A stretch of 64,000 bases of DNA, from NCBI RefSeq assembly GCF_947648125.1, contig NZ_CANSMR010000006.1:268590-332589 (forward strand), given 5' to 3'. This document shows positions 1-64,000 of this stretch, one piece after another. The notes below the pieces were generated by a model. The model was not told the DNA's origin. It ran no database searches and was given only the letters and a program-made list of their open reading frames with translations. Numbering within the stretch: the first letter of the stretch is position 1; each line of letters starts with the position of its first letter. Both the position numbers and the translations under genes were made by a program. The DNA comes from an uncultured Bradyrhizobium sp. GTDB taxonomy: Bacteria > Pseudomonadota > Alphaproteobacteria > Rhizobiales > Xanthobacteraceae.

Positions 1-840
1 CTCGAGAACGTCGTCTGCCTCGGCCTTCATGCCGCACCGTTCGAACGGCTGTTGCCGCATCTCGCGCGCGACGCACGGATCATCTGCCTGGTGCGCGATG
101 GCAGCGCGGCTTCCGATCTCGCGCGATGGCTCACGGACCACGGCTGGGGTCCGTCGGCGATGTGGACGCTTTCCGCACTTGGCGGACCGCGTGAATCCAT
201 CGCGCAGCATCGCGCCGCCAGCTACGCTGGCGATTCAAACGACAGCTTGGTCGCTGTTGCACTGGAGGCGACGGGAGCGCAGGGGATCGCGCGCAGCTCG
301 GGTCTTCCCGACGCACTCTTCGTGCACGACGGACAACTGACGAAACGGCCGGTCCGTGCGCTTGCGCTGTCGGCGCTTTCGCCGCGGCCTGGTGAGCGGC
401 TATGGGACGTCGGCGCGGGCTCGGGCTCGATCTCGATCGAATGGGCGCTCTGTGGCGGGACGGCGATCGCCGTCGAGGCTCGCGGCGAACGCGCCGCCAA
501 CATCCGCAGCAATGCTGCGAGCTTTGGCCTGACGCATCGGATTACGATCATCGAAGGCGAGGCCCCCGGCATTCTGTCAGACCTCGAAGCGCCTGATGCC
601 GTGTTCATCGGTGGCGGCCTCGATGCTGATATGTTCGATGCAATCTGGTCGCGCATCGCGCCGGGCGCGCGGCTGGTCGCGCATGCTGTGACCTTGGAAA
701 CCGAGGCGCTGCTCTCCGATCTGCACCAGCGCCATGGCGGCGAATTGATGCGCCTGGAGATCGCTCAGGCCGAGCCGTTGGGCCGGTATCGCTCCTGGAA
801 GGCGGCGCGGCCGATTGTCCAATGGAGCGTGGCTCGATGA
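1..840 (+). CDS. cobL: Precorrin-6Y C5,15-methyltransferase (decarboxylating), 5'-truncated
   Basis: This is the 3' part of CobL, which methylates precorrin-6Y at C5 and C15 and decarboxylates it to precorrin-8X in aerobic cobalamin synthesis. The frame is open from base 1, so the true start lies outside the window and the TTG at 52 is not the start. The visible 279 codons hold the end of the CbiE-like domain and a full CbiT-like SAM methyltransferase domain with the glycine motif DVGAGSGSISIEWAL at about 395-440. It overlaps the next gene by ATGA. The family assignment is firm from this motif and from the cob neighbours. Confidence 0.93.
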   Translation, partial: LENVVCLGLHAAPFERLLPHLARDARIICLVRDGSAASDLARWLTDHGWGPSAMWTLSALGGPRESIAQHRAASYAGDSNDSLVAVALEATGAQGIARSSGLPDALFVHDGQLTKRPVRALALSALSPRPGERLWDVGAGSGSISIEWALCGGTAIAVEARGERAANIRSNAASFGLTHRITIIEGEAPGILSDLEAPDAVFIGGGLDADMFDAIWSRIAPGARLVAHAVTLETEALLSDLHQRHGGELMRLEIAQAEPLGRYRSWKAARPIVQWSVAR

Positions 841-1205
841 AGGTCGTGGGCCTGGGATTCAGAAGCAATGCCAGTGTCGTGTCCTTGCGCGATGCGCTCG
901 ATGCGGTCGGCGGTTCCAAGGGGCTTGCGGCGATTGCAACAGTGAGTGACAAGGCCGATGCGGCGGCATTGAAGGCGCTGGCCCAGGAACTGGGATTGCC
1001 GATCCGAAGCATTCCTGCCGAGATGTTGGCTAAGATAAAGACCGCAACGCAATCCGAACTCATCAAGGCCAGGTTCGGGACGGGATCGGTTGCCGAAGCC
1101 GCCGCAGTCGCTGCCGCAGGGCGCGGCGCTCGCCTGATTTCGGTCAGGGCCGTGTCGCAGGATCGGATGGCTACTGCGGCGATCGCAGAAGGAGACGGCG
1201 AATGA
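837..1205 (+). CDS. cobE: Cobalamin biosynthesis protein CobE (CbiG C-terminal family)
   Basis: A 122-residue protein that begins [14 protein letters not shown] and matches the short CobE family, equivalent to the C-terminal domain of CbiG. CobE is needed for aerobic B12 synthesis, but its exact role is poorly defined. The ATG at 837 overlaps the cobL stop (ATGA). An in-frame ATG 15 bases upstream would add five residues and is less likely because of the coupling overlap. It ends in an ATGA overlap with cobM. Identification rests on length, start motif and position between cobL and cobM. Confidence 0.88.
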
Positions 1206-1987
1206 CGGTGCATTTCATCGGCGCAGGGCCGGGCGCCGCCGATCTCCTGACCCTGCGCGGGCGCGATCTCATCGCCGCTTGCCCGGTCTGTCTCTATGCC
1301 GGGTCGTTGGTCCCCGCGGGCGTGTTGGCGCATTGCCCGAAGGATGCGCGCATCGTCAACACGGCATCGATGTCGCTCGACGACATCATCGCCGAGATCG
1401 CCGCGGCGCATGCCGAGGGCAAGGACGTCGCGCGGCTGCATTCGGGCGATCTCTCGATCTGGTCGGCGATGGGGGAACAGCTGCGCCGATTGCGCGCGTT
1501 GCAGATTCCCTATTCGGTCACGCCCGGCGTGCCGGCTTTCTCGGCGGCCGCGGCGGCACTGGAGGCCGAGCTGACGCTGCCCGGCCTCGCACAGTCGGTG
1601 GTGCTGACCCGCACGCCGGGCCGCGCCAGCGCGATGCCTGACGGCGAGACGCTCGCAGCCTTTGCCGCGACCGGCGCGGTGCTCGCCATCCATCTGTCGA
1701 TCCATCTGCTGGACAAGGTCGTCGCTGAGCTCACGCCGCATTATGGCGCCGACTGCCCGGTGGCGATCGTCTGGCGCGCGAGCTGGCCGGAACAGCGCAT
1801 CGTGCGTGCCACGCTTGCGACCCTCGATGCCGCGGTCGGCCCCGAGCTCGAACGCACCGCGCTTATCCTGGTCGGCAAGACGCTCGGCGCCGGCGAATTC
1901 GCCGAGAGCCGTCTCTATGCGGCCGACTATGACCGCCGCTATCGGCCGGTGGGGCCGGAGCCGCGCTTTCCGGACTCATCGCGATGA
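1202..1987 (+). CDS. cobM: Precorrin-4 C11-methyltransferase
   Basis: CobM adds the C11 methyl group to precorrin-4 using SAM in the corrin ring pathway. The 261-residue protein has the tetrapyrrole methylase signature near the start ([17 protein letters not shown], about residues 7-23), the [12 protein letters not shown] segment near residues 82-93, and the [23 protein letters not shown] stretch typical of CobM/CbiF. It overlaps cobE upstream and cobB downstream by 4 bases each, so translation is probably coupled. Length is normal for the family. Confidence 0.95.
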
Positions 1988-3294
1988 CCGCGGGGCTCGT
2001 GATCTCGGCACCGGCATCCGGCGTCGGCAAGACGACGCTGACCCTGGCGCTGGCGCGCGCCTATCGCAATCGCGGGCTGAAGGTGCAATGCCTCAAGAGC
2101 GGGCCCGACTACATCGATCCCGCCTTTCACGCGGTCGCAACGGGACGCGCATCCGTCAACATCGATAGCTGGGCGATGGCGTCGGGTGCGATCGCGCATC
2201 TGGCAGGCCGCGGTGCGGACGCCGATCTGGTGCTGGCCGAAGGCTCGATGGGATTGTTCGACGGCGTCGCCGCGCGTGGTGTCTCGGGCACTGGCGCCAC
2301 CGCCGATATTGCAGAGATGATGGGATGGCCTGTGCTGTTGGTGATCGATCCCTCCGGCCAGGCACAGACCGCTGCGGCCGTCGCGGCGGGATTGCGCGAT
2401 TTTCGCGCCGGCGTGCGGCTTGCCGGTGTCGTCCTAAATCGCGTCGCCAGTGCGCGGCACGAAGCGCTGGTGCGCAGTGCCATGGCGGGGGCGGGCATTC
2501 CGGTGTTGGGTGCGCTTCCCCGCCACGCCGAGATCGCCTTGCCGAAGCGGCATCTCGGCCTGGTGCAGGCCGAGGAGCAGGCCGAGATCGACGGTCTGAT
2601 AAGCGAGGCCGCGCGCTTCGTCGTCGAGCATGTCGATCTCGACGCCGTGTTGCAATCGGCGCGCGCCTGGTCGCCGCAATCGGCCGCGCAGGGCATCAAG
2701 ATCACGCCGCCGGGCCAGCGGATTGCGCTCGCGCGCGACGCCGCATTCTCGTTCGTCTACCCGCACGTGCTGGAAGCATGGCGCGCGGCCGGCGCAGAGA
2801 TCGTGACGTTCTCGCCGCTTGCCGACGAAGGTCCCGACGCGAACGCCGATGTGTGCTGGCTGCCCGGCGGCTATCCCGAGCTGCATGCCGCACGGCTTGC
2901 TTCCAACACGCGATTTCTTGGGCAGTTGCGCGCCTTTGCTGAGACGAAGCCGGTTCATGGCGAGTGCGGCGGCTACATGGTGCTGGGCACGGCGTTGACC
3001 GATGCCGAAGGCGTGCGCCACCCGATGGCGGGCTTGCTCGGCCTTGAGACCAGCTATGCCAAGCGCCGCATGCATCTGGGCTACCGGCTCGCCGAACTGG
3101 CCGCGGCGATGCCCGGGCACGGTCCAGGCGCGCGCCTGCGCGGCCACGAATTTCACTATTCGACGATCATCACGCAGCCGGACACGCCGCTCGCGGTGGT
3201 GCGCGATGCGACCGGCGCGATCGTGGCCGAAACCGGATCGCGGCGGGGTAACGCAACGGGTACATTCTTCCATCTGATCGCGGAGGACCGATGA
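1984..3294 (+). CDS. cobB: Hydrogenobyrinate / cobyrinate a,c-diamide synthase
   Basis: CobB amidates the a and c side chains of hydrogenobyrinic acid with ATP and glutamine. The 436 residues show an N-terminal P-loop ([11 protein letters not shown], about residues 8-18), a DYIDPAFH substrate segment, and a C-terminal class I glutamine amidotransferase domain with the nucleophile Cys in [11 protein letters not shown] (about residues 323-333) and a late histidine in GHEFHYS. The window carries the aerobic-pathway genes cobF and cobL, so hydrogenobyrinate is the likely substrate. The start ATG overlaps the cobM stop and the stop overlaps the cobA start. Confidence 0.95.
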
Positions 3295-4019
3295 GCGGAT
3301 TCGTCTCCTTCGTCTCGGCCGGCCCCGGCGATCCCGAACTCCTGACCATGAAAGGGGCCGCGCGGCTGCGCGAGGCCGATGTGGTTCTCTACGATGACCT
3401 CGCCTCGGGTGCGATCCTCGATCTCGCGCGCTCCGGCGCCAATCTCGTCGCAGTCGGCAAGCGCGCCGGCCGCCTCTCGGCGAAGCAGCATCATGTCAGC
3501 CGGCTGCTGGTCGACTACGCGGCGGCCGGCGTGCGCGTGGTGCGGCTGAAATCCGGTGACGCCGGCATCTTTGGGCGGCTCGAGGAGGAGATCGAGGCGT
3601 TGCGCGCGGCCGGCATCGGCTATGAGATCATTCCCGGCGTGACCTCAGCCTCGGTTGCAGCGGCGCAGGCCGGCATTCCGCTGACGCGGCGGCTGACCTC
3701 GCGCCGGGTCCAGTTCGTGACCGGCGCCGACGTCACCGGCGAGTTGCCCGCGGATTTGAATTGGGCAGCGCTGGCCGATCCGGAAGCCACCACCGTCGTC
3801 TATATGGGCCGGCGCACCTTTCCGGCCTTGGCCGCGAAGCTGATCGCACATGGCCTTTCCCCCGAGACGCCTGCGCTGCTGGCGGAGTCGCTTGGCCACG
3901 CCGACGAGCGGATTGTCCGCACCACGATCGCAGAGCTGGCCGAACGGCTCACGCATGCAGGCGCTGCCACCGCGGCTGCCGTCATTCTGTTCGGCGCGCT
4001 GGCGCCGGATCAAGGTTGA
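3291..4019 (+). CDS. cobA: Uroporphyrinogen-III C-methyltransferase (SUMT)
   Basis: CobA methylates uroporphyrinogen III at C2 and C7 to give precorrin-2, the entry to the corrin and sirohaem branch. The 242-residue protein has the SUMT motifs SAGPGDPELLTMKGA, VVLYDDL, VGKRAGR, RLKSGDAGIFGR and IPGVTSASVAAAQAGIPLTRR in order. It is a stand-alone methyltransferase with no CysG-type dehydrogenase domain. The ATG overlaps the cobB stop and a 7-base gap leads to cobF. Confidence 0.95.
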   Translation: MSGFVSFVSAGPGDPELLTMKGAARLREADVVLYDDLASGAILDLARSGANLVAVGKRAGRLSAKQHHVSRLLVDYAAAGVRVVRLKSGDAGIFGRLEEEIEALRAAGIGYEIIPGVTSASVAAAQAGIPLTRRLTSRRVQFVTGADVTGELPADLNWAALADPEATTVVYMGRRTFPALAAKLIAHGLSPETPALLAESLGHADERIVRTTIAELAERLTHAGAATAAAVILFGALAPDQG

Positions 4020-4026
4020 TACGGCC

Positions 4027-4776
4027 ATGTTGACGCTGTCCCTGATCGGTATTGGTTGTGGCGATCCCCGGCAGCTCACCCTTGCTGCGATCGCCGCCAT
4101 CAATGCCGCCGACCTGGTCCTGATCCCGCGCAAGGGGACCGCGAAGTCCGATCTCGCCGATTTGCGCCGAACGATCTGCGCAGAGGCGTTGAACAACGAC
4201 CGTACGCGCATTGCCGAGTTCGACCTGCCGGTGCGTGACGCCGGTGAGGAGGACTATCGCAAGGGCGTCGACGATTGGCACGATGCGGTCGCCGCGGCCT
4301 GGTCACAGGAAATCGCGCGCCATCTCGGCGGCGAGGGGCGCGTCGCCCTGCTGATCTGGGGCGATCCCTCCCTCTACGACTCGAGCCTGCGGATCGCGCA
4401 ACGGCTCGATCCGTTGCCGTCGATCGAGGTGATCCCGGGCATCACGTCGATCCAGGCGCTGTGCGCGGCGCATGCGCTGCCGCTCAACGAGATCGGCGAG
4501 CCGTTCCTGGTCACGACAGGCCGGCGGTTGCGCGAGGCCGGCTGGCCCTCCGGCGTCGACACCATCGTCGTGATGCTCGACGGCGGCGCAGCCTTCCAGA
4601 CGCTGGATCCGGAGGGCTTAAAGATCTGGTGGGGCGCCTATCTCGGCATGCCCGATCAGATCATCATGGCGGGGGAGTTGGCCGAGGCGGGCCCTCGCAT
4701 CGTCGCTGCGCGGCGTGATGCGCGTGAGCGGCACGGCTGGATCATGGACAGCTACGTCCTCAAGCGGCGATCGTGA
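4027..4776 (+). CDS. cobF: Precorrin-6A synthase (deacetylating)
   Basis: CobF catalyses C1 methylation with loss of acetate to give precorrin-6A. It is a hallmark of the oxygen-dependent cobalamin route. The ATG at 4027 gives 249 residues beginning MLTLSLIGIGCGDPRQLTL, the tetrapyrrole methylase start motif. LLIWGDPSLYDSSLRIA and VIPGITSIQALCAAHALPLNEIG follow, as in CobF. Upstream in-frame codons exist inside cobA but are not needed. It is the last cob gene here, and the following gene is convergent. Confidence 0.94.
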   Translation: MLTLSLIGIGCGDPRQLTLAAIAAINAADLVLIPRKGTAKSDLADLRRTICAEALNNDRTRIAEFDLPVRDAGEEDYRKGVDDWHDAVAAAWSQEIARHLGGEGRVALLIWGDPSLYDSSLRIAQRLDPLPSIEVIPGITSIQALCAAHALPLNEIGEPFLVTTGRRLREAGWPSGVDTIVVMLDGGAAFQTLDPEGLKIWWGAYLGMPDQIIMAGELAEAGPRIVAARRDARERHGWIMDSYVLKRRS

Positions 4777-4813
4777 TCGAGGAATTGCGTCGGCATTCCA
4801 CGGAGCAGGGCGG

Positions 4814-5008
4814 CTATCCGGTCTTCAGCCCGCGAATCGAGGGTTGTATCGTCAGGCGGTAGGCCACGAGCTTGTCGCCATCGAACTGTTCGAGGGTTGT
4901 CTCGCAGACCGGGCAGCGATACTCGCCCTTGCTCCCTGATCCGGATGACAGCTCAAGGCGCCGGAATCCGGCCCCGCAGCGCGGACATGTGACGTCGTCC
5001 TTCTTCAT
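4814..5008 (-). CDS. Small zinc-ribbon protein, function unknown
   Basis: A 64-residue protein beginning MKKDDVTCPRCGAGF. Two CxxC pairs (C8/C11 and C32/C35), 20 residues apart, form a probable zinc ribbon. The ATG at 5008 was chosen because a GGGGTGAG purine-rich stretch sits just upstream on the minus strand. A longer version starting at 5074 lacks such a site and adds an unconvincing tail. It is convergent with cobF and has no obvious partner. It resembles short conserved hypothetical proteins of rhizobia, and no function can be assigned. Confidence 0.7.
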   Translation of the reverse strand: MKKDDVTCPRCGAGFRRLELSSGSGSKGEYRCPVCETTLEQFDGDKLVAYRLTIQPSIRGLKTG

Positions 5009-5308
5009 CAACTCACCCCAGAACAACACCGGCGGTATCTTGTAACCCGGACCGCACGACAGAACTATGGTCATGGCCGGGAGAGCGACCGATCATTCCT
5101 GCATGGCAACGCCGATGCGATCCAGATCGAACATCCCGACCGCCAAACCGATCCCGCCCAGGAACGGACCGGCAACTGCAACGCATTCCGCAAACTCGGC
5201 AACAGCTTATGGCGTAACGTCGAAGCACGGTCTGACCCTTGCCCGCAGCGCAACAATGGGCTGCAATGTCGCGACGCCCGCAGTCCCTCCGATCCCCGAT
5301 CAACGCGC
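5009..5308. other. Gene-free stretch
   Basis: No gene is supported between the zinc-ribbon start and the hairpin downstream of the DUF417 gene. The only hint is a short minus-strand stretch near 5100-5210 that reads as a hydrophobic peptide (AVAEFAECVAVAGPFLGGIG) between stop codons. It could be a remnant of a membrane protein but is too short to call a pseudogene. The promoter of the zinc-ribbon gene should lie here. Confidence 0.4.
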
Positions 5309-5341
5309 GATCGCCGGCGAACGCGAGGTTCGCCGGCGATC
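5309..5341 (-). terminator. Perfect 14-bp hairpin downstream of DUF417 gene
   Basis: GATCGCCGGCGAAC at 5309-5322 and its exact complement at 5328-5341 enclose the loop GCGAG. It lies 22 bases beyond the stop of the minus-strand DUF417 gene and is a plausible transcript end or mRNA-stabilising hairpin. There is no U-tract, so intrinsic termination is not certain. Confidence 0.55.
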
Positions 5342-5363
5342 CTTCGCCATCAGCGGACGCCAC

Positions 5364-5870
5364 CTATTGCCGCATCAGGCGAACCACGTCCTGCCGCAGC
5401 AGGTAGAGCGACACGGCGAGCAGAACGACGTCCTTCATAAGGAAGGGCACGTTGCCGGTCATCGCGGGGAAGCCTCCGGCGGCAACGTCCCAACCATCAG
5501 GCATGAACGGGATGATGGTGACCGTCGCGATGAAGGTGCCGGTCGAGCCGATGGCGCCGAGCACGCCGAGGCGCTTGTCCCAGAAGCCCGCCAGCAGCAG
5601 CGAGCCGAACGTCCACTCCGAGGCGCCGAGGAAGTAGCTGGCGCCGGCATGGCCGAAGGCTGGATAGAGCCACCAGATCAGTGGCCCGTTGCTGATGAAC
5701 GGGACCAGCCGTTCGAATTCGTACGGAAACCATTTCTGGTACCCGAAGAACAGAAACATGATCACCATCGCGGCCCGGACGACGTGGTAGTCGAGATCCT
5801 CGGCAAGCAGGCCGGACCTGTAGAGTGCGCTGGCAAGTGGACTTTGCGTGGTGTTGGTAAGTGTGCTCAT
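5364..5870 (-). CDS. DUF417 (YkgB/RclC-like) inner-membrane protein
   Basis: A 168-residue hydrophobic protein with about four membrane segments. It carries the family features VRAAMVIMFLFFGYQKWFPYE, LVPFISNGPLIWWLYPAFG and a C-terminal MTGNVPFLMKDVVLLAVSLYLL. The family includes E. coli YkgB/RclC, linked to reactive chlorine stress, but the molecular activity is unknown. The ATG at 5870 has a GAAGAGAT site upstream; the ATG 24 bases earlier is less likely. It follows the AhpD-like gene on the same strand with a 36-base gap, so the two probably form one operon controlled by the divergent AraC regulator. Confidence 0.82.
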   Translation of the reverse strand: MSTLTNTTQSPLASALYRSGLLAEDLDYHVVRAAMVIMFLFFGYQKWFPYEFERLVPFISNGPLIWWLYPAFGHAGASYFLGASEWTFGSLLLAGFWDKRLGVLGAIGSTGTFIATVTIIPFMPDGWDVAAGGFPAMTGNVPFLMKDVVLLAVSLYLLRQDVVRLMRQ

Positions 5871-5906
5871 GGTCGTGATCTCTTCGTGTGACATCGTTCG
5901 GTCGCT

Positions 5907-6443
5907 CTAGGCGACCGCGGGGAAGTCGATGTCGGTGTCGTTGATGCGGTTGAAGACGTTGGTGAAGACGATGGTCGCGAACGCCAGGCTGATCTCGACC
6001 AGCTGCGCGTCGCTGTAGCCGGCGGCCTTGATCGCGGCGAAATCTTCGTCGCTGACGGTGCCGCTCGACTGTGCGAGCTTGCGGACAAAGCCGATCAGCA
6101 CATCGGACTTGGCATCACCGGTCGGCGCGCCGTCGCGGATCTGCTTCAATGCGTCAGCCTTCACGCCGGCAAGCTTGGCGAGGTGAGAATGCGCGGCGAC
6201 ACAATAGTCGCAGCCGCCGGCCGCGCTGATCACGAGCTTGATGATCTCCCGATCGCGCTTGGAAAGGCTGCCGCCAGCGAGCACCGCATCGGCGGCAAGC
6301 ATCGACTTGAGCGCGGCCGGGCCGTGGGCGGCGATCGCCGCGTAGGCGTTCGGGACGCTGCCGGCCGTCTTCTTGATCTGGGCGTAGATCTGGCCCGACG
6401 GACCGGTATCGGTTTCGAGATTGGGAACTGAGAGACGAGACAT
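5907..6443 (-). CDS. Carboxymuconolactone decarboxylase / AhpD-like protein
   Basis: A 178-residue AhpD-fold protein. It has the CxxC...H redox motif CDYCVAAH (C78, C81, H85) that in AhpD serves as an alkylhydroperoxidase-type thiol relay, so a peroxidase or redox role is likelier than a true decarboxylase. The ATG at 6443 starts MSRLSVPNLETD, and the sequence upstream in frame is regulator-promoter DNA. It is co-oriented with the DUF417 gene and divergent from the AraC regulator. The set looks like an oxidative or electrophile stress unit, which is inferred from the families alone. Confidence 0.85.
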   Translation of the reverse strand: MSRLSVPNLETDTGPSGQIYAQIKKTAGSVPNAYAAIAAHGPAALKSMLAADAVLAGGSLSKRDREIIKLVISAAGGCDYCVAAHSHLAKLAGVKADALKQIRDGAPTGDAKSDVLIGFVRKLAQSSGTVSDEDFAAIKAAGYSDAQLVEISLAFATIVFTNVFNRINDTDIDFPAVA

Positions 6444-6501
6444 GGTGACACTCCGTGTTGGGGTTGGTGAGCGATTGCGGAGTGACAATAGGATCGGGAT
6501 A

Positions 6502-6549
6502 TGAGACACTGAATGTCTGTTGAGCTCATATATATGCTCAATCGTCTCA
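6502..6549. promoter_or_regulatory. Nested inverted repeats in divergent promoter
   Basis: Between the AhpD-like gene and the AraC gene lie three overlapping dyads: TGAGAC (6502-6507) with GTCTCA (6544-6549), AGACA-N5-TGTCT (6504-6518), and TTGAGC (6520-6525) with GCTCAA (6536-6541). This AT-rich stretch is a good candidate operator region for the AraC-type protein and for the divergent promoters. Confidence 0.5.
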
Positions 6550-6573
6550 ATCCGGTCATATGAGGGGACTGCC

Positions 6574-7569
6574 ATGGACTGGCTCAGCCGGCTGTTCGAG
6601 ATGATGCCGGTGCGTGGGCGGCTCGATATTCGCTGCAGCTACAGCGTGCCCTGGCGCATCGACCAGGGGCCGGGCGCGACTAACGAGATCCCCTACCATG
6701 CAGTGCTTGCCGGCTCGGCGATCCTGGACGATCCCACAGGCGGTCGGCCGTTGCTGCTGAAGACCGGCGACATTCTTCTGCTGCCCGGCAACCCGCGACA
6801 CGTGATGCATGACGGCAGCGGGACGCCGCCGCTGCCGGCGCGCAACCGGGCTGCACAGAATTTCACGATCAGCGAGAACCTGGGTTCGGACGAGCGGCTT
6901 GATTTGCTGTGCGGACACTTCGCGATTGCACCTCCGCACGACCGTCTGTTGCGCACCTATCTTCCGCCGCGTCTTGTCGTGCACGCCAGCCCGCGGATGG
7001 GAAAAGGGACGGCCGCGCAGCTCGCCGGACTGGTGTCCCTGATGCGCAGCGAAACGGCCGACGATCATCTCGGCGGCCGCGCCATGCTGGACGCGCTGTC
7101 CACTGCGATGTTTGCGCTTGTGCTGCGGCTTGCGAGTGAGACCGATGACAGGTCACACGGTCTGCTTGCGCTGGTCGGCGATCCCCGTCTTGCGCCGGCG
7201 GTGGCGGCGATGTTCAACCAGCCTGCGCGCGCATGGTCGCTGCCGGAGCTTGCGCGTGTCTGCAACATGTCGCGCGCCACGCTCGCACGCCAGTTCCAGG
7301 AGAAGCTCGGGCGATCGCCCAGCGATCTGCTCACCGATATCAGGATGACGCTTGCGGCGAACGAGTTGAAGAGATCATTGCATTCGACCGGCGCCGTTGC
7401 GGAGATGGCCGGCTACCAGTCCGAAGCCGCATTTCAGCGCGCCTTCAAGAGCCACATGGGTGTGACGCCGGCGCAATGGCGAAAGACGCAGCACTCCGTA
7501 GAGGATGGGCTGGCCGGACCTGGCACACCGGCAGATCCGAATGGGAGTTCGCCGGCTGCGCATGAATAA
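6574..7569 (+). CDS. AraC-family transcriptional regulator with cupin_6 sensor domain
   Basis: A 331-residue regulator. The N-terminal part (about residues 5-200) is a cupin_6-type domain (DIRCSYSVPWRIDQGPG, GDILLLPGNPRHVMHDG). The last hundred residues form the double helix-turn-helix DNA-binding domain (LPELARVCNMSRATLARQFQEKLG; VAEMAGYQSEAAFQRAFKSHMGVTPAQWR). The ATG at 6574 has GAGGGGACT upstream; an earlier in-frame ATG lies inside the dyad-rich promoter. It is divergent from the AhpD-like and DUF417 genes, which are its likely targets. This gene arrangement is common for RclR/YkgA-like stress regulators. Confidence 0.88.
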   Translation: MDWLSRLFEMMPVRGRLDIRCSYSVPWRIDQGPGATNEIPYHAVLAGSAILDDPTGGRPLLLKTGDILLLPGNPRHVMHDGSGTPPLPARNRAAQNFTISENLGSDERLDLLCGHFAIAPPHDRLLRTYLPPRLVVHASPRMGKGTAAQLAGLVSLMRSETADDHLGGRAMLDALSTAMFALVLRLASETDDRSHGLLALVGDPRLAPAVAAMFNQPARAWSLPELARVCNMSRATLARQFQEKLGRSPSDLLTDIRMTLAANELKRSLHSTGAVAEMAGYQSEAAFQRAFKSHMGVTPAQWRKTQHSVEDGLAGPGTPADPNGSSPAAHE

Positions 7570-7580
7570 CCTGCAAGAGA

Positions 7581-7615
7581 CAAGCGGCCGATGGCTGGTC
7601 GCCACCGGCCGCTTG
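7581..7615. terminator. Hairpin between convergent genes
   Basis: CAAGCGGCCG (7581-7590) pairs exactly with CGGCCGCTTG (7606-7615) around a 15-base loop. It sits between the end of the AraC gene and the end of the peroxiredoxin gene, so it could serve both strands. There is no U-tract on either side. Confidence 0.5.
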
Positions 7616-7622
7616 CGCGCTG

Positions 7623-8297
7623 TCATGCCTTCACGGCGGCCGCCTGCTGGAGAATTGCGATCATGTCCTCCGGCTCCGGGCGGCGGGTATAGTCGGGGTT
7701 CACCTCCGAGTAGAGGATCACGCCGTCCTGTCCGATGACGTAGCGGGCCGGCATCGGCAACGTCCAGCTCGGATCGTCGTTGAAGGTCGGCAGGTCGTTC
7801 TTCAGCTGCTTGTAGAGCGCGACCAAATAGTCGGGCAGATGGAAGCGCAGTCCGAAGGCGTCGCCGATCTGGCCCTTCGCGTCGGACAGGATCGGGAAGG
7901 AGAGCTTGTTCTGGCGCACCGACTTCCGGCTGTTCGGCGCGGTCTGCGGCGAGATCGCGACCAGCGAGGCCCCGTATCTGTCGAATTCCGGCTTGGCGGC
8001 TTCCAGCGCCTGCAGCTCCATGTTGCAATACGGGCACCAGACGCCGCGGTAGAAGCTGAGCACCAGCGGGCCGCGCTTCAACAGGTCGGCCGAGTTGACG
8101 ATATTGCCGTCGGGGCCCCGGAGCGAGAAGGCAGGGGCGACATCGCCCGCCTTCTTGGCGCGCTGGGCGGCACCGGATGCGATCAGCTCCGCGGTGGCGC
8201 GGTGCATGATCTCGATGACGGCTGGCGGAACGTTGTAGGGCGGCTTTCCGGCTTCGAAATCGGTCTTGAAGGCGTCGAGCTTGGCTTGAAGCGACAT
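7623..8297 (-). CDS. Peroxiredoxin-like (AhpC/TSA family) protein
   Basis: A 224-residue thioredoxin-fold protein of the AhpC/TSA type. The active-site region YRGVWCPYCNMEL contains C88 and C91, a CxxC pair as in PRX-like proteins that may act as thiol peroxidases or reductases. A helical N-terminal extension of about 50 residues precedes the fold (PAFSLRGPDGNIV begins it). It lies downstream of and on the same strand as a LysR gene, with a 165-base gap containing a LysR-type dyad, so it is a plausible target. The physiological reductant and substrate are unknown. Confidence 0.82.
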   Translation of the reverse strand: MSLQAKLDAFKTDFEAGKPPYNVPPAVIEIMHRATAELIASGAAQRAKKAGDVAPAFSLRGPDGNIVNSADLLKRGPLVLSFYRGVWCPYCNMELQALEAAKPEFDRYGASLVAISPQTAPNSRKSVRQNKLSFPILSDAKGQIGDAFGLRFHLPDYLVALYKQLKNDLPTFNDDPSWTLPMPARYVIGQDGVILYSEVNPDYTRRPEPEDMIAILQQAAAVKA

Positions 8298-8414
8298 GGC
8301 GGTTCTCCTTGGCTTCTGCGTGGTGGACGGCAGCGCCGTCCGTTTGTTGAAATCACACGCGGGAAGCTAAAGGAGATGGCCGCGCAGGGTAGCGCTGCCG
8401 CTGGACTAAGGCTT

Positions 8415-8429
8415 ATTCCCGTTCGGAAT
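8415..8429. promoter_or_regulatory. LysR-type dyad upstream of the peroxiredoxin gene
   Basis: ATTCC-CGTTC-GGAAT is a perfect inverted repeat with the T-N11-A layout typical of LysR-family sites. It is in the gap between the LysR stop and the peroxiredoxin start, about 120 bases upstream of the latter. Binding by the neighbouring LysR protein is inferred. Confidence 0.4.
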
Positions 8430-8462
8430 AGGCGCCGATCGCTTCACCCGCCGGATGACGCG

Positions 8463-9341
8463 TCATGCATTGAAGCAGCGCTCAAAGAAGTTCACGAATG
8501 CGCGGGCCTTGGCGGTCGCGGCGCGCCCGGTCGGCAGCACGGTCCAGAGATCGAGCGCGGGCAGGCTCCATTCCGGCAGGACCGCACGCACCGTGCCCGA
8601 TTTCAGTTCGGGGCTGAACATCCACTCCGAGGCGATCGCGAGCCCGGCATCGGCGAGCACCGCAGCCCGGACGCCTTCGGCCGCGGTCACCCGCAACCGG
8701 CTCCGCACCGTGACGGCCAGTTCGGTGCTCTCGCGCTGAAAGGACCACACGCTGCCCTCGCGGAGATAAACGACGGCCTGGTGCCGGCTCAGTTCGCTCG
8801 GCGTGGCAGGCGTGCCGGCGCGGTCGAAATACGCCGGCGTACCCAGCACGAGGCGCCTACATCTTGCGACACGGCGTGCGGTCAGCGTCGAATCCGTCAT
8901 CTTGCCCATCCGCAGTGCGACGTCGATACCTTCCTGCACAAGATCGATCTGGCGGTCGTCGAGCACGACCTCGAGCTCCAGCTCCGGATGCTGCGCGAGA
9001 AACTTCGGCAGCATCGGAATGAGATGGATCCGGGCGAAGGTGACGGCGGCGCAGATCCGCAATCGGCCCTTGAGACCCGCTCCGGCGCCGCGCGCCGCGA
9101 TCTCGGCCTCGGCCGCCTCTTCAAGCGCGCGCCTGGCGCGCTCGAGATAGCCGAGCCCCGCTTCGGTCGGGGTGAGCCCATGGGTCGAGCGCGTGAGCAG
9201 CTTGACCCCGAGAAATTCTTCGAGCTGCGCGACCGATTTCGAGACCGCCGGCTGGCCGACCCGGAGCTGTCGCGCCGCTCCGGAGAACGAGCCGGTCTCG
9301 ACCACCCGCACGAATGTCTCCATCGCCGCCAAGCGATCCAT
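8463..9341 (-). CDS. LysR-family transcriptional regulator
   Basis: A 292-residue LysR regulator. The N-terminal winged helix-turn-helix reads METFVRVVETGSFSGAARQL then VGQPAVSKSVAQLEEFLG (about residues 7-45), followed by LLTRSTHGLTPTEAG and a periplasmic-binding-type effector domain from about residue 90. Length is standard. The downstream same-strand neighbour is the peroxiredoxin-like gene. The effector cannot be deduced from sequence. Confidence 0.9.
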   Translation of the reverse strand: MDRLAAMETFVRVVETGSFSGAARQLRVGQPAVSKSVAQLEEFLGVKLLTRSTHGLTPTEAGLGYLERARRALEEAAEAEIAARGAGAGLKGRLRICAAVTFARIHLIPMLPKFLAQHPELELEVVLDDRQIDLVQEGIDVALRMGKMTDSTLTARRVARCRRLVLGTPAYFDRAGTPATPSELSRHQAVVYLREGSVWSFQRESTELAVTVRSRLRVTAAEGVRAAVLADAGLAIASEWMFSPELKSGTVRAVLPEWSLPALDLWTVLPTGRAATAKARAFVNFFERCFNA

Positions 9342-9436
9342 GGCTATTCTCCACAGGAATGAGCGATCATGCCCATCCTGTCACGGTCCGAGGCGATTGG
9401 CCATTTCAGACGCGCGCCGGCAGCGGAGCTGGCAGG

Positions 9437-10363
9437 CTACGACTTGCGATGCCTGGCATTAACCGCGATCGCGGCGGCGGCGGTGCGGTTCTCGACGCCG
9501 AGTTTGGCGTAGATCTGCTCGAGGTGCTTGTCGACGGTGCGTGGGCTTAAGCCCAGGATCTGCGCGATGTCGCGGTTGGTCTTGCCCTTGGAGAGCCAGG
9601 ACAGCACCTCGCCCTCGCGGGTGGTCAGGCCGAGCTCGCTGGAGAACTCGGCCGGCATGTCGCCGCTGGTGTCCTTGGCCAGCCGCAGCAGGAATTCGTT
9701 GGGCCCGAGCTTGCCCATGAATTGCAGCCGAAGCTGCTCGCTGCCGGGGAATGTCGCTACCGTCGCGGTCTTCGCCCCGGCCTTGCCTTTCTGCGCCTGG
9801 TCAAGCCATTGCGGCATCGGCTCGGGCAGCACGAAATTGTCGGCGGCGTCGGCGAGCGTATCCGAGAGGAGTCTCTGCGCCTGTGGCGTTGCCCATAGCA
9901 GCGTGCCCGAGCTGTTGACCGCGAGCAGATAGCGGCCGGAGACGTCGAGCGCGGCGCGGGCACTCTGCGTCATCCGCGCGTTGGCGAGATGGACCCGGAT
10001 GCGCGCCAGCATTTCCTCGATCACGATCGGCTTGGTGACATAGTCGACGCCGCCGGCCTCCAGCCCACGCACGATGTGCTCGGTTTCGGCCAGCCCCGTC
10101 ATGAAGATGATCGGCACGCCGTCGAGCCCGGCGTCGCGCTTCAGCCGCCTGCAGGTCTCGAAGCCGTCCATGCCGGGCATCACGGCATCGAGCAGCACGA
10201 TATCGGGGGTGATCTGGTCGACGATGCGCATCGCGGAGGCGCCGTCGAGCGCGACCATCACGGTCATGCCGGCGCCGTCGAGCGCGTCGGTCAGCAGGCG
10301 CAACGTCTCGGGCGAGTCGTCGACGACAAGGGCAACGTCGCGCTTTCGCTGTTCAATGGTCAT
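9437..10363 (-). CDS. Response regulator, REC plus LuxR-type DNA-binding domain
   Basis: A 308-residue response regulator. The receiver domain (about residues 10-130) has the acidic pair D15/D16, phosphoacceptor D59 (DIVLLDAVMPGMDG) and K111 (YVTKP). A middle segment of about 110 residues may be PAS-like. A LuxR helix-turn-helix (LTTREGEVLSWLSKGKTNRDIAQILGLSPRTVDKHLEQIYAKLG) fills the C-terminus. Its start overlaps the end of the upstream sensor kinase by 11 bases, so the two are a cognate pair. The divergent urtA-fmdB operon is the most likely target. Confidence 0.92.
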   Translation of the reverse strand: MTIEQRKRDVALVVDDSPETLRLLTDALDGAGMTVMVALDGASAMRIVDQITPDIVLLDAVMPGMDGFETCRRLKRDAGLDGVPIIFMTGLAETEHIVRGLEAGGVDYVTKPIVIEEMLARIRVHLANARMTQSARAALDVSGRYLLAVNSSGTLLWATPQAQRLLSDTLADAADNFVLPEPMPQWLDQAQKGKAGAKTATVATFPGSEQLRLQFMGKLGPNEFLLRLAKDTSGDMPAEFSSELGLTTREGEVLSWLSKGKTNRDIAQILGLSPRTVDKHLEQIYAKLGVENRTAAAAIAVNARHRKS

Positions 10364-13300
10364 AGCTGTGCAATGTTTTCAACGTCGCCATATATTGATC
10401 AAGATCGAACCGGTCGATTAGCGTGCGCATCTGGCCGACGAAATCGGCATGTTCGGGACATTCGTTGCCGATCTCGTCGAGCTTGAGCTGGATCGCCCTG
10501 ATATAGCCGAGCTGGCCGAGGCTGATCAGCTCTTCGACATATTTCACCGGTGGGCGCGAACCCGTGTCGGGCTTCCATTGCGGGGGTGGAATCTGCTCGG
10601 CCTCATATTGCCACTCGATCTTGAGCAGCTGGCGGATACTCTCGAGTAGCCGCGGGATGTCGATTGGCTTCATCAAATAGCCGTCGTGGAACGGTTGCGC
10701 CAGCGGCGAGCCATGGGCTTCCAGCGCGCTGGCCGAGATCATCAGGATTCGTGCCTGGTGATGGCCTTCGGAGCGCAAGGTTTCAGCAACCGTCCAGCCG
10801 TCCATGCCCGCCATCGAGATATCGAGCAGGAACATGTCCGGCCGGCAATGCTGCGCGAGGGCAAGGCAGCCCGGCCCGTCCGGTGCGCTGAGCAGGATGA
10901 AGCCGAGCGGCGCCAGGATCTCGCGCAGCAGGTCGCGATGCGTCGGGTCATCGTCGGTGATCAGGATGGTCTTGCGCGGGCCGTGATAGCCGTAAACCGG
11001 AGCGTCGACCGGCGCATCGCGGCGTGGATTGGTGACCTCGGAGAGCAACAGCTTGACGCGGAAGGTGCTGCCCGTGCCGACCGTGCTCAGGACCTTGATG
11101 TCGCCGCCCATCACGCCCGCGAGCAGGCGGCTGATGGTCAGGCCAAGCCCGGTGCCGGTCTGCGGCTGAGTGACGCCGAGCGCGCCGCGCTCGAAGGGCG
11201 CGAAGATCCGCTCGAGATCGTCGGGCTGGATGCCCGGCCCGGTATCGATCACCTCGAACTCGGCGACAGGGCTGCGGTAATGCACGATGAATTGCACCTT
11301 GCCGGTCTGCGTGAACTTGATCGCGTTCGAGAGCAGGTTGATCAGGATCTGCCGCAGCCGCTTCTCGTCGGCATAGACCACGAGGGGCAGCACGGCCGGC
11401 CGCCTGAACACGAAGTCGATGCCCTTGGCCGCGGCCTGCAGGCGGAACATGCCGACCAGCTGCTCAAGGAAGTCGTTTAGCCGCACCTCGTCGCGCGACA
11501 GATAGAGACGGCCGGCCTCGATCTTGGAGATGTCGAGGATGCCGTCGATCAGTCCCGACAAATGGTCCGCGCTCCGACGGACCACGCGCACTTGCCCGCG
11601 TGGCCGCACCTGGAGGCTGTCGTCCTGCTCCAGCAGCTGCGCGTAGCCGGAGATCGCGTTCAGCGGCGAGCGGAGCTCGTGGCTGAGACCGACGACGTAT
11701 CGGCTCTTGGCGAGATTGGCGGCCTCGGCGACTTCCTTGGCACGCTGCAATTCGGCATCGGTGCGCTTGTGGGCGTCAATCTCCTGGATCAGCAGCGTGG
11801 TCTGGCGGCGTGTTTCGTCTTCCGCGGCGCGCCGGCTCTGTTGCGCCAGCACGAACAGCCAGGCGACGACGCCGATGATCAGGGTCAGCGCAAAGAACAC
11901 CTTCCACAGCACGTCGGCCAGCAATTCGTTGGCATGCACGGCCGCGGTGGTCTGCAGGTAGATCAGGCCGAGCACCAGCGCCACGAGGCCGGCCGAGACC
12001 GCGAACACGCCGAGGTAATGGCCGAGCTGCGAGTTGATGCGGGCGTAGATCGGCTGCGGCATCACTTTGCCCAAGGCGTCCGACACTTGCGCGCCGATCC
12101 GCCCATGCGGCTTGCAGAGGTCGTGGCAGCGTGCGTCGAGCGAGCAGCACAATGAGCAGATCGGGCCGGCATAGGCCGGGCAGGCGGCCATGTCCTCGGG
12201 CTCGAACGCATGCTCGCAAATACAGCACTGGATCGATTCAATGTTCTGCCAGCTCCGCTTCGGCTTGCGGGCGATGTAGTACTTGCCGTCGGTCGCCCAG
12301 GCAATCAGGGGAGCCGTGATGAAGGCGACCGCAAGCGCGACGAAGGCGGACAGCGCTTTCGCGGTCGGGCCGAACAGGCCGTAGAACGCGCTGATCGAGA
12401 CCACAGTCGCGATCGTCATCGCGCCGACGCCGACCGGGTTGATGTCGCAGAGATGGGCGCGCTTGAACTCGATGTGCTGCGGCCGCAAGCCGAGCGGCTT
12501 GTTGATGACGAGATCGGCGACCAGCGCACCGACCCAGGCGATCGCGACATTCGAGTAGAGCGCCAGCGTCTGCTCCAGCGCCTTGTAGACGCCGATCTCC
12601 ATCAGCAGCAGCGCGACGACGACATTAAACACCAGCCACACCACGCGGCCGGGATGCGAATGGGTGAGGCGGGAGAAGAAGTTCGACCAGGCGATCGAGC
12701 CGGCATAGGCATTGGTGACGTTGATCTTGACCTGCGACAGGATCACGAAGGTCCCGGTCAGCGCCATTGCGAGATCCGGCTGCGACAGCACGTAGCGGAA
12801 GGCTTCGAGATACATGTTGGCCGGCTCGGCCGCGTGCTCCGCCGAGACGCCGTGGCTGAGCGCGAAGAAGGCCAGGAACGAGCCGGCCAGCAGCTTGAGC
12901 GCGCCGAGCACGATCCAGCCGGGACCGGCAGACAGCAACGCGATCCACCAGGCCTTTCGCGAGGTGCGGCGGTCGCGCGGCAGGAAGCGCAGGAAGTCGA
13001 CCTGCTCGCCGATCTGCGCGACCAGCGCGAACACGACGGAGGCCGCCGTGCCGAACAGCAGGAGATCGAGGTTGCCCGCGGGGTCGCCGTGCTCGCCGGC
13101 GAACTTGCGCCACTCGGTGAACGAATGCGGATTGGCCCAGGCGATCGCCGCGAACGGCATGATGTGGAGGATCACCCACAGCGGCTGGGTCCAGAGCTGG
13201 AAGCGGCTGATCAGCGTGATGCCGTAGACGACGAGCGGAATGATCACGACCGCGCTGATCAGGTAGCCGATCGGCCGCGGGATGCCGAAGCACATGTCCA

Positions 13301-13721
13301 GCGCGCTGGCCAGGATCACGGCCTCGATCGCGAAGAAGATGAAGGTGAAGGAGGCGTAGATCAGCGAGGTGATGGTCGAGCCGATATAGCCGAAGCCGGC
13401 GCCGCGGGTCAGCAGGTCGATGTCGATGCCGCTTTTCGCGGCATGGTAGGCGATCGGCAGTCCGCAGAGGAAGATGATGACGCTGACGACCAGGATCGCG
13501 GCCGAGGCGTTGATCGCGCCGTAGTTCAGCGTGATGGTGCCGCCGATCGCTTCCAGTGCGAGGAAGGAGATCGCGCCGAGCGCGGTGTTGGCGACGCGGG
13601 CGGCGGACCAGCGCCGCGCGCTCTTGGCGGTGAAGCGCAGCGCGTAGTCTTCCAGCGTCTGGTTGGCGACCCATTGATTGTATTGGCGCCTGACGCGGTC
13701 TATCCGCTGCCGCCCTGCCAC
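10353..13721 (-). CDS. NCS1 permease-hybrid histidine kinase fusion sensor
   Basis: A 1122-residue membrane sensor. Residues about 25-480 form a NCS1-type (purine/cytosine/allantoin permease family) transporter with some twelve hydrophobic segments. Residues 499-536 hold a cluster of cysteines (C499, C500, C502, C514, C522, C525, C526, C532, C536, plus H504, H533, H539). Two more membrane segments (about 567-590 and 604-627) and a short coiled stretch follow. The kinase has the H box with H681 (SHELRSPLNAI), N box (N799), DTGPG (826-830) and GTGLGL (856-861). A receiver domain follows with D967 and K1018. The start is GTG at 13721. It is co-transcribed with the LuxR-type regulator and divergent from the urea/amide transporter. 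It probably senses amides, urea or related N compounds, either by binding or transport; that is inferred. Confidence 0.92.
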   Translation of the reverse strand: MAGRQRIDRVRRQYNQWVANQTLEDYALRFTAKSARRWSAARVANTALGAISFLALEAIGGTITLNYGAINASAAILVVSVIIFLCGLPIAYHAAKSGIDIDLLTRGAGFGYIGSTITSLIYASFTFIFFAIEAVILASALDMCFGIPRPIGYLISAVVIIPLVVYGITLISRFQLWTQPLWVILHIMPFAAIAWANPHSFTEWRKFAGEHGDPAGNLDLLLFGTAASVVFALVAQIGEQVDFLRFLPRDRRTSRKAWWIALLSAGPGWIVLGALKLLAGSFLAFFALSHGVSAEHAAEPANMYLEAFRYVLSQPDLAMALTGTFVILSQVKINVTNAYAGSIAWSNFFSRLTHSHPGRVVWLVFNVVVALLLMEIGVYKALEQTLALYSNVAIAWVGALVADLVINKPLGLRPQHIEFKRAHLCDINPVGVGAMTIATVVSISAFYGLFGPTAKALSAFVALAVAFITAPLIAWATDGKYYIARKPKRSWQNIESIQCCICEHAFEPEDMAACPAYAGPICSLCCSLDARCHDLCKPHGRIGAQVSDALGKVMPQPIYARINSQLGHYLGVFAVSAGLVALVLGLIYLQTTAAVHANELLADVLWKVFFALTLIIGVVAWLFVLAQQSRRAAEDETRRQTTLLIQEIDAHKRTDAELQRAKEVAEAANLAKSRYVVGLSHELRSPLNAISGYAQLLEQDDSLQVRPRGQVRVVRRSADHLSGLIDGILDISKIEAGRLYLSRDEVRLNDFLEQLVGMFRLQAAAKGIDFVFRRPAVLPLVVYADEKRLRQILINLLSNAIKFTQTGKVQFIVHYRSPVAEFEVIDTGPGIQPDDLERIFAPFERGALGVTQPQTGTGLGLTISRLLAGVMGGDIKVLSTVGTGSTFRVKLLLSEVTNPRRDAPVDAPVYGYHGPRKTILITDDDPTHRDLLREILAPLGFILLSAPDGPGCLALAQHCRPDMFLLDISMAGMDGWTVAETLRSEGHHQARILMISASALEAHGSPLAQPFHDGYLMKPIDIPRLLESIRQLLKIEWQYEAEQIPPPQWKPDTGSRPPVKYVEELISLGQLGYIRAIQLKLDEIGNECPEHADFVGQMRTLIDRFDLDQYMATLKTLHSYDH

Positions 13722-13796
13722 TCGCTCTTACTCCTGGTCCACGATGCTTCGATCGCGGGCAAATCCCGTACCAAAAACCTACGTCGCTATTTTGCG

Positions 13797-13834
13797 GTGC
13801 AGTATACGCGATCTCACGTATCAGTGCGCTGCAC
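13797..13834. promoter_or_regulatory. Dyads in the sensor/urtA divergent promoter
   Basis: The 168-base gap between the sensor kinase and urtA has GTGCA (13797-13801) paired with TGCAC (13830-13834), and inside them ATACG (13804-13808) with CGTAT (13817-13821). The location suits an operator for the response regulator. I found no convincing -24/-12 sigma-54 element by eye. Confidence 0.3.
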
Positions 13835-13889
13835 AAAAGTGAGCAATCCTCGCCCGATCAATAAGCGTTCTCGAACCAATGGGGTGCTC

Positions 13890-15152
13890 ATGTCAGACGA
13901 AACCAAACCAGGCCTGAAGTCTCCGCTCCGGCGCAAGCTCTTGATGGGAATGGCGGCTTTGCCGGCCGTTTCGATGCTGGGCCGTCCGGCATTTGCCGAC
14001 GTTCCTGCAACCTCCGCGGTCAACACCACGGGTCTTGCAGTCACCGATAGCGAAGTCACGGTCGGCATCCTGCACTCGGTGACCGGCACCATGGCGATCT
14101 CGGAGACCGGATCGGTCGAGGCCGAGAAGCTCGCGATCGAGCAGATCAACGCCGCCGGCGGCGTGCTCGGCCGCAAGATCAAGTTCATCCAGGAAGACGG
14201 TGCGAGCGACTGGCCGACCTTCGCGGAAAAGGCCAAGAAGCTGCTGGTCAATGACAAATGCGCTGCCGTGATGGGCTGCTGGACCTCGGCCTCGCGCAAG
14301 GCGGTGCTGCCGGTGTTCGAGCAGTACAACGGCATGCTGTACTACCCGACCTTCTATGAAGGCCTCGAGCAGTCCAAGAACGTGATCTACACCGGCCAGG
14401 AAGCGACGCAGCAGATCATCGCGGGCCTCGACTGGGTCAACAAGACCAAGGGCGCCAAGAGCTTCTATCTGCTCGGCTCGGACTACATCTGGCCGCGCAC
14501 CTCGAACAAGATCGCGCGCAAGCACATCGAGAACCATCTGCAGGGCTGCAAGGTGGTCGGCGAGGAATACTTCCCGCTCGGCTCGACCCAGTTCAACTCG
14601 GTGATCAACAAGATCAAGCTGACCAAGCCCGACGTGATCTATGCGATCATCGTCGGCGGCTCCAACGTCGCGTTCTACAAGCAGCTCAAGGCGGCCGGCA
14701 TCGACCTGTCGAAGCAGACGCTGCTGACGATCTCGGTCACCGAGGACGAGATCGACGGCATCGGCGGCGAGAACATCGCGGGCGCCTATGCCTGCATGAA
14801 ATACTTCCAGTCGCTCGACAATCCGAACAACAAGGCCTTCGTGCCCGCGTTCAAGAAGATGTGGGGCGAGAAGACCGTGATCGGCGACGTGACGCAGGCC
14901 GCCTATCTCGGCCCGTGGCTGTGGAAGTTGACGGTGGAGAAGGCGGGCTCCTTCGACATCGACAAGATCGCGGCGGCTTCCCCCGGCGTCGAGTTCAAGG
15001 GTGCGCCGGAAGGCTATGTCCGGATCCACGAGAACCATCACCTCTGGTCGAAGACCCGTGTCGGACGCGCCAAGGCCGATGGCCAATATGAGCTGATCTA
15101 CGAGACCGCCGATCTCGTCGAGCCGGATCCGTTCCCCAAGGGCTACCAGTGA
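13890..15152 (+). CDS. urtA: Amide/urea ABC transporter substrate-binding protein (UrtA/FmdD type)
   Basis: A 420-residue periplasmic binding protein of the UrtA/FmdD group. The N-terminus has a twin-arginine-like signal (LRRKLLMGMAALP, cleavage likely after AFA near residue 36). The mature part begins with TVGILHSVTGTMAISE and has the family features CWTSASRKAVLPVFEQYNG and YYPTFYEGLEQSKNVIYTG. The ATG at 13890 is the natural start; the frame is open far upstream only because it runs antisense to the sensor kinase. It heads a complete transporter operon that ends in formamidase, so formamide or other short amides, as well as urea, are likely ligands. Confidence 0.93.
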   Translation: MSDETKPGLKSPLRRKLLMGMAALPAVSMLGRPAFADVPATSAVNTTGLAVTDSEVTVGILHSVTGTMAISETGSVEAEKLAIEQINAAGGVLGRKIKFIQEDGASDWPTFAEKAKKLLVNDKCAAVMGCWTSASRKAVLPVFEQYNGMLYYPTFYEGLEQSKNVIYTGQEATQQIIAGLDWVNKTKGAKSFYLLGSDYIWPRTSNKIARKHIENHLQGCKVVGEEYFPLGSTQFNSVINKIKLTKPDVIYAIIVGGSNVAFYKQLKAAGIDLSKQTLLTISVTEDEIDGIGGENIAGAYACMKYFQSLDNPNNKAFVPAFKKMWGEKTVIGDVTQAAYLGPWLWKLTVEKAGSFDIDKIAAASPGVEFKGAPEGYVRIHENHHLWSKTRVGRAKADGQYELIYETADLVEPDPFPKGYQ

Positions 15153-15189
15153 GTTCTGGCGCGTAAAGCGCAACCTCACTTCAACGCAT

Positions 15190-15219
15190 CGTGGCGTGGA
15201 CGTCATCGTCCACGCCACG
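15190..15219 (+). other. Perfect 13-bp hairpin between urtA and urtB
   Basis: CGTGGCGTGGACG (15190-15202), loop TCAT, then the exact complement at 15207-15219. A GC-rich second dyad (GCGCCG 15226-15231 with CGGCGC 15241-15246) follows. It lies just after the binding-protein gene, where such hairpins often protect the upstream message and lower expression of the permease genes. It has no U-tract. Confidence 0.6.
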
Positions 15220-15273
15220 GAACGAGCGCCGCTTGACCGGCGGCGCGCGCCCCTTGGAATGACGGAGGACCAG

Positions 15274-16200
15274 ATGTTCGGCGACTATTCGATCAGCGAT
15301 CTCGGCGCCATCCTTGCGATGCAGGGATTTGCCGGGCTCATCCTGTTCTCCGTCTATGTGCTGATGGCGCTGGGGCTTGCCGTCATCTTCGGCCAGATGG
15401 GCGTCATCAACATGGCCCATGGCGAGTTCATGATCCTGGGCGCCTACGTCACCTGGATGACGTCGAACGCCGTGCAGCACGTCGCGCCCTGGCTGTTCCC
15501 CGGCTACTTCTTCATCGCGATGATCCTGGCGTTCATCGCCTCCGGCGCGCTCGGCATGCTGGTCGAATGGGCGCTGATACGCCATCTCTACAAGCGTCCG
15601 CTCGATACGCTGCTGGCGACCTGGGGGCTCAGCCTGATCCTGCAGCAGGCCTATCGCTCGATCTTCGGCGCGCGCGAGGTTGGCGTCGAGCTGCCGGACT
15701 GGATGATGGGATCCTGGCAGGCCACCGACTCGATCCAGATCCCGATCAACGGCATGTTCGTGATGGCGCTGACCATGCTGATCACGATCGCGGTCGCCTA
15801 CGTGCTGTTCTGGTCGAGCTGGGGCAAGCAGGTGCGCGCCGTGGTGCAGAACCGCGTGATGGCGGGCGCCGTCGGCATCAATACCGAGAAGGTCGATCGC
15901 TACACCTTTGGTCTGGGTTGCGGCATCGCCGGGATCGCGGGCTCGGCCTTCACCATGATCGGCTCGACCGGGCCGACCGCGGGCCAGCTCTATATCGTCG
16001 ATACCTTCCTGGTCGTCGTGTTCGGCGGCGCAGCCTCGCTGTTCGGTACCATCGCCTCCGCCTTCTCGATCTCGCAGACCCAGTCGACGCTGGAGTTCTT
16101 TCTGTCGGGATCGATGGCGAAGGTGATCACGCTGCTCACGATCGTCGCGATCCTGATGGTGCGTCCGCAGGGGCTCTTCGCGCTCAAGGTCCGCAAATAA
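15274..16200 (+). CDS. urtB: Amide/urea ABC transporter permease (UrtB type)
   Basis: A 308-residue LivH/UrtB-type inner-membrane permease with about eight membrane segments. Family motifs include LMALGLAVIFGQMGVINMAHGEFMILGAY, RPLDTLLATWGLSLILQQ and VVFGGAASLFGTIASAF. The ATG at 15274 was chosen because GGAGG lies eight bases upstream; the in-frame ATGs at 15259 and upstream have no site. It forms the transmembrane channel with UrtC. Confidence 0.92.
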   Translation: MFGDYSISDLGAILAMQGFAGLILFSVYVLMALGLAVIFGQMGVINMAHGEFMILGAYVTWMTSNAVQHVAPWLFPGYFFIAMILAFIASGALGMLVEWALIRHLYKRPLDTLLATWGLSLILQQAYRSIFGAREVGVELPDWMMGSWQATDSIQIPINGMFVMALTMLITIAVAYVLFWSSWGKQVRAVVQNRVMAGAVGINTEKVDRYTFGLGCGIAGIAGSAFTMIGSTGPTAGQLYIVDTFLVVVFGGAASLFGTIASAFSISQTQSTLEFFLSGSMAKVITLLTIVAILMVRPQGLFALKVRK

Positions 16201-16217
16201 GAACAAGCAGGCAGGTC

Positions 16218-17354
16218 ATGGTCATCAACTCGCGCTTCTTCAATCGCTCCGAACTGCTCGGCTTCCTTGCGCTCGCGGTGCTGCTGCTTGTCATCCTGCC
16301 GCTGTCGCTGGATATCTTCCGCCTCAACCTGGTCGCCAAATATCTGACCTACGCCTTCGTCGGCATCGGGCTCGTGCTGTGCTGGGGCTATGGCGGCATC
16401 CTCAGCCTGGGGCAGGGCGTGTTCTTCGGCCTCGGCGGCTACTGCATGGCGATGTACCTCAAGCTCGAGGCATCCTCGGTCGCGAACACCAAGATCCAGT
16501 CGACGCCGGGCATCCCGGACTTCATGGACTGGAATCAGATCACGCAGCTGCCGCTGTTCTGGAAGCCGTTCCATAGTTTTCCGGTCACGGTGCTGGCGAT
16601 CTTGCTGGTTCCCGCCTTCTTCGCGCTGATCATCGGCGCTGCGATGTTCAAGCGCCGGGTCGGCGGCGTGTACTTTGCAATCATCACGCAAGCGATCGCC
16701 GCGATCCTCACCATCCTGATCGTGGGGCAGCAGGGCTACACCGGTGGCATCAACGGCATCACGGATCTGCGCACGCTGCACGGCTGGGACATCCGTACCG
16801 ATCACGCCAAGTTCATTCTGTATTTCGTCGAGGTTGTGCTGCTGTTCGGATGCATCGTTGCCGCGCAATTCATCCGGCTGACAAAACTCGGGCGCATCCT
16901 GGTGGCGATGAGGGAGCAGGAGGATCGCGTGCGCTTCTCCGGTTACAGCGTCGCCAATTTCAAGATCTTCGCGTTCTGTGCCGCGGCGGTGTTCGCTGCG
17001 ATCGGCGGCGCCATGTTCACGCTCGAGGTCGGCTTCATGTCGCCGTCCTTTGTCGGCATCGTGCCGTCGATCGAGATGGTGATCTACACGGCGGTCGGCG
17101 GCCGGATGTCGATCTTCGGCGCGGTCTGGGGCGCGTTGCTGGTCAATTTCGCCAAGACCAGCCTCTCGGAATCCTTCCCGCAGCTCTGGCTGTTCGGCCT
17201 CGGCGCGCTGTTCATCGCGGTTGTGCTGGCCTTCCCGAACGGGCTCTCCGGCATCTGGGCTGATCATATCCAGCCCCGCATCGATCGCCTGTTCGCATCA
17301 CGCAAATCGAAATCGGCGGCCGGCCTGATCGCCGACGGCGCACCGGCCGAGTGA
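16218..17354 (+). CDS. urtC: Amide/urea ABC transporter permease (UrtC type)
   Basis: A 378-residue LivM/UrtC-type permease with about ten hydrophobic segments. It contains the UrtC hallmarks CWGYGGILSLGQGVFFGLGGYCMAMYLKLE, PDFMDWNQITQLPLFWKPF and QQGYTGGINGITDLRTLHGWDI. The last two are typical of urea/amide rather than amino-acid transporters. The ATG at 16218 follows a purine-rich AGGCAGG site. It is separated from urtB by 17 bases and from urtD by 12. Confidence 0.93.
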   Translation: MVINSRFFNRSELLGFLALAVLLLVILPLSLDIFRLNLVAKYLTYAFVGIGLVLCWGYGGILSLGQGVFFGLGGYCMAMYLKLEASSVANTKIQSTPGIPDFMDWNQITQLPLFWKPFHSFPVTVLAILLVPAFFALIIGAAMFKRRVGGVYFAIITQAIAAILTILIVGQQGYTGGINGITDLRTLHGWDIRTDHAKFILYFVEVVLLFGCIVAAQFIRLTKLGRILVAMREQEDRVRFSGYSVANFKIFAFCAAAVFAAIGGAMFTLEVGFMSPSFVGIVPSIEMVIYTAVGGRMSIFGAVWGALLVNFAKTSLSESFPQLWLFGLGALFIAVVLAFPNGLSGIWADHIQPRIDRLFASRKSKSAAGLIADGAPAE

Positions 17355-17366
17355 GGAGGGACCATC

Positions 17367-18122
17367 ATGCTCGTCGGCAATCAGCCCAAGGACTTCCTGC
17401 TCGCGGTCTCCGGACTCACCGTGTCCTTTGACGGCTTCAGGGCCGTCAATGATCTCTCCTTCTATGTCGAGGAGAACGAGATCCGCGTCATTATCGGCCC
17501 GAACGGCGCCGGCAAGACGACCGTGCTCGACCTGATCTGCGGCAAGACCCGGGCCACGTCTGGCTCGATCCAGTTCCGTGGCCAGGAGCTGACCCGGCTG
17601 CGCGAGAACGAGATCGTGCAGGCCGGCGTCGGCCGCAAGTTTCAGACGCCGTCGGTGTTCGAGGACCTCACCGTGTTCGAGAACCTCGAAATCTCCTACC
17701 CGCGCGGCCGCACCGTGTTCGGCTCGCTGACCTTCCAGCGCGACGCCGCGGTCAAGCAGCGGGTCGAGGAGGTCGCCGAGATGATCTTCCTGAAGGACCG
17801 GCTCAATACCTATGCCGACCAGCTCAGCCACGGCCAGAAGCAGTGGCTCGAGATCGGCATGCTGCTGATCCAGGACCCGGACCTCTTGATGCTGGACGAG
17901 CCGGTCGCCGGCATGAGTGTGTCCGAGCGCGCCAAGACTGCCGAGCTGCTCAACCGCATCATCAAGGACCGTTCGGTGCTGGTGATCGAGCACGACATGA
18001 AGTTCGTCGAGGACATCGCGCACAAGGTGACGGTGCTGCACCAAGGCCAGATCCTGTCCGAGGGAACGATGGAGCACGTCAAGAACGATCCAAAAGTGAT
18101 CGAAGTTTACCTGGGCCATTAA
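17367..18122 (+). CDS. urtD: Amide/urea ABC transporter ATP-binding protein (UrtD type)
   Basis: A 251-residue ABC ATPase. Walker A is GPNGAGKTT (near residue 50), the signature segment is LSHGQKQWLEIGMLL, which is the distinctive UrtD form, and Walker B is DLLMLDEP. The H-loop reads VIEHDMKF. The ATG is preceded by GGAGGGACC. It powers import together with UrtE. Confidence 0.94.
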   Translation: MLVGNQPKDFLLAVSGLTVSFDGFRAVNDLSFYVEENEIRVIIGPNGAGKTTVLDLICGKTRATSGSIQFRGQELTRLRENEIVQAGVGRKFQTPSVFEDLTVFENLEISYPRGRTVFGSLTFQRDAAVKQRVEEVAEMIFLKDRLNTYADQLSHGQKQWLEIGMLLIQDPDLLMLDEPVAGMSVSERAKTAELLNRIIKDRSVLVIEHDMKFVEDIAHKVTVLHQGQILSEGTMEHVKNDPKVIEVYLGH

Positions 18123-18133
18123 GGAACACCGCG

Positions 18134-18823
18134 ATGCTGGCAATCAATGATCTTCACGTCGCCTACGGCCAGAGCGAGGTGCTGCACGGCCTCAATGTCT
18201 CCGTCGCGCCCAACGAGATCGTCGCGATCATGGGCCGCAATGGCATGGGCAAGACCACGCTGATGAAGTCGCTGATGGGCATCCTGCCGGCCAAGAGCGG
18301 CAAGGTGACCATGGACGGCACCGAGCTTGGCGCGATGAAGAGCTACGAGCGGGTGGCGAAGGGGCTCGCTTACGTGCCGCAGGGCCGCATGATCTTCTCC
18401 ACCATGACGGTGAAGGAGAACATCGAGACCGGGCTCGTGGTGTCAGGCGGCTCCGAAGTGCCCGGCGACATCTATGAGCTGTTTCCGGTGCTGCTCGAGA
18501 TGAAGGGCCGCCGCGGCGGCAATCTCTCGGGCGGACAGCAGCAGCAGCTCGCGATCGCCCGCGCGCTCGCCACCAAGCCGAAGGTGTTGCTGCTGGACGA
18601 GCCGACCGAAGGCATCCAGCCGTCGATCATCAAGGATATGGCCCGCACCCTGAAGCGGATCCGCGACGAGCGGGGGCTGTCGATCGTCGTCTCCGAGCAG
18701 GTGCTGAGCTTCGCGCTCGACATCGCCGACCGCGTGCTCGTCATCGAGAACGGCGAGATCGTCCGCGACGATCCGCGCGCCAGCGTCGATGCCGCGCAGA
18801 TATCCAAATACTTGTCTGTCTAA
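18134..18823 (+). CDS. urtE: Amide/urea ABC transporter ATP-binding protein (UrtE type)
   Basis: A 229-residue ABC ATPase of LivF/UrtE type. Walker A is GRNGMGKTTL (about residues 37-46), the signature is [15 protein letters not shown], and Walker B is [15 protein letters not shown]. The start ATG at 18134 is 11 bases after the urtD stop. It is followed after two bases by a rhizobial-type palindromic element and then formamidase. Confidence 0.94.
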   Translation: MLAINDLHVAYGQSEVLHGLNVSVAPNEIVAIMGRNGMGKTTLMKSLMGILPAKSGKVTMDGTELGAMKSYERVAKGLAYVPQGRMIFSTMTVKENIETGLVVSGGSEVPGDIYELFPVLLEMKGRRGGNLSGGQQQQLAIARALATKPKVLLLDEPTEGIQPSIIKDMARTLKRIRDERGLSIVVSEQVLSFALDIADRVLVIENGEIVRDDPRASVDAAQISKYLSV

Positions 18824-18825
18824 CA

Positions 18826-18874
18826 GAGCGTGATCCGGAAAAGTGTGAAGCGGTTTTCCGATCAGATCACGCTC
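18826..18874. repeat. Rhizobial-type palindromic repeat between urtE and fmdA
   Basis: GAGCGTGATC CGGAAAA (18826-18842), an 11-base spacer, TTTTCCG (18854-18860), ATCA, then GATCACGCTC (18865-18874) makes a long interrupted palindrome. Elements of nearly this sequence are dispersed in rhizobial genomes. Here it sits inside an operon and could modulate the ratio of transporter to formamidase transcript. Confidence 0.6.
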
Positions 18875-18910
18875 AAACTTTTAACTATGTAAACGAAGGG
18901 GAGCATCTCG

Positions 18911-20140
18911 ATGCCTGATACACTGATCAAGGTCGATCTCAGCAAGTCGGCCTATGAAAACGACAAGATTCACAACCGCTGGCATCCCGAGGTTCCGATC
19001 GTCGAGTGGGTCAGCCCCGGCGACGACTTCATCATCGAGACCGTCGACTGGACCGGCGGCTTCATCAAGAACAACGATTCCGCCGACGACGTGCGTGACA
19101 TCGATCTGTCGATCGTGCACTTCCTCTCGGGTCCGATCGGCGTCAAGGGCGCCGAGCCCGGCGATCTCCTCGTCGTCGACTTGCTCGACGTCGGTCCGCT
19201 GAAGGAGAGCCTGTGGGGCTTCAACGGCTTCTTCTCCAAGCAGAATGGCGGCGGCTTCCTCACCGACCATTTCCCGCTGGCGCAGAAGTCGATCTGGGAC
19301 ATCAAGGGCCTCTACACCTCGTCGCGTCACATCCCGGGCGTGAATTTCGCCGGCCTGATCCATCCCGGCCTGATCGGCTGTCTGCCCGATGCCAAGATGC
19401 TGGCGGCCTGGAACAAGCGCGAAGCCGAGCTGATCGCGACCAACCCGACCCGTGTGCCGGGTCTCGCCAATCCGCCGTTCGCGCCGACCGCACATGCCGG
19501 CCAGGCCAAGGGCGACGTCAAGGCCAAGATCGGCCTTGAGGGCGCTCGCACTGTGCCGCCGCGCGAGCATGGCGGCAATTGCGACATCAAGGATCTTTCG
19601 CGCGGTTCGAAGATCTATTTCCCGGTCTATGTACCGGGCGGCGGGCTTTCGATGGGCGACCTGCATTTCAGCCAGGGCGACGGCGAGATCACCTTCTGCG
19701 GCGCCATTGAGATGGCCGGCTGGCTGCACATCAAGGTCGACGTCATCAAGGACGGCGTCTCGAAATACGGCATCAAGAACCCCGTGTTCAAGCCGTCGCC
19801 GATCACGCCGAACTACAAGGACTATCTGATCTTCGAGGGTATCTCGGTCGACGAGGCCGGCAAGCAGCACTATCTCGACGTCCACATCGCCTATCGCCAG
19901 GCTTGCCTGAACGCGATCGAGTATCTGAAGAAGTTCGGCTACTCCGGCGCCCAGGCCTATTCGATCCTCGGCACCGCGCCATGTCAGGGCCATATCTCCG
20001 GCGTGGTTGACGTGCCCAACGCCTGCGCCACACTGTGGCTGCCGACGGAGATCTTCGACTTCGACGTGATGCCGTCGTCGGCGGGACCGATCAAGCATAT
20101 CAAGGGCGACGTGCAGATGCCGATCTCTCCCGACAAGTGA
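18911..20140 (+). CDS. fmdA: Formamidase (acetamidase/formamidase family)
   Basis: A 409-residue FmdA-family enzyme that hydrolyses formamide, and usually other short amides more weakly, to formate and ammonia in the cytoplasm. The start MPDTLIKVDLSKSAYENDKIHNRWHP is typical, as are NRWHPEVPIVEWVSPGDDF, the HPGLIGCLPD and GNCDIKDLSRGSKIYFPVYVPGG segments and MGDLHFSQGDGEITFCGAIE. A GGGGAG site precedes the ATG. It directly follows the five transporter genes and precedes fmdB, the order seen in the fmd system of Methylophilus. Confidence 0.95.
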   Translation: MPDTLIKVDLSKSAYENDKIHNRWHPEVPIVEWVSPGDDFIIETVDWTGGFIKNNDSADDVRDIDLSIVHFLSGPIGVKGAEPGDLLVVDLLDVGPLKESLWGFNGFFSKQNGGGFLTDHFPLAQKSIWDIKGLYTSSRHIPGVNFAGLIHPGLIGCLPDAKMLAAWNKREAELIATNPTRVPGLANPPFAPTAHAGQAKGDVKAKIGLEGARTVPPREHGGNCDIKDLSRGSKIYFPVYVPGGGLSMGDLHFSQGDGEITFCGAIEMAGWLHIKVDVIKDGVSKYGIKNPVFKPSPITPNYKDYLIFEGISVDEAGKQHYLDVHIAYRQACLNAIEYLKKFGYSGAQAYSILGTAPCQGHISGVVDVPNACATLWLPTEIFDFDVMPSSAGPIKHIKGDVQMPISPDK

Positions 20141-20236
20141 TCCGTGATCCCTGCGCGAAGGATGCGGGACGGCTGCGTATTGGCCGCCCCGCATCCGCCG
20201 CCAGACGTCACACACGACTGCGCAAGGATTAAGGAA

Positions 20237-20584
20237 ATGCCGATCTACGAATATCTCTGCAACGACTGCGGCCCGTTCACCGACATGCGGCCGATGGCGG
20301 AATGCGACCTGCCGCAGGACTGCCCGCAATGCGAGACGACGTCGCCGCGGGTGATTCTGACCGCGCCGGCGTTCTTCTGCATGCCGTCGGATAAACGCAA
20401 GGCGTACGCCACGAACGAGCAGAGCCGGCACGCGCCGAAGACGCTCGATCAGTACAAGGCCGCGCACGGCCCGGGCTGCGGCTGTTGCTCTACGGACAAG
20501 AAGAAGCCGGCACGGCTGATGACCAAGACCAAGAGCGGCGCCAAGGGCTTTCCGACCGCGCGTCCCTGGATGATCAGTCACTGA
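20237..20584 (+). CDS. fmdB: FmdB-family zinc-ribbon regulatory protein
   Basis: A 115-residue protein that starts MPIYEYLCNDCGPF. C8/C11 and C29/C32 form the CxxC...CxxC zinc ribbon of the FmdB/putative regulatory family. A second cysteine group, CGCC, lies near residue 80. FmdB was proposed to regulate formamidase expression in Methylophilus, but the mechanism is not known. The ATG at 20237 has an AAGGAAA site. It is 96 bases after fmdA and is the last gene of the operon. Confidence 0.9.
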   Translation: MPIYEYLCNDCGPFTDMRPMAECDLPQDCPQCETTSPRVILTAPAFFCMPSDKRKAYATNEQSRHAPKTLDQYKAAHGPGCGCCSTDKKKPARLMTKTKSGAKGFPTARPWMISH

Positions 20585-20626
20585 CGGCGTGGCCAATCGT
20601 CGGTTTTCCTCAAACTGGCGCTGCTT

Positions 20627-20716
20627 CGTCATGGCCGGGCTTGTCCTGGCCATCCATGTCTTTCTTGCCCGATTGAAGCAAAGACGTGGATGCCCGGCAC
20701 AAGGCCGGGCATGACG
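20627..20716. repeat. Long imperfect inverted repeat between convergent operons
   Basis: Two 37-base arms (20627-20663 and 20680-20716) pair with about six mismatches around a 16-base loop. The arm ends are CGTCATGGCC and its counterpart GGGCATGACG. This matches the dispersed palindromic repeats common between genes in Bradyrhizobium and Rhodopseudomonas. It lies between the ends of fmdB and the minus-strand ABC transporter gene, where it may end both transcripts. Confidence 0.65.
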
Positions 20717-20766
20717 GAGCTAGTTAAGAAATCTCGATTTCGTTGCTCGCACTTCGAAACAGGCTC

Positions 20767-21552
20767 TCAGGCCTGTTCGGCGACCTTCAAGGCCTCGGTG
20801 CGGATCTCCTCGACCAGCCGCTCCTTCAGGGCGACGAATTCGGGCGTGGTCTTGATCTTGTAGGAGCGCGGATGCGGCAGGTCGACCGCGATCTCGGCCT
20901 TGATGCGGCCGGGACGCGCGCTCATCACAATGACCCGGCTGCCGAGGAAGATCGCCTCCTCGATGTCGTGGGTGACGAACAGCACCGTCTTCTGGTCGCG
21001 CTCCCAGATCCCGAGCAGCATCTCCTGCATCAATGCGCGCGTCTGGTTGTCGAGCGCGCCGAACGGTTCGTCGAGCAGCAGGATCTTCGGATTATTGGCC
21101 AGCGCCCGGGCGATCGCCGTGCGCTGCTGCATGCCGCCCGACAGCTGCTTGGGCCAGTGGTTTTCGAAGCCCGATAGCCCGACGCGGCGGATGAAGGCGT
21201 CGGCGACGTCATGGCGCCCTTGTTGCGGAACGCCGCGCTCGCGCAGGCCGAAGGCGATGTTCTCGCGCACGGTCAGCCACGGAAACAGGGTGTAGGACTG
21301 AAACACCATGCCGCGATCGGCGCCGGGGCCGGTGACCTCACGGCCATCGAGCGTGACGCGTCCGCTGGTCGGCCGGTCGAGCCCGGCGATGATCCGAAGC
21401 AGGGTGGACTTTCCGCAGCCGGACGGGCCGAGGATGGTGACGAAGTCGTTGTCGCCGACATCGAGCGTGGTCGGCTCGAGCGCCCTTGTCGGCGCGTTGC
21501 CGGCGCGGGCGGGGAAGGTTCGCGAGACCTGATCGATCCTGAGCGCGGTCAT
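20767..21552 (-). CDS. NitT/TauT-type ABC transporter ATP-binding protein
   Basis: A 261-residue ATPase. Walker A is GPSGCGKST (about residues 44-52), the Q-loop is VFQSYTLFPWLTV, the signature is LSGGMQQRTAIARAL, and Walker B is ILLLDEPFGALD. The form matches nitrate/sulfonate/taurine importers (SsuB/TauB). The ATG at 21552 overlaps the permease stop, so the two are translationally coupled. It is the last gene of a transporter set that follows hutF and hutC, so the cargo may be histidine, urocanate or another N compound; the cargo is inferred from context only. Confidence 0.9.
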   Translation of the reverse strand: MTALRIDQVSRTFPARAGNAPTRALEPTTLDVGDNDFVTILGPSGCGKSTLLRIIAGLDRPTSGRVTLDGREVTGPGADRGMVFQSYTLFPWLTVRENIAFGLRERGVPQQGRHDVADAFIRRVGLSGFENHWPKQLSGGMQQRTAIARALANNPKILLLDEPFGALDNQTRALMQEMLLGIWERDQKTVLFVTHDIEEAIFLGSRVIVMSARPGRIKAEIAVDLPHPRSYKIKTTPEFVALKERLVEEIRTEALKVAEQA

Positions 21553-22322
21553 GCGAGCTTCCATGGGAACAGCCAGGCGTTGAACGCCTTGAACAGGAAG
21601 TCGGAAATCAGGCCGATCAGCCCGATGACGATGATGCCGAAGATGATCTGGCCGGTGTTGAGCAGCGCCTGGCTGTCGGTGATCATGTGCCCGATGCCGG
21701 ACGACGAGCCGATCAGTTCGGCCACGATGACGTAGGTCCAGGCCCAGCCCAGCACCAGCCTCAGGATCTCGGCGATCTCGGGCGCGGCGGAGGGCAGCAG
21801 CACGCGGCGGATGACACCGCTGTCGCGGGCGCCGAGCGTGTAGGCGGCTTCGACCAGGTCGCGCCGTGTGGCGCCCACCGTGACGGCCACCATCAGGATG
21901 ATCTGGAACACCGCGCCGATGAAGATCACCAGCAGCTTTTGCAGCTCGCCGATGCCCGCCCACAGGATCAACAGCGGGATGAAGGCCGATGCCGGCAGAT
22001 AGCGCGCAAAGGAGACGAAGGGTTCGAGGAAGGCCTCGACCGGCTTGTAGGCGCCCATCAGCACGCCGAGCGGCACGGCGATGATAGCTGCAAGGGCAAA
22101 GCCGCCGATGACGCGCCAGATCGTCATGCCGATGTCGAACAGGAAGCCTTGCTTGGCGAGCAGCTCATAGCCTTCCTGCACCATAGTCAGCGGGTTGGCG
22201 AGGAATGTCTTTGATACATGGCCGCCGAACGTCGCCCAGGACCAGAGGGCGACGAACAGCACGAAGAAGGCGAGGCCGTAGGTCACGCGCTGCTTCGATG
22301 TTGTGGGCTCGAGGGGACGCAT
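21549..22322 (-). CDS. NitT/TauT-type ABC transporter permease
   Basis: A 257-residue permease with about six membrane segments. The cytoplasmic coupling loop EAAYTLGARDSGVIRRVLLPSAAPEIAEILRLVLGWAW is typical of SsuC/TauC-like BPD permeases. The ATG at 22322 is preferred to the TTG one codon upstream. It overlaps the ATPase start by 4 bases. The gap to the binding-protein gene holds a hairpin. Confidence 0.9.
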   Translation of the reverse strand: MRPLEPTTSKQRVTYGLAFFVLFVALWSWATFGGHVSKTFLANPLTMVQEGYELLAKQGFLFDIGMTIWRVIGGFALAAIIAVPLGVLMGAYKPVEAFLEPFVSFARYLPASAFIPLLILWAGIGELQKLLVIFIGAVFQIILMVAVTVGATRRDLVEAAYTLGARDSGVIRRVLLPSAAPEIAEILRLVLGWAWTYVIVAELIGSSSGIGHMITDSQALLNTGQIIFGIIVIGLIGLISDFLFKAFNAWLFPWKLA

Positions 22323-22347
22323 CAATTGATCCAGGCGTATCTCATGT

Positions 22348-22384
22348 GCCGGTCCCGCTCGCTTTGCCGCGAGGCGGGACCGGC
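22348..22384 (-). other. 11-bp hairpin between binding-protein and permease genes
   Basis: GCCGGTCCCGC (22348-22358) pairs with GCGGGACCGGC (22374-22384) around a 15-base loop. On the minus strand it comes right after the binding-protein gene, so it may stabilise that message relative to the permease and ATPase, as inferred for the hairpin after urtA. Confidence 0.55.
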
Positions 22385-22400
22385 CGAAATGATGGCTGCG

Positions 22401-23345
22401 TTACTTGATGAAGCTCGCGTCGTAGATGTCTTCGACCTTCGGCGCGGCCTTGATGATGCCGACCTCGAGCAGGAGCTCGGCGGCATCCTTGTTGAAGGTG
22501 AGGAAGTCGCCGGCGAAGAATTTCTGGTTGGCGGCCTTGTCCTGCCAGCGCAGGTACTTTGCCGAGTTGCCGAACTGCTCGCCGGACTGCTTCACGTCGG
22601 CGCCCATGATCTCATAGGCCTTGGCCTGATCCTTGGCGATCATGTCGAGCGCCTCGAAATAGCTGTTGGCCAGCGCCTGGGCCGCCTTCGGATTGTCGGT
22701 CAGGAATTTCGGGGTGCAGCCGAACGTGTCCATCACAATCGGATAATCGAGCGTGGTGGCGATGATCTTGCCCTTGTCGGGCGCGGCGCGCACCGTCGAC
22801 AGATAAGGCTCGTAGGTCATTGCGGCGTCGTTCTGGCCGGAGACGAAGGCCTGCGCCGCGGCGGCCGGCTCAAGATTCACGACAGTGACATCCTTCACCG
22901 AGAGGCCGTTCTTCTTCAGCATCCAGGCCAGCGCGAAGTAGGGCGAGGTGCCCGGCGCCGATGCCGCGACGGTCTTGCCCTTCAAGTCCTTGATCGCGGC
23001 GACGTCGTTGCGCACGGCCATGCCGTCGGCGCCATAGCTCTTGTCGAGCTGGAAGATCTGCTTGGTCGCGACGCCATTGGCGTTCCAGGAGATCCAGGTC
23101 TCCACCGTCGTTGCCGCGCACTGGATGTCGCCCGAGGCGATCGCGAGATGCCGGTCCTTCTGCGGAATCTTCTTCAAGGTCACGTCGAGGCCGTTCTTCT
23201 TGAAGATGCCGGCCTCCTTGGCGAGCGTCAGCGGCGCGAAGCCGGTCCAGCCGGAGATGCCGACGCCGACCTTGACGTCATCCGCGAACGCGGCGGTGGA
23301 CGCGAGCAAGGCTGCGATTGCGGGCAATAGCTTGAACGAACGCAT
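22401..23345 (-). CDS. NitT/TauT-type ABC transporter substrate-binding protein
   Basis: A 314-residue periplasmic protein with a Sec signal (MRSFKLLPAIAALLASTAAFA, cleavage before DDVKVG). The mature part has the NMT1/TauA-like layout: GWTGFAPLTLAKEAGIFKKNGLDV, ASGDIQCAATTVETW and GKTVAASAPGTSPYFALAW. The ATG at 23345 begins the signal peptide; earlier in-frame codons lie in the promoter. It is upstream of the permease and ATPase on the same strand and downstream of hutC. The ligand is not identifiable from sequence. Confidence 0.9.
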   Translation of the reverse strand: MRSFKLLPAIAALLASTAAFADDVKVGVGISGWTGFAPLTLAKEAGIFKKNGLDVTLKKIPQKDRHLAIASGDIQCAATTVETWISWNANGVATKQIFQLDKSYGADGMAVRNDVAAIKDLKGKTVAASAPGTSPYFALAWMLKKNGLSVKDVTVVNLEPAAAAQAFVSGQNDAAMTYEPYLSTVRAAPDKGKIIATTLDYPIVMDTFGCTPKFLTDNPKAAQALANSYFEALDMIAKDQAKAYEIMGADVKQSGEQFGNSAKYLRWQDKAANQKFFAGDFLTFNKDAAELLLEVGIIKAAPKVEDIYDASFIK

Positions 23346-23442
23346 GATTGTCGACCCCTTGGACGATGGATTGAACCTGTTGATGTCTTCACGTCGGTCG
23401 CGGCGGATTGCCGCATCAGAAACGTTGGTGGATGGTGGCCCA

Positions 23443-23457
23443 TGATGCATTGCATCA
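23443..23457. promoter_or_regulatory. Perfect 15-bp dyad upstream of the ABC binding-protein gene
   Basis: TGATGCA-T-TGCATCA is symmetric about position 23450 and lies about 100 bases upstream of the binding-protein start, in the 133-base gap after hutC. It differs from the palindrome in front of hutI, so it may bind a different regulator or belong to a local promoter. Confidence 0.4.
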
Positions 23458-23478
23458 AATATGCCGCGCAAGCCGTCT

Positions 23479-24222
23479 TCAGCCTCCTTTGAAGCGAGCC
23501 ACCAGCCGGTGCGTCTCGCCTGGATAATGCAGCCGCACCGCCGTCACCGTGCGCGCGCTGCGCCAGGTGTAGCGGTCGATCACGAGGCAGGGCGCGCCGA
23601 CCGCGATGCCGAGCGCCTTCGCCGTGCGATCGTCCGCGACAACCGCACTGATCGTGTGTTCCGCCTCGGTCCACGGCACATGATGCAGCAGCCATGATCC
23701 CGGCGGCTCGCGCGCAAAGTCCGCCGTCGCGGCTTCCGGAACCGTGGAGAGATCGATCAGCCTGTCCTCGACAGCAAACGGCACATTGTCGGCGCTGTGC
23801 CGGCAGGCGATCGCGATCACCTTGCCGGCCGTGCTCACCCCGAGCCGGGCACGATCGGCCGCGGTCGCGGTGCGCCGTCGGCAATCGATCAGCTGATAGC
23901 CGTAGCTGCGGCCGAGCGCGGTGATCTCGGCACGCATGTCGGCAATCTTGAGCACCGCCGACAGGTGCTGCGGGCGGCGTACGAATGAGCCGGCACGCCG
24001 CCGCCGCTCGATCAGGTCAGCCTGCGCCAGTTCGGACAACGCCTTGTTCACCGTCATGCGCGAGCAGCGATAGCGCGCCATTAACTGGTGTTCGAACGGG
24101 ATACGGTGACCCGGGGGCCATTCGCCGGTCAGGATCCGCGTCTCGATATCGAGCCTGATCCGCTTGTAGAGCGTCGGCTTGTTGGCCGCGGCAGGGCGGG
24201 CCCGATCGGAGGCGAGGCTCAT
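23479..24222 (-). CDS. hutC: Histidine-utilisation repressor HutC (GntR family, UTRA domain)
   Basis: A 247-residue GntR-family repressor. The winged helix-turn-helix is at about residues 18-85 (TLYKRIRLDIETRILTGEWPPGHRIPFEHQLMARYRCSRMTVNKALSELAQADLIERRRRAGSFV). The rest is a UTRA effector domain, which in HutC binds urocanate. Its ATG overlaps the hutF stop (ATGA). HutC represses hut genes until urocanate accumulates. Its likely operator is the 20-bp palindrome between hutF and hutI. Confidence 0.93.
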   Translation of the reverse strand: MSLASDRARPAAANKPTLYKRIRLDIETRILTGEWPPGHRIPFEHQLMARYRCSRMTVNKALSELAQADLIERRRRAGSFVRRPQHLSAVLKIADMRAEITALGRSYGYQLIDCRRRTATAADRARLGVSTAGKVIAIACRHSADNVPFAVEDRLIDLSTVPEAATADFAREPPGSWLLHHVPWTEAEHTISAVVADDRTAKALGIAVGAPCLVIDRYTWRSARTVTAVRLHYPGETHRLVARFKGG

Positions 24223-25577
24223 GCGACGAGCCTCCGGACGCTGGCATTGAACCGCTCGCGCGCCTTGTCGCGCAGCCGGTGCCGTCCGCCTGCGACCACC
24301 TTGTCGCCGCCGGCCCAGACGCAGTCGATCGCATCGCTTCCTGCCGCAAACAGCCAGCCGTCGAGGATCGTATCGCCGGACCGTGCCGCCAGGGACGGGT
24401 GTGACGTGTCGAGGGTGACGATGTCGGCGCGGGCGCCGGGCGAGAGCCCCGCCTTGGTCTGCGCCAGGGCCTGCGCGCCGCCCGAAAGCGCGTGGTCGAA
24501 CAGAGCACGGCCGGTGGATGCGCCGGGACGCCCAGAAAGCACGTTGCGCTCGCGGTGTTTCAGCCGCTGGCCGTATTCGAGTTGACGAAGCTCGTCGGCG
24601 ACCCCGACCAATACGTTGGAATCCGTTCCGATGCCGAACCGGCCGCCGGCGGCAAGGAATTCGCGCGCCGAAAAGATGCCGTCGCCGAGGCTTGCTTCGG
24701 TCACCGGGCAGAGGCCGGCAACTGCGCCGCTGCCGGCGAGCGCTGCGACTTCCCGATCCGTCATGTGGGTTGCATGAATCAGGCACCAGCGCCGGTCGAC
24801 GGGCGCATGTTCGAGCAGCCATTCGACCGGCCGTTGCCCCGACCAGGCCATGCAATCCTCCACCTCACGCACCTGTTCGGCGGCGTGGATGTGGATCGGA
24901 TCCGTCCCGGCGAGCGGAATGATCGCCGCGAGCTCATCGGGCGCCACGGCGCGCAGGCTGTGTGGGGCAATGCCGATGTTCGCGCCGGGAAGCTTTCGGA
25001 TTGCCTCGCGCGAGGCGGCCATCAGCGCAGCGAACTGATCGACCGAGCAGCTGAAGCGACGCTGCCCGGCATGCGGTGCTGCGCCGCCGAAAGTGCCGTG
25101 GGCATAAAAGCTCGGCAGCAGCGTGAGCCCGATGCTGGACGCCTCGGCTGCTTCCGCAATACGCGCCGCCATCTCAGCGGGGTTGGCGTAGGGCGAGCCG
25201 TCGCGGTCATGGTGGAGATAGTGAAACTCGCCGACGCGGGTGAAGCCGCGCTCGAGCATCTCGACATAGAGCAGGGTCGCAACGGCCGCGACGTCGTCCG
25301 GCGTCATCGTCAGCGCAAAGCGATACATCGTCTCGCGCCAGGTCCAGAACGTATCGGTGGTGTCGCCGCGCAGTTCGGCAAGGCCGGCCATGCCGCGCTG
25401 AAACGCGTGGCTGTGCAGGCTCGCCAGTCCCGGTACCGCCAATTGGTGACGCTCATCTCCGGCGGCGGGGGGCACGCCCGCCGTCACCGAGGTGATCGCA
25501 CCGTCGGTGACCACAACTTGCACGTCATTGGCCCAGCCCGAAGGCAGCAGCGCGAATGCGAAATGCAGTCGTGTCAT
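24219..25577 (-). CDS. hutF: Formimidoylglutamate deiminase
   Basis: A 452-residue amidohydrolase that converts N-formimino-L-glutamate to N-formyl-L-glutamate and ammonia. Metal-binding residues are visible in LHSHAFQRG (H55, H57), HIHAAEQ and LIHATHMTD, and in GIGTDSNV. The start ATG is at 25577. HutF defines the five-step histidine route that needs N-formylglutamate deformylase, which is not in this window. It overlaps hutC and is divergent from hutI. Confidence 0.94.
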   Translation of the reverse strand: MTRLHFAFALLPSGWANDVQVVVTDGAITSVTAGVPPAAGDERHQLAVPGLASLHSHAFQRGMAGLAELRGDTTDTFWTWRETMYRFALTMTPDDVAAVATLLYVEMLERGFTRVGEFHYLHHDRDGSPYANPAEMAARIAEAAEASSIGLTLLPSFYAHGTFGGAAPHAGQRRFSCSVDQFAALMAASREAIRKLPGANIGIAPHSLRAVAPDELAAIIPLAGTDPIHIHAAEQVREVEDCMAWSGQRPVEWLLEHAPVDRRWCLIHATHMTDREVAALAGSGAVAGLCPVTEASLGDGIFSAREFLAAGGRFGIGTDSNVLVGVADELRQLEYGQRLKHRERNVLSGRPGASTGRALFDHALSGGAQALAQTKAGLSPGARADIVTLDTSHPSLAARSGDTILDGWLFAAGSDAIDCVWAGGDKVVAGGRHRLRDKARERFNASVRRLVA

Positions 25578-25611
25578 TTTTCCATGCCGGCTGGACAGAA
25601 CTCCGACACGA

Positions 25612-25631
25612 TTATATGTCTAGACATATAA
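25612..25631. promoter_or_regulatory. Perfect 20-bp palindrome, likely HutC operator
   Basis: TTATATGTCTAGACATATAA is exactly self-complementary and sits in the 85-base divergent region between hutF and hutI. Its TGTCTAGACA core resembles known HutC sites in other proteobacteria. A single site could control both transcripts. Confidence 0.8.
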
Positions 25632-25662
25632 GTCAAGCATCCCACCTCAAGGGGACGATCGC

Positions 25663-26877
25663 ATGGCAGAGCGTTTCGATCGCATCTGGCACAACGCCCG
25701 GCTCGCCACGATGCGTGGCGATCGCGCCGATCTCGGCGAGATCGAGCAGGGCGTGATCGCGGCGCGCGGCGGCCGCATCGTCTATGCAGGCACGCAGTCC
25801 GACTTTCCGGTGAATGCAGACGCCGTCGAGCGGATCGACTGCGGCGGCCGCTGGATCACGCCGGGACTGGTCGATTGCCACACCCATCTCGTCTTTGGCG
25901 GCAATCGCGCGCACGAATTCGAGCTTCGTCTGAAAGGCGCGAGCTATGAGGAGATCGCGCGCGCTGGCGGCGGCATCGTCTCGACCGTTGCCGCAACGCG
26001 GAGCGCGACCGAGGCCGAGCTCGTCGCCGGCGCACTGCCGCGGCTGGACGCGCTGATCGGCGAAGGGGCGACCACCGTCGAGATCAAGTCCGGCTATGGC
26101 CTTAACGTCGAGACCGAGATGCGGCAGCTTGCGGCGGCACGCAGCCTCGGCCGCTTGCGGGAGGTTACGATCCGCACCTCTTTTTTGGGTGCTCACGCTT
26201 TGCCGCCCGAAGCCAATGGCGACAAGGACCGCTACATCGATCTGGTCTGCAACGAGATGCTGCCGGCCGTGGCCAAGGCCGGCCTTGCCGATGCCGTCGA
26301 CGGCTTCATGGAGGGCATCGCATTTTCCGGAGAGCAGACGGCTCGGGTGTTCGCGGCGGCACGTGCGCTCGGGCTGCCTGTCAAGCTTCATGCGGATCAG
26401 TTGTCGAATCTCGGCGGCGCGGCGCTCGCGGCACAATTCTCCGCGCTGTCAGCCGATCATCTGGAGCACACCGATGAAGCCGGTGCGGTTGCGATGGCAA
26501 AGGCCGGCACGGTTGCGGTGCTGCTGCCCGGTGCGTTCTATTTCATTCGCGAAACGCAGAAGCCACCGGTCGAGCTGTTCCGCAGCCACGGCGTCAACAT
26601 GGCGCTGGCGACCGACTGCAATCCCGGCAGTTCGCCGCTGACCTCGCTGCTGCTTGCGATGAATATGGGCGCGACGTTGTTCCGCATGACCGTTGCCGAA
26701 TGTCTTGCCGGGGTGACGCGGGAAGGCGCGCGCGCGCTCGGCGTGCTCGCCGAGACCGGCACGCTGGAGGCCGGCAAATGCTGCGATCTGGCGATCTGGG
26801 ACATCGAGCGTCCCGCCGAGCTGGTCTACCGCATCGGCTTCAATCCGCTGCACAGCCGGGTGTGGAGGGGCCAATGA
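25663..26877 (+). CDS. hutI: Imidazolonepropionase
   Basis: A 404-residue metal-dependent amidohydrolase that opens 4-imidazolone-5-propionate to formiminoglutamate, the third step of histidine degradation. The first metal motif is [10 protein letters not shown] (H73, H75), followed by [51 protein letters not shown] and [18 protein letters not shown] site precedes the ATG. Its stop overlaps the hutH start by four bases. Confidence 0.95.
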
Positions 26878-28433
26878 GCGATCCGGATGTTCCGATTGTC
26901 GTGAAGCCCGGAACGGTCGGCCTCGACGTGCTGGCACGCGTGCTCGCCGGCGCACCCATCGTGCTCGATCCATCGTTCTGGCCGCTCGTCGAGGCGGCCG
27001 CGGAGATCGTGGCGAAGGCCGCGCGTATCGCCGTTCCCGTGTACGGCATCAATACCGGCTTCGGGAAGCTGGCCTCGACGCGTATCGCGCCTGACCAGAC
27101 CGTGCTGCTTCAGCGCAACCTCATCCTGTCGCATTGCTGCGGAGTGGGCCCGGTCACGCCTGAGCCGATCGTGCGCCTGATGATGGCGTTGAAAGTGATA
27201 TCGCTCGGCCGTGGCGCGTCCGGCGTACGTCGCGACGTCATCGAGCAGTTGCAGGGCATGCTGGCGCGCGGCGTCTCACCGCTCGTGCCGCAGCAGGGCT
27301 CGGTCGGCGCCTCCGGCGATTTGGCGCCGCTCGCCCATATGACCGCAGTCATGATCGGGGAGGGGCAGGCATTCCTCGATGGCAAGATCGTGCCGGGTCA
27401 TGAGGCGCTTGCCGCTGCCGGTCTCGCGCCGCTGACGCTCGGTCCCAAGGAGGGACTCGCGCTGATCAACGGCACGCAATTCTCGACTGCCTATGCGATT
27501 TCCGGCCTGTTACGCGCGCATCGTCTCGCCTGTGCCGCACTGGTGACCGGCGCGCTGTCGGTCGATGCGGCGATGGCCTCCACGGTGCCGTTTCGTCCGG
27601 AGATCCAGTCCTTGCGGGGCCATGATGGGCAGATCGCTGCGGCTGCGGCCCTGACCGCCTTGCTCGACGGCAGCGACATCAGACAATCGCATCTCGAAGG
27701 CGATGAGCGCGTGCAGGACCCGTATTGCCTGCGTTGCCAGCCGCAGGTCGCGGGCGCCGTGCTCGACCTGCTGGCGCACGCCGCGCGCGGACTGACGATT
27801 GAGGCCAATGCGGTGACGGATAACCCGCTGGTCCTGGTCGAGACCGGCGAGATCGTCTCGGGCGGCAATTTTCATGCTGAGCCGGTGGCGTTCGCTGCCG
27901 ACCAGATCGCGCTGGCGCTTTCGGAGATCGGCGCGACCAGCGAGCGCCGGATCGCGACCCTCGTCGATCCCGCGCTGAACTTCGGCTTGCCGCCGTTCCT
28001 GACACCCGAGCCCGGCATCAACTCCGGGTTCATGATCGCCGAGGTGACGGCGGCGGCGCTCTATGCCGAGAACAAGCAGCGCGCGATGCCGTGCTCGATC
28101 GATTCCACGCCGACCAGCGCCAACCAGGAGGATCACGTCTCGATGGCCGCGCACGCCGCGCGCCGGCTGTCCGACATGGCCGACAATCTCGCGGCCATCC
28201 TTGGCATCGAGCTTTTGGTCGCCGCGCAGGGCATCACGCTGCGCGCCCCGCATTCGACCAGCGCGCCGCTCGCTGCGGTGATTGCCGCATTGCGCGAGCA
28301 CGTTCCGGCGCTCGCCGCGGACCGCTACATGGCCGACGATCTCGCGCGCGCCGCGTCGCTGGTCGAAGCTGACGCGTTGCCCGCCGCTGCGATCGCAGTC
28401 CTTTCGTCCGATCCGTTTCCAAAACTTGCTTAG
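26874..28433 (+). CDS. hutH: Histidine ammonia-lyase
   Basis: A 519-residue lyase that removes ammonia from histidine to give urocanate. The MIO cofactor would form from A146-S147-G148 in [14 protein letters not shown]. Other conserved parts are [12 protein letters not shown] (Y57) and [16 protein letters not shown], with a late [10 protein letters not shown]. The ATG at 26874 overlaps the hutI stop. Length is typical. Confidence 0.96.
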
Positions 28434-28451
28434 CCGACAGGGACATCCGTC

Positions 28452-30122
28452 ATGAACCGCCGACTGGATAACGAACGTATCATCCGCGCGCCCCGCGGCA
28501 CCGAGATCAGCGCGAAGAGCTGGCTGACCGAAGCGCCGCTGCGCATGCTGATGAACAATCTGGATCCGGATGTCGCCGAGCGTCCGAGCGAGCTTGTGGT
28601 CTATGGCGGCATCGGGCGTGCGGCGCGCGACTGGGAGAGCTTTGACCGGATCGCCGCCTCTCTGCGCAAGCTCGAAGGCGACCAGACGCTGCTGGTGCAA
28701 TCCGGCAAGCCAGTCGGCATTTTCCGCACCCATGCGGATGCGCCACGCGTCCTGATCGCGAATTCGAATCTGGTGCCGCATTGGGCGACGCTCGATCATT
28801 TCAACGAGCTCGATCGCCAGGGCCTGATGATGTTCGGCCAGATGACGGCAGGCTCCTGGATCTATATCGGCAGCCAGGGGATCGTGCAGGGGACCTATGA
28901 GACGTTTGTCGAGGTCGGCCGCCGGCATTATGGCGGCAGTCTCGCCGGCAAATGGATCCTCACGGCGGGCCTTGGCGGCATGGGGGGCGCCCAGCCGCTG
29001 GCCGCGACCATGGCCGGCGCCTCGATGCTCGCCGTCGAATGTCAACCGAGCCGCATCGAGATGCGGCTGCGCACGGGTTATCTCGATCGGCAGGCGACGA
29101 CGCTCGATGAAGCATTGGCGATCATTGCCGACGCGGCCAAGACGCGGAAGCCGGTGTCGGTCGGCCTGCTCGGCAATGCGGCCGAGATATTTCCCGAACT
29201 GGTGCGACGCGGCGTGCGGCCGGACATCGTCACCGATCAGACCAGTGCGCATGATCCGATCAACGGTTATCTGCCCAAGGGATGGACCCTCGTCGACTGG
29301 GAGACGCGGCGCGCCGCCGATCCGAAGGCGGTCGAGACGGCGGCCAAGACCTCGATGGTCGATCACGTGCAGGCCATGCTGGATTTCCACGCGCAGGGAA
29401 TTCCGACGCTCGACTATGGCAACAACATCCGCCAGATGGCCAAGGACATGGGCCTGAAGCAGGCGTTCGATTTCCCGGGTTTCGTTCCGGCCTATATTCG
29501 TCCGCTCTTCTGTCGCGGCGTGGGGCCATTCCGATGGGCGGCGCTGTCGGGCGATTCCGAGGACATCTACAAGACCGACGCCAAGGTCAAGGAGCTGATG
29601 CCGAACGACAGCCACCTGCACAACTGGCTCGACATGGCGAAGGCACGCATCAAGTTTCAAGGGCTGCCGGCGCGCATCTGCTGGGTCGGGCTCGGCGACC
29701 GCCATCGGCTTGGCCTTGCCTTCAACGAGATGGTGGCGCGTGGCGAGCTCAAGGCGCCGATCGTGATCGGCCGCGATCACCTCGACAGCGGGTCGGTAGC
29801 AAGCCCGAACCGCGAGACCGAGGCGATGCGCGACGGCTCCGATGCGGTGTCCGATTGGCCGTTGCTCAATGCGCTGCTCAACTGTGCGAGCGGCGCCACC
29901 TGGGTGTCGCTGCACCATGGCGGCGGCGTCGGCATCGGCTATTCGCAGCATGCCGGCATGGTGATCGTGGCGGACGGCACGCCGGAGGCGGCGCGCCGGC
30001 TCGAACGCGTGCTGTGGAACGACCCGGCCACCGGCGTCATGCGCCACGCCGACGCCGGCTATGAAACCGCGATCGAATGCGCCCGCGCCAACGGGCTCGA
30101 TCTGCCGAGCCTGCGCGCCTGA
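28452..30122 (+). CDS. hutU: Urocanate hydratase
   Basis: A 556-residue urocanase that hydrates urocanate to imidazolonepropionate using tightly bound NAD. The dinucleotide-binding segment [10 protein letters not shown] is at 173-182, and the active-site region has [17 protein letters not shown]. It lies 18 bases after hutH. The operon order hutI-hutH-hutU is complete for the first three chemical steps, with hutF on the other strand supplying the fourth. Confidence 0.96.
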
Positions 30123-30128
30123 GATAAC

Positions 30129-30164
30129 GTTGGCGAGAAGCCGCTGATGGTGGTTCTCGCCAAC
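30129..30164. terminator. 11-bp hairpin between convergent hutU and binding-protein gene
   Basis: GTTGGCGAGAA (30129-30139) pairs perfectly with TTCTCGCCAAC (30154-30164). It lies seven bases after the hutU stop and just before the end of the convergent binding-protein gene. It could act on both transcripts. Confidence 0.55.
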
Positions 30165-30169
30165 CCGCC

Positions 30170-31381
30170 TCAATCGGCCGACAGCGGCTCGCCGGTCAGC
30201 GACCAGCTCTCGCCGTCGAACGTCGCGATCCGCAACGTCCTGAACGGCGTGTAGTCGCCGGGCCGGGTGCTGATCGAGACGCCCGGAAGCATCATCGGCA
30301 GCCGCTCGCCGTTCAGCGACGTCGCCTGCTTGATCAGGTTCTCGCGGGTGAGATCGTCGCCGCATTTGCGCAACGCCAGCTCCACGGCGTGCACGTTCAT
30401 ATAGGCAACCAGCACCGAATAGTCGTCCGGGTTGGCCGAAGCTGCGTACGTCTTCAGGAAATCCTTGTAGGCCTTGACCTCGTCGTCTTTGGCCCAGGCC
30501 GGGTCGCCGGGCTGCTTGAGGAACTGGGTGGTGACCAGCCCCTTCGATGCTTCGAGGCCCGCGGGCTTCAGGATGGTTTCAACCGATGCCGTCGAGCCGC
30601 CGATCACGTGCAGCGGTTTCCAGCCGAGCTCGTAGACCTTGCGGATCGATTGCGCGGCGGCCTTCGATGACGACTGCTCGATCAGCGTGTCGACGCCGGC
30701 GGCCTTCAGCTGGACGATCTGCGAGTCGATCGTCGGGTCGGCAAGTTCGTAGGAGGCCTGGGCGACGATCAGCTCGGCCTTCGGACCGAGACCGGCGCGG
30801 AGGCCCTTGAGATAATCCTTGCCGTAGTCGTCATTCTGGTAGAGCACGCCGATCTTGGCGTCGGGTTTTGCGCGCAGGATGTACTTGGCGATCACGCGGC
30901 CTTCGGTTTCGAAGTCCGGATAGAGCGGGATCGTCCACGGGAAAGTTTTGGGATCGTTGAAGCGGCGTCCGCCTGCGGTGATGAAGAGCTGCGGCACCTG
31001 CTTGGCGTTGAGGTATTTCTGGATCGCGACGTTGGGCGCGGTGCCGATCGTGCCGACCTCGGCCAATATGCCGACGTCCTCGATCAGCTTGCGGGATTGC
31101 TCGACCGCCTTCGGCGCGCTGTAGGCGTTGTCGAGCTGGGTGAAGTTGATCTTGCGTCCGTTGATGCCGCCCTTCGTATTCAGCATCTCGAAATAGCCGA
31201 CCACGGCGCGCCCGGCGCCGGCGCCGAACGCGGAGGCGGGACCGCTCAGCGGCGTCGACTGGCCGAGCTTGATCTCGGTATCGCTGGCGCCTGGTCCATA
31301 GGCCTTCTGCGCGTAGGCAGGCGCCGCCAGCAGGGCTGACAGCGCGACGGCCGCCAAAGCCCGGTCGATGATGTGGTTCAA
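30170..31381 (-). CDS. Orphan ABC transporter substrate-binding protein (branched-chain type)
   Basis: A 403-residue periplasmic protein with a Sec signal (LAAVALSALLAAPAYA, then QKAYGPG). The LivJ/ANF-type ligand-binding core starts DTEIKLGQSTPLSGPASAFGAG and contains GKDYLKGLRAGLG. No permease or ATPase lies next to it, so it either shares a remote transporter or acts in sensing. It follows an acyl-CoA dehydrogenase on the same strand, which hints at a carboxylate or aromatic acid ligand. Ligand unknown. Confidence 0.88.
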   Translation of the reverse strand: MNHIIDRALAAVALSALLAAPAYAQKAYGPGASDTEIKLGQSTPLSGPASAFGAGAGRAVVGYFEMLNTKGGINGRKINFTQLDNAYSAPKAVEQSRKLIEDVGILAEVGTIGTAPNVAIQKYLNAKQVPQLFITAGGRRFNDPKTFPWTIPLYPDFETEGRVIAKYILRAKPDAKIGVLYQNDDYGKDYLKGLRAGLGPKAELIVAQASYELADPTIDSQIVQLKAAGVDTLIEQSSSKAAAQSIRKVYELGWKPLHVIGGSTASVETILKPAGLEASKGLVTTQFLKQPGDPAWAKDDEVKAYKDFLKTYAASANPDDYSVLVAYMNVHAVELALRKCGDDLTRENLIKQATSLNGERLPMMLPGVSISTRPGDYTPFRTLRIATFDGESWSLTGEPLSAD

Positions 31382-31426
31382 GGTCGTTTCTCCCTGTAAT
31401 TCGTTTCTTGTTGCAATCGATCTGCG

Positions 31427-32566
31427 CTAGAGCAGCAGCTCGCGGGCGATCACCACGCGCTGGATCTGGTTGGTGCCTTCGAAAATCTGCGTCAGCTTGG
31501 CGTCGCGCATCATGCGTTCGACCGGGTAGTCCATGGTGTAGCCGTAGCCGCCGAAGATCTGGACCGCGTCGGTCGTCACTTTCATGGCCATGTCGCTGCC
31601 GACGCATTTGGCCATGCTGGCAAGCGCGTTGAGCCGCTTCCAGTCGCCGGCATCGCCGGCGCGGGCGCATTCGTAGACCAGCGCGCGGGCCGCCTCGATT
31701 TGCATCGCCATGTCGGCGAGCATGAACTGCACGCCCTGGAATTCGGCGATCGGCTTTTTGAACTGCTTGCGCTCCTTGGCGTAGGCGATGCATGCATCGA
31801 GCGCACCTTGGGCGAGGCCGACCGACTGGGCGCCGATGGTCGGGCGGTTGAGGTCGAGCGCGCGCATCGACGCGCGAAAACCCTTGCCTTCCTCGCCGAC
31901 AAGGTTGTCGGCCGGCACCCGGACATTGTCGAAGAAGATCGGGGTGTTGGGGGCGCCGCGAAAGCCCATCTTGCGCTCGTGGCGGCCGAACGTAATGCCC
32001 GGCATTTTCTTCGGCTCGACGATGAAGGCGCTGATGCCATCGGCGCCGGCTCCGTCACTGGTCCGCGCCATCACCACGATGTAGTCGGCGACGACGCCGT
32101 AGCTGCACCATTGCTTGCGGCCGTTGAGGACATAGCTGTCGCCGTCCCTCCGGGCGCGGGTGTTGAGCGCGGCGACGTCGGAGCCGGCCTGTGGCTCCGA
32201 GATCGCGATCGCCGTGACCACACCACCCTCGGCGATGATCGGCAAATATTTCTTGCGCTGCTCTTCCGAGCCGAAATGCAGCAGCGGCATGATGAACATG
32301 GTGTTGAGGGCCGCGATCGATGCGCAGGCGGGCGAGACCTTCGATATCTCCTCGCGCGCAATGCAGGCCATGGTGAGGTTGCCGTTCGGGCCGCCATAGC
32401 GCTCCGGCACCCAGAGCTGCATCAGCCCCATCTCGCCGAACAGTTTGACCAGCTCGAGCGGGAAACGGTCGGTCTCGTCGATTTCGGCGGCGATCGGCGC
32501 CACATGCCTGGCGACCATCCTGCGCACGTTGTCGCGGAAGGCGACCTGCTCCTCGGAAAAACTCAT
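31427..32566 (-). CDS. Acyl-CoA dehydrogenase
   Basis: A 379-residue flavin-dependent acyl-CoA dehydrogenase. Family motifs are [41 protein letters not shown] and the C-terminal [17 protein letters not shown]; the EGT motif carries the catalytic base in short/medium-chain enzymes. The ATG at 32566 begins [16 protein letters not shown]; a longer frame upstream would enter the operator region. It is divergent from a FadR/GntR-type gene and co-directional with an orphan binding protein. Substrate chain type is unknown. Confidence 0.92.
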
Positions 32567-32612
32567 ACGGGCTCCCGTCTGTTTTCTTTGCCGGAAGCCA
32601 AAAAAGGGGCTT

Positions 32613-32633
32613 CCATTGAATGGGTGATCCATT
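32613..32633. promoter_or_regulatory. Double dyad, candidate FadR/GntR-family operator
   Basis: CCATT-G-AATGG (32613-32623) overlaps AATGG-GTGAT-CCATT (32619-32633) in the 81-base divergent gap between the acyl-CoA dehydrogenase and the GntR-type gene. The upstream dyad GGAAGCC/GGCTTCC (32593-32614) adds to it. Autoregulation by the adjacent GntR protein is the simplest reading. Confidence 0.5.
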
Positions 32634-32647
32634 TAATAATTCACCGC

Positions 32648-33514
32648 ATGAGCACCAAGTCAAGCCCTCGCGCGCCGCAGCGCCCCCGCACCGCCTCGCC
32701 GAACCGCAGGGAGCGGGCCACCGATCTTCGTGCGGCCGGCTCCGCGGCCGTGCCGACATTCAAGCCGATCCACACCAGGCGGACGTTCGAGGAGATCTGC
32801 GAGCGGATTCGCGAGCAGCTCGCGCTCGGCGTGCTGAAGCCCGGCGACAAGCTGCCGGCCGAGCGCGAGCTCGCCCAGCAGCTCGGCGTCAGCCGGAATG
32901 TGCTGCGGGAAGCGCTACGCAGCCTGGAGATGGCCGGCGTGCTGCGGCTGCAGAAGGGCGTCAAGGGCGGCGCCTTCATCCAGCAGGGCGACACCCGGCG
33001 CATGAACGAGGTCATGCGCGACATGCTGAGCCTCGGGACGATATCCGTGCGGGAATTGTCGGAAGCGCGGGTCCACGTGCTCGACCTTGTTGTGCAACTC
33101 GCGTGCGCAAATGCACGAAGGGGCGACCTCGATGCGCTGGAAGCCAATATCGAGCGAACGGAGCTTGCGACGAAGGAAGGTCGGCTGCTCGATCGGGTCG
33201 AATGCTCTCGCGAGTTCTACAAGCTGCTGGCTGCGTCGACTGGCAACAAGGTGATCGCGATGATCGTCGACTCGGTCACCGAGATCCACATGCGCTTCGT
33301 CTACGCCAAGGTCGCCTCGAGCGGGGTTGCGATGGCGCGGCTCGCCGAAAAGCGGCGGCAATTCCTGGCGGCGCTGAGCGAACGAAACGTGGCGCTGGCG
33401 AGCCGGCTGCTGCGTTCGCACCTGGAATCGGTGCAGCGCATGCTGGAGCAGGATCCGGGGGCCATGTCGCTTCACGTCGCATTAGCCGACGTGCAGCCCG
33501 GACTGCGCCGGTAG
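32648..33514 (+). CDS. GntR-family regulator, FadR/FCD type
   Basis: A 288-residue regulator. A basic N-terminal tail of about 40 residues is followed by a winged helix-turn-helix (TFEEICERIREQLALGVLKPGDKLPAERELAQQLGVSRNVLREALRSLEMAGVL) and an all-helical FCD effector domain. The ATG at 32648 is the first sensible start after the operator. FCD proteins usually sense organic acids or acyl-CoA. It sits between the acyl-CoA dehydrogenase it is divergent from and the enoyl-CoA hydratase operon downstream, so either may be a target. Confidence 0.9.
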   Translation: MSTKSSPRAPQRPRTASPNRRERATDLRAAGSAAVPTFKPIHTRRTFEEICERIREQLALGVLKPGDKLPAERELAQQLGVSRNVLREALRSLEMAGVLRLQKGVKGGAFIQQGDTRRMNEVMRDMLSLGTISVRELSEARVHVLDLVVQLACANARRGDLDALEANIERTELATKEGRLLDRVECSREFYKLLAASTGNKVIAMIVDSVTEIHMRFVYAKVASSGVAMARLAEKRRQFLAALSERNVALASRLLRSHLESVQRMLEQDPGAMSLHVALADVQPGLRR

Positions 33515-33570
33515 CGCGCCGCGCCGGCGAATAAATCAACACTCAAACAGCAATAACAACGGAGGCAAAC

Positions 33571-34380
33571 GTGTCCAACTACGCCAAGTATGAATGCCTG
33601 ACGGTCGAGGTCGCGGACAAGGTCGCGACCGTGACCTTGAACCGCCCGCAGGCGCGCAATGCCATCAACCAGAAGCTGATCCGCGAGTTGCGGACGATCT
33701 GGGACGACCTCGCCGACGATCACGCCGTCAATGCCGTGGTGCTGACCGGCGCCGGCGACTTCTTCAGCGTCGGTGGTGACGTGAAGGCGATGTCCGAACG
33801 GCCGGGCGGCGACGTGCTCGAGGAGGGCGAAGTCCACGATCCCATGATCAGCCGACGCGGCGTCACCCGCCAGCTCGAGCTCGACAAGCCGATCATTGCG
33901 GCGATCAACGGCGACGCCATCGGCTTGGCGGCGACCCATGCGCTGCTCTGCGACATCACCGTGATGGCCGAAGATGCCCGGATCGGCGACACCCACGTCT
34001 CGCGCGTCGGCCTGGTCGCGGGCGATGGCGGCACGGTGATCTGGCCCTTGCTGATCGGCATCAACAAGGCCAAGGAATTCCTGATCCGCGGCACGCTCCT
34101 GAAGGGCAAGGAGGCGGAACGGATCGGGCTGGTCAACCACGTCGCGCCGCGCGCGGAGGTGTTGGCCAAGGCCCGCGAGATTGCGGTCGAGCTCGCGAAC
34201 GGTCCGACCTGGGCCATTCGCTGGACCAAGCTGTCGATCAACCAGATCGTCAAGGAGCGCGTGAACATGTTGCTGGAGGCCTCGATGGCGCTGGAGCAGG
34301 TGACGTTCGAGACCGCCGACCACAAGGAGGCGACCATGTCGTTCAAGGAGAAGCGCAAGCCCAGGTTCGGCCAGGCATAG
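33571..34380 (+). CDS. Enoyl-CoA hydratase/isomerase family protein
   Basis: A 269-residue crotonase-fold protein. The oxyanion-hole regions are RPQARNAINQKLI with GDFFSVGGDVKAM, and a second at AAINGDAIGLAATHALLCD. DARIGDTHVSRVGLVAGDGGT follows. The GTG at 33571 is supported by GGAGG at 33561-33565. It starts a run of three same-strand genes (with the fused acyl-CoA dehydrogenase and a CoA-transferase), spaced 9 and 10 bases, so they form an operon. The exact reaction (hydration, isomerisation or other) is not determinable. Confidence 0.9.
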   Translation: MSNYAKYECLTVEVADKVATVTLNRPQARNAINQKLIRELRTIWDDLADDHAVNAVVLTGAGDFFSVGGDVKAMSERPGGDVLEEGEVHDPMISRRGVTRQLELDKPIIAAINGDAIGLAATHALLCDITVMAEDARIGDTHVSRVGLVAGDGGTVIWPLLIGINKAKEFLIRGTLLKGKEAERIGLVNHVAPRAEVLAKAREIAVELANGPTWAIRWTKLSINQIVKERVNMLLEASMALEQVTFETADHKEATMSFKEKRKPRFGQA

Positions 34381-34389
34381 GCTTGAGCC

Positions 34390-36627
34390 ATGGCGACGAC
34401 TGACGCGTCGAACGAGAATGTCACGGGAATGTTGCGCGACTCCTTGCGCGGCTTCCTGGATGAGCATTGGCGCTCGCTTGGTGCAACGGCGTCGTCCTCG
34501 TCGGAGGAGATATCGGCGATCTGGCGCAAGCTGGTCGGGCAGGGCGTCGCCGCGCTCGGTGCAGAAGGTGGCGAAGGCGGGCTCGCCGAGATTCTCGTCG
34601 TCATGGCGGAGCTCGGCCGCGCCGGGTGTCCGGCGCCGATGTGGTCTGCAGCGCTCGCCAATCTTGCGATCTCCGGATCGCAGGCCGATGTCGTGGTGGA
34701 TCTGCTGGAGCGGCTGCACTCCGGGAAGGCGATCGTCGCCTTCTCGTTCGGTGCGCTGGACCCCGACCCTGGTACGGGCGCGATCGAGGTCACCGACCTC
34801 AAGGCAACGGGTGCGCTCCGCTTCGTCGAGGCGGCGGGAGGTGCCACGCATCTTCTGGTCGCGCTCGATCAAGCCCATCTTGCGCTGATCGATCTTGGCG
34901 GTCCCGGTGTCGAATGCGTCGCGACCCGCGCGATGGGAGCGTGGGGGCTCTACGAGGTCAGGCTGAACGGCGCGCCGCTCACGCGCATTTTGGTTGGAAC
35001 GGTCGATCTGGACGATCTCCGCATCAAGGGCAGAGCGGCGTTGACCGCGCGCGCTTACGGCGCGGCGCGGCGGGCATTTGAGCTGGCCGTGGACTACGCC
35101 AAGGAACGGCAACAGTTCGGACAGCCGATCGGCAAGTTCCAGGCGATCCAGCACAAACTGGCGAATTGCCTGATCGCGCTCGAAGGCGTCAGGCTAATCC
35201 TCGAGCATGCCGCCAGACTGCATGATGGCAGCGACGACGACTGGCGCTACTTCGCCGATTGCGCGTCGGCGTTCTCCGGCAATGCGCTGCGGCAGGTCTC
35301 GCTGGAGACCCAGCATACATTCGGTGCGATCGGCTATGCCGAGGAGCACGAGGCGCCGATCCATTTCAAGCGCGTGCACCTCGATACGATCGCGCTCGGC
35401 GGCGCCTCGGACGCAAAACACAGATTGGCCACGCGACTGTTGGATGGGGGCGGCGCCGGGCTGCCGCAATACGACCTCGGGTCCGCCGGAAATGCGTTTC
35501 GCGAGCAGGTTCGGTTCTGGCTCGAACAAAACTGGACCGGAGACACAAAGCAAGCCTTCGACCGGAGGCCGTTCGCCAAGCGTGAGTTCGATACCGACTT
35601 CGCCCGCGAGATCGGCGGGACCGGATGGATCGGCCTTGGATGGCCGGAGCAGTTCGGCGGCCAGGCACGCTCTCCGCTGGAGCAGATCGCCTTCATGGAG
35701 ACGATGGAGCGGGGCGAGGCGCCACGGATCGGCGCGGCGATCCAGGCCAATGCGCTGATGATGTTCGGCACATCAGAGCAGCAGCAAAAATACCTTCCGG
35801 AAATCCTGCGCGGCGAAGCCATGCACGGCATGGGTTACAGCGAGCCGCAGGCGGGCTCGGACCTCGCGGCGCTGCGCACCAGTGCGATCAGGGACGGCGA
35901 TCACTGGGTGATCAACGGCCAGAAGATCTGGACGACCACCTGGTGGGGCAAATACATGTTCCTCGCCGCGCGAACCGACAAGGACGCGAGGCCGCCGCAT
36001 GCCGGCATCAGCATGTTCATCGTGCCGATGGATGCGCCGGGCATCACCATCCGTCCATCCGTCACCATGTATGACGGCACGTTTGCCAACATCTTCTACG
36101 ACAATGTCCGCATTCCCGCCGAGAACCTGATCGGCGAAGTCAATGGCGGCTGGAAGGTGCTGACCGGCGCGCTGGCCTTCGAGCGCGGGCTGGTCGGTGG
36201 CGGGATCGTCCTGAAGGTCGCGCACGCCTTCGAGCAGCTGCGTTCGCATGTGATGGCGGAGCAAGGTGAGCAGTCCCTGGCCGATGATCCGATCGTCCGC
36301 GACAGGATGGCGACCCTGGCGTCCGAGATCGAGATCGGCCGCCAATTGATGATGCATTGTGCCGAGCTTGCCGCCGATGGCGTGACGCCGCCGGAATATG
36401 GTGCGATCAGCAAGGTGTTCTCTGGAGAGCTGATGGAGCGTTTCGGTGAGGCTGCGCTCGACATTCTCGGGATGCGCGCCGCGCTGTCCGAACAGATGCC
36501 GGGCGCGATCGATAACGGCCGCTTCGAGCAGAATCTGCGGCACTCGCTGATGTGGGTCATCAGCATCGGGACCAACGAGATTCAGCGCAGCCTGATCGCG
36601 CAACGCGCGCTCGGGCTGCCGAGATAG
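34390..36627 (+). CDS. Fused tandem acyl-CoA dehydrogenase (two domains)
   Basis: A 745-residue protein, twice the usual length. Residues about 1-355 form one acyl-CoA dehydrogenase domain with YAKERQQFGQPIGKFQAIQHKLANC near 235-260 but without a clear SEPxAGSD motif. Residues about 365-745 form a second domain with [18 protein letters not shown] (482 onward) and the C-terminal SIGTNEIQRSLIAQRALG. The first half therefore may be structural and the second catalytic, as in heteromeric ChsE1-ChsE2-type dehydrogenases of steroid catabolism. No frameshift or stop interrupts the join, so this is a true fusion. It is the middle gene of the hydratase/CoA-transferase operon. Confidence 0.93.
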   Translation: MATTDASNENVTGMLRDSLRGFLDEHWRSLGATASSSSEEISAIWRKLVGQGVAALGAEGGEGGLAEILVVMAELGRAGCPAPMWSAALANLAISGSQADVVVDLLERLHSGKAIVAFSFGALDPDPGTGAIEVTDLKATGALRFVEAAGGATHLLVALDQAHLALIDLGGPGVECVATRAMGAWGLYEVRLNGAPLTRILVGTVDLDDLRIKGRAALTARAYGAARRAFELAVDYAKERQQFGQPIGKFQAIQHKLANCLIALEGVRLILEHAARLHDGSDDDWRYFADCASAFSGNALRQVSLETQHTFGAIGYAEEHEAPIHFKRVHLDTIALGGASDAKHRLATRLLDGGGAGLPQYDLGSAGNAFREQVRFWLEQNWTGDTKQAFDRRPFAKREFDTDFAREIGGTGWIGLGWPEQFGGQARSPLEQIAFMETMERGEAPRIGAAIQANALMMFGTSEQQQKYLPEILRGEAMHGMGYSEPQAGSDLAALRTSAIRDGDHWVINGQKIWTTTWWGKYMFLAARTDKDARPPHAGISMFIVPMDAPGITIRPSVTMYDGTFANIFYDNVRIPAENLIGEVNGGWKVLTGALAFERGLVGGGIVLKVAHAFEQLRSHVMAEQGEQSLADDPIVRDRMATLASEIEIGRQLMMHCAELAADGVTPPEYGAISKVFSGELMERFGEAALDILGMRAALSEQMPGAIDNGRFEQNLRHSLMWVISIGTNEIQRSLIAQRALGLPR

Positions 36628-36637
36628 GAGAGATCGG

Positions 36638-37831
36638 ATGCAGAAGGATGGCGACAGGACGCCGCTCGCCGGTGTGCGCGTGCTGGATTTTTCCATCATG
36701 GTGGCGGGGCCGTATTGCGCGCGGCTGCTCGCCGACGTCGGGGCCGAGGTCATCAAGATCGAGCCGCCGGAAGGCGACGACATGCGGCTGCGGACGCCGC
36801 TGCGCGAAGGCCACAGCACCTATTTCGGCCAGCTCAATGCCGGCAAGCGCAGCCTGGCGCTGGACCTGAAGAACGCCGATGCCATCAAGCTCGTGCATCG
36901 CATGGTCGCGGAGGCGGACATCCTCGTCGAGAATTTCCGCCCGGGAGTGATGGATCGGCTCGGCCTCGGCTATGACGCGCTTCGCGAGATCAACCCGCGC
37001 CTGATCTATTGTTCAATCTCGGGCTATGGGCAGACAGGCCCAGCTGCCGAGCGCGCAGCCTACGCCATGATCGTGCACGCCGAAAGCGGGTTCGATACCT
37101 CGCTGATGCGCTATGCCGGCGACCGGGAGCGTCCGGCCGCCGGAGCGATCTTTGTCGCCGACATCCTCGGCGGCATCTTCGGATACTCGGCGATCCAGAC
37201 CGCGATGGTCCAGCGCGAACGCACCGGGAAGGGGCAGCGCGTCGATGTGGCCTTGATGGACTGCATGCTCAACCTGCTGGTCTATGAACTCCAGGAAGCC
37301 CAGTTCCCGATCCGCTCGCCGCGTCCAACCTATGGGCCGGTCCGCACGCGCGATGGCGATATCCTGATCGCTCCGGTCACGCCGCGCAATTTTGCGGCGC
37401 TGTGCGAGGTCACGGGGCAGGACGAGCTGGCGAACGATCCGCGCTTTGCGACCATTCCGGCGCGCGGCGCCAACTGGACCGCCATGATGCAGGTGATCGA
37501 GCAATGGACCGAGCGTCACACCGTCGCTGAATGCATCGCGGCGCTTGATCGCGCCGGCGTGCCCTGCGCCGAGTACCGGACGCCGGGCGCGGCGCTGACC
37601 GATGCCCATTTGCGTCAACGTGGTGTGTTTGGCACGGTCTCGGATGGCGCCGGCGAATTCGTCGGCGTCAATGCGCCATGGCAGATGTCCGGGGCCGATA
37701 CATCGATCGGAAGTCAAGTGCCCGGGATCGGCGCGCAGCGGGACGATGTGCTCTCGCGGATCCTCGGATTGTCACCGGAGGCGATCGCGGCGCTCGCCGC
37801 TGCCGGCACGTTTGGCAGGACGCCGGCCTAG
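36638..37831 (+). CDS. Family III CoA-transferase (CaiB/BaiF)
   Basis: A 397-residue CoA-transferase. Family features are GVRVLDFSIMVAGPYCARLLADVGAEVIKIEPPEGDD, the likely catalytic Asp D175 in IFVADILGG, and GQRVDVALMDCMLNLL. It would activate a carboxylic acid by moving CoA from another thioester. It follows the fused dehydrogenase by 10 bases and ends nine bases before the convergent MarR gene. Confidence 0.91.
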   Translation: MQKDGDRTPLAGVRVLDFSIMVAGPYCARLLADVGAEVIKIEPPEGDDMRLRTPLREGHSTYFGQLNAGKRSLALDLKNADAIKLVHRMVAEADILVENFRPGVMDRLGLGYDALREINPRLIYCSISGYGQTGPAAERAAYAMIVHAESGFDTSLMRYAGDRERPAAGAIFVADILGGIFGYSAIQTAMVQRERTGKGQRVDVALMDCMLNLLVYELQEAQFPIRSPRPTYGPVRTRDGDILIAPVTPRNFAALCEVTGQDELANDPRFATIPARGANWTAMMQVIEQWTERHTVAECIAALDRAGVPCAEYRTPGAALTDAHLRQRGVFGTVSDGAGEFVGVNAPWQMSGADTSIGSQVPGIGAQRDDVLSRILGLSPEAIAALAAAGTFGRTPA

Positions 37832-37840
37832 GCAGCGATC

Positions 37841-38335
37841 TCAGGTATCGGACGGAGCGTCCGGCGGCGGAGCCTTCGCGATCGCGAGCAGGCATTTCAG
37901 GAAATGCGCGCGGTCCTCCTTGCGCAAGGGAGCCAGCATGATGCTTTGCAACTCGGCGGCGGCCGGAATGACGGCCAGAAGCGCTTCCTCGCCCTTGGCG
38001 GTGATCTGCACCTGGAGCGAGCGGCGGTCGTCCGGATTGTTCTTCTTCGAGACCAGCCGCCGCGCGACCATCCGCTTCAGCATTTCGCTGAGCGTGTTGC
38101 GGTCGCAGCTGATCCGGTCTGCCAACACCGAGGGGGTGAGAGGACCCAATTGGTACAGTGCCATCAGCACGCCGAATTGCCGCGGCGTGATGTCGCTCTG
38201 GCGGGTCATGCTCTGATAGAGCCCGTCGTAGCGGGCTTCCAGCAGCCGCAGCAGAAATCCGACGCCGCCTTCGAGTTGCCAGTCGTGCGCAATATCCGTG
38301 GCCGAACTCGTTTTCATACCCTTGTCGGCTGCCAT
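37841..38335 (-). CDS. MarR-family transcriptional regulator
   Basis: A 164-residue MarR protein. The winged helix-turn-helix is at about residues 52-118: ITPRQFGVLMALYQLGPLTPSVLADRISCDRNTLSEMLKRMVARRLVSKKNNPDDRRSLQVQITAKG. The ATG at 38335 is used; a second ATG six codons in is possible. It is divergent from the HicB-like/Rieske oxygenase operon with a palindrome between. MarR proteins of this type commonly repress aromatic catabolism genes and respond to the aromatic acid or its CoA ester. Confidence 0.9.
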   Translation of the reverse strand: MAADKGMKTSSATDIAHDWQLEGGVGFLLRLLEARYDGLYQSMTRQSDITPRQFGVLMALYQLGPLTPSVLADRISCDRNTLSEMLKRMVARRLVSKKNNPDDRRSLQVQITAKGEEALLAVIPAAAELQSIMLAPLRKEDRAHFLKCLLAIAKAPPPDAPSDT

Positions 38336-38480
38336 GCCGTCGTTGGACTCCGATTTTTCGAATTCGCGCTAGCCGTTAGCAGCTTGGCCTGACGTCCTCA
38401 ACCCTGCGGTGAACCGCACCCCGGTCCGTTCCCAGAACATGCAGCTACTTTCGGCTCTTGTCAGCTATCTGGCAATGTAG

Positions 38481-38492
38481 TACGTATACGTA
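38481..38492. promoter_or_regulatory. Perfect palindrome, candidate MarR operator
   Basis: TACGTATACGTA is fully self-complementary and lies 40 bases upstream of the TTG start of the HicB-like gene and 146 bases from the MarR start. Size and place fit a MarR-family site controlling the ring-oxygenase operon. Confidence 0.55.
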
Positions 38493-38531
38493 TCAAATGC
38501 GATGCCGAGACATCGTTCAGGGAGGTTGAAA

Positions 38532-38858
38532 TTGGACCTGCGTGAGCTGCTGTCGATTCCCTATTTGCTTGAGGCCGAGGCCGTCGAAACCGAGCCGGGG
38601 CAGTGGCGGGTTCGGCTGGCCTATCCGGAGCTGCCGGGATGCACGGCGGAGGCCGCCGTCGTCGAGGACGCATTGCGGGAGCTGGAGCGGCGCCGCATCG
38701 AATTGATCGTCGGCCTGGTCGAGAAGGGCAAGCAGCCCCCCATGCCACGCAAGCCGCTCACCGCATCCGATCCGCTTTGGACCGCTCAGGATCTCGGACT
38801 GTCCGACCGCGTCGCCGTGCTTCTCGGCGGCGTAGCGGCCCCGACTACACGCAATTGA
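38532..38858 (+). CDS. HicB-like (type II antitoxin family fold) protein heading the Rieske operon
   Basis: A 108-residue protein. The central part RVRLAYPELPGCTAEAAVVEDALRELERRRIELIVGLVEKGKQPPMPR is HicB-like: a degenerate RNase-H-like strand-helix region that in HicB antitoxins binds the HicA toxin. I place the start at TTG 38532 because GGAGG at 38521-38525 sits six bases before it; the ATG at 38502 lies upstream of that site. No HicA partner is present. The gene is 13 bases before the Rieske oxygenase, so it may be an accessory protein rather than an antitoxin. Confidence 0.72.
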   Translation: MDLRELLSIPYLLEAEAVETEPGQWRVRLAYPELPGCTAEAAVVEDALRELERRRIELIVGLVEKGKQPPMPRKPLTASDPLWTAQDLGLSDRVAVLLGGVAAPTTRN

Positions 38859-38871
38859 AGGAGGCAAACCC

Positions 38872-40191
38872 ATGCTCTCGCGCGAAGACAATGAACGCCT
38901 GGTGAGGGTCGGCAAGGGCACGCCGCTCGGCGACCTGTTTCGGCTCTATTGGATTCCCTTCCTGCCGTCGGCCGACCTCGCCAAGGACGGACAGCCGAAG
39001 CGCATCCGGCTGCTCGGCGAGGATCTGGTCGCCTTCCGCGACACCGAGGGGCGGGTAGGGCTGGTCGATCAAGCCTGTCCGCATCGCGGCGCGCCGCTGA
39101 TCTTCGCACGAAACGAGGATTGCGGGCTGCGCTGCGTTTATCACGGCTGGAAATTCGACGTCACCGGAGCGGTGACGGATATGCCCGCGGAGCCGGTGCG
39201 CAGCCGCCTCAAGGAGCGGGTGCGGATCAAGGCCTATCCCTGCAAGGAGCGCAACGGGATGATCTGGACCTACATGGGCCCGGACCAGGCCGAGCTTCTG
39301 CCGCTGCCCAACCTCGAATGGAATCTGGTGCCGGCCGAGCAGGTGCACATCTCGGTCCGCGTCCAGGAGTGTAACTGGCTGCAAGCGGTCGAAGGCGAGA
39401 TCGACTCGGCGCACGCGCCGCTGCTGCACGGCCGGCTCGACGCGCAGGGCACGACCAGCGCCTGGATCCAGAAGCGCGACCTGCGGCCGACCTTCGAATG
39501 CATCAAGCAAGACTTCGGCATGAGCATCGCTGCGCGGCGCAACTACGATGCCAATACGCTGTACTGGCGCGTCAACCAGTTCATGCTGCCGTTCTATACG
39601 CTGGTGCCCCCGCTGTCGCCGTTCCCGGATCTGAGCGGGCACGCCTGGGTGCCGATCGATGACGAGAACACGCTCTGCATCATGTTCTCCTATCATCCGT
39701 CGGAACCGCTGCTGGAGAAGACGCGGCAGGTGTTCGCCGAAGGCCACAAGGGCCGCGAGAGTGGCCATGCCAGCCGCCACGCGCTGGTCCAGCACCCGGT
39801 GACGGTCCCGTATGCCGGCTACTGGACCAAATACAATCCGCAGAACGGATTTCAGTTCGACTACGAGGCGCAGCGCACCACCTGGTTCTCGGGCCTGCCG
39901 GGGCTTTGGGTGCAGGACGGCGCCTGCCAGAGCGGCGTTTCGCCGATCTTCGATCGCACCAAGGAGACGCTCTGCTCGAGCGACACGGGAATTGCGATGA
40001 CGCGGCGCTTCATTCTGGAAGCGCTCGGCGCCTATCGCGATCACGCGATCAAGCCTAAGGGTGTCCTGGACCCCGATGTGTTCATGGTGCGCGCGGTGTC
40101 GCTGCGGCTGCCGCCGGAGGATTCCTGGGTCGACGTCGGCGCGCCGTTCATGCGGGCGAAGCTCGGCGCCGATTTCGGGTACGAGCTGTGA
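38872..40191 (+). CDS. Aromatic ring-hydroxylating oxygenase, alpha subunit (Rieske)
   Basis: A 439-residue Rieske non-haem iron oxygenase. The 2Fe-2S ligands are C69-x-H71 (ACPHRGAPL) and C88-x-x-H91 (CVYHGWKF). The mononuclear iron site is in the segment EGEIDSAHAPLLHG (H181, H186, with D178 as the bridging acid). The layout resembles phthalate 4,5-dioxygenase and related oxygenases that work with a VanB/PDR-type reductase, which is the next gene. The substrate is unknown; carboxylated aromatics or methoxy/ether compounds are possible. GGAGG precedes the ATG. Confidence 0.93.
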   Translation: MLSREDNERLVRVGKGTPLGDLFRLYWIPFLPSADLAKDGQPKRIRLLGEDLVAFRDTEGRVGLVDQACPHRGAPLIFARNEDCGLRCVYHGWKFDVTGAVTDMPAEPVRSRLKERVRIKAYPCKERNGMIWTYMGPDQAELLPLPNLEWNLVPAEQVHISVRVQECNWLQAVEGEIDSAHAPLLHGRLDAQGTTSAWIQKRDLRPTFECIKQDFGMSIAARRNYDANTLYWRVNQFMLPFYTLVPPLSPFPDLSGHAWVPIDDENTLCIMFSYHPSEPLLEKTRQVFAEGHKGRESGHASRHALVQHPVTVPYAGYWTKYNPQNGFQFDYEAQRTTWFSGLPGLWVQDGACQSGVSPIFDRTKETLCSSDTGIAMTRRFILEALGAYRDHAIKPKGVLDPDVFMVRAVSLRLPPEDSWVDVGAPFMRAKLGADFGYEL

Positions 40192-40203
40192 GCGCGTCCC
40201 GCG

Positions 40204-41166
40204 ATGGCTGACGTGACGCAGGACGTGCTGGTCAAGCGCATCGGCTACGAGGCCGAGCGGATCAATTCCTATGAGCTGATCGCGCGGTCCGGCGGAGAGC
40301 TTGCTCCGTTCACCGCCGGCAGCCATATCGACCTGCATCTGCCGAACGGCATGATCCGCAGCTACTCGCTGGTCAACGATCAGCGCGAGCGGCACCGCTA
40401 TGTGATCGCCGTCAATAAGGATGTCGAGGGCCGGGGCGGCTCCAGCTTCGTCCACGACTCCATGAAGGTCGGCGACATCATGACGATCTTCTGGCCGCGC
40501 AACAATTTCGCGCTGCACGAAGAGGCGGAGCATTCGGTCCTGATCGCCGGGGGCATCGGCATCACGCCATTGCTGTCGATGATCCGGCGTCTGGAGGTGC
40601 TCGGACGCCGCTGGGAGTTGTTTTACGCCGCGAGGACGCGCGCCGCCGCAGCATTCCTCGACGAGCTCGACACATTCCGATCCGATCTTCATTCCAGGAT
40701 ACATCTCGATTTCGACGATGAGCGATCGGGGCGTCTGTTCGACCTGCCGGCAATTGTCGGAAACGCACAGGCCCACGCGCATCTTTATTGCTGCGGTCCG
40801 GTGCCCATGCTCTCGGCATTCGAGGCAGCGGCGGCCGATCGGCCTTCGGATCGCGTGCATGTCGAATATTTCAAGGCGCGGGAAGCGCCGGTCACCGAGG
40901 GCGGCTTCGAGGTCAGGCTCGCGCGAAGCAATCGCACGATTGCGGTCGAGCCCGGCAAGACGATTCTCGATGCCTTGCTGGCTGCCGGCATCACCGCGAA
41001 CTACGCCTGCGCCGAAGGGGTCTGCGGCACCTGCGAGACGCGCGTGCTCGAGGGCATACCCGATCATCGCGACCAGTTTCTGAGCAAGGAAGAGCAGGCG
41101 GCGAACACCAGCGTCATGATCTGCTGCTCGGGCGCCAGGTCCCGCACGCTCGTGCTCGATCTCTAG
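40204..41166 (+). CDS. PDR/VanB-type oxygenase reductase (flavin, NAD(P)H, 2Fe-2S)
   Basis: A 320-residue reductase with an N-terminal flavin domain (RSYSL at 52-56), an NAD(P)H-binding domain (AGGIGITPLL at about 115-124, CCGP near 196), and a C-terminal plant-type ferredoxin domain with ligands C269, C274, C277 and C307 or C308. It passes electrons from NAD(P)H to the oxygenase encoded 12 bases upstream. The order of domains is the phthalate dioxygenase reductase order. Confidence 0.94.
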   Translation: MADVTQDVLVKRIGYEAERINSYELIARSGGELAPFTAGSHIDLHLPNGMIRSYSLVNDQRERHRYVIAVNKDVEGRGGSSFVHDSMKVGDIMTIFWPRNNFALHEEAEHSVLIAGGIGITPLLSMIRRLEVLGRRWELFYAARTRAAAAFLDELDTFRSDLHSRIHLDFDDERSGRLFDLPAIVGNAQAHAHLYCCGPVPMLSAFEAAAADRPSDRVHVEYFKAREAPVTEGGFEVRLARSNRTIAVEPGKTILDALLAAGITANYACAEGVCGTCETRVLEGIPDHRDQFLSKEEQAANTSVMICCSGARSRTLVLDL

Positions 41167-41194
41167 GACGACAACATACGACGGGTGGAAAGAA

Positions 41195-42418
41195 ATGAAG
41201 TATCTTTCGCAAATTGCCGCAATGGCTTTGCTGGCCGCTTGCGCCAGTTCGCCCGCGTCGGCGGACGCTGCGCGCTCCCTCAAGATCGGCGTGCTCAACG
41301 ACGCGTCCGGCCCTTACTCGGACAATGCCGGCGAAGGTTCGGTGACGGCGGCCAAAATGGCCGCCGAGGATTTCATGCGGCTTCATCCCGACTTCAAGGT
41401 CGAGATCGTCTCGGCCGATCACCAGAACAAGGCGGATGTCGGCGCCGCAATTGCGCGCCGCTGGATCGACCAGGAGAAGGTCGATGCGGTCGCCGACGTG
41501 CCGAACTGGGCTGTCGGGCTCGCCGTCAACGAGGTCGTGCGTGGCAGCAAGGCCGCGCTGATCGCATCGAGCGCGGCGTCCTCTGACCTGACCGGGAAAT
41601 ACTGTTCGCCCAACACGATCCAATGGACGTTCGACACCTGGGCAGCCTCGCACACGATCGGCACCTATCTAGTGCGTCACGGCGGCAAGAAATGGTACTT
41701 CATCGCGACCGACAATGCGCTCGGCAAGTCGATGGTGCGCGACGGCACGGCGGTGATCGGCGCCGGCGGCGGCACCGTTTTCGGGTCGGTCAATGTGCCG
41801 ATCAACAATGCGGACTATGCCTCATTCATCCTGCAAGCCGAGGGCTCCGGCGCTGATGTGATCGCGTTCGCGACCGCCGGCGGCGACACGGTCAGCCTGA
41901 TCAAGCAATCCGCCGAGTTCGGGCTGAAGCAGAGCGGGCGCACCTTCGCGGCGCTGTTGACCACCACCAACGATGTCGAGTCGAGCGGACTTGCGGTCGG
42001 GGAGGGGCTGATCATCACCCAGCCGTTCTACTGGGACCTCAACGATGCCAGCCGTGCCTGGTCGGCCAAATTCAGCGCGCGTCAGCACGGCCAATCGCCG
42101 ACCGCGTTCCACGCCGGCGTCTACTCCTCCGTGCTTGCCTATCTCAACGCGGCGTTGGCGGCAGGAATCAATGACGCGCCGGCCGTGATCCGGAAGTTGA
42201 AGGAGAAGCCGATCGACGACGCCTTGTTCGGGCCGGTCGTGGTGCGCGCGGACGGCCGCGCCATTCACAACATGTACATCTTCAAAGTGAAGAGCCCGAA
42301 CGCGTCGAAGAGCAAGTGGGACCTGCTGGAGCAGGTCGGCGTGCTGTCCGGGCCGGAGGCGTTTCGGCCGCTCGACCAGGGCGGTTGCTCGCTCGCCGAG
42401 CCGCCGAAGAGCAATTGA
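41195..42418 (+). CDS. Orphan ABC transporter substrate-binding protein (branched-chain type)
   Basis: A 407-residue periplasmic protein with a Sec-type signal (MKYLSQIAAMALLAACASSPASA). LAAC could also be read as a lipobox, making a lipoprotein possible. The binding core starts LKIGVLNDASGPYSDNAGEGSVTAAKMAAEDF. The gene sits in the operon after the Rieske reductase and before a CoA-transferase, with no permease or ATPase. It probably delivers the compound that the oxygenase and CoA-transferase process. Confidence 0.88.
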   Translation: MKYLSQIAAMALLAACASSPASADAARSLKIGVLNDASGPYSDNAGEGSVTAAKMAAEDFMRLHPDFKVEIVSADHQNKADVGAAIARRWIDQEKVDAVADVPNWAVGLAVNEVVRGSKAALIASSAASSDLTGKYCSPNTIQWTFDTWAASHTIGTYLVRHGGKKWYFIATDNALGKSMVRDGTAVIGAGGGTVFGSVNVPINNADYASFILQAEGSGADVIAFATAGGDTVSLIKQSAEFGLKQSGRTFAALLTTTNDVESSGLAVGEGLIITQPFYWDLNDASRAWSAKFSARQHGQSPTAFHAGVYSSVLAYLNAALAAGINDAPAVIRKLKEKPIDDALFGPVVVRADGRAIHNMYIFKVKSPNASKSKWDLLEQVGVLSGPEAFRPLDQGGCSLAEPPKSN

Positions 42419-42471
42419 CGACGAGTGCCGAGACCCTCGGATCAACACTTCTCAAACTGACGGACGTCCAG

Positions 42472-43755
42472 ATGCTGGATCAGCTTGAAGCCGACTTCCC
42501 CGAGCACACGCCGCGCCCTGTCGATGCGCCAAGGGCGCTCGAGGGGGTCCGTGTGATCGATTTCTCGCATTTCATCGCGGGACCGTTTGCGACCATGATC
42601 CTCGCCGACATGGGCGCCGAGGTGATCAAGGTCGAAGCGCCCGGCCGCGGTGACGATTTGCGCCGCTATCCCCCGGTGCATCCCGATCTCAGGCACGGTG
42701 CGCCGTTCCTCTGGACCAACCGCAACAAGCGCAGCGTCGCCCTCGATCTCAAATCGCCCGAGGGCCTGAAGGTCGCGCGCGAGCTGATCGCAACGGCGGA
42801 CGTCCTTGTCGAGAATTTTTCGGCGAGCGTGATGGCCCGGCTGGGGCTCGATTATGAGAGCTGCCGCAAGATCAAGCCCGAAATCATCTATTGCTCGGTG
42901 TCGGCCTATGGCCGCGACGGAGCGTTTTCGGACCGGCTCGGCTTCGATCCGATCGCGCAGGTCGAGAGCGGTTTTGTGTCCATGAACGGCTATGCCGACC
43001 GCGAGGGTGTGCGCGCATTGTCGCCGGTGATGGATATCAGCACCGCGATGATGGCCAGCAATGCGATCCTTGGCGCGTTGTTCGCACGCGAACGGAGCGG
43101 GCAGGGCCAGGCCATCGAGGTGTCGTTGTTCGAGAATGCCGTCCTGATGACCGGCTATGCGACCATGCAGTCGCTTTTCAACAATGCCGATCCGAAGCGA
43201 AGCGGCAACACCAGTCCGGATACGTGTCCGTCGGGTGTGTTTCAGGCCAGCGATTGCGCCTTCTATATCAATTGCGGCAACGACAAGATCTTTCAGCGCC
43301 TGATGGCGCAGGTTCTCGAACGCGAGGATCTCGCGGCGGCCGAGATCTACGCAACTGGCCCCGACCGAATCCGTCAGCGCGGGGAGCTGTTTGCGATTCT
43401 CGGCGATGCCTTTGCCCGGCAGCCCTGGTCGCACTGGCAGTCGCGGATGCGGGCGGCCGGGGTGCCCTGCGGTCAGGTGCGCACCGTCGGCGAGGCGATC
43501 CGCTCCGCGGAGGCAAGGGAGCGCGGGATCGTCACGAGGATCCCGCACGAGACGGTTGGTTGGGTGCCGAACGTGAACCTGCCGATCCGCTATTCGCGGA
43601 CGCCGATCGTCGATCCCGTTGCGGCACCAGCCGTTGGGCAACACACCGAGAATGTGCTGCGCGAGTTGCTCGGCTACGATGAGGCCGAGATCGCGCGCCT
43701 TGCCGCAGTCGGGGCCTTCGGCAACCAGCCTTCGCGTCGGGATGCCAAGCCGTGA
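42472..43755 (+). CDS. Family III CoA-transferase (CaiB/BaiF)
   Basis: A 427-residue CoA-transferase: GVRVIDFSHFIAGPFATMILADMGAEVIKVEAPGRGDD, NKRSVALDLKSPEG, ENFSASVMARLGLDYE, and D188 in SPVMDIST at the expected catalytic position. The ATG at 42472 is chosen, but a TTG at 42415 that overlaps the stop of the preceding gene would add 19 residues and suit translational coupling. It overlaps the thiolase GTG start by four bases. It is only distantly similar to the transferase at 36638, so a separate step is likely. Confidence 0.9.
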   Translation: MLDQLEADFPEHTPRPVDAPRALEGVRVIDFSHFIAGPFATMILADMGAEVIKVEAPGRGDDLRRYPPVHPDLRHGAPFLWTNRNKRSVALDLKSPEGLKVARELIATADVLVENFSASVMARLGLDYESCRKIKPEIIYCSVSAYGRDGAFSDRLGFDPIAQVESGFVSMNGYADREGVRALSPVMDISTAMMASNAILGALFARERSGQGQAIEVSLFENAVLMTGYATMQSLFNNADPKRSGNTSPDTCPSGVFQASDCAFYINCGNDKIFQRLMAQVLEREDLAAAEIYATGPDRIRQRGELFAILGDAFARQPWSHWQSRMRAAGVPCGQVRTVGEAIRSAEARERGIVTRIPHETVGWVPNVNLPIRYSRTPIVDPVAAPAVGQHTENVLRELLGYDEAEIARLAAVGAFGNQPSRRDAKP

Positions 43756-44948
43756 CGGCGCGCGCGCGAGACGAGCGGACGCTGCGTGGCCGTGTGGCTG
43801 TGATCGGGATTGGCGAGACGGAATATTATCGCCACGGTGCATCCCCCGACCCGGAATTCAAGCTCGCGCTGAAAGCCATCCTGGCGGCGTGCGAGGATGC
43901 CGGACTCGATCCGCGCGAGATCGACGGGTTCTCGTCCTACAGCGACGATCGCAACGAGGCCTCGCGGCTCGCGGCGGCGCTGGGGACGCATCGGTTGCGT
44001 TCCGCCACCATGCAATGGGGCGGAGGTGGCGGCGGTTGCTGTGCTGCGGTTGCCAACGCGGCGGCCTCGATCGTCGCGGGCCTCGCCGATTGTGTCGTGG
44101 TGTTCCGCTCGCTGGCGCAGGGCCAATATGGCCGGTTCGGACAGGCGGGCGGGATCCACACGGTTTCGGGCGAACGGTCCTACCTGATGCCTTATGGTGT
44201 GCTGGCGCCACCGCAGCGTTTTGCCATGCGGGTGCAGCGCTACATGCACGAGCATGGCGTGCGGCAAGAGGCGTTGCGCGCGATTGCGTTGGCCTCGTAT
44301 CACCATGCCCAGGCCAACCCGCGTGCCGTGATGCACGGCAAGCCGTTGGACGTTGCGAAATACGATGCCTCGCGCTGGATCGTGGAGCCCTTCCATCTCT
44401 ACGATTGCTGCATGGAAAATGACGGCGCCGCGGCCTTGGTGCTGGTATCGGCGGAGCGCGCCGCGGAATTCCGCCACAAGCCGGCCTATCTGCTCGGAGC
44501 TGCGTTCGGATCCGGACATCGCGCGGCCGCGACGGCGCACAACGCGCCGCTCTACGCCACGGCAAGTTTCGACACCGTCGCCCCCGATCTCTACCGCATG
44601 GCCGGCGTCGGGCCGTCCGATGTCGGCGTGGTCCAGGCGTACGAGAATTTCACCGGCGGTGTCGTGATGGCGCTGGCGGAGCACGGCTTCTTCAAGCCGG
44701 AGGAAGCCAACGACTTCCTGACCTTCGACAATTTGATCGCGCCGTCCGGGCGCTTGCCGCTCAACACCAGCGGCGGCAACCTCGCCGAATGCTACATGCA
44801 CGGTTTTGAGCTCGTCCTGGAAGCGGTTCGCCAGGTGCGCGGCACGTCGACGAACCAGGCTCGACGCAGCGAGGTCGCAATGGTCATCGGAGGTCCGATG
44901 GTCTCTCCCGCGAGCGACCTCATTTTGGGTTCGGAGGCCACCTTATGA
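43752..44948 (+). CDS. Thiolase-family protein (SCP-x/Ltp2-like)
   Basis: A 398-residue thiolase-fold protein. It lacks the classical thiolase CxS/GHP pattern: the region of the nucleophile reads WGGGGGGCCAAVANAAASI and the C-terminal region reads NTSGGNLAECYMHGFELVLEAV, as in lipid-transfer-type thiolases. The following gene encodes a DUF35 protein overlapping by four bases. In steroid side-chain catabolism, Ltp2 and a DUF35 partner act as a retro-aldolase, so an aldolase-like C-C cleavage is as plausible as thiolysis. The start is GTG 43752, overlapping the CoA-transferase stop. Confidence 0.85.
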   Translation: MTARARDERTLRGRVAVIGIGETEYYRHGASPDPEFKLALKAILAACEDAGLDPREIDGFSSYSDDRNEASRLAAALGTHRLRSATMQWGGGGGGCCAAVANAAASIVAGLADCVVVFRSLAQGQYGRFGQAGGIHTVSGERSYLMPYGVLAPPQRFAMRVQRYMHEHGVRQEALRAIALASYHHAQANPRAVMHGKPLDVAKYDASRWIVEPFHLYDCCMENDGAAALVLVSAERAAEFRHKPAYLLGAAFGSGHRAAATAHNAPLYATASFDTVAPDLYRMAGVGPSDVGVVQAYENFTGGVVMALAEHGFFKPEEANDFLTFDNLIAPSGRLPLNTSGGNLAECYMHGFELVLEAVRQVRGTSTNQARRSEVAMVIGGPMVSPASDLILGSEATL

Positions 44949-45394
44949 GCAACCCGAGCGCGCGCTATCTCCCGGCAGGTTTGCCCATTCCGGTCGCGGA
45001 GCCCGACGGCCTGTCCGCGCCCTATTGGGAAGGATTGCGTCAGGGCAAGCTGCTGGTGCAACGCTGCGGCCACTGCAACACCTGGCAGTTCGGACCCGAA
45101 TGGCTCTGCCACCGCTGCCACGCCTTCGACCCGGCATGGACCGAAGTCGCGCCGCGCGGCCGGATCTACAGCTGGGAGCGCGCGTGGCATCCGTCACATG
45201 TGGCGCTGAAGGGGCATGGACCGTACATCGCGGTGCTTGTCGAACTGCCGCATGCCGGGGGCATCCGCATGGTCGGCAATCTGCTCGGCGATCCCGAACA
45301 GGCGGTTGCAATCGGCGCCGATGTCGAAGGGGTCTTCGAGCATCACCCGGAGTCGAACCCGCCTTACTCCTTGCTGCAATGGCGCCGGGCGTAG
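44945..45394 (+). CDS. DUF35 OB-fold/zinc-ribbon protein, thiolase partner
   Basis: A 149-residue protein with a rubredoxin-like zinc ribbon (C41-C44, C55-C58: RCGHCNTWQFGPEWLCHRCHAF) followed by an OB fold (GRIYSWERAWHPSHVALKG, PYIAVLVELPHAGGIRMVGNL). The ATG overlaps the thiolase stop, so the proteins are made together and probably form a complex. DUF35 proteins help thiolases or aldolases position CoA substrates. It ends this gene block. Confidence 0.9.
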   Translation: MSNPSARYLPAGLPIPVAEPDGLSAPYWEGLRQGKLLVQRCGHCNTWQFGPEWLCHRCHAFDPAWTEVAPRGRIYSWERAWHPSHVALKGHGPYIAVLVELPHAGGIRMVGNLLGDPEQAVAIGADVEGVFEHHPESNPPYSLLQWRRA

Positions 45395-45526
45395 GTTTCT
45401 TCGGAGTTACTATCCATCCCTGCGCTTGATACGGGCAATCGATCGCGCGTCTACCGGAGATAGATGGTCCATGGATCGCTGCACCTGTGATCCGTCGCGG
45501 GTGACATCTGGTTTGCCTGCTTTCGC

Positions 45527-45541
45527 GTCAGCGTCGCTGAC
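45527..45541. promoter_or_regulatory. Perfect dyad upstream of amiC
   Basis: GTCAGCG-T-CGCTGAC lies in the 274-base gap between the DUF35 gene and amiC, about 130 bases before the amiC start. It may be an operator or hairpin near the amiC promoter. Nothing else in the gap stands out. Confidence 0.35.
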
Positions 45542-45668
45542 AGGATGAGCTGCCTGGGTCCTTGTCTCGCGGCAGATGACATGCAATCTTCCGCCCCCGG
45601 CAATGCTGTTCGAGAGCAACAAGAACAATAATCCCTCTCGTCCCTCCAATTCTGTCGAGGGCCTGATC

Positions 45669-46823
45669 ATGTCGAACCCTACCCAAGCGACCTCCGCTCC
45701 GTGGCGGATAGGCGTCCTGTTCTCGCGAACCGGCTTCATGTCGGTGATCGAGGAGACCCAGTATCAGGGCACGCAGCTTGCGATCGAGGAAGTGAACGAG
45801 GCGGGCGGGGTCTGCGGCCGTGAGCTGGTTCCCGTCGCCTACGACCCTGGCTCGGATTCGGCCGCCTATGGCCACTACGCCAAACGGTTGATGGTGGAGG
45901 ATCAGGTCAGCACTATATTCGGCTGCTACACCTCGTCGAGCCGCAAGGCGGTGCTGCCGGTGGTCGAACGGCTAAACGGCCTGCTGTGGTACCCGACGCT
46001 CTATGAGGGTTTCGAGGCGTCGCCGAACGTCATCTACACCGGCGCCTCGCCGAATCAAAACAGCCTCGCGCTGTGTCGCTATTTGATGGATACGTTCGGA
46101 ACACGATTCTATTTCGTGGGTTCGGACTACATCTATCCGCGCGAGTCCAACCGGGTGATGCGCGAACTGCTGAAGAGCAATGGCGGCTCGGTCGTGGGTG
46201 AGCGCTACGTTAATGTCTACGCGCGCTGGCAGGACTTTGTCCCGATCATCCAGGATATCAAGCGGGTCAGGCCCGACGTGATCTTCTCGACCGTCGTGGG
46301 GGAGGGCACGGTCTTTCTCTATCAGGCCTACGCGAATGTCGGGCTCGATCCAAAGCAAGTGCCGATCGCCAGCCTCACCACGACGGAAGCCGAAATCGCC
46401 GCCATGGGCTTCGATGTCGGCGAAGGACACGTCACCGCGGCGTCCTATTTCCAGGGTGTCGAGGGCAGTGCCAACAACGCGTTTGTGCAGCGTTTCAAGA
46501 AACGGTTCGGCGCCGACATCTCCACCAACATGTGCGCCGAGGCATCCTATTTCCAGCTGCATCTGTTTGCGAAGGCGCTCGAGCAGGTCAATTCGCTCGA
46601 CACCGAAGTGCTCCGCTCGATGGTGTTCGGCACCAGCTTTGATGCACCGCAAGGTGCCGTCACCGTCAACCCGATGTCGGGTCATACCGATCTGTGGACA
46701 CGCATCGGACGCGCCAACCGCCAGGGACAGTTCGATGTGGTCAGCCAGTCGAAGGAGCCGGTGCATGCGGATCCGTTCCTGATCGGGTATGGTCGTGCAA
46801 CGCAAACAGGAAGCGTCCAATGA
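45669..46823 (+). CDS. amiC: AmiC-like cytosolic amide sensor (negative regulator of amidase)
   Basis: A 384-residue protein with the same periplasmic-binding fold as UrtA/FmdD (RIGVLFSRTGFMSVIEETQYQGTQLAIEEVNEAGGVCGRELVPV, CYTSSSRKAVLPVVERLNGLLWYPTLYEG) but without a signal peptide; the ATG at 45669 starts MSNPTQATSAPWRIGV. In Pseudomonas, AmiC holds the antiterminator AmiR inactive until an amide binds. The overlap with the next gene, an AmiR-like ANTAR protein (ATGA), strongly supports that role. Confidence 0.92.
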   Translation: MSNPTQATSAPWRIGVLFSRTGFMSVIEETQYQGTQLAIEEVNEAGGVCGRELVPVAYDPGSDSAAYGHYAKRLMVEDQVSTIFGCYTSSSRKAVLPVVERLNGLLWYPTLYEGFEASPNVIYTGASPNQNSLALCRYLMDTFGTRFYFVGSDYIYPRESNRVMRELLKSNGGSVVGERYVNVYARWQDFVPIIQDIKRVRPDVIFSTVVGEGTVFLYQAYANVGLDPKQVPIASLTTTEAEIAAMGFDVGEGHVTAASYFQGVEGSANNAFVQRFKKRFGADISTNMCAEASYFQLHLFAKALEQVNSLDTEVLRSMVFGTSFDAPQGAVTVNPMSGHTDLWTRIGRANRQGQFDVVSQSKEPVHADPFLIGYGRATQTGSVQ

Positions 46824-47461
46824 ACGAGCAGTCGCGTAAGCCGTCGCTGAGCCGAGACGTCGGCGGACGCAAGACCATGGTTCAGGAACTTGCCGATCTG
46901 TCGGCTGTCGTGGTCGCGCCGGTCGACGATCAGGTCGGCATGCTGTTGCGCGAATTGCAGCGGTTCAGGATGCGGGTGCGTCAGGTCTGGCCGATGCCGG
47001 AGAGCGTGCCGGCCGATGCCGACGTGGTGTACTGCGAATATTCGCCTGATCTGGCGCGGCGCCTGCCGTGGATCCCCGGCGATGCGCGTTCGGCGCTGGT
47101 CGTGATCCTGCCGGCGACGGAAGCCGTTCACGCCGATGCGCTCTGTCATGCAACGCCCAACGCCGTTCTGCCGCGGCCGTTCACGCAGAATGCCGTGTTG
47201 TCCAGCCTCGTGCTGGCGCGCAGCCAGTTCAGCTACGAACGGCGGCTGCGCAGCAAGATCGAGAAGCTTGACGACAATCTGCGCTCGATGCGCACGGTGG
47301 AACGCGCCAAGGCGATCCTGATGGCGACGCGGCAGATGCCGGAAACCGAAGCCTATGGCTTCATTAGACGACAGGCGATGGATCGTCGCGTGTCGGCAAG
47401 CGCGGTCGCTGCGGCGATTGTTGACTCGTTCGAACTGCTTGGCTACGATCATCAACAGTAA
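46820..47461 (+). CDS. amiR: AmiR-like ANTAR-domain antiterminator
   Basis: A 213-residue protein. The N-terminal 150 residues form a receiver-like domain without a usual phosphoacceptor motif (LSAVVVAPVDDQVGMLLRELQRF). A coiled segment (SKIEKLDDNLRSMRTVERAK) leads to the C-terminal ANTAR RNA-binding domain (AKAILMATRQMPETEAYGFIRRQAMDRRVSASAVAAAIVDSFELL). AmiR binds leader RNA and prevents termination upstream of the amidase genes. Its start overlaps amiC. The leader right after its stop holds two hairpins and a terminator. Confidence 0.92.
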   Translation: MNEQSRKPSLSRDVGGRKTMVQELADLSAVVVAPVDDQVGMLLRELQRFRMRVRQVWPMPESVPADADVVYCEYSPDLARRLPWIPGDARSALVVILPATEAVHADALCHATPNAVLPRPFTQNAVLSSLVLARSQFSYERRLRSKIEKLDDNLRSMRTVERAKAILMATRQMPETEAYGFIRRQAMDRRVSASAVAAAIVDSFELLGYDHQQ

Positions 47462-47496
47462 GCCCCAATAGCGGGGCCGGCGGCGACAGCGCCGCC
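47462..47496 (+). promoter_or_regulatory. Tandem hairpins, candidate ANTAR target in the leader
   Basis: Hairpin 1: GCCCC-AATAGC-GGGGC (47462-47477). Hairpin 2: GGCGGC-GACAGC-GCCGCC (47479-47496), both with six-base loops. The loops share A-Y-A-G-C, so an A and a G are spaced as in the conserved A1/G4 of ANTAR-bound hexaloops, although the register in hairpin 2 requires an open G-C pair. They begin one base after the amiR stop and lie just upstream of an intrinsic terminator. Confidence 0.6.
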
Positions 47497-47514
47497 TTCG
47501 ACACAACCGGCAAC

Positions 47515-47567
47515 AAAGCCCTCCCAATGCTCGCGTAAGCGCGCATCGGGAGGGCTTTTTGTTTTTT
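47515..47567 (+). terminator. Strong intrinsic terminator between amiR and the amide transporter operon
   Basis: AAAGCCCTCCC (47515-47525) pairs with GGGAGGGCTTT (47548-47558), an inner stem (ATGCTCGC/GCGCGCAT, one mismatch) extends it, and a T-rich tract to 47567 follows. It lies 22 bases before the start of the next gene, so the downstream operon needs read-through or its own promoter after it. Together with AmiR this suggests antitermination control. Confidence 0.85.
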
Positions 47568-47588
47568 CAGTCCTGAAGGGAGCTAGGG

Positions 47589-48839
47589 ATGAGCATTTCA
47601 CGGCGGACTTTGCTGAGGAATACCGCGGCGCTTGGCGCATTTGCCGGCGCCGGACTGCCGCATATCTGGATCAAGAACGCCGACCTCGCTTACGCCGCGG
47701 GCGGCGAGATCAAGGTCGGTGTGTTGTTCTCGCTGACGGGAACGACTGCGATCATCGAGGAATCGCTCAACAAGGCGACGCTGCTTGCGATCGAGGAAAT
47801 CAACGCCGCGGGCGGCATCAAGGGCAGCAAGATCGTGCCGATCGTCGAGGATCCTGCGTCGGATCCGGCAACGTTCTCGGAGAAGGCCCGCAAGCTCGTC
47901 GTCGGCGACAAATGCGTGAGCGTGTTCGGCTCCTACACCTCGGCGAGCCGCAAGGCGGTGCTTCCGGTCTTCGAGCGGCAGAACAATCTCTATTGGTATC
48001 CGACGCTCTATGAGGGCCGCGAGTGCTCCAAGAACGTCATCTACACCGGCGCGGTGCCGAACCAGCAGCAGGACGAGTTCGTGCCGTGGCTAGTCAAGAA
48101 GTTCGGCAAGAAGTTCTATCTGATCGGCTCCAACTACATCTATCCGAAGGAAGAGAACAACTACTGCAAAAAGCTGCTCGAGAAGCTCGGCGGCGAGGTC
48201 GTGGCGGAAGAATATGTGCCGCTCGGCCATTCCGAATTCTCTTCCGTCATCAACAAGATCCGCTCGACGCAGCCGAACGTGATCTTCTCCACCGTGGTCG
48301 GCGATTCCGTGGTCGCACTGCATCGTCAGTACAAGGCGGCCGGTCTCGATCCCGAGAAGATGCCGATGGCGAGCCTGACGACGTCGGAGAACGAGGTCGC
48401 GGCGATGGGCGGAGAGGCGGCTGCCGGTCACTTCACCTCGGCGCCGTACTTCATGGTGCACAAGTCGCCTGAGAACGAGAAATTCGTCGAGGCCTACAAG
48501 AAGCGCTGGGGCGCCGACAAGGTGACGCATTTCGTCTCGGAGGCCTGCTACTTCCAGACCTATCTGTTCAAGCAGGCGGTCGAGAAGCTTGCGACCAGCG
48601 ACCTCACGCCGCCGAACATCCGCGATGCGGTCAAGGGCCAGGAAGTGATCGCGCCGCAGGGCAAGGTGCGGATCGAGCCGGAGAATTTGCACACCTGGCT
48701 GTGGCCGAAGATCGCGCAGGCGAAGTCGAACGGCCAGTTCGAGATTCTCGTCGAGGCCAAGGATTGGCTGAAGCCGGTGCCCTATGCGGCCTATCCCGGG
48801 CAGTCCTGCACCGAGAAGGGCCTGGTCGAGAAGAGCTGA
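47589..48839 (+). CDS. Amide/urea ABC transporter substrate-binding protein (UrtA type, second copy)
   Basis: A 416-residue binding protein with a twin-arginine-like signal (MSISRRTLLRNTAALGAFAGAG). Mature part: IKVGVLFSLTGTTAIIEESLNKATLLAIEEINAAGG, SYTSASRKAVLPVFERQNNLYWYPTLYEGRECSKNVIYTGAVPNQQ. It is closer in its YWYPTLYEG region to the AmiC-like protein than to the first UrtA at 13890. GAAGGGAG lies before the ATG. It heads the amidase operon, so short aliphatic amides are the probable ligands. Confidence 0.93.
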   Translation: MSISRRTLLRNTAALGAFAGAGLPHIWIKNADLAYAAGGEIKVGVLFSLTGTTAIIEESLNKATLLAIEEINAAGGIKGSKIVPIVEDPASDPATFSEKARKLVVGDKCVSVFGSYTSASRKAVLPVFERQNNLYWYPTLYEGRECSKNVIYTGAVPNQQQDEFVPWLVKKFGKKFYLIGSNYIYPKEENNYCKKLLEKLGGEVVAEEYVPLGHSEFSSVINKIRSTQPNVIFSTVVGDSVVALHRQYKAAGLDPEKMPMASLTTSENEVAAMGGEAAAGHFTSAPYFMVHKSPENEKFVEAYKKRWGADKVTHFVSEACYFQTYLFKQAVEKLATSDLTPPNIRDAVKGQEVIAPQGKVRIEPENLHTWLWPKIAQAKSNGQFEILVEAKDWLKPVPYAAYPGQSCTEKGLVEKS

Positions 48840-48964
48840 CGGGGGCTGACGACGGCCGTCGGCGTGCGGCGCCGGCGGCCGGCTTCCCGCAACGAAACTG
48901 GCCTCTCGCACACATGCGAGGGACGCAGGACGCACCAAACCGAATATCGAAAGCGGATCCCGAC

Positions 48965-49834
48965 GTGGACCAATTCATCGAACAAATCGTCACAGGCCTC
49001 AGCATCGGGTCGATCCTGCTGCTGGTGGCGCTCGGCCTGTCGATCATCTACGGCTCGATGGGCATCATCAATCTCGCCCATGGCGAGTTCGTGATGCTTG
49101 GCGCTTACGCGGCCTGGGTGTTCCACACCTATCTCGGGCTCGGCCTGCTGGCGAGCCTCGTTCCGATCTTCCTCGTGGTTGCCGCGTTCGGCTGGGTCAT
49201 CGAGCGCTACGTCCTGAGCCTGCTCAACAACCGGCCGCTCGATACGATCCTCGCCACCTGGGGCGTTGGCATCATGCTGCAGCAGGCGGTGCGACTGATG
49301 GTCGGCAGCGAGCTGCGCTATGTGCAGCTGCCGCCGGCGCTGTCCGACAGCATGGACGTGTTCGGCATCCCGATATCGTCGTATCGGGTGTTCCTGTTCG
49401 TCGTGTCGATCGCGCTGTTCGGGGCGACCTGGTTGCTCATGAACCGCACCACGGTCGGGATGAAATTGCGCGCCATCATCCAGGACCGCTCGGTCGCCGC
49501 CTCGTTCGGCATCAACGCCAAGCGGGTCTATGCATTGACCTTCGCCTATGGCGCGGGGCTTGCCGGACTTGCCGGCGCGCTGGTGTCGCCGCTCAAGAGC
49601 GTGTCGCCCGATATGGGCACCGGCTACGTGGTCGACGCCTTCATGGTGGTCGTGCTCGGCGGCGTGCAGAGCCTCGCCGGCACGGTGGCGAGCGCCTTCA
49701 TCCTCGGCGAGCTCTCCGGCGGCATCGCCTTCCTGCAGAACGACACGGTGGCCAAGACGATCGTGCTGCTCGCCATCGTCGTGCTCATCCGTTTCCGCCC
49801 CGAGGGGCTTTTCACCGCACGCGTGCGGGCCTGA
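48965..49834 (+). CDS. Amide/urea ABC transporter permease (UrtB type, second copy)
   Basis: A 289-residue LivH/UrtB-type permease: GSILLLVALGLSIIYGSMGIINLAHGEFVMLGAY, NNRPLDTILATWGVGIMLQQAVRLM and VVVLGGVQSLAGTVASAFILGE. I place the start at GTG 48965 (MDQFIEQIVTGLSIGS), which aligns with the family N-terminus; the ATG at 48914 would add 17 residues. The gap behind the binding-protein gene holds a 10-bp palindrome (48851-48860) and a small CTCGCA/TGCGAG hairpin (48905-48920). Confidence 0.9.
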   Translation: MDQFIEQIVTGLSIGSILLLVALGLSIIYGSMGIINLAHGEFVMLGAYAAWVFHTYLGLGLLASLVPIFLVVAAFGWVIERYVLSLLNNRPLDTILATWGVGIMLQQAVRLMVGSELRYVQLPPALSDSMDVFGIPISSYRVFLFVVSIALFGATWLLMNRTTVGMKLRAIIQDRSVAASFGINAKRVYALTFAYGAGLAGLAGALVSPLKSVSPDMGTGYVVDAFMVVVLGGVQSLAGTVASAFILGELSGGIAFLQNDTVAKTIVLLAIVVLIRFRPEGLFTARVRA

Positions 49835-49850
49835 GACAGATCGCTCATCT

Positions 49851-50990
49851 ATGCCGTCGAATGCTCCCAACTCCAGCGGATTGCAGCGCCTGATCGCGCA
49901 ACTTGCACCGTTGCTGATCGTTTCCGCGCTGGTTTTCGCGCTCCCGGTGCTGCTCAACAATGACTTCCTGCTCAACAAGGTCGCGCGCTATCTGGTGCTA
50001 GGCATCCTCACGATATCGCTCGGGCTGTCGTGGGGCTTCGGCGGCATCCTGAATCTCGGCCAGGCAATGAGCTTCGGGCTCGGCTCCTACGCGATGGCGA
50101 TGGCGCTGAAGCTCAAGACCGTGCCGGTGCATACGGGGGCCAGCGGACTGCCGGACTTCATGGTCTGGAACAATGTCCAGCATCTGCCGTGGTTCTGGGA
50201 GCCGTTCCGGTCGCTCAGCTTCGCCATCGCTGCAGGCCTGCTCGTGCCGGCGCTGGTTGCAGCAGCACTCGGCTGGTTCATGTTCCGGGGACGGGTCACC
50301 GGCGTCTACGTCTCGATCATCACGCTCGCCACCATGGTGGTGATCAATCTCGTGATCATCGACCAGCAGAGCTACACCGGCGGCTTCAACGGCATCACCG
50401 ATCTCGCCCAGCTCGAGCTGTTTGGCGTCGCGTTCGATGCCTATGGCCGCGCGACCTACTACCTCGTCGCCGGATGTGTGCTGCTCAGTCTGCTGGTGGC
50501 CTTTGCCTTCACCAAGTCCCGAGCCGGCCTGATCGTGCAGGCGATCCGCGACCACGAGAGCCGGGTGCGCTACTTCGGCTACGACGTCGCGCTCTACCAG
50601 ATCTTCGTATTCGCGCTGTCGGCGGCGATCGCAGGCCTCGCCGGCATGCTCTACACGGTGGTGATGGAATTCGCCTCGCCGACCTTCCTCGGCGTGCAGC
50701 TCTCGCTCTCGGTGGTGGTGTGGTGCGCGGTCGGCGGCAGGCAGAGCCTGGTCGGTGCGTTCCTCGGCGCGGTGCTGGTCGCGGGCATGCAGGGCGCGCT
50801 GTCGGAATCCGCGGCGTTCCTGGAAACCTGGACGCTGGTGATGGGCGCGCTGTTCGTGCTCGTGGTGCTGTTCCTGCCGAAGGGGCTCGCCGGCCTCGCG
50901 CAGGCCACCTGGCGCTGGCTTGCCCAGCGCAGACAGGCCGCCAGCGGCGCGGTCGCACGGGGTGTCAGCCAGACGGAGGGCAGCACATGA
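49851..50990 (+). CDS. Amide/urea ABC transporter permease (UrtC type, second copy)
   Basis: A 379-residue LivM/UrtC-type permease with about ten membrane segments. UrtC-type motifs are LSWGFGGILNLGQAMSFGLGSYAMAMALKLK, PDFMVWNNVQHLPWFWEPF and DQQSYTGGFNGITDLAQLELFG. The ATG at 49851 is 16 bases after the UrtB-type stop. Its end overlaps the ATPase start by four bases. Confidence 0.92.
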   Translation: MPSNAPNSSGLQRLIAQLAPLLIVSALVFALPVLLNNDFLLNKVARYLVLGILTISLGLSWGFGGILNLGQAMSFGLGSYAMAMALKLKTVPVHTGASGLPDFMVWNNVQHLPWFWEPFRSLSFAIAAGLLVPALVAAALGWFMFRGRVTGVYVSIITLATMVVINLVIIDQQSYTGGFNGITDLAQLELFGVAFDAYGRATYYLVAGCVLLSLLVAFAFTKSRAGLIVQAIRDHESRVRYFGYDVALYQIFVFALSAAIAGLAGMLYTVVMEFASPTFLGVQLSLSVVVWCAVGGRQSLVGAFLGAVLVAGMQGALSESAAFLETWTLVMGALFVLVVLFLPKGLAGLAQATWRWLAQRRQAASGAVARGVSQTEGST

Positions 50991-51739
50991 GCTCCCATCT
51001 CGATCTTCGCGACGTCTCGGTCAGCTTCAACGGTTTCAAGGCGCTCAATTCGCTCAACATGAGCGTGCGCAAGGGCGAGCTGCGCTGCCTGATCGGGCCG
51101 AACGGCGCGGGCAAGACCACGGCGCTGGACATCATCTGCGGCAAGGTCAGACCGAGCGCCGGCACCGTCAGCTTTGACGGCACCCCACTGCAGGAGCTCG
51201 AGGAATACGAGATCGCCCGCGCCGGTGTCGGCCGCAAGTTCCAGGTGCCGAGCGTGTTCCGCGAGCTCTCGGTCAGCGACAATCTCGAAGTGGCGCGCGC
51301 GCGCCGTACCTCCGTGTTCGGCAATCTGCGCTGGAACATCGGCAATGCCCGGCGCGACGACATCGAACGTCTCGCCGAACTGGTCGGGCTCACCGAACAG
51401 CTCGACCGGCCGGCCGCCTATCTGTCGCACGGCCAGACCCAGTGGCTGGAGATCGGCATGCTGGTCGCCCAGGACGCCGAACTGATCCTGATGGACGAGC
51501 CGACTGCCGGCATGACGGCGCAGGAAACCCGCAAGACCGCCGAACTGTTCGTACGGCTGAAGGGCAAGCACACCTTGATCGTGGTCGAGCACGACATGGG
51601 CTTCGTCAAGGCAATCGGCGACATCATCTCGGTGATGCATATGGGCCAGATGCTGGCTGAGGGCACCGCAGCGGAGGTGGAGGCGCATCCGGAAGTGCGC
51701 CGCGCCTATCTCGGATCGGGAGGCATCAGCCATGCTTGA
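50987..51739 (+). CDS. Amide/urea ABC transporter ATP-binding protein (UrtD type, second copy)
   Basis: A 250-residue ATPase. Walker A is GPNGAGKTT, the signature is LSHGQTQWLEIGML (the UrtD form), Walker B is AELILMDEP and the H-loop is VVEHDMGF. The ATG at 50987 overlaps the UrtC-type stop and has GGAGGGCAGC upstream. It overlaps the next ATPase by eight bases. Confidence 0.93.
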   Translation: MSSHLDLRDVSVSFNGFKALNSLNMSVRKGELRCLIGPNGAGKTTALDIICGKVRPSAGTVSFDGTPLQELEEYEIARAGVGRKFQVPSVFRELSVSDNLEVARARRTSVFGNLRWNIGNARRDDIERLAELVGLTEQLDRPAAYLSHGQTQWLEIGMLVAQDAELILMDEPTAGMTAQETRKTAELFVRLKGKHTLIVVEHDMGFVKAIGDIISVMHMGQMLAEGTAAEVEAHPEVRRAYLGSGGISHA

Positions 51740-52424
51740 GCTGACCGACGTCGACGCCTTCTATGGCAACAGCCGCGCCCTGCAGGGCATCAACCTGATG
51801 GTCGGCAACGGCGAATTCCTGTCGGTGCTCGGCCGCAACGGCGTCGGCAAGACCACGCTGATGCGCAGCATCCTCGGCCTGATGGACCGGTGCACCGGAC
51901 GTCTGTCGCTCGACGGCGCCGACATCTCGCCATTGCGGACCTATCAGCGCGCCAAGGCGGGCATTGCCTATGTGCCGCAGGGCCGTGGCATCCTGCCGCG
52001 CTTCACCGTGCGGGAGAATTTGACGCTCGGGACCTTCGCGGCGAAATCGGCCAACGGCATCGAGGAATGGGTGCTCGAGCTGTTTCCGGTGCTCAAGGAT
52101 TTTCTCAATCGCTACGGCGGCAATCTCTCCGGCGGTCAGCAGCAGCAACTTGCGATCGCGCGCGCGCTGCTCGCCCAGCCCAAGGTCATCCTGCTGGACG
52201 AGCCGACCGAGGGCATCCAGCCGAATATCGTCGAGCAGATCGAGGACGTGATCGTCAAACTCAATCGTGAGCGCGGCATCACGGTCGTGCTGGTCGAACA
52301 GAATGTCGCGTTCGCGCGGCGCGCGTCTCACCGCTTCGCGCTGCTCGAAAAGGGACGCGTCGTCGCCAAGGGCGCGATCGGTGAACTCACCGATGATCTC
52401 ATCCAGCTGCACATGGCCGTGTAG
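51732..52424 (+). CDS. Amide/urea ABC transporter ATP-binding protein (UrtE type, second copy)
   Basis: A 230-residue ATPase of UrtE type. Walker A is [10 protein letters not shown] (about residues 34-43), the signature is [15 protein letters not shown], and Walker B is [15 protein letters not shown]. It overlaps the preceding ATPase by eight bases and ends 32 bases before amiE, so amidase is most likely co-transcribed with the transporter. Confidence 0.93.
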
Positions 52425-52456
52425 CGGGAATTATCGTTCAGAAAGGGAGTCGAGAC

Positions 52457-53494
52457 ATGTTGCATGGAGATATATCGAGCAGCAAGGACACGGTCGGCGT
52501 CGCCGTGGTCAATTACAAGATGCCGCGCCTGCATACCAAGGCCGAGGTGCTGGATAACGCGCGCAACATCGCCAAGATGGTCGAGGGCATGAAGCTCGGT
52601 CTGCCGGGCATGGACCTCGTGATCTTCCCGGAATACTCGACCCACGGCATCATGTACGACTCCAAGGAGATGTACGAGACGGCTTCGTCAGTGCCGGGTG
52701 AAGAGACCCGCATCTTCGCCGATGCCTGCCGCAAAGCGAAGGTCTGGGGCGTGTTCTCGCTGACCGGCGAGCGCCATGAGGAGCACCCCAACAAGGCGCC
52801 GTACAACACGCTGATCCTGATGAACGACAAGGGCGAGATCGTCCAGAAGTATCGCAAGATCATGCCGTGGGTGCCGATCGAGGGCTGGTATCCCGGCGAC
52901 TGCACCTACGTCTCGGAGGGGCCGAAGGGGCTGAAGATCAGCCTGATCATCTGCGACGACGGCAACTACCCGGAGATCTGGCGTGACTGCGCGATGCGCG
53001 GCGCCGAGCTGATCGTCCGCTGCCAGGGCTACATGTACCCGGCCAAGGAGCAGCAGATCCAGATCTCGAAATCGATGGCCTGGGCCAACAACTGCTACGT
53101 CGCGGTCGCCAACGCCTCCGGCTTCGACGGCGTCTATTCCTACTTCGGCCATTCCGCGCTCATCGGATTCGACGGCCGGACGCTTGGTGAGTGCGGCACC
53201 GAGGAGAACGGCATCCAGTATGCCCAGCTCTCGGTGTCACTGATCCGCGATGCCCGCCGCAACATGCAGTCGCAGAACCATCTCTTCAAGTTGATGCACC
53301 GCGGCTATACCGGCCTGATCAACTCCGGAGAAGGCGATCGCGGCCACGCGGTCTGTCCGTACACCTTCTACAAGAACTGGATCACGGACCCCGAAGGTAC
53401 GCGGGAGATGGTTGAAGCCATGACCCGTCCGACCGTCGGGACCGACGAGTGCCCGATCGAGGGCATTCCGAATCAGAAAGTCGCACATCGTTGA
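52457..53494 (+). CDS. amiE: Aliphatic amidase AmiE
   Basis: A 345-residue nitrilase-superfamily amidase that hydrolyses short aliphatic amides (acetamide, propionamide and others) to acid and ammonia. The catalytic triad is at the positions known from the Pseudomonas enzyme: E59 (FPEY), K134 (QKYRKI) and C166 ([15 protein letters not shown]). The start [27 protein letters not shown] is nearly the AmiE N-terminus. An AAAGGGAG site precedes the ATG. It is the enzyme that AmiC/AmiR is expected to control. Confidence 0.97.
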
Positions 53495-53575
53495 TTGGAA
53501 AAGCCGAGCTGTGCCGGCGCGATCATTCGCGCCGGTGCGGTTCTGAAACTGTTGCAGCGGGAAACGGGGGTTACC

Positions 53576-54910
53576 ATGAGCAGCGAAGCGAATAGCGGGC
53601 TGGTGCATCAGTCCGAAGGGCAGATCGACGACCTTCTCGGCCATGAATTCGAGCACGAGCCGGTGCCGATCAGCGCCCGGCGCAGCGCCTTCTCGGTCAC
53701 CATGGTGTGGCTGGGCTTTCCGATGATCATCACCGGCGCGATGACCGGTTCGCTGCTGGTGCTGGGCATGGGATTCAAGAATGCGCTGGTTGCGATGATC
53801 ATCGGCAATCTGATCATGTTCGCCTATGTGGGCGCGCTCGGCCTGATCGGCACCAGGCGCGGCATGAACTTCGCGCTGATCGCCAGCATCGTGTTCGGCA
53901 AGAAGGGTTATGTGCTGGCGTCGGGCCTGCTGTCGACCCTGCTGCTCGGCTGGTATGCGGTGCAGACCGGCATCACCGGCGCATTGATCTCCTCGACCTA
54001 CGGCCTCAACTATGTGGCGATGACCATCGTCGCGGGCGTGCTCTATATCGGCATCACCTTCGTTGGCGTGAAGGGATTGCACTATATCGGGCTGGCGTCG
54101 GTGCCGTTGTTTGTGGTCCTCGGCCTCTGGGTCGCGGCCGATGCTGCGTCGACCACGTCGGCAGCGGCGATCTTCAGTTATGCCGGCAATAATGGCGTCG
54201 CCAGCATGTCGATGGGTGTTGGCCTCACGGTGGTGCTCGCGCTGTTCATCGACGCAGGCACGGTGACCGCGGACTTCAACCGCTGGGCGCCGAGTCCGGG
54301 GGCATCGCTGTTTGCGACGTTCAGCGCGTTTCCGTTCGCCAATCTGGTGGCGATGCTGGTCGGCGGCGTGATGACGGCGGCGCTTGCGGTGCCGAATGCC
54401 AACCCGTTCGGCGTCGACAACATGTTCGGCTACATGAACGGCAAGCAGCTGACCTGGCTCAGCATTCTCGCGTTCATCTTCCTCTACGCCAATCTCGGCT
54501 CGGTCTGCTCGCACTGTCTTTACAATGCGGCCACCGGCTGGTCGCGTATCCTCGGGACCAACATGCGGCTGATGGCCGTGATCCTCGGCGCCATCGGCAT
54601 CGTGGTTGCCGCGGGGAATGTCTGGGCATTCTTCATCCAGTGGCTATCTCTGCTCGGCATCCTCGTGCCGCCGATCGGCGCGATCATCCTGGTCGATCAG
54701 TATTTGTTGCGCACCGGGGCGCGTGCGGACGCGGATTGGCGTGCGAAGCCGTTCATTGCCTGGGGCATCGGGTCGCTGTGCGCCTTTGCGGTTGAAAATC
54801 TGATGCCGGGGTTGTCCACTGCGATATCAGCCGCGCTGGTCGCCGGCATCGTGTACGGGGCGATCGCACGGGTGGAATCTTCCACCGAAAAGGTGGCGCG
54901 TCCTGCGTAA
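53576..54910 (+). CDS. NCS1-family (CodB-like cytosine/purine) permease
   Basis: A 444-residue transporter with about twelve membrane segments. A soluble N-terminus of about 40 residues is followed by VPISARRSAFSVTMVWLGFPMIITGAMTGS, as in CodB-type NCS1 carriers, and ALFIDAGTVTADFNRWAPSP. The ATG at 53576 has a GGGGGTT purine run upstream. It lies 81 bases after amiE. The cargo could be an amide, a pyrimidine or another N-heterocycle. It is a different type from the NCS1 domain in the sensor kinase at 10353. Confidence 0.9.
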   Translation: MSSEANSGLVHQSEGQIDDLLGHEFEHEPVPISARRSAFSVTMVWLGFPMIITGAMTGSLLVLGMGFKNALVAMIIGNLIMFAYVGALGLIGTRRGMNFALIASIVFGKKGYVLASGLLSTLLLGWYAVQTGITGALISSTYGLNYVAMTIVAGVLYIGITFVGVKGLHYIGLASVPLFVVLGLWVAADAASTTSAAAIFSYAGNNGVASMSMGVGLTVVLALFIDAGTVTADFNRWAPSPGASLFATFSAFPFANLVAMLVGGVMTAALAVPNANPFGVDNMFGYMNGKQLTWLSILAFIFLYANLGSVCSHCLYNAATGWSRILGTNMRLMAVILGAIGIVVAAGNVWAFFIQWLSLLGILVPPIGAIILVDQYLLRTGARADADWRAKPFIAWGIGSLCAFAVENLMPGLSTAISAALVAGIVYGAIARVESSTEKVARPA

Positions 54911-54944
54911 GCGACAAGCTCGATCAAGCAAGAAGGATACATCA

Positions 54945-55964
54945 ATGAGCGTCGACTATCAGATCTATGATCTCGGCAATCTGACCTTGCAGCGCGGTGC
55001 GACCCTCCGCGACGGCAAGCTCGCCTACAAGACGTTTGGCCAGCTCAACGCGGCCAAGGATAACGTGATCGTCTATCCGACCTGGTACTCCGGCCAGCAC
55101 TACGACAATGAATGGCTGATCGGGCCGGGCATGGCGCTCGATCCCGCGAAGTACTTCATCATCATTCCCAATATGCTGGGCAACGGCCTGTCTTCGTCGC
55201 CGAGCAATACGCCGGAGCCCTATAACGGGCCACGTTTTCCGCAGGTGACGGCCTACGACAATGTCCGCGGCCAGCATCGGCTGGTGACCGAGAAATTCGG
55301 CATCAAGCACATCCGCCTGGTCGTCGGCTGGTCGATGGGCGCGTTGCAAACGTTCCATTGGGGCGCGCTCTATCCTGACATGATGGATCTGCTGGCGCCG
55401 TTCTGCGGCTCGGCGAAATGCTCGCGCCACAACTACGTGTTCCTCGAAGGCGTCAAGGCCGCGCTCACGGCGGATGCGGCATGGAAGGAGGGCTGGTACA
55501 CCGACAAGCCGGCCCGCGGCCTGCGCGCCGCCGCGCGGGTCTATGCCGGCTGGGGCTTTTCGCAGGCGTTCTATCGCGAGCAGCTCGATATCAAGACGCT
55601 GGGCTATTCGTCACTGGAGGATTTCCTGGTGGCGTTCTGGGAGGGCTTCTTCCTGCCGAAGGATGCCAACAATTTGCTCACCATGCTGTGGACCTGGCAG
55701 AACGGCGACATCAGCGACAACGAAATCTACAAGGGCGATTTCGAGGCCGCGCTGAAAGCCATCAAGGCCAAAGCGTATGTCATGCCGGGTCAGACCGATC
55801 TCTATTTCCCCACTGAGGATAGCGAGTTCGAGGTCGCGAACATGCCGAACGCCAAGTTCGTGCCGGTGCCGTCGATCTGGGGCCACTTCGCGGGCGGGCC
55901 GGGGACAAATCCGGTCGATGTCGCCTTCATCGATACCAAGCTCAAGGAATTGCTCGCATCGTGA
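54945..55964 (+). CDS. Alpha/beta-hydrolase (homoserine acetyltransferase-like fold)
   Basis: A 339-residue alpha/beta-hydrolase. The nucleophile elbow is GWSMGALQ with S130; a late Asp in [13 protein letters not shown] and a histidine in [12 protein letters not shown] are the likely acid and base. The overall layout, starting [28 protein letters not shown], is that of MetX-like hydrolases often annotated as homoserine O-acetyltransferase family, but the operon suggests a role on amides, esters or related compounds. Substrate unknown. AGAAGGA precedes the ATG. Confidence 0.88.
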
Positions 55965-56013
55965 TGCCTATCGATTGCGAACGGCGGCCTGCGCGATCAT
56001 GGGAGGCGTGAGC

Positions 56014-56826
56014 TTGTCCAATCCCGCTTTGCTGCTCGACCAGTACCGCATCCGCCAGGAGCCGTACTACCGGCCGCTCAAGGATGAGGTCGAACTGTTT
56101 GGTGCAGCGTATGCGAACCGCATGCCGGTGATGCTGAAAGGCCCCACCGGCTGCGGCAAAACCCGCTTCATCGAGTACATGGCCTGGCGGCTCGGCCGCC
56201 CGCTCATCACGGTCGCCTGTCACGAGGACATGACGGCAGCGGATCTGGTGGGACGGTGGCTGCTGGATGCGGAGGGTACCGTATGGAGCGACGGGCCGCT
56301 GACGACGGCCGTGCGGCTTGGCGCGATCTGCTACCTCGACGAGATCGTCGAGGCGCGTCAGGACACGACGGTCGTGATCCATCCGTTGACCGACGATCGG
56401 CGTGTGCTGCCGCTGGAGAAGCGTGGCGAGCTGATCCACGCGCATTCCGACTTCCAGCTCGTGATTTCCTACAATCCGGGCTACCAGAGCGCGATCAAGG
56501 ACCTCAAGGAATCCACCAAGCAGCGCTTCGCGGCGCTGGATTTCAGTTACCCCGACCGGTCGGCGGAAACCGAGGTGGTGTCGCGCGAGGCCGGCATCGA
56601 ACCCACTCTCGCCGATCTGCTGGTGAAGATTGCCCAGCACAGCCGCAACCTGAAGGGTCAGGGGCTCGACGAAGGCGCATCGACCCGGATGCTGGTCAAT
56701 GCCGGCCGCTTGATCGGATGCGGCATCAGCCTCGAAAAGGCCTGCGAGACCACGATCGTCGTTCCCTTGACCGATGATGCGGACACCAGGAACACGTTGC
56801 GTGACGTGATTTCGGCCTCTGCGTAA
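56014..56826 (+). CDS. CbbQ/NirQ/NorQ-type MoxR AAA+ ATPase
   Basis: A 270-residue AAA+ protein. Walker A is GPTGCGKT (43-50) and Walker B is [33 protein letters not shown] and [10 protein letters not shown] are typical of the CbbQ/NorQ group, whose members activate or remodel enzymes such as Rubisco or NO reductase together with a VWA protein. The TTG at 56014 is chosen because GGAGG (56002-56006) is seven bases upstream; an ATG at 55999 would add five residues. The VWA partner is the next gene. The client may be a protein of this amide operon. Confidence 0.9.
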
Positions 56827-56840
56827 ACGGAAACTCGGAG

Positions 56841-59129
56841 GTGGCGGTCGCGCAAATCAGTTCGCTCGATGGCTTCCGATCCGGGCGCCGGCTTGCGGCC
56901 CTCTTGCGCGGCCACGATGAGATCGCCCTGGCGGTGCAGGCGGCGCGGGCCGTCTTGCACCGGATCGGTTCGTTCGATCGTCTGGCGGCCTGGGACGAGG
57001 CGGTGCACGACCTGTTCGAGGCCAACCTCGGCCAGGCCGTGCTTCTGGGCTTTCTAAAACTATCGGAGCAATGGCCGGCGCTGCGATCGACCGATGATCT
57101 GATCGCGATCGGACGCGCCGCAGGCGATATCGGCCGCAGCGCCGGAAGCCGCGTTGCCCATGCCTTGCTGACCGAATTGTCCAAAGTGCTGCCGCGGCTT
57201 GCGGGCGCCGGAGAACTCACCGCCGTTCTTGCTGCGCTTGGCCAACTCGCAGATGCAGGCCCGGAATCGGTAGGCCTTGCGATCGGCCGGCTGGAGCCGC
57301 TGTTCGCGCATGCCGGGGCCGACGAATTTTCCGCCTGGGTTTCGGCCGGCTTGCGCGCAAGCGGCGGCCGCGCATCGCGCCGGCGCGCCTATTTCGCGCT
57401 AGACGAACCGCTCTCGGTGCGGCTGTTCGCGGTCGGCCGAACCGGCGATGATTTCGCACGGCTGGAGAAGCGCCTCGCCGCAACCACGATCGCGCTCTGG
57501 AGCAGGAAGCCGCGTTTCCGCAAGCTTGCCGTTGCGCCGACGCCGGTGCCACGGCGCGCCTCGCTCGTCGCCGGCCTGATCGGGCTCCCGGAGACCTTCC
57601 CCGGTTTCGCGGGCGAGGCGGCAGATGCCATCTTTCTCGCCGCGGTCGCGCATGCCGGTGCGCATCTCGTGCATTCCACGGTCCGCTTTCCCGTGGGGCG
57701 GCTGAAGGCACTGCAGATCGCGCTGGTCTCGCTGATCGAGGATGCCAGGGTCGAGACGCTGGCGCTTCGCGAGATGCCCGGGCTGCGACGGCTGTGGCTG
57801 CCGTTCCACACCGCGACGCCAGCTGGCCAGGCAACTGCCGCCGGACTGATGATGCGGCTGGCGCGGGCGCTGATCGATCCGGACTATCAGGACCCGGATG
57901 CGTGGGTGAGCAAGGGGCGGGCTCTGTTTGCCGAAGCCGCCGACCGCTGGATTGATCCGGCCATCAGCCGCGAGATCGGCGGGTTGCTCGGCAACGACAT
58001 CGGGCAGATGCGGCTGCAGTTCAACGCCAGGAGCTATGTCGTCGAACCGGCCTATCGCGATGATAATCTGGCGCTGTGGGATTTTGGCGATCAGCCGGAC
58101 AGCCCGACCGAGACGATCGAGCTTGCGGTCGATTCCGTCCGGATCGAGCGCCGCGACGACGCCGATGGGCAGTCCACCGACAACAACGCAAAGCCCGACG
58201 AGACGCTGCGCGCGAAGGCCGCAGCGGTCACGCTGCTGGACGGATTTCCGGTCGCGACCTACCCGGAATGGGACTATGCCGCGCGCACCGAGCGAGCCGA
58301 CTGGACCACGATCCTGGAGGCTGACGCAGCGGTTTCCGCACAGCCGTTCGACCCTTCGACAGATGCCGAGGCGATGCGCTGGATCACCGAGTTGACCCGC
58401 GACGCTTCGATCGGCCGCCGCATCAGACACAAGGGCCAGCGTGACGGCGAAGCGCTCGACATCGACGCGGCGATCGCACTGACGATCGAGCGCCGTGCCG
58501 GCAGTATCAGTGAGCCCAGGGTCTATCAGCGCGATGCGCCGGGACCGCGTGATCTTGCCGTTCTGCTGCTGTTGGACCTGTCGCAATCGACTGCGGACCG
58601 TGATTGTCGCGGCCGGACGGTTCTCGACGTCGAGCGTAAGGCCGCCGCGATCATGGCGACGGCGGTCGAGGCCGCCAATGATGCGATCGCGGTGCACGGC
58701 TTCAGCTCCGACGGCCGCGAGCGCGTGCGCTATCTCCGCATCAAGGGCTTCGACGAGCCGATGGACGCCGTCGTGCGTTCGCGTCTTGCGGGCCTTGGCA
58801 GCAGCCATTCCACCCGGCTCGGTGCCGCGTTGCGTCACGCCGGGGGCTACCTCGCGGGGCGGCGTGCGTTCCGCAAGGTGCTGCTAGTTCTGACCGATGG
58901 CGAGCCATCCGACGTCGATGTGCCCGATCCGCAATATCTCGTGGAGGACGCGCGCCGTGCCGCTCAGCAGTTGCGGCGGCGCGGCACCGATATTTTTGCC
59001 TTCGGCATCGGTGAGGACAGATTTCCCCAGCTCGATCGCATTTTCGGCGAGCGCCACGCTCTCCGGGTGCCCCGTATCGAGGTTTTGCCGCAACGGGTGA
59101 TGCAGCTTTATGCGGAACTGAAGAAATAG
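56841..59129 (+). CDS. CbbO/NorD-like von Willebrand factor A-domain protein
   Basis: A 762-residue protein with an N-terminal helical region of about 550 residues and a C-terminal VWA domain. The MIDAS motif is DLSQST beginning at D579, followed by HGFSSDGRERVRYLRIKGF and VLTDGEPSDVDV. It is the usual partner of CbbQ/NorQ ATPases, serving as substrate adaptor. GTG 56841 is used as the start; GGAGG touches it directly, so the start is uncertain. It is 14 bases after the ATPase. P. aeruginosa ami operons carry AmiB, another ATPase, so an energy-dependent accessory step may be a theme. Confidence 0.88.
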   Translation: MAVAQISSLDGFRSGRRLAALLRGHDEIALAVQAARAVLHRIGSFDRLAAWDEAVHDLFEANLGQAVLLGFLKLSEQWPALRSTDDLIAIGRAAGDIGRSAGSRVAHALLTELSKVLPRLAGAGELTAVLAALGQLADAGPESVGLAIGRLEPLFAHAGADEFSAWVSAGLRASGGRASRRRAYFALDEPLSVRLFAVGRTGDDFARLEKRLAATTIALWSRKPRFRKLAVAPTPVPRRASLVAGLIGLPETFPGFAGEAADAIFLAAVAHAGAHLVHSTVRFPVGRLKALQIALVSLIEDARVETLALREMPGLRRLWLPFHTATPAGQATAAGLMMRLARALIDPDYQDPDAWVSKGRALFAEAADRWIDPAISREIGGLLGNDIGQMRLQFNARSYVVEPAYRDDNLALWDFGDQPDSPTETIELAVDSVRIERRDDADGQSTDNNAKPDETLRAKAAAVTLLDGFPVATYPEWDYAARTERADWTTILEADAAVSAQPFDPSTDAEAMRWITELTRDASIGRRIRHKGQRDGEALDIDAAIALTIERRAGSISEPRVYQRDAPGPRDLAVLLLLDLSQSTADRDCRGRTVLDVERKAAAIMATAVEAANDAIAVHGFSSDGRERVRYLRIKGFDEPMDAVVRSRLAGLGSSHSTRLGAALRHAGGYLAGRRAFRKVLLVLTDGEPSDVDVPDPQYLVEDARRAAQQLRRRGTDIFAFGIGEDRFPQLDRIFGERHALRVPRIEVLPQRVMQLYAELKK

Positions 59130-59251
59130 GGCTGCCATCCCGGGCGGGCTCGGACCCTGTTCCGCGGGCCTACGCACCGCTGTCACACTTCGACGCTAAC
59201 GTTGCAGATTGGACACAGTCGCCCGCCTGGGAAACAATCGACGCGGATACG

Positions 59252-60007
59252 ATGAGCATTGGATATCTTTCGAGGGGCTTGGCAGGGCGCCCCTCAGACG
59301 CTCGTCGGTTGTGCGTTTTGATCTGCCTCTGCATGCTGGGCGCGGGCGGCGATGTCGCGATGGGGCAGGAGAGCCCGATCGCTCCTGCGCCGCGCCTCAC
59401 GTTCGATATTCCGTCGCAACCCCTGACATCCGCACTGGAAAGCTATGGCGCCACGTCGCGGCGTGAGGTGCTTTACGACGCGCGGCTTGCGACTGGCCGG
59501 CTCTCAAGCGAGGTGCGGGGCGTTTTCGCGCCGTCCGAGGCTTTGCAGATCCTGCTCGATGGCACCGGCCTTGTCGGCCGCCTGACGTCGGAGAATGCCG
59601 TGGTGATCGTGCCTTCGGCTCCGGCTGCCGGTCAGCCGACGACGCCCGACGTCGATGCACGAAAAGGCGATCCAGTCGTTCGCGCGCGCTATTATGCCGT
59701 GGTGCAGGAGCGCGTTCGGGACGCCTTCTGCAGGGACATTCTGCTGCGGCCGGGCCGCTATCGGATCGCCGTGCAGTTCTGGATCGCTCCAACGGGATCC
59801 GTGCAACAGACCAGACTTTTGAGCAAGACAGGCGATGACCGCGTCGACCGCGCGATCGAGGCGACGCTTCGCGGATTGAGAATGAACGAGGCGCCTCCGC
59901 CCGGCATCTCGCAACCCCTCACGATGGTCGTTGCGCCGCGTCCGTCGGAACGGACGCTGGACTGTGCCGGTATCGACGCAATCCGGACCACCGGTGGGGT
60001 GAATTGA
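59252..60007 (+). CDS. STN-domain protein with TonB-like C-terminus (VreA-like)
   Basis: A 251-residue exported protein. A signal or anchor segment spans about residues 19-37. Residues about 48-118 form an STN (secretin/TonB short N-terminal) domain: LTFDIPSQPLTSALESYGATSRREVLYDARLATGRLSSEVRGVFAPSEALQILLDGTGL. Residues about 150-235 look TonB-C-like (RYRIAVQFWIAPTGSVQQTRLLSKTGDDRVDRAIEATLRGL). It has no beta-barrel. A stand-alone STN protein ahead of a FecI/FecR pair matches VreA of the Pseudomonas PUMA3 system, where it relays a surface signal to the anti-sigma factor. Confidence 0.82.
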   Translation: MSIGYLSRGLAGRPSDARRLCVLICLCMLGAGGDVAMGQESPIAPAPRLTFDIPSQPLTSALESYGATSRREVLYDARLATGRLSSEVRGVFAPSEALQILLDGTGLVGRLTSENAVVIVPSAPAAGQPTTPDVDARKGDPVVRARYYAVVQERVRDAFCRDILLRPGRYRIAVQFWIAPTGSVQQTRLLSKTGDDRVDRAIEATLRGLRMNEAPPPGISQPLTMVVAPRPSERTLDCAGIDAIRTTGGVN

Positions 60008-60017
60008 GCGTGCCGCA

Positions 60018-60521
60018 ATGAGCGACGCAACCCGGACCATGTTGCGCAGCTTCCTGGCTGCCCGTTACGACGATCTCAAGCTGCGGCTGAGCCGTCGTCT
60101 CGGATCGGCAGAGCTTGCCAGCGATGCGTTGCAGGACACCTATGTGCGTCTCGGGCGGGCCGAGGTGGCGGGGTCGGTGCAAAGTCCGGCCGCCTATCTG
60201 TTCCGCATGGCCTTCAACGTCGCAATCGACCGGCAGCGGGCCGAGAAACGGCGTCTGGCGCGCAATGAGGTTCAGGATCTGCTTCATATTGTGGATGATG
60301 CGCCGGGGCCGGGTCAGATCACGGAGGCCCGCTTCGAGATCGAGGCGCTGGAGAAGGCGATCGCGGAACTGACACCGCGCCGCCGGGTCATCCTGTTGGC
60401 GGCACGGCTTCAGGGCATGCCGCAGCGGGAAATTGCCAGCCGGCTAGGGGTCTCGTTGCGCCTGGTTGAGAAGGAACTCCGCCTCGCCCAGGAACATTGC
60501 GCGCTGAAACTGGGAAAATAG
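60018..60521 (+). CDS. ECF sigma factor (FecI-like)
   Basis: A 167-residue extracytoplasmic-function sigma factor. Region 2 has ELASDALQDTYVRLGRA and AAYLFRMAFNVAIDRQRAE; region 4 has LTPRRRVILLAARLQGMPQREIASRLGVSLRLVEKELRLAQEH. It is ten bases after the STN gene and 94 bases before the FecR-type gene. FecI-type factors direct transcription of surface-protein genes once released by FecR. The adjacent exoprotein gene is the natural target. Confidence 0.92.
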   Translation: MSDATRTMLRSFLAARYDDLKLRLSRRLGSAELASDALQDTYVRLGRAEVAGSVQSPAAYLFRMAFNVAIDRQRAEKRRLARNEVQDLLHIVDDAPGPGQITEARFEIEALEKAIAELTPRRRVILLAARLQGMPQREIASRLGVSLRLVEKELRLAQEHCALKLGK

Positions 60522-60615
60522 TTGTGCGGTTGATGGCTATCGCGAACGTCAAGTGGATAGGCGGACGGTTCGGCCGCGGAGGCTGCCGTTTGCGCGCGCG
60601 GCGAGGCAAGTCCGC

Positions 60616-61614
60616 ATGACGACGTACGAAGGCGGCAAATCGACGATAGGGCTCGGCGCGATGGAGCGGGAGGCACATGCCTGGGTGAGGCGCTTGACGT
60701 CCGGAGACGCGACGGTCGAGGACGCCGAGGCATTCCAGCTGTGGCGCCAGCAGAGCGCTGCCCATGCGATTGCCTTTGCCAGGGCTAGCAAGCTTTGGGA
60801 GACGGTTGGCCAAGCCGGCCATAACCTCCGGTATGACCCCGCGTCGCTGGGCGTGTTGCTTGATGGTGAGGCAAAGCGGGTGATGACCCGCAGGCTGGTG
60901 CTTGGCGGGGGACTTGCGACTGCCGCTGCTGCCGTCGGAGCGGTGACGCTGCGGCCCCCGCTCGAACTCTGGCCGTCATGGTCCGAGTTCGCAGCCGACT
61001 ACCGGACCGGTACGGGAGAGCAGCGCAAGGTTGCCTTGAGCGACAATGTGTCGATCAACCTCGACACACGAACCAGCATCGCGCTGCGCCCGGATCACGG
61101 CGACACCAGCCGGATCGAGTTGATCACGGGACAGGCATCGATCGCGACGGCCCCGCAGCAGTCCCGACCCGTGACGGTGATCGCGTCCAGCGGTCAAACG
61201 GTTGCATCGCAAGCCTCATTCGACGTGCGCTACCTCGGAGCCGAGGTGCGTGTCACCTGTCTCGGCGGCGAGGTTCGCGTCGAGCATGAGGGAAACGCCC
61301 GTACCGTTCGTGAAAGGCAGCAGATCGCCTATGACGAGAGGCGCATGAGCGACATCGTCGCAATCGATCCGGCCGTCGAGGCGGCCTGGCAAGAGGGATT
61401 GCTGATCTTCCGTTACACGCCACTGCCCAAGGTGGTGGAGGAGGTGAACCGGTACCGGTCGGGCCGAATCTTCATCGTCAATGCCGAGCTCAACGCCCAT
61501 CTGATCAACGGCCGCTTCCATATCGATCGGATCGACGAGGTTCTCCTGCAGCTCGAACAAGCCTTTGGCGTCAAAGCCAAAACACTTCCCGGCGGCATTG
61601 TGCTGCTCAGCTGA
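60616..61614 (+). CDS. FecR-family anti-sigma factor / signal transducer
   Basis: A 332-residue single-pass membrane protein. The N-terminal cytoplasmic domain (about 15-65, DUF4880 type: REAHAWVRRLTSGDATVEDAEAFQLWRQQSAAHAIAFARASKLWE) would bind the ECF sigma factor. One membrane segment spans about 93-112 (RLVLGGGLATAAAAVGAVTL). The FecR domain follows (about 130-225), and the periplasmic end (RSGRIFIVNAELNAHLINGRFHIDRIDEVLLQLEQAFGVKA) resembles an STN fold. The ATG at 60616 has GAGGCAAG upstream; an earlier in-frame codon adds an arginine-rich tail that is unlikely. Confidence 0.92.
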   Translation: MTTYEGGKSTIGLGAMEREAHAWVRRLTSGDATVEDAEAFQLWRQQSAAHAIAFARASKLWETVGQAGHNLRYDPASLGVLLDGEAKRVMTRRLVLGGGLATAAAAVGAVTLRPPLELWPSWSEFAADYRTGTGEQRKVALSDNVSINLDTRTSIALRPDHGDTSRIELITGQASIATAPQQSRPVTVIASSGQTVASQASFDVRYLGAEVRVTCLGGEVRVEHEGNARTVRERQQIAYDERRMSDIVAIDPAVEAAWQEGLLIFRYTPLPKVVEEVNRYRSGRIFIVNAELNAHLINGRFHIDRIDEVLLQLEQAFGVKAKTLPGGIVLLS

Positions 61615-61759
61615 GGAGGCTCCCCGCGGCCTTGCAAAAAATTCTGAGTCCGGCGTGCGGGTCGGCCCATTCGGGATCGTCACAGCCGCGAGGGTCTCGG
61701 TACTGGCGCTGAGACGCGAAATCTTCGGCTGTCGTCGCCCGGCGCAAGAAAGCGATTCC

Positions 61760-64000
61760 ATGGTTCCCCGCCTCTCCAGGTCTCTCACCCGCGCGACCGT
61801 TCGCACTGCATTGTTCGGCAGCGTTAGCGTCGTGGCACTTCTCGCCAATACGCCGGTGGTCGCGCGCCCGTTTGGATCGAGCTGGACGGTGTCACCGTCA
61901 GCCGCGGCGATGGCGGCTTCACAGTCGGCAGCGCAGGACGCGGCAGCAGCCGGCAAGCAAGGGCAGAATGCGATGGCGCGGGCCACGCGCGCGATCCAGG
62001 CGATCCAGGGCCTGCAGAACGCAGCGCGCGCCGCTGCGCAGACTTCGCAGCGTTCGGTGACGTTGCCGCAGGTATCGGTGCCCAACGGCCTTGCGCCCGG
62101 CGGCCTGCAGGTGGCGCCGGGATGGCAGGGCGCGAATGCGCCGACGCAGGCGATCGATGCCGCCGGCCAGACCCAGGTCGGCATCGCACAGACCAAGGCG
62201 CAGGCGATCCTCAACTGGAATTCATTCAACGTCGGCGCACGCACCACGCTGACCTTCGACCAGCAAGGCCATGCGAACTGGGTGGCGCTCAACCGCGTCG
62301 TCGGCAGCACCGCGCCGAGCCAGATCCTCGGCAATATCAAGGCCGACGGCTCGGTCTATGTGGTCAATCAGAACGGCATCATCTTCGGCGGTGCGAGCCA
62401 GGTGAATGTCGGCTCGCTGATCGCCTCGACCGCCAACATCACCGATACCCAGTTCCTCAACAACGGCATCTACTCGCAGCAGGCAAGTGGCAAATACGTG
62501 CCGAGCTTCACCGATGCCCGCGGTGCCGTGAGGGTCGAGGCCGGCGCGCTGATCTCGACCAATGCGCCGTCCTCGGTGACGCAGGGCGGTGGCTTCGTCT
62601 TGCTGATGGGAACCGAGGTCAGCAATGCCGGATCGATCAGCGCACCGCGAGGTCAGGTGCAGCTCGCCGCCGGCAACGACTTTCTGCTGCGGCCGGGTTA
62701 CAGCACGGACGCCAACCAGGCCTCGACCACGCGCGGCAACGAAATCTCGCCGATCGTGCGCGACGCGATCGCGGCCGTCGGCAATTCCGGCCTGATCTTC
62801 GCCCAGCAAGGCGACATCACGCTTGCAGGCCGCAGCATCACCCAGGACGGGGTGCTTGTCGCCACGACCTCGGTCAACACCCGCGGCACCATCCATCTCC
62901 TGAACGCAGCCTCCGATGCCGCGGGCAGCATCACGCTCGCCAGCGGCAGCCTGACCGCGATCCTGCCCGAGCTCGATAGCAGCGACACCGCGCTCGACAG
63001 CCAACGCAGCCAGTTGGTCGCCGATTCCAAGGCCTTCACCCACGCCCCGATCGCCAACGCACAGTTCGATAACCTCTCGCTGCTTTCTGACCGGCTCGAC
63101 CAGGGACGTATCGAGATCGTCAGCGGCGGCAGCGTCAACTTCAAGGACGGCTCGACCACGCAGGCGCAAGGCGGCCAGGTGGCGGTCAGCGCCGGCCGCC
63201 GCGTCTTCGCCGAGAGCGGATCGATCATCGACGTCTCGGGCGTGCGCGGCGTGCTGCTGCCGATGTCGACCAACAACCTCCTGATCAACGTGCAAGGCAA
63301 CGAGCTGCGCGACTCGCCGGTCAATCGTGATCGGGACAATCTGAAGAACGCTGACGTCTGGATCGACGCGCGCGATCTGGTGCTGGTGCCGGCGGGCACC
63401 GGCGGCTATGCGACCGACCGCTACTATACGCCGGGTGGCCTGCTCGAGGTCTCGGGATATCTCGCCAATACCGCCCACCGGATCGGCGAATGGGCCGCGG
63501 TCGGCGGCACCGTCACGCTGTCGGCGCAGGAAGTCGTCGCGCAAAAGGGGGCGGTGTTCGACGTCTCCGGCGGCTCGGTCAGCTATCAGGGCGGCTACAT
63601 CCGCACCACCAACTTCCTTGGCGCGGACGGCCGTCTCTACAGCGCCAACCAGGCCCGCGCCGATATGCAGTTCTTCGGCTTCGGCGCGGGTTTCATTCGC
63701 GAGCACATGCTCGGCGGCAAGGTCGCGCCGAACCTGACCGAGATCTGGACCAGCCCATTCGGCAAGGGCCGCGTGACGACCCGCTGGGAGGACGGCTACA
63801 CCATCGGCCGTGACGCCGGCTCTCTCGTCCTGTCCACGCCGACGGCAGTCTTCGAAGCTGACATTGTCGCTGATGTCGTCAACGGCTCACGCCAGACGAC
63901 GGCGCGGCCGGACGGCACCACCGACGGCTACAAGCTGTCCCAGAATGTCGCGCCGCTCCAGGGCAAGCTCGCGCTCGGTGGCTATTCGGGGCTTGGCCTC
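61760..64000 (+). CDS. Two-partner-secretion exoprotein (TpsA, filamentous haemagglutinin-like), 3'-truncated
   Basis: The frame is open from ATG 61760 to the window end (747 codons) with no stop, so the protein continues. After a signal peptide (about residues 1-36, SVSVVALLANTPVVA) and a linker rich in Ala and Gln comes a TPS secretion domain (about 110-290) with NWNSFNVG and NQNGIIFGG, close to the conserved NxNGIxF and NPNGI motifs. Beta-helix-like repeats follow (GSINVSGG, GQVQLAAGNDFLL, GGQVAVSAGRRVFAESGSIIDVSG). It follows the STN-sigma-FecR set by 145 bases, and a TpsB transporter should lie downstream outside the window. The 61615-61759 gap has an A-rich run at about 61637-61643 that could be part of a sigma-ECF promoter; this is only suggestive. 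Confidence 0.88.
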   Translation, partial: MVPRLSRSLTRATVRTALFGSVSVVALLANTPVVARPFGSSWTVSPSAAAMAASQSAAQDAAAAGKQGQNAMARATRAIQAIQGLQNAARAAAQTSQRSVTLPQVSVPNGLAPGGLQVAPGWQGANAPTQAIDAAGQTQVGIAQTKAQAILNWNSFNVGARTTLTFDQQGHANWVALNRVVGSTAPSQILGNIKADGSVYVVNQNGIIFGGASQVNVGSLIASTANITDTQFLNNGIYSQQASGKYVPSFTDARGAVRVEAGALISTNAPSSVTQGGGFVLLMGTEVSNAGSISAPRGQVQLAAGNDFLLRPGYSTDANQASTTRGNEISPIVRDAIAAVGNSGLIFAQQGDITLAGRSITQDGVLVATTSVNTRGTIHLLNAASDAAGSITLASGSLTAILPELDSSDTALDSQRSQLVADSKAFTHAPIANAQFDNLSLLSDRLDQGRIEIVSGGSVNFKDGSTTQAQGGQVAVSAGRRVFAESGSIIDVSGVRGVLLPMSTNNLLINVQGNELRDSPVNRDRDNLKNADVWIDARDLVLVPAGTGGYATDRYYTPGGLLEVSGYLANTAHRIGEWAAVGGTVTLSAQEVVAQKGAVFDVSGGSVSYQGGYIRTTNFLGADGRLYSANQARADMQFFGFGAGFIREHMLGGKVAPNLTEIWTSPFGKGRVTTRWEDGYTIGRDAGSLVLSTPTAVFEADIVADVVNGSRQTTARPDGTTDGYKLSQNVAPLQGKLALGGYSGLGL

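Follow-up and report, generated by a model that had tools for sequence, protein, structure and literature searches.

Transporter-kinase fusions of the SLC5/STAC type are already known, as described in the accessible parts of PMC9100948 and PMC13022988. In these proteins (CbrA, CrbS, RpuS, and PrlS), a carrier domain is fused to a histidine kinase. The accessible part of PMC9100948 also describes SLC5/STAC kinases of Sinorhizobium fredii that are hybrid and have an adjacent LuxR-type regulator, and in it RpuS/R controls the carrier MctP. Another fusion, Ks-Amt5, joins Amt to a histidine kinase and is named in the available part of PMC12918730. GrtK, from the same part of that paper, was considered as a related sensor and rejected; it is unrelated and has a PilS-like membrane domain. 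The available parts of PMC6296734 and PMC8399564 mention NCS1 only among other transporters and in the title of a thesis. In the open-licence literature we found neither an NCS1-kinase fusion nor a urea-sensing kinase, which does not imply that none is in print.

FmdDEF of Methylophilus are short-chain amide/urea uptake genes. Pseudomonas veronii carries amiE, fmdA, fmdB, and urtABCDE on its chromosome, and formamide uptake has been suggested for it (accessible part of PMC13209695); the paper nowhere uses the term "histidine kinase," and its accessible part names no such sensor. Here, we describe a urtABCDE-fmdAB operon, with the same content as short-chain amide/urea uptake and hydrolysis genes, that lies divergent from a transporter-kinase fusion. 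Both are in the window, by which we mean the whole 64,000-nucleotide stretch of uncultured Bradyrhizobium sp. DNA that was analyzed. Comparison of sequences leads us to propose that the fusion is probably a transporter-type sensor of urea or a short-chain amide that acts through a LuxR-type regulator on urtABCDE-fmdAB.

Anatomy of the fusion protein

A sequence-only reading of this DNA had described one 1122-residue frame with a twelve-segment NCS1 transporter, a kinase, and a receiver. We found this frame on the minus strand, which that reading had not stated, with a GTG start codon at 13721. Along the protein, a 12-helix NCS1-type permease is followed by a previously undescribed segment with eight cysteines, by two more helices, and by a hybrid histidine kinase.

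10353..13721, minus strand: transporter-kinase fusion gene, 1122 amino acids (P0001; frame, Pfam, profile-profile comparison)
12282..13721, minus strand: NCS1-type permease domain, about residues 1-480, 12 hydrophobic segments (profile-profile comparison, hydropathy)
12114..12227, minus strand: eight-cysteine segment, residues 499-536 (alignment)
11832..12029, minus strand: two further hydrophobic helices (13-14), about residues 565-630 (hydropathy)
11511..11708, minus strand: HisKA domain, phosphoacceptor H681 (Pfam and residue check)
11043..11369, minus strand: HATPase_c domain, N799 and GTGLGL at residues 856-861 (Pfam and residue check)
10635..10967, minus strand: receiver domain (Response_reg), D967 (Pfam and residue check)

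HisKA, HATPase_c, and Response_reg all scored well over their Pfam cut-offs, and H681, N799, GTGLGL, and D967 are at the positions that the sequence-only reading had assigned to them. The protein thus has the three domains and the H, N, G, and D residues of a hybrid histidine kinase. That reading had also allowed for two genes joined by a sequencing error. We rejected a sequencing or assembly error because the same long single frame recurs across many genomes; in the relatives compared it has 1113 to 1282 residues, with 874 or 885 in two short forms and 873 in Paracoccus.

The permease half is NCS1-type by profile comparison

Hydropathy gave 12 segments up to residue 474 (overlapping peaks merged by hand), which agrees with the twelve helices of NCS1 carriers. 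The kinship itself is invisible to simple sequence scans. A Pfam scan of the N-half found no match of any kind at an E value of ≤10, including PF02133 and the SLC5 (SSF) domain, and an NCBIfam scan found nothing at ≤0.01. PDB searches by sequence and by profile gave no direct match, and the window protein was not among the proteins of its own genome that pass the PF02133 cut-off. Profile-profile comparison, however, matched 12 fusions to three PF02133 proteins of the same genome with a probability of 96.6% (E value, 5.5e-10; 359 columns), while the negative control, UrtB, gave 0.2%. Another comparison, of 38 sequences with five, gave an E value of 1.9e-28 over 429 columns and is partly circular, since two of the five proteins were found by similarity to the same permease domain. 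The noncircular comparison is the weaker of the two and still supports NCS1 kinship.

One of the three PF02133 proteins matches Mhp1 in the PDB, and the five-protein profile matches both Mhp1 and CodB. A kinase-less relative from Klebsiella passes the PF02133 cut-off (38.1 versus 23.5 bits); four other such stand-alones (L160, L253, L271, and L159) had no PF02133 match at an E value of ≤0.001. We conclude that the permease half, judged by profiles, is NCS1-type, as the earlier twelve-segment assignment had it, and far from the solved members. Its kinship to Mhp1 (2JLN) and CodB (7QOA) is distant and was detected by profile comparison, and the fusion differs from both in having a kinase attached.

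We aligned 96 proteins (90 fusions and 6 stand-alones), leaving out L233, which is cut at a contig end, and L269. Nine polar residues (E133, Q236, E239, Q240, D242, Q330, K332, N334, and N337) are identical in 90/90 fusions and 6/6 stand-alones. In hand-chained alignments with Mhp1, N318 corresponds to N337, Q121 to E133, W117 to F129, and Q42 to F53. Only N318 is therefore kept in the fusion among these four Mhp1 residues, which we take to be substrate residues. The invariant K332 aligns with Mhp1 S312 or T313, depending on one gap; both are presumably sodium ligands.

A few positions separate the sensors from the stand-alones. F53 and A340 of the sensors are Tyr and Ser, respectively, in all six stand-alones, and A134 is present in 87/90 sensors where the stand-alones have Gly. 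All three positions are near the aligned Mhp1 substrate site. Other consistent differences are at 171 (I in sensors, L in stand-alones) and 120 (L in sensors, I or V in stand-alones). Because the stand-alones form one clade, these differences may reflect a single event and be mere ancestry.

An eight-cysteine segment and two helices link permease and kinase

Between the permease and the kinase we found C499, C502, C514, C522, C525, C526, C532, and C536, in the pattern C-x2-C-x11-C-x7-C-x2-CC-x5-C-x3-C. All eight are kept in 90/90 aligned fusions and are likely to bind metal. In the stand-alones, the set is complete in 2/6 (L253 and L271), reduced to the CxxC...CxxC core in three, and degenerate in one. 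Since the stand-alones also carry the segment, it is part of this permease family. An idea that four of the cysteines are exclusive to kinase fusions was ruled out by the complete sets of L253 and L271.

By hydropathy, helix 13 spans residues 569-587 and helix 14 spans 608-626, and a predicted coiled coil, read by eye, follows them. The sequence-only reading is silent on the cysteine segment and on helices 13-14. It had likened the protein to CbrA, which holds for the class, a carrier fused to a kinase, and not for the parts. The carrier is NCS1 rather than SLC5, the eight cysteines and two helices occupy the position of STAC and PAS in CbrA, and Pfam found no PAS domain in the window protein. 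A Pfam scan of the linker gave no STAC match, although Pfam possibly has no STAC model. The fusion is not an SLC5/STAC protein; it adds a new carrier family to the transporter-kinase fusions already known as a class. Ks-Amt5 likewise combines a nitrogen-source carrier with a kinase; unlike the fusion, it uses an unrelated carrier family and concerns ammonium, not urea or an amide.

The fusion is widespread

The sequence-only reading had asked how common such a permease-kinase fusion is. Close relatives in one long frame (E value below 1e-150, at least 894 codons, counted from the match list) are present in 52/398 genomes sampled from the phylum, the window's own included. Relatives of the N-half of any kind occur in 64/398 genomes of the phylum and in 22/289 genomes of the class, 20 of the latter, counting the source genome of the window, at ≥57% identity. 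A search with the Klebsiella permease matched 16/369 genomes of the class of G303, and 15 of these 16 have a fusion of some kind, judged by frame length. In PLSDB, 529 plasmid records match the N-half, of which 342 are from Klebsiella and 78 from Sinorhizobium; nine fusion records of this collection were examined. Among the PLSDB matches listed with a gene name, most are called "ATP-binding protein" or "response regulator."

Fusion, regulator, and urt/fmd genes are neighbors in many genomes

The genes around the fusion in the window are as follows.

8463-9341: LysR-type gene (Pfam)
9437..10363, minus strand: response regulator with REC and GerE/LuxR helix-turn-helix, 308 amino acids (P0002; Pfam)
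13890..15152, plus strand: urtA, substrate-binding protein of a urea ABC transporter (domain/family matches)
15274..16200, plus strand: urtB
16311..17354, plus strand: urtC (start uncertain)
17367..18122, plus strand: urtD
18134..18823, plus strand: urtE
18911..20140, plus strand: fmdA, formamidase (NF045496; E value, 1.2e-226)
20144..20584, plus strand: fmdB-type zinc ribbon protein (start uncertain; NCBIfam)

The fusion gene shares its last 11 bases with the regulator gene, and the urtA ATG at 13890 is 168 bases from the fusion start on the opposite strand. With REC plus GerE by Pfam, the regulator has the domains of the LuxR/NarL type, the same pair as in NarL/FixJ-family regulators.

We compared fusion loci in two sets. 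The 78 diverse loci come from genome surveys and leave out same-genus matches and G554 (same family). The Bradyrhizobium set holds the best 80 of 299 relatives, which are 85-99% identical and nearly all from Bradyrhizobium, plus Tardiphaga and a few others. A gene counted as a neighbor if tblastn, with identity and coverage cut-offs of our choice, found it anywhere in the flank, which extended at most about 10 kb upstream and 6-7 kb downstream. At least one of urtA, fmdA, amiE, urease, and AmiS/UreI flanks the fusion in 66/78 diverse loci and in 79/80 of the Bradyrhizobium set (best 80 of 299). In contrast, no marker gene was found in any of 20 control regions 200-300 kb away on the same contigs. 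The diverse loci have urtA of the window type (≥60% identity to the query) in 38 cases, a distant urtA in 17, fmdA in 40, amiE in 15, urease in 17, and AmiS/UreI in 2. A LuxR-type regulator is adjacent in 73/78 diverse loci and 79/80 of the Bradyrhizobium set (best 80 of 299). The five loci without one are L226 and L228 (short form), L255, L257, and L259. The short forms L226 and L228, which have no receiver, have fmdA and AmiS/UreI as neighbors, an arrangement shared by the named Paracoccus locus.

In four genomes (G428, G492, G513, and G636), one fusion lies at urt/fmd and a second at urease, as if the paralogues had divided the work. Marker genes are absent from the flanks searched in 12/78 diverse loci. 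Three of these have less than 1.7 kb of upstream sequence, and nine have at least 5 kb (L115, L117, L118, L120, L255, L256, L257, L259, and L263). Tistrella-type loci have the sensor, the regulator, and the palindrome described below, and no amide or urea genes nearby. Gene order across genomes argues strongly that sensor, regulator, and target operon form one conserved unit.

Some stand-alone relatives lie at urease or formamidase genes

The six kinase-less relatives are 41-54% identical to the N-half of the window protein. The Klebsiella pneumoniae stand-alone (L154) closes a urease operon (ureD to ureG), and that of G918 (L254) is likewise at the end of a urease operon. In L253, the stand-alone is divergent from a fusion, precedes fmdA-fmdB-amiE, and takes the place that urtABCDE has in other genomes. 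In L271 (Methylovirgula), it follows the regulator gene, fmdA-fmdB and amiE are present, and a urtA search matched only a 21% fragment. In L159 (Acinetobacter), it is divergent from a fusion, and none of the marker genes was found in the flank. A full urtA was thus not found at any of the three loci with a stand-alone beside a fusion (L253, L271, and L159). The Arthrobacter stand-alone (L160) was not tied to urea or amide genes by the queries used.

These positions at urease and fmd genes point to urea or short amides as what the carrier transports and, since the two are kin, as what the sensor detects. In a quick tree, the six stand-alones fall on one side of a branch with 97% SH-aLRT support. 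The terminal branches of the outgroup are so long (8-10 changes per column) that the root is unsure, and either the fusion or the stand-alone may be ancestral.

A palindrome precedes urtA

We found a 16-base palindrome, commonly TACGTCA-N2-TGACGTA, between the fusion and urtA.

13805..13820, no strand assigned: putative operator TACGCGATCTCACGTA (TACG-N8-CGTA; aligned sites)

The strict palindrome, with its eight fixed bases, is present within about 350 bases or less upstream of urtA in 40/60 diverse loci, and in 46/60 when one mismatch is allowed; the 60 include five named plasmid records. Control sequence contained one strict site and 40 one-mismatch sites per 400,000 bases, so the one-mismatch counts are weak because such sites are common. 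The palindrome precedes urtA even where urtA is not directly divergent (L157, L202, L206, L208, and L210). The strict form is also upstream of 9/45 fmdA genes, 2/18 amiE genes, and 2/6 stand-alones (L253 and L159). It was not found upstream of urease genes (0/21 UreA, 0/17 UreC, and 0/10 UreD), although urease operons do not always begin with UreA or UreC.

In the Bradyrhizobium set (best 80 of 299), the palindrome is within 900 bases upstream of the fusion in 79/80 loci and is strongly conserved in the alignment. In the wider collection it lies within 900 bases upstream in 45/86 fusion entries and is absent from 41/86; the 89 entries collected include three that are stand-alone only, and L269 is the same record as L115, so that the count is 44/85 without the duplicate. 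Either other sites are used where the palindrome is missing, or the rule is not general.

Within the window, one strict site was found versus 0.12 expected, and at least one arose in 11/100 shuffles, so the site is not striking alone. We defined a stricter form, TACGYNANNTNRCGTA, once the sites had been inspected; the genome has a single copy, at 13805-13820 in the interval from the fusion to urtA. The reversed control pattern has four genome sites versus this one; the site is unique rather than enriched.

NarL sites have 7-2-7 spacing and TAC...GTA ends. The palindrome resembles them in spacing and ends and differs in its core bases. By this analogy, its 7-2-7 layout would suit a GerE-type regulator, and we infer from the comparisons that the LuxR-type regulator binds it.

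The permease module is joined to other outputs

G784 has two genes with the same N-module: in L255 it is followed by PAS-GGDEF-EAL and in L259 by PAS-PAS-HisKA-HATPase-receiver. In G683 (L257), it is joined to a kinase without a receiver. No marker gene was found in the flanks searched at L255, L257, and L259. These arrangements and the stand-alones lead us to a broader idea, to which we give a little under an even chance. The permease may belong to an undescribed urea/short-amide branch of NCS1 that exists in two guises. One would be a stand-alone carrier that replaces UrtABCDE or closes urease operons. The other would be a portable input module (permease, eight cysteines, and two helices) that controls several outputs, namely, hybrid or plain kinases, a chain of PAS, kinase, and receiver, and a cyclic-di-GMP protein of the PAS-GGDEF-EAL type. 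A few residues beside the aligned substrate site (F53/Y, A134/G, and A340/S) would then distinguish the sensor from the carrier, with K332 at an Mhp1 sodium-ligand position.

A model for signaling and its alternatives

Taken together, these comparisons suggest that urea or small amides (formamide, for example) are sensed by the fusion, which then turns on the genes for their uptake and breakdown. According to this model, the permease, as kin of a probable urea/short-amide carrier, would bind its ligand, urea or a short-chain amide, either extracellularly or during transport. The resulting conformational change would reach the kinase by way of the cytoplasmic eight-cysteine segment, helices 13-14, and the coiled coil, and the kinase would autophosphorylate on H681. 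Phosphate would reach the neighboring LuxR-type regulator with or without the internal receiver D967. The regulator would then bind TACG-N8-CGTA between the divergent genes and activate urtABCDE-fmdAB, and probably its own operon as well. The sequence-only reading had already proposed that the sensor drives the divergent urt/fmd genes through the adjacent LuxR-type regulator, and the conserved neighbors (66/78 versus 0/20), the adjacent regulator (73/78), and the palindrome support this. Its ligand list of amides, urea, or N-heterocycles can be narrowed: gene order and the stand-alone carriers make urea or a short amide the likely ligand, and we found no support for N-heterocycles beyond the NCS1 name. 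Urea and short amides are favored over N-heterocycles because the stand-alones keep the same polar residues and some lie at a urease operon or replace urt.

A sensor of pyrimidines, purines, hydantoin, or allantoin would agree with the NCS1 kinship and with the annotation of the Klebsiella relative as a "cytosine permease." Such a ligand is nevertheless highly improbable, since the neighbors are urt, formamidase, amidase, and urease genes and an unsystematic look at the annotated neighborhoods turned up no nucleobase-pathway gene. The Mhp1 residues W117 and Q121 are also replaced, by F129 and E133, with N318 retained as N337 (hand-chained alignment; roles as we take them to be). Where in the protein the ligand acts is a separate matter. 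Kinship to a carrier does not prove sensing by the carrier half, because the SLC5 half of CbrA was reported to be nonessential for signal perception (accessible part of PMC9100948). The NCS1 half could, in the same way, be a mere anchor or a working carrier, and the protein could sense in the cytoplasm, for example metal or redox state through the eight cysteines, or nitrogen status. Conservation of all eight cysteines in 90/90 fusions agrees with this. We regard it as unlikely, however, given that two of the six kinase-less stand-alones have all eight, which means that the segment is not specific to signaling, and that the polar core is invariant in the sensors.

The sharing of nine polar core residues with the stand-alones would also be expected of a bifunctional transceptor that imports amide or urea and produces a signal that scales with the flux. 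This is possible, although we find it doubtful: another uptake route usually exists, as urtA is present in 55/78 loci, and the differences at F53/Tyr, A340/Ser, and A134/Gly are compatible with lost transport, even if ancestry alone may explain them. As to the target, the regulator and palindrome might only autoregulate the sensor operon and leave urt/fmd to NtrC or to the nearby LysR-type gene at 8463-9341. Tistrella-type loci, where the palindrome occurs without amide genes, fit this arrangement. It is hard to reconcile with the palindrome before nondivergent urtA genes (L157, L202, L206, L208, and L210) and before 9/45 fmdA genes, and we judge it improbable. We therefore favor the sensor of urea or short-chain amides that acts on urtABCDE-fmdAB.

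Few transporter-kinase fusions have been studied; the work that we found concerns SLC5/STAC proteins and one Amt fusion, and another large carrier family now appears to have been turned into a sensor. The candidate ligand of the fusion is clear, a regulator accompanies it as a partner, and the stricter form of the candidate operator is unique in the host genome. Because the stand-alone carriers share the polar core of the sensor, the change from carrier to receptor can be tested directly. The widespread relatives, including many Klebsiella plasmid records, could explain how the use of urea and formamide is controlled in many bacteria.

Outputs and settings of the NCS1 sensory module

We found the N-terminal half of the fusion (permease, eight-Cys segment, and two helices) joined to other outputs in relatives, including GGDEF-EAL, the cyclic-di-GMP domain pair.

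L255 6398-10066, NCS1 sensory module fused to PAS-GGDEF-EAL
L259 9941-13756, NCS1 sensory module fused to PAS-PAS-kinase-receiver
L257 9950-12913, NCS1 sensory module fused to a kinase without a receiver

A receiver-less short form of the fusion adjoins fmdA and AmiS/UreI at L155, L226, and L228, and in Paracoccus the short form is followed by a separate receiver-kinase protein. At the Tistrella-type loci L269 (one record with L115), L118, and L120, the sensor, the LuxR-type regulator, and the palindrome TACG-N8-CGTA are all kept; no amide/urea genes were found in the fetched flanks.

The whole unit (fusion, regulator, urtABCDE, and formamidase) is also carried on Klebsiella plasmid pKP062-1, flanked by insertion-sequence genes and with clpK/hsp20 nearby. 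Searching PLSDB, we found matches to the N-terminal half in 342 Klebsiella plasmid records.

Other NCS1 permeases

The window holds a second, more distant urt-like cluster, with a pair of UrtA-like matches that share 37% and 48% identity with the query; searching the window, we did not find the palindrome there.

45705-54907, urtABCDE-like cluster with amidase and NCS1 permease
52457-53491, aliphatic amidase after the urtABCDE-like genes
53495-54907, NCS1 permease after the amidase

The top NCBIfam match of this permease is cytosine permease, scoring under the model's cut-off. A stand-alone NCS1 permease, annotated "cytosine permease," closes the Klebsiella pneumoniae urease operon.

L154 7944-9551, stand-alone NCS1 permease

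We consider this Klebsiella protein a candidate urea carrier.
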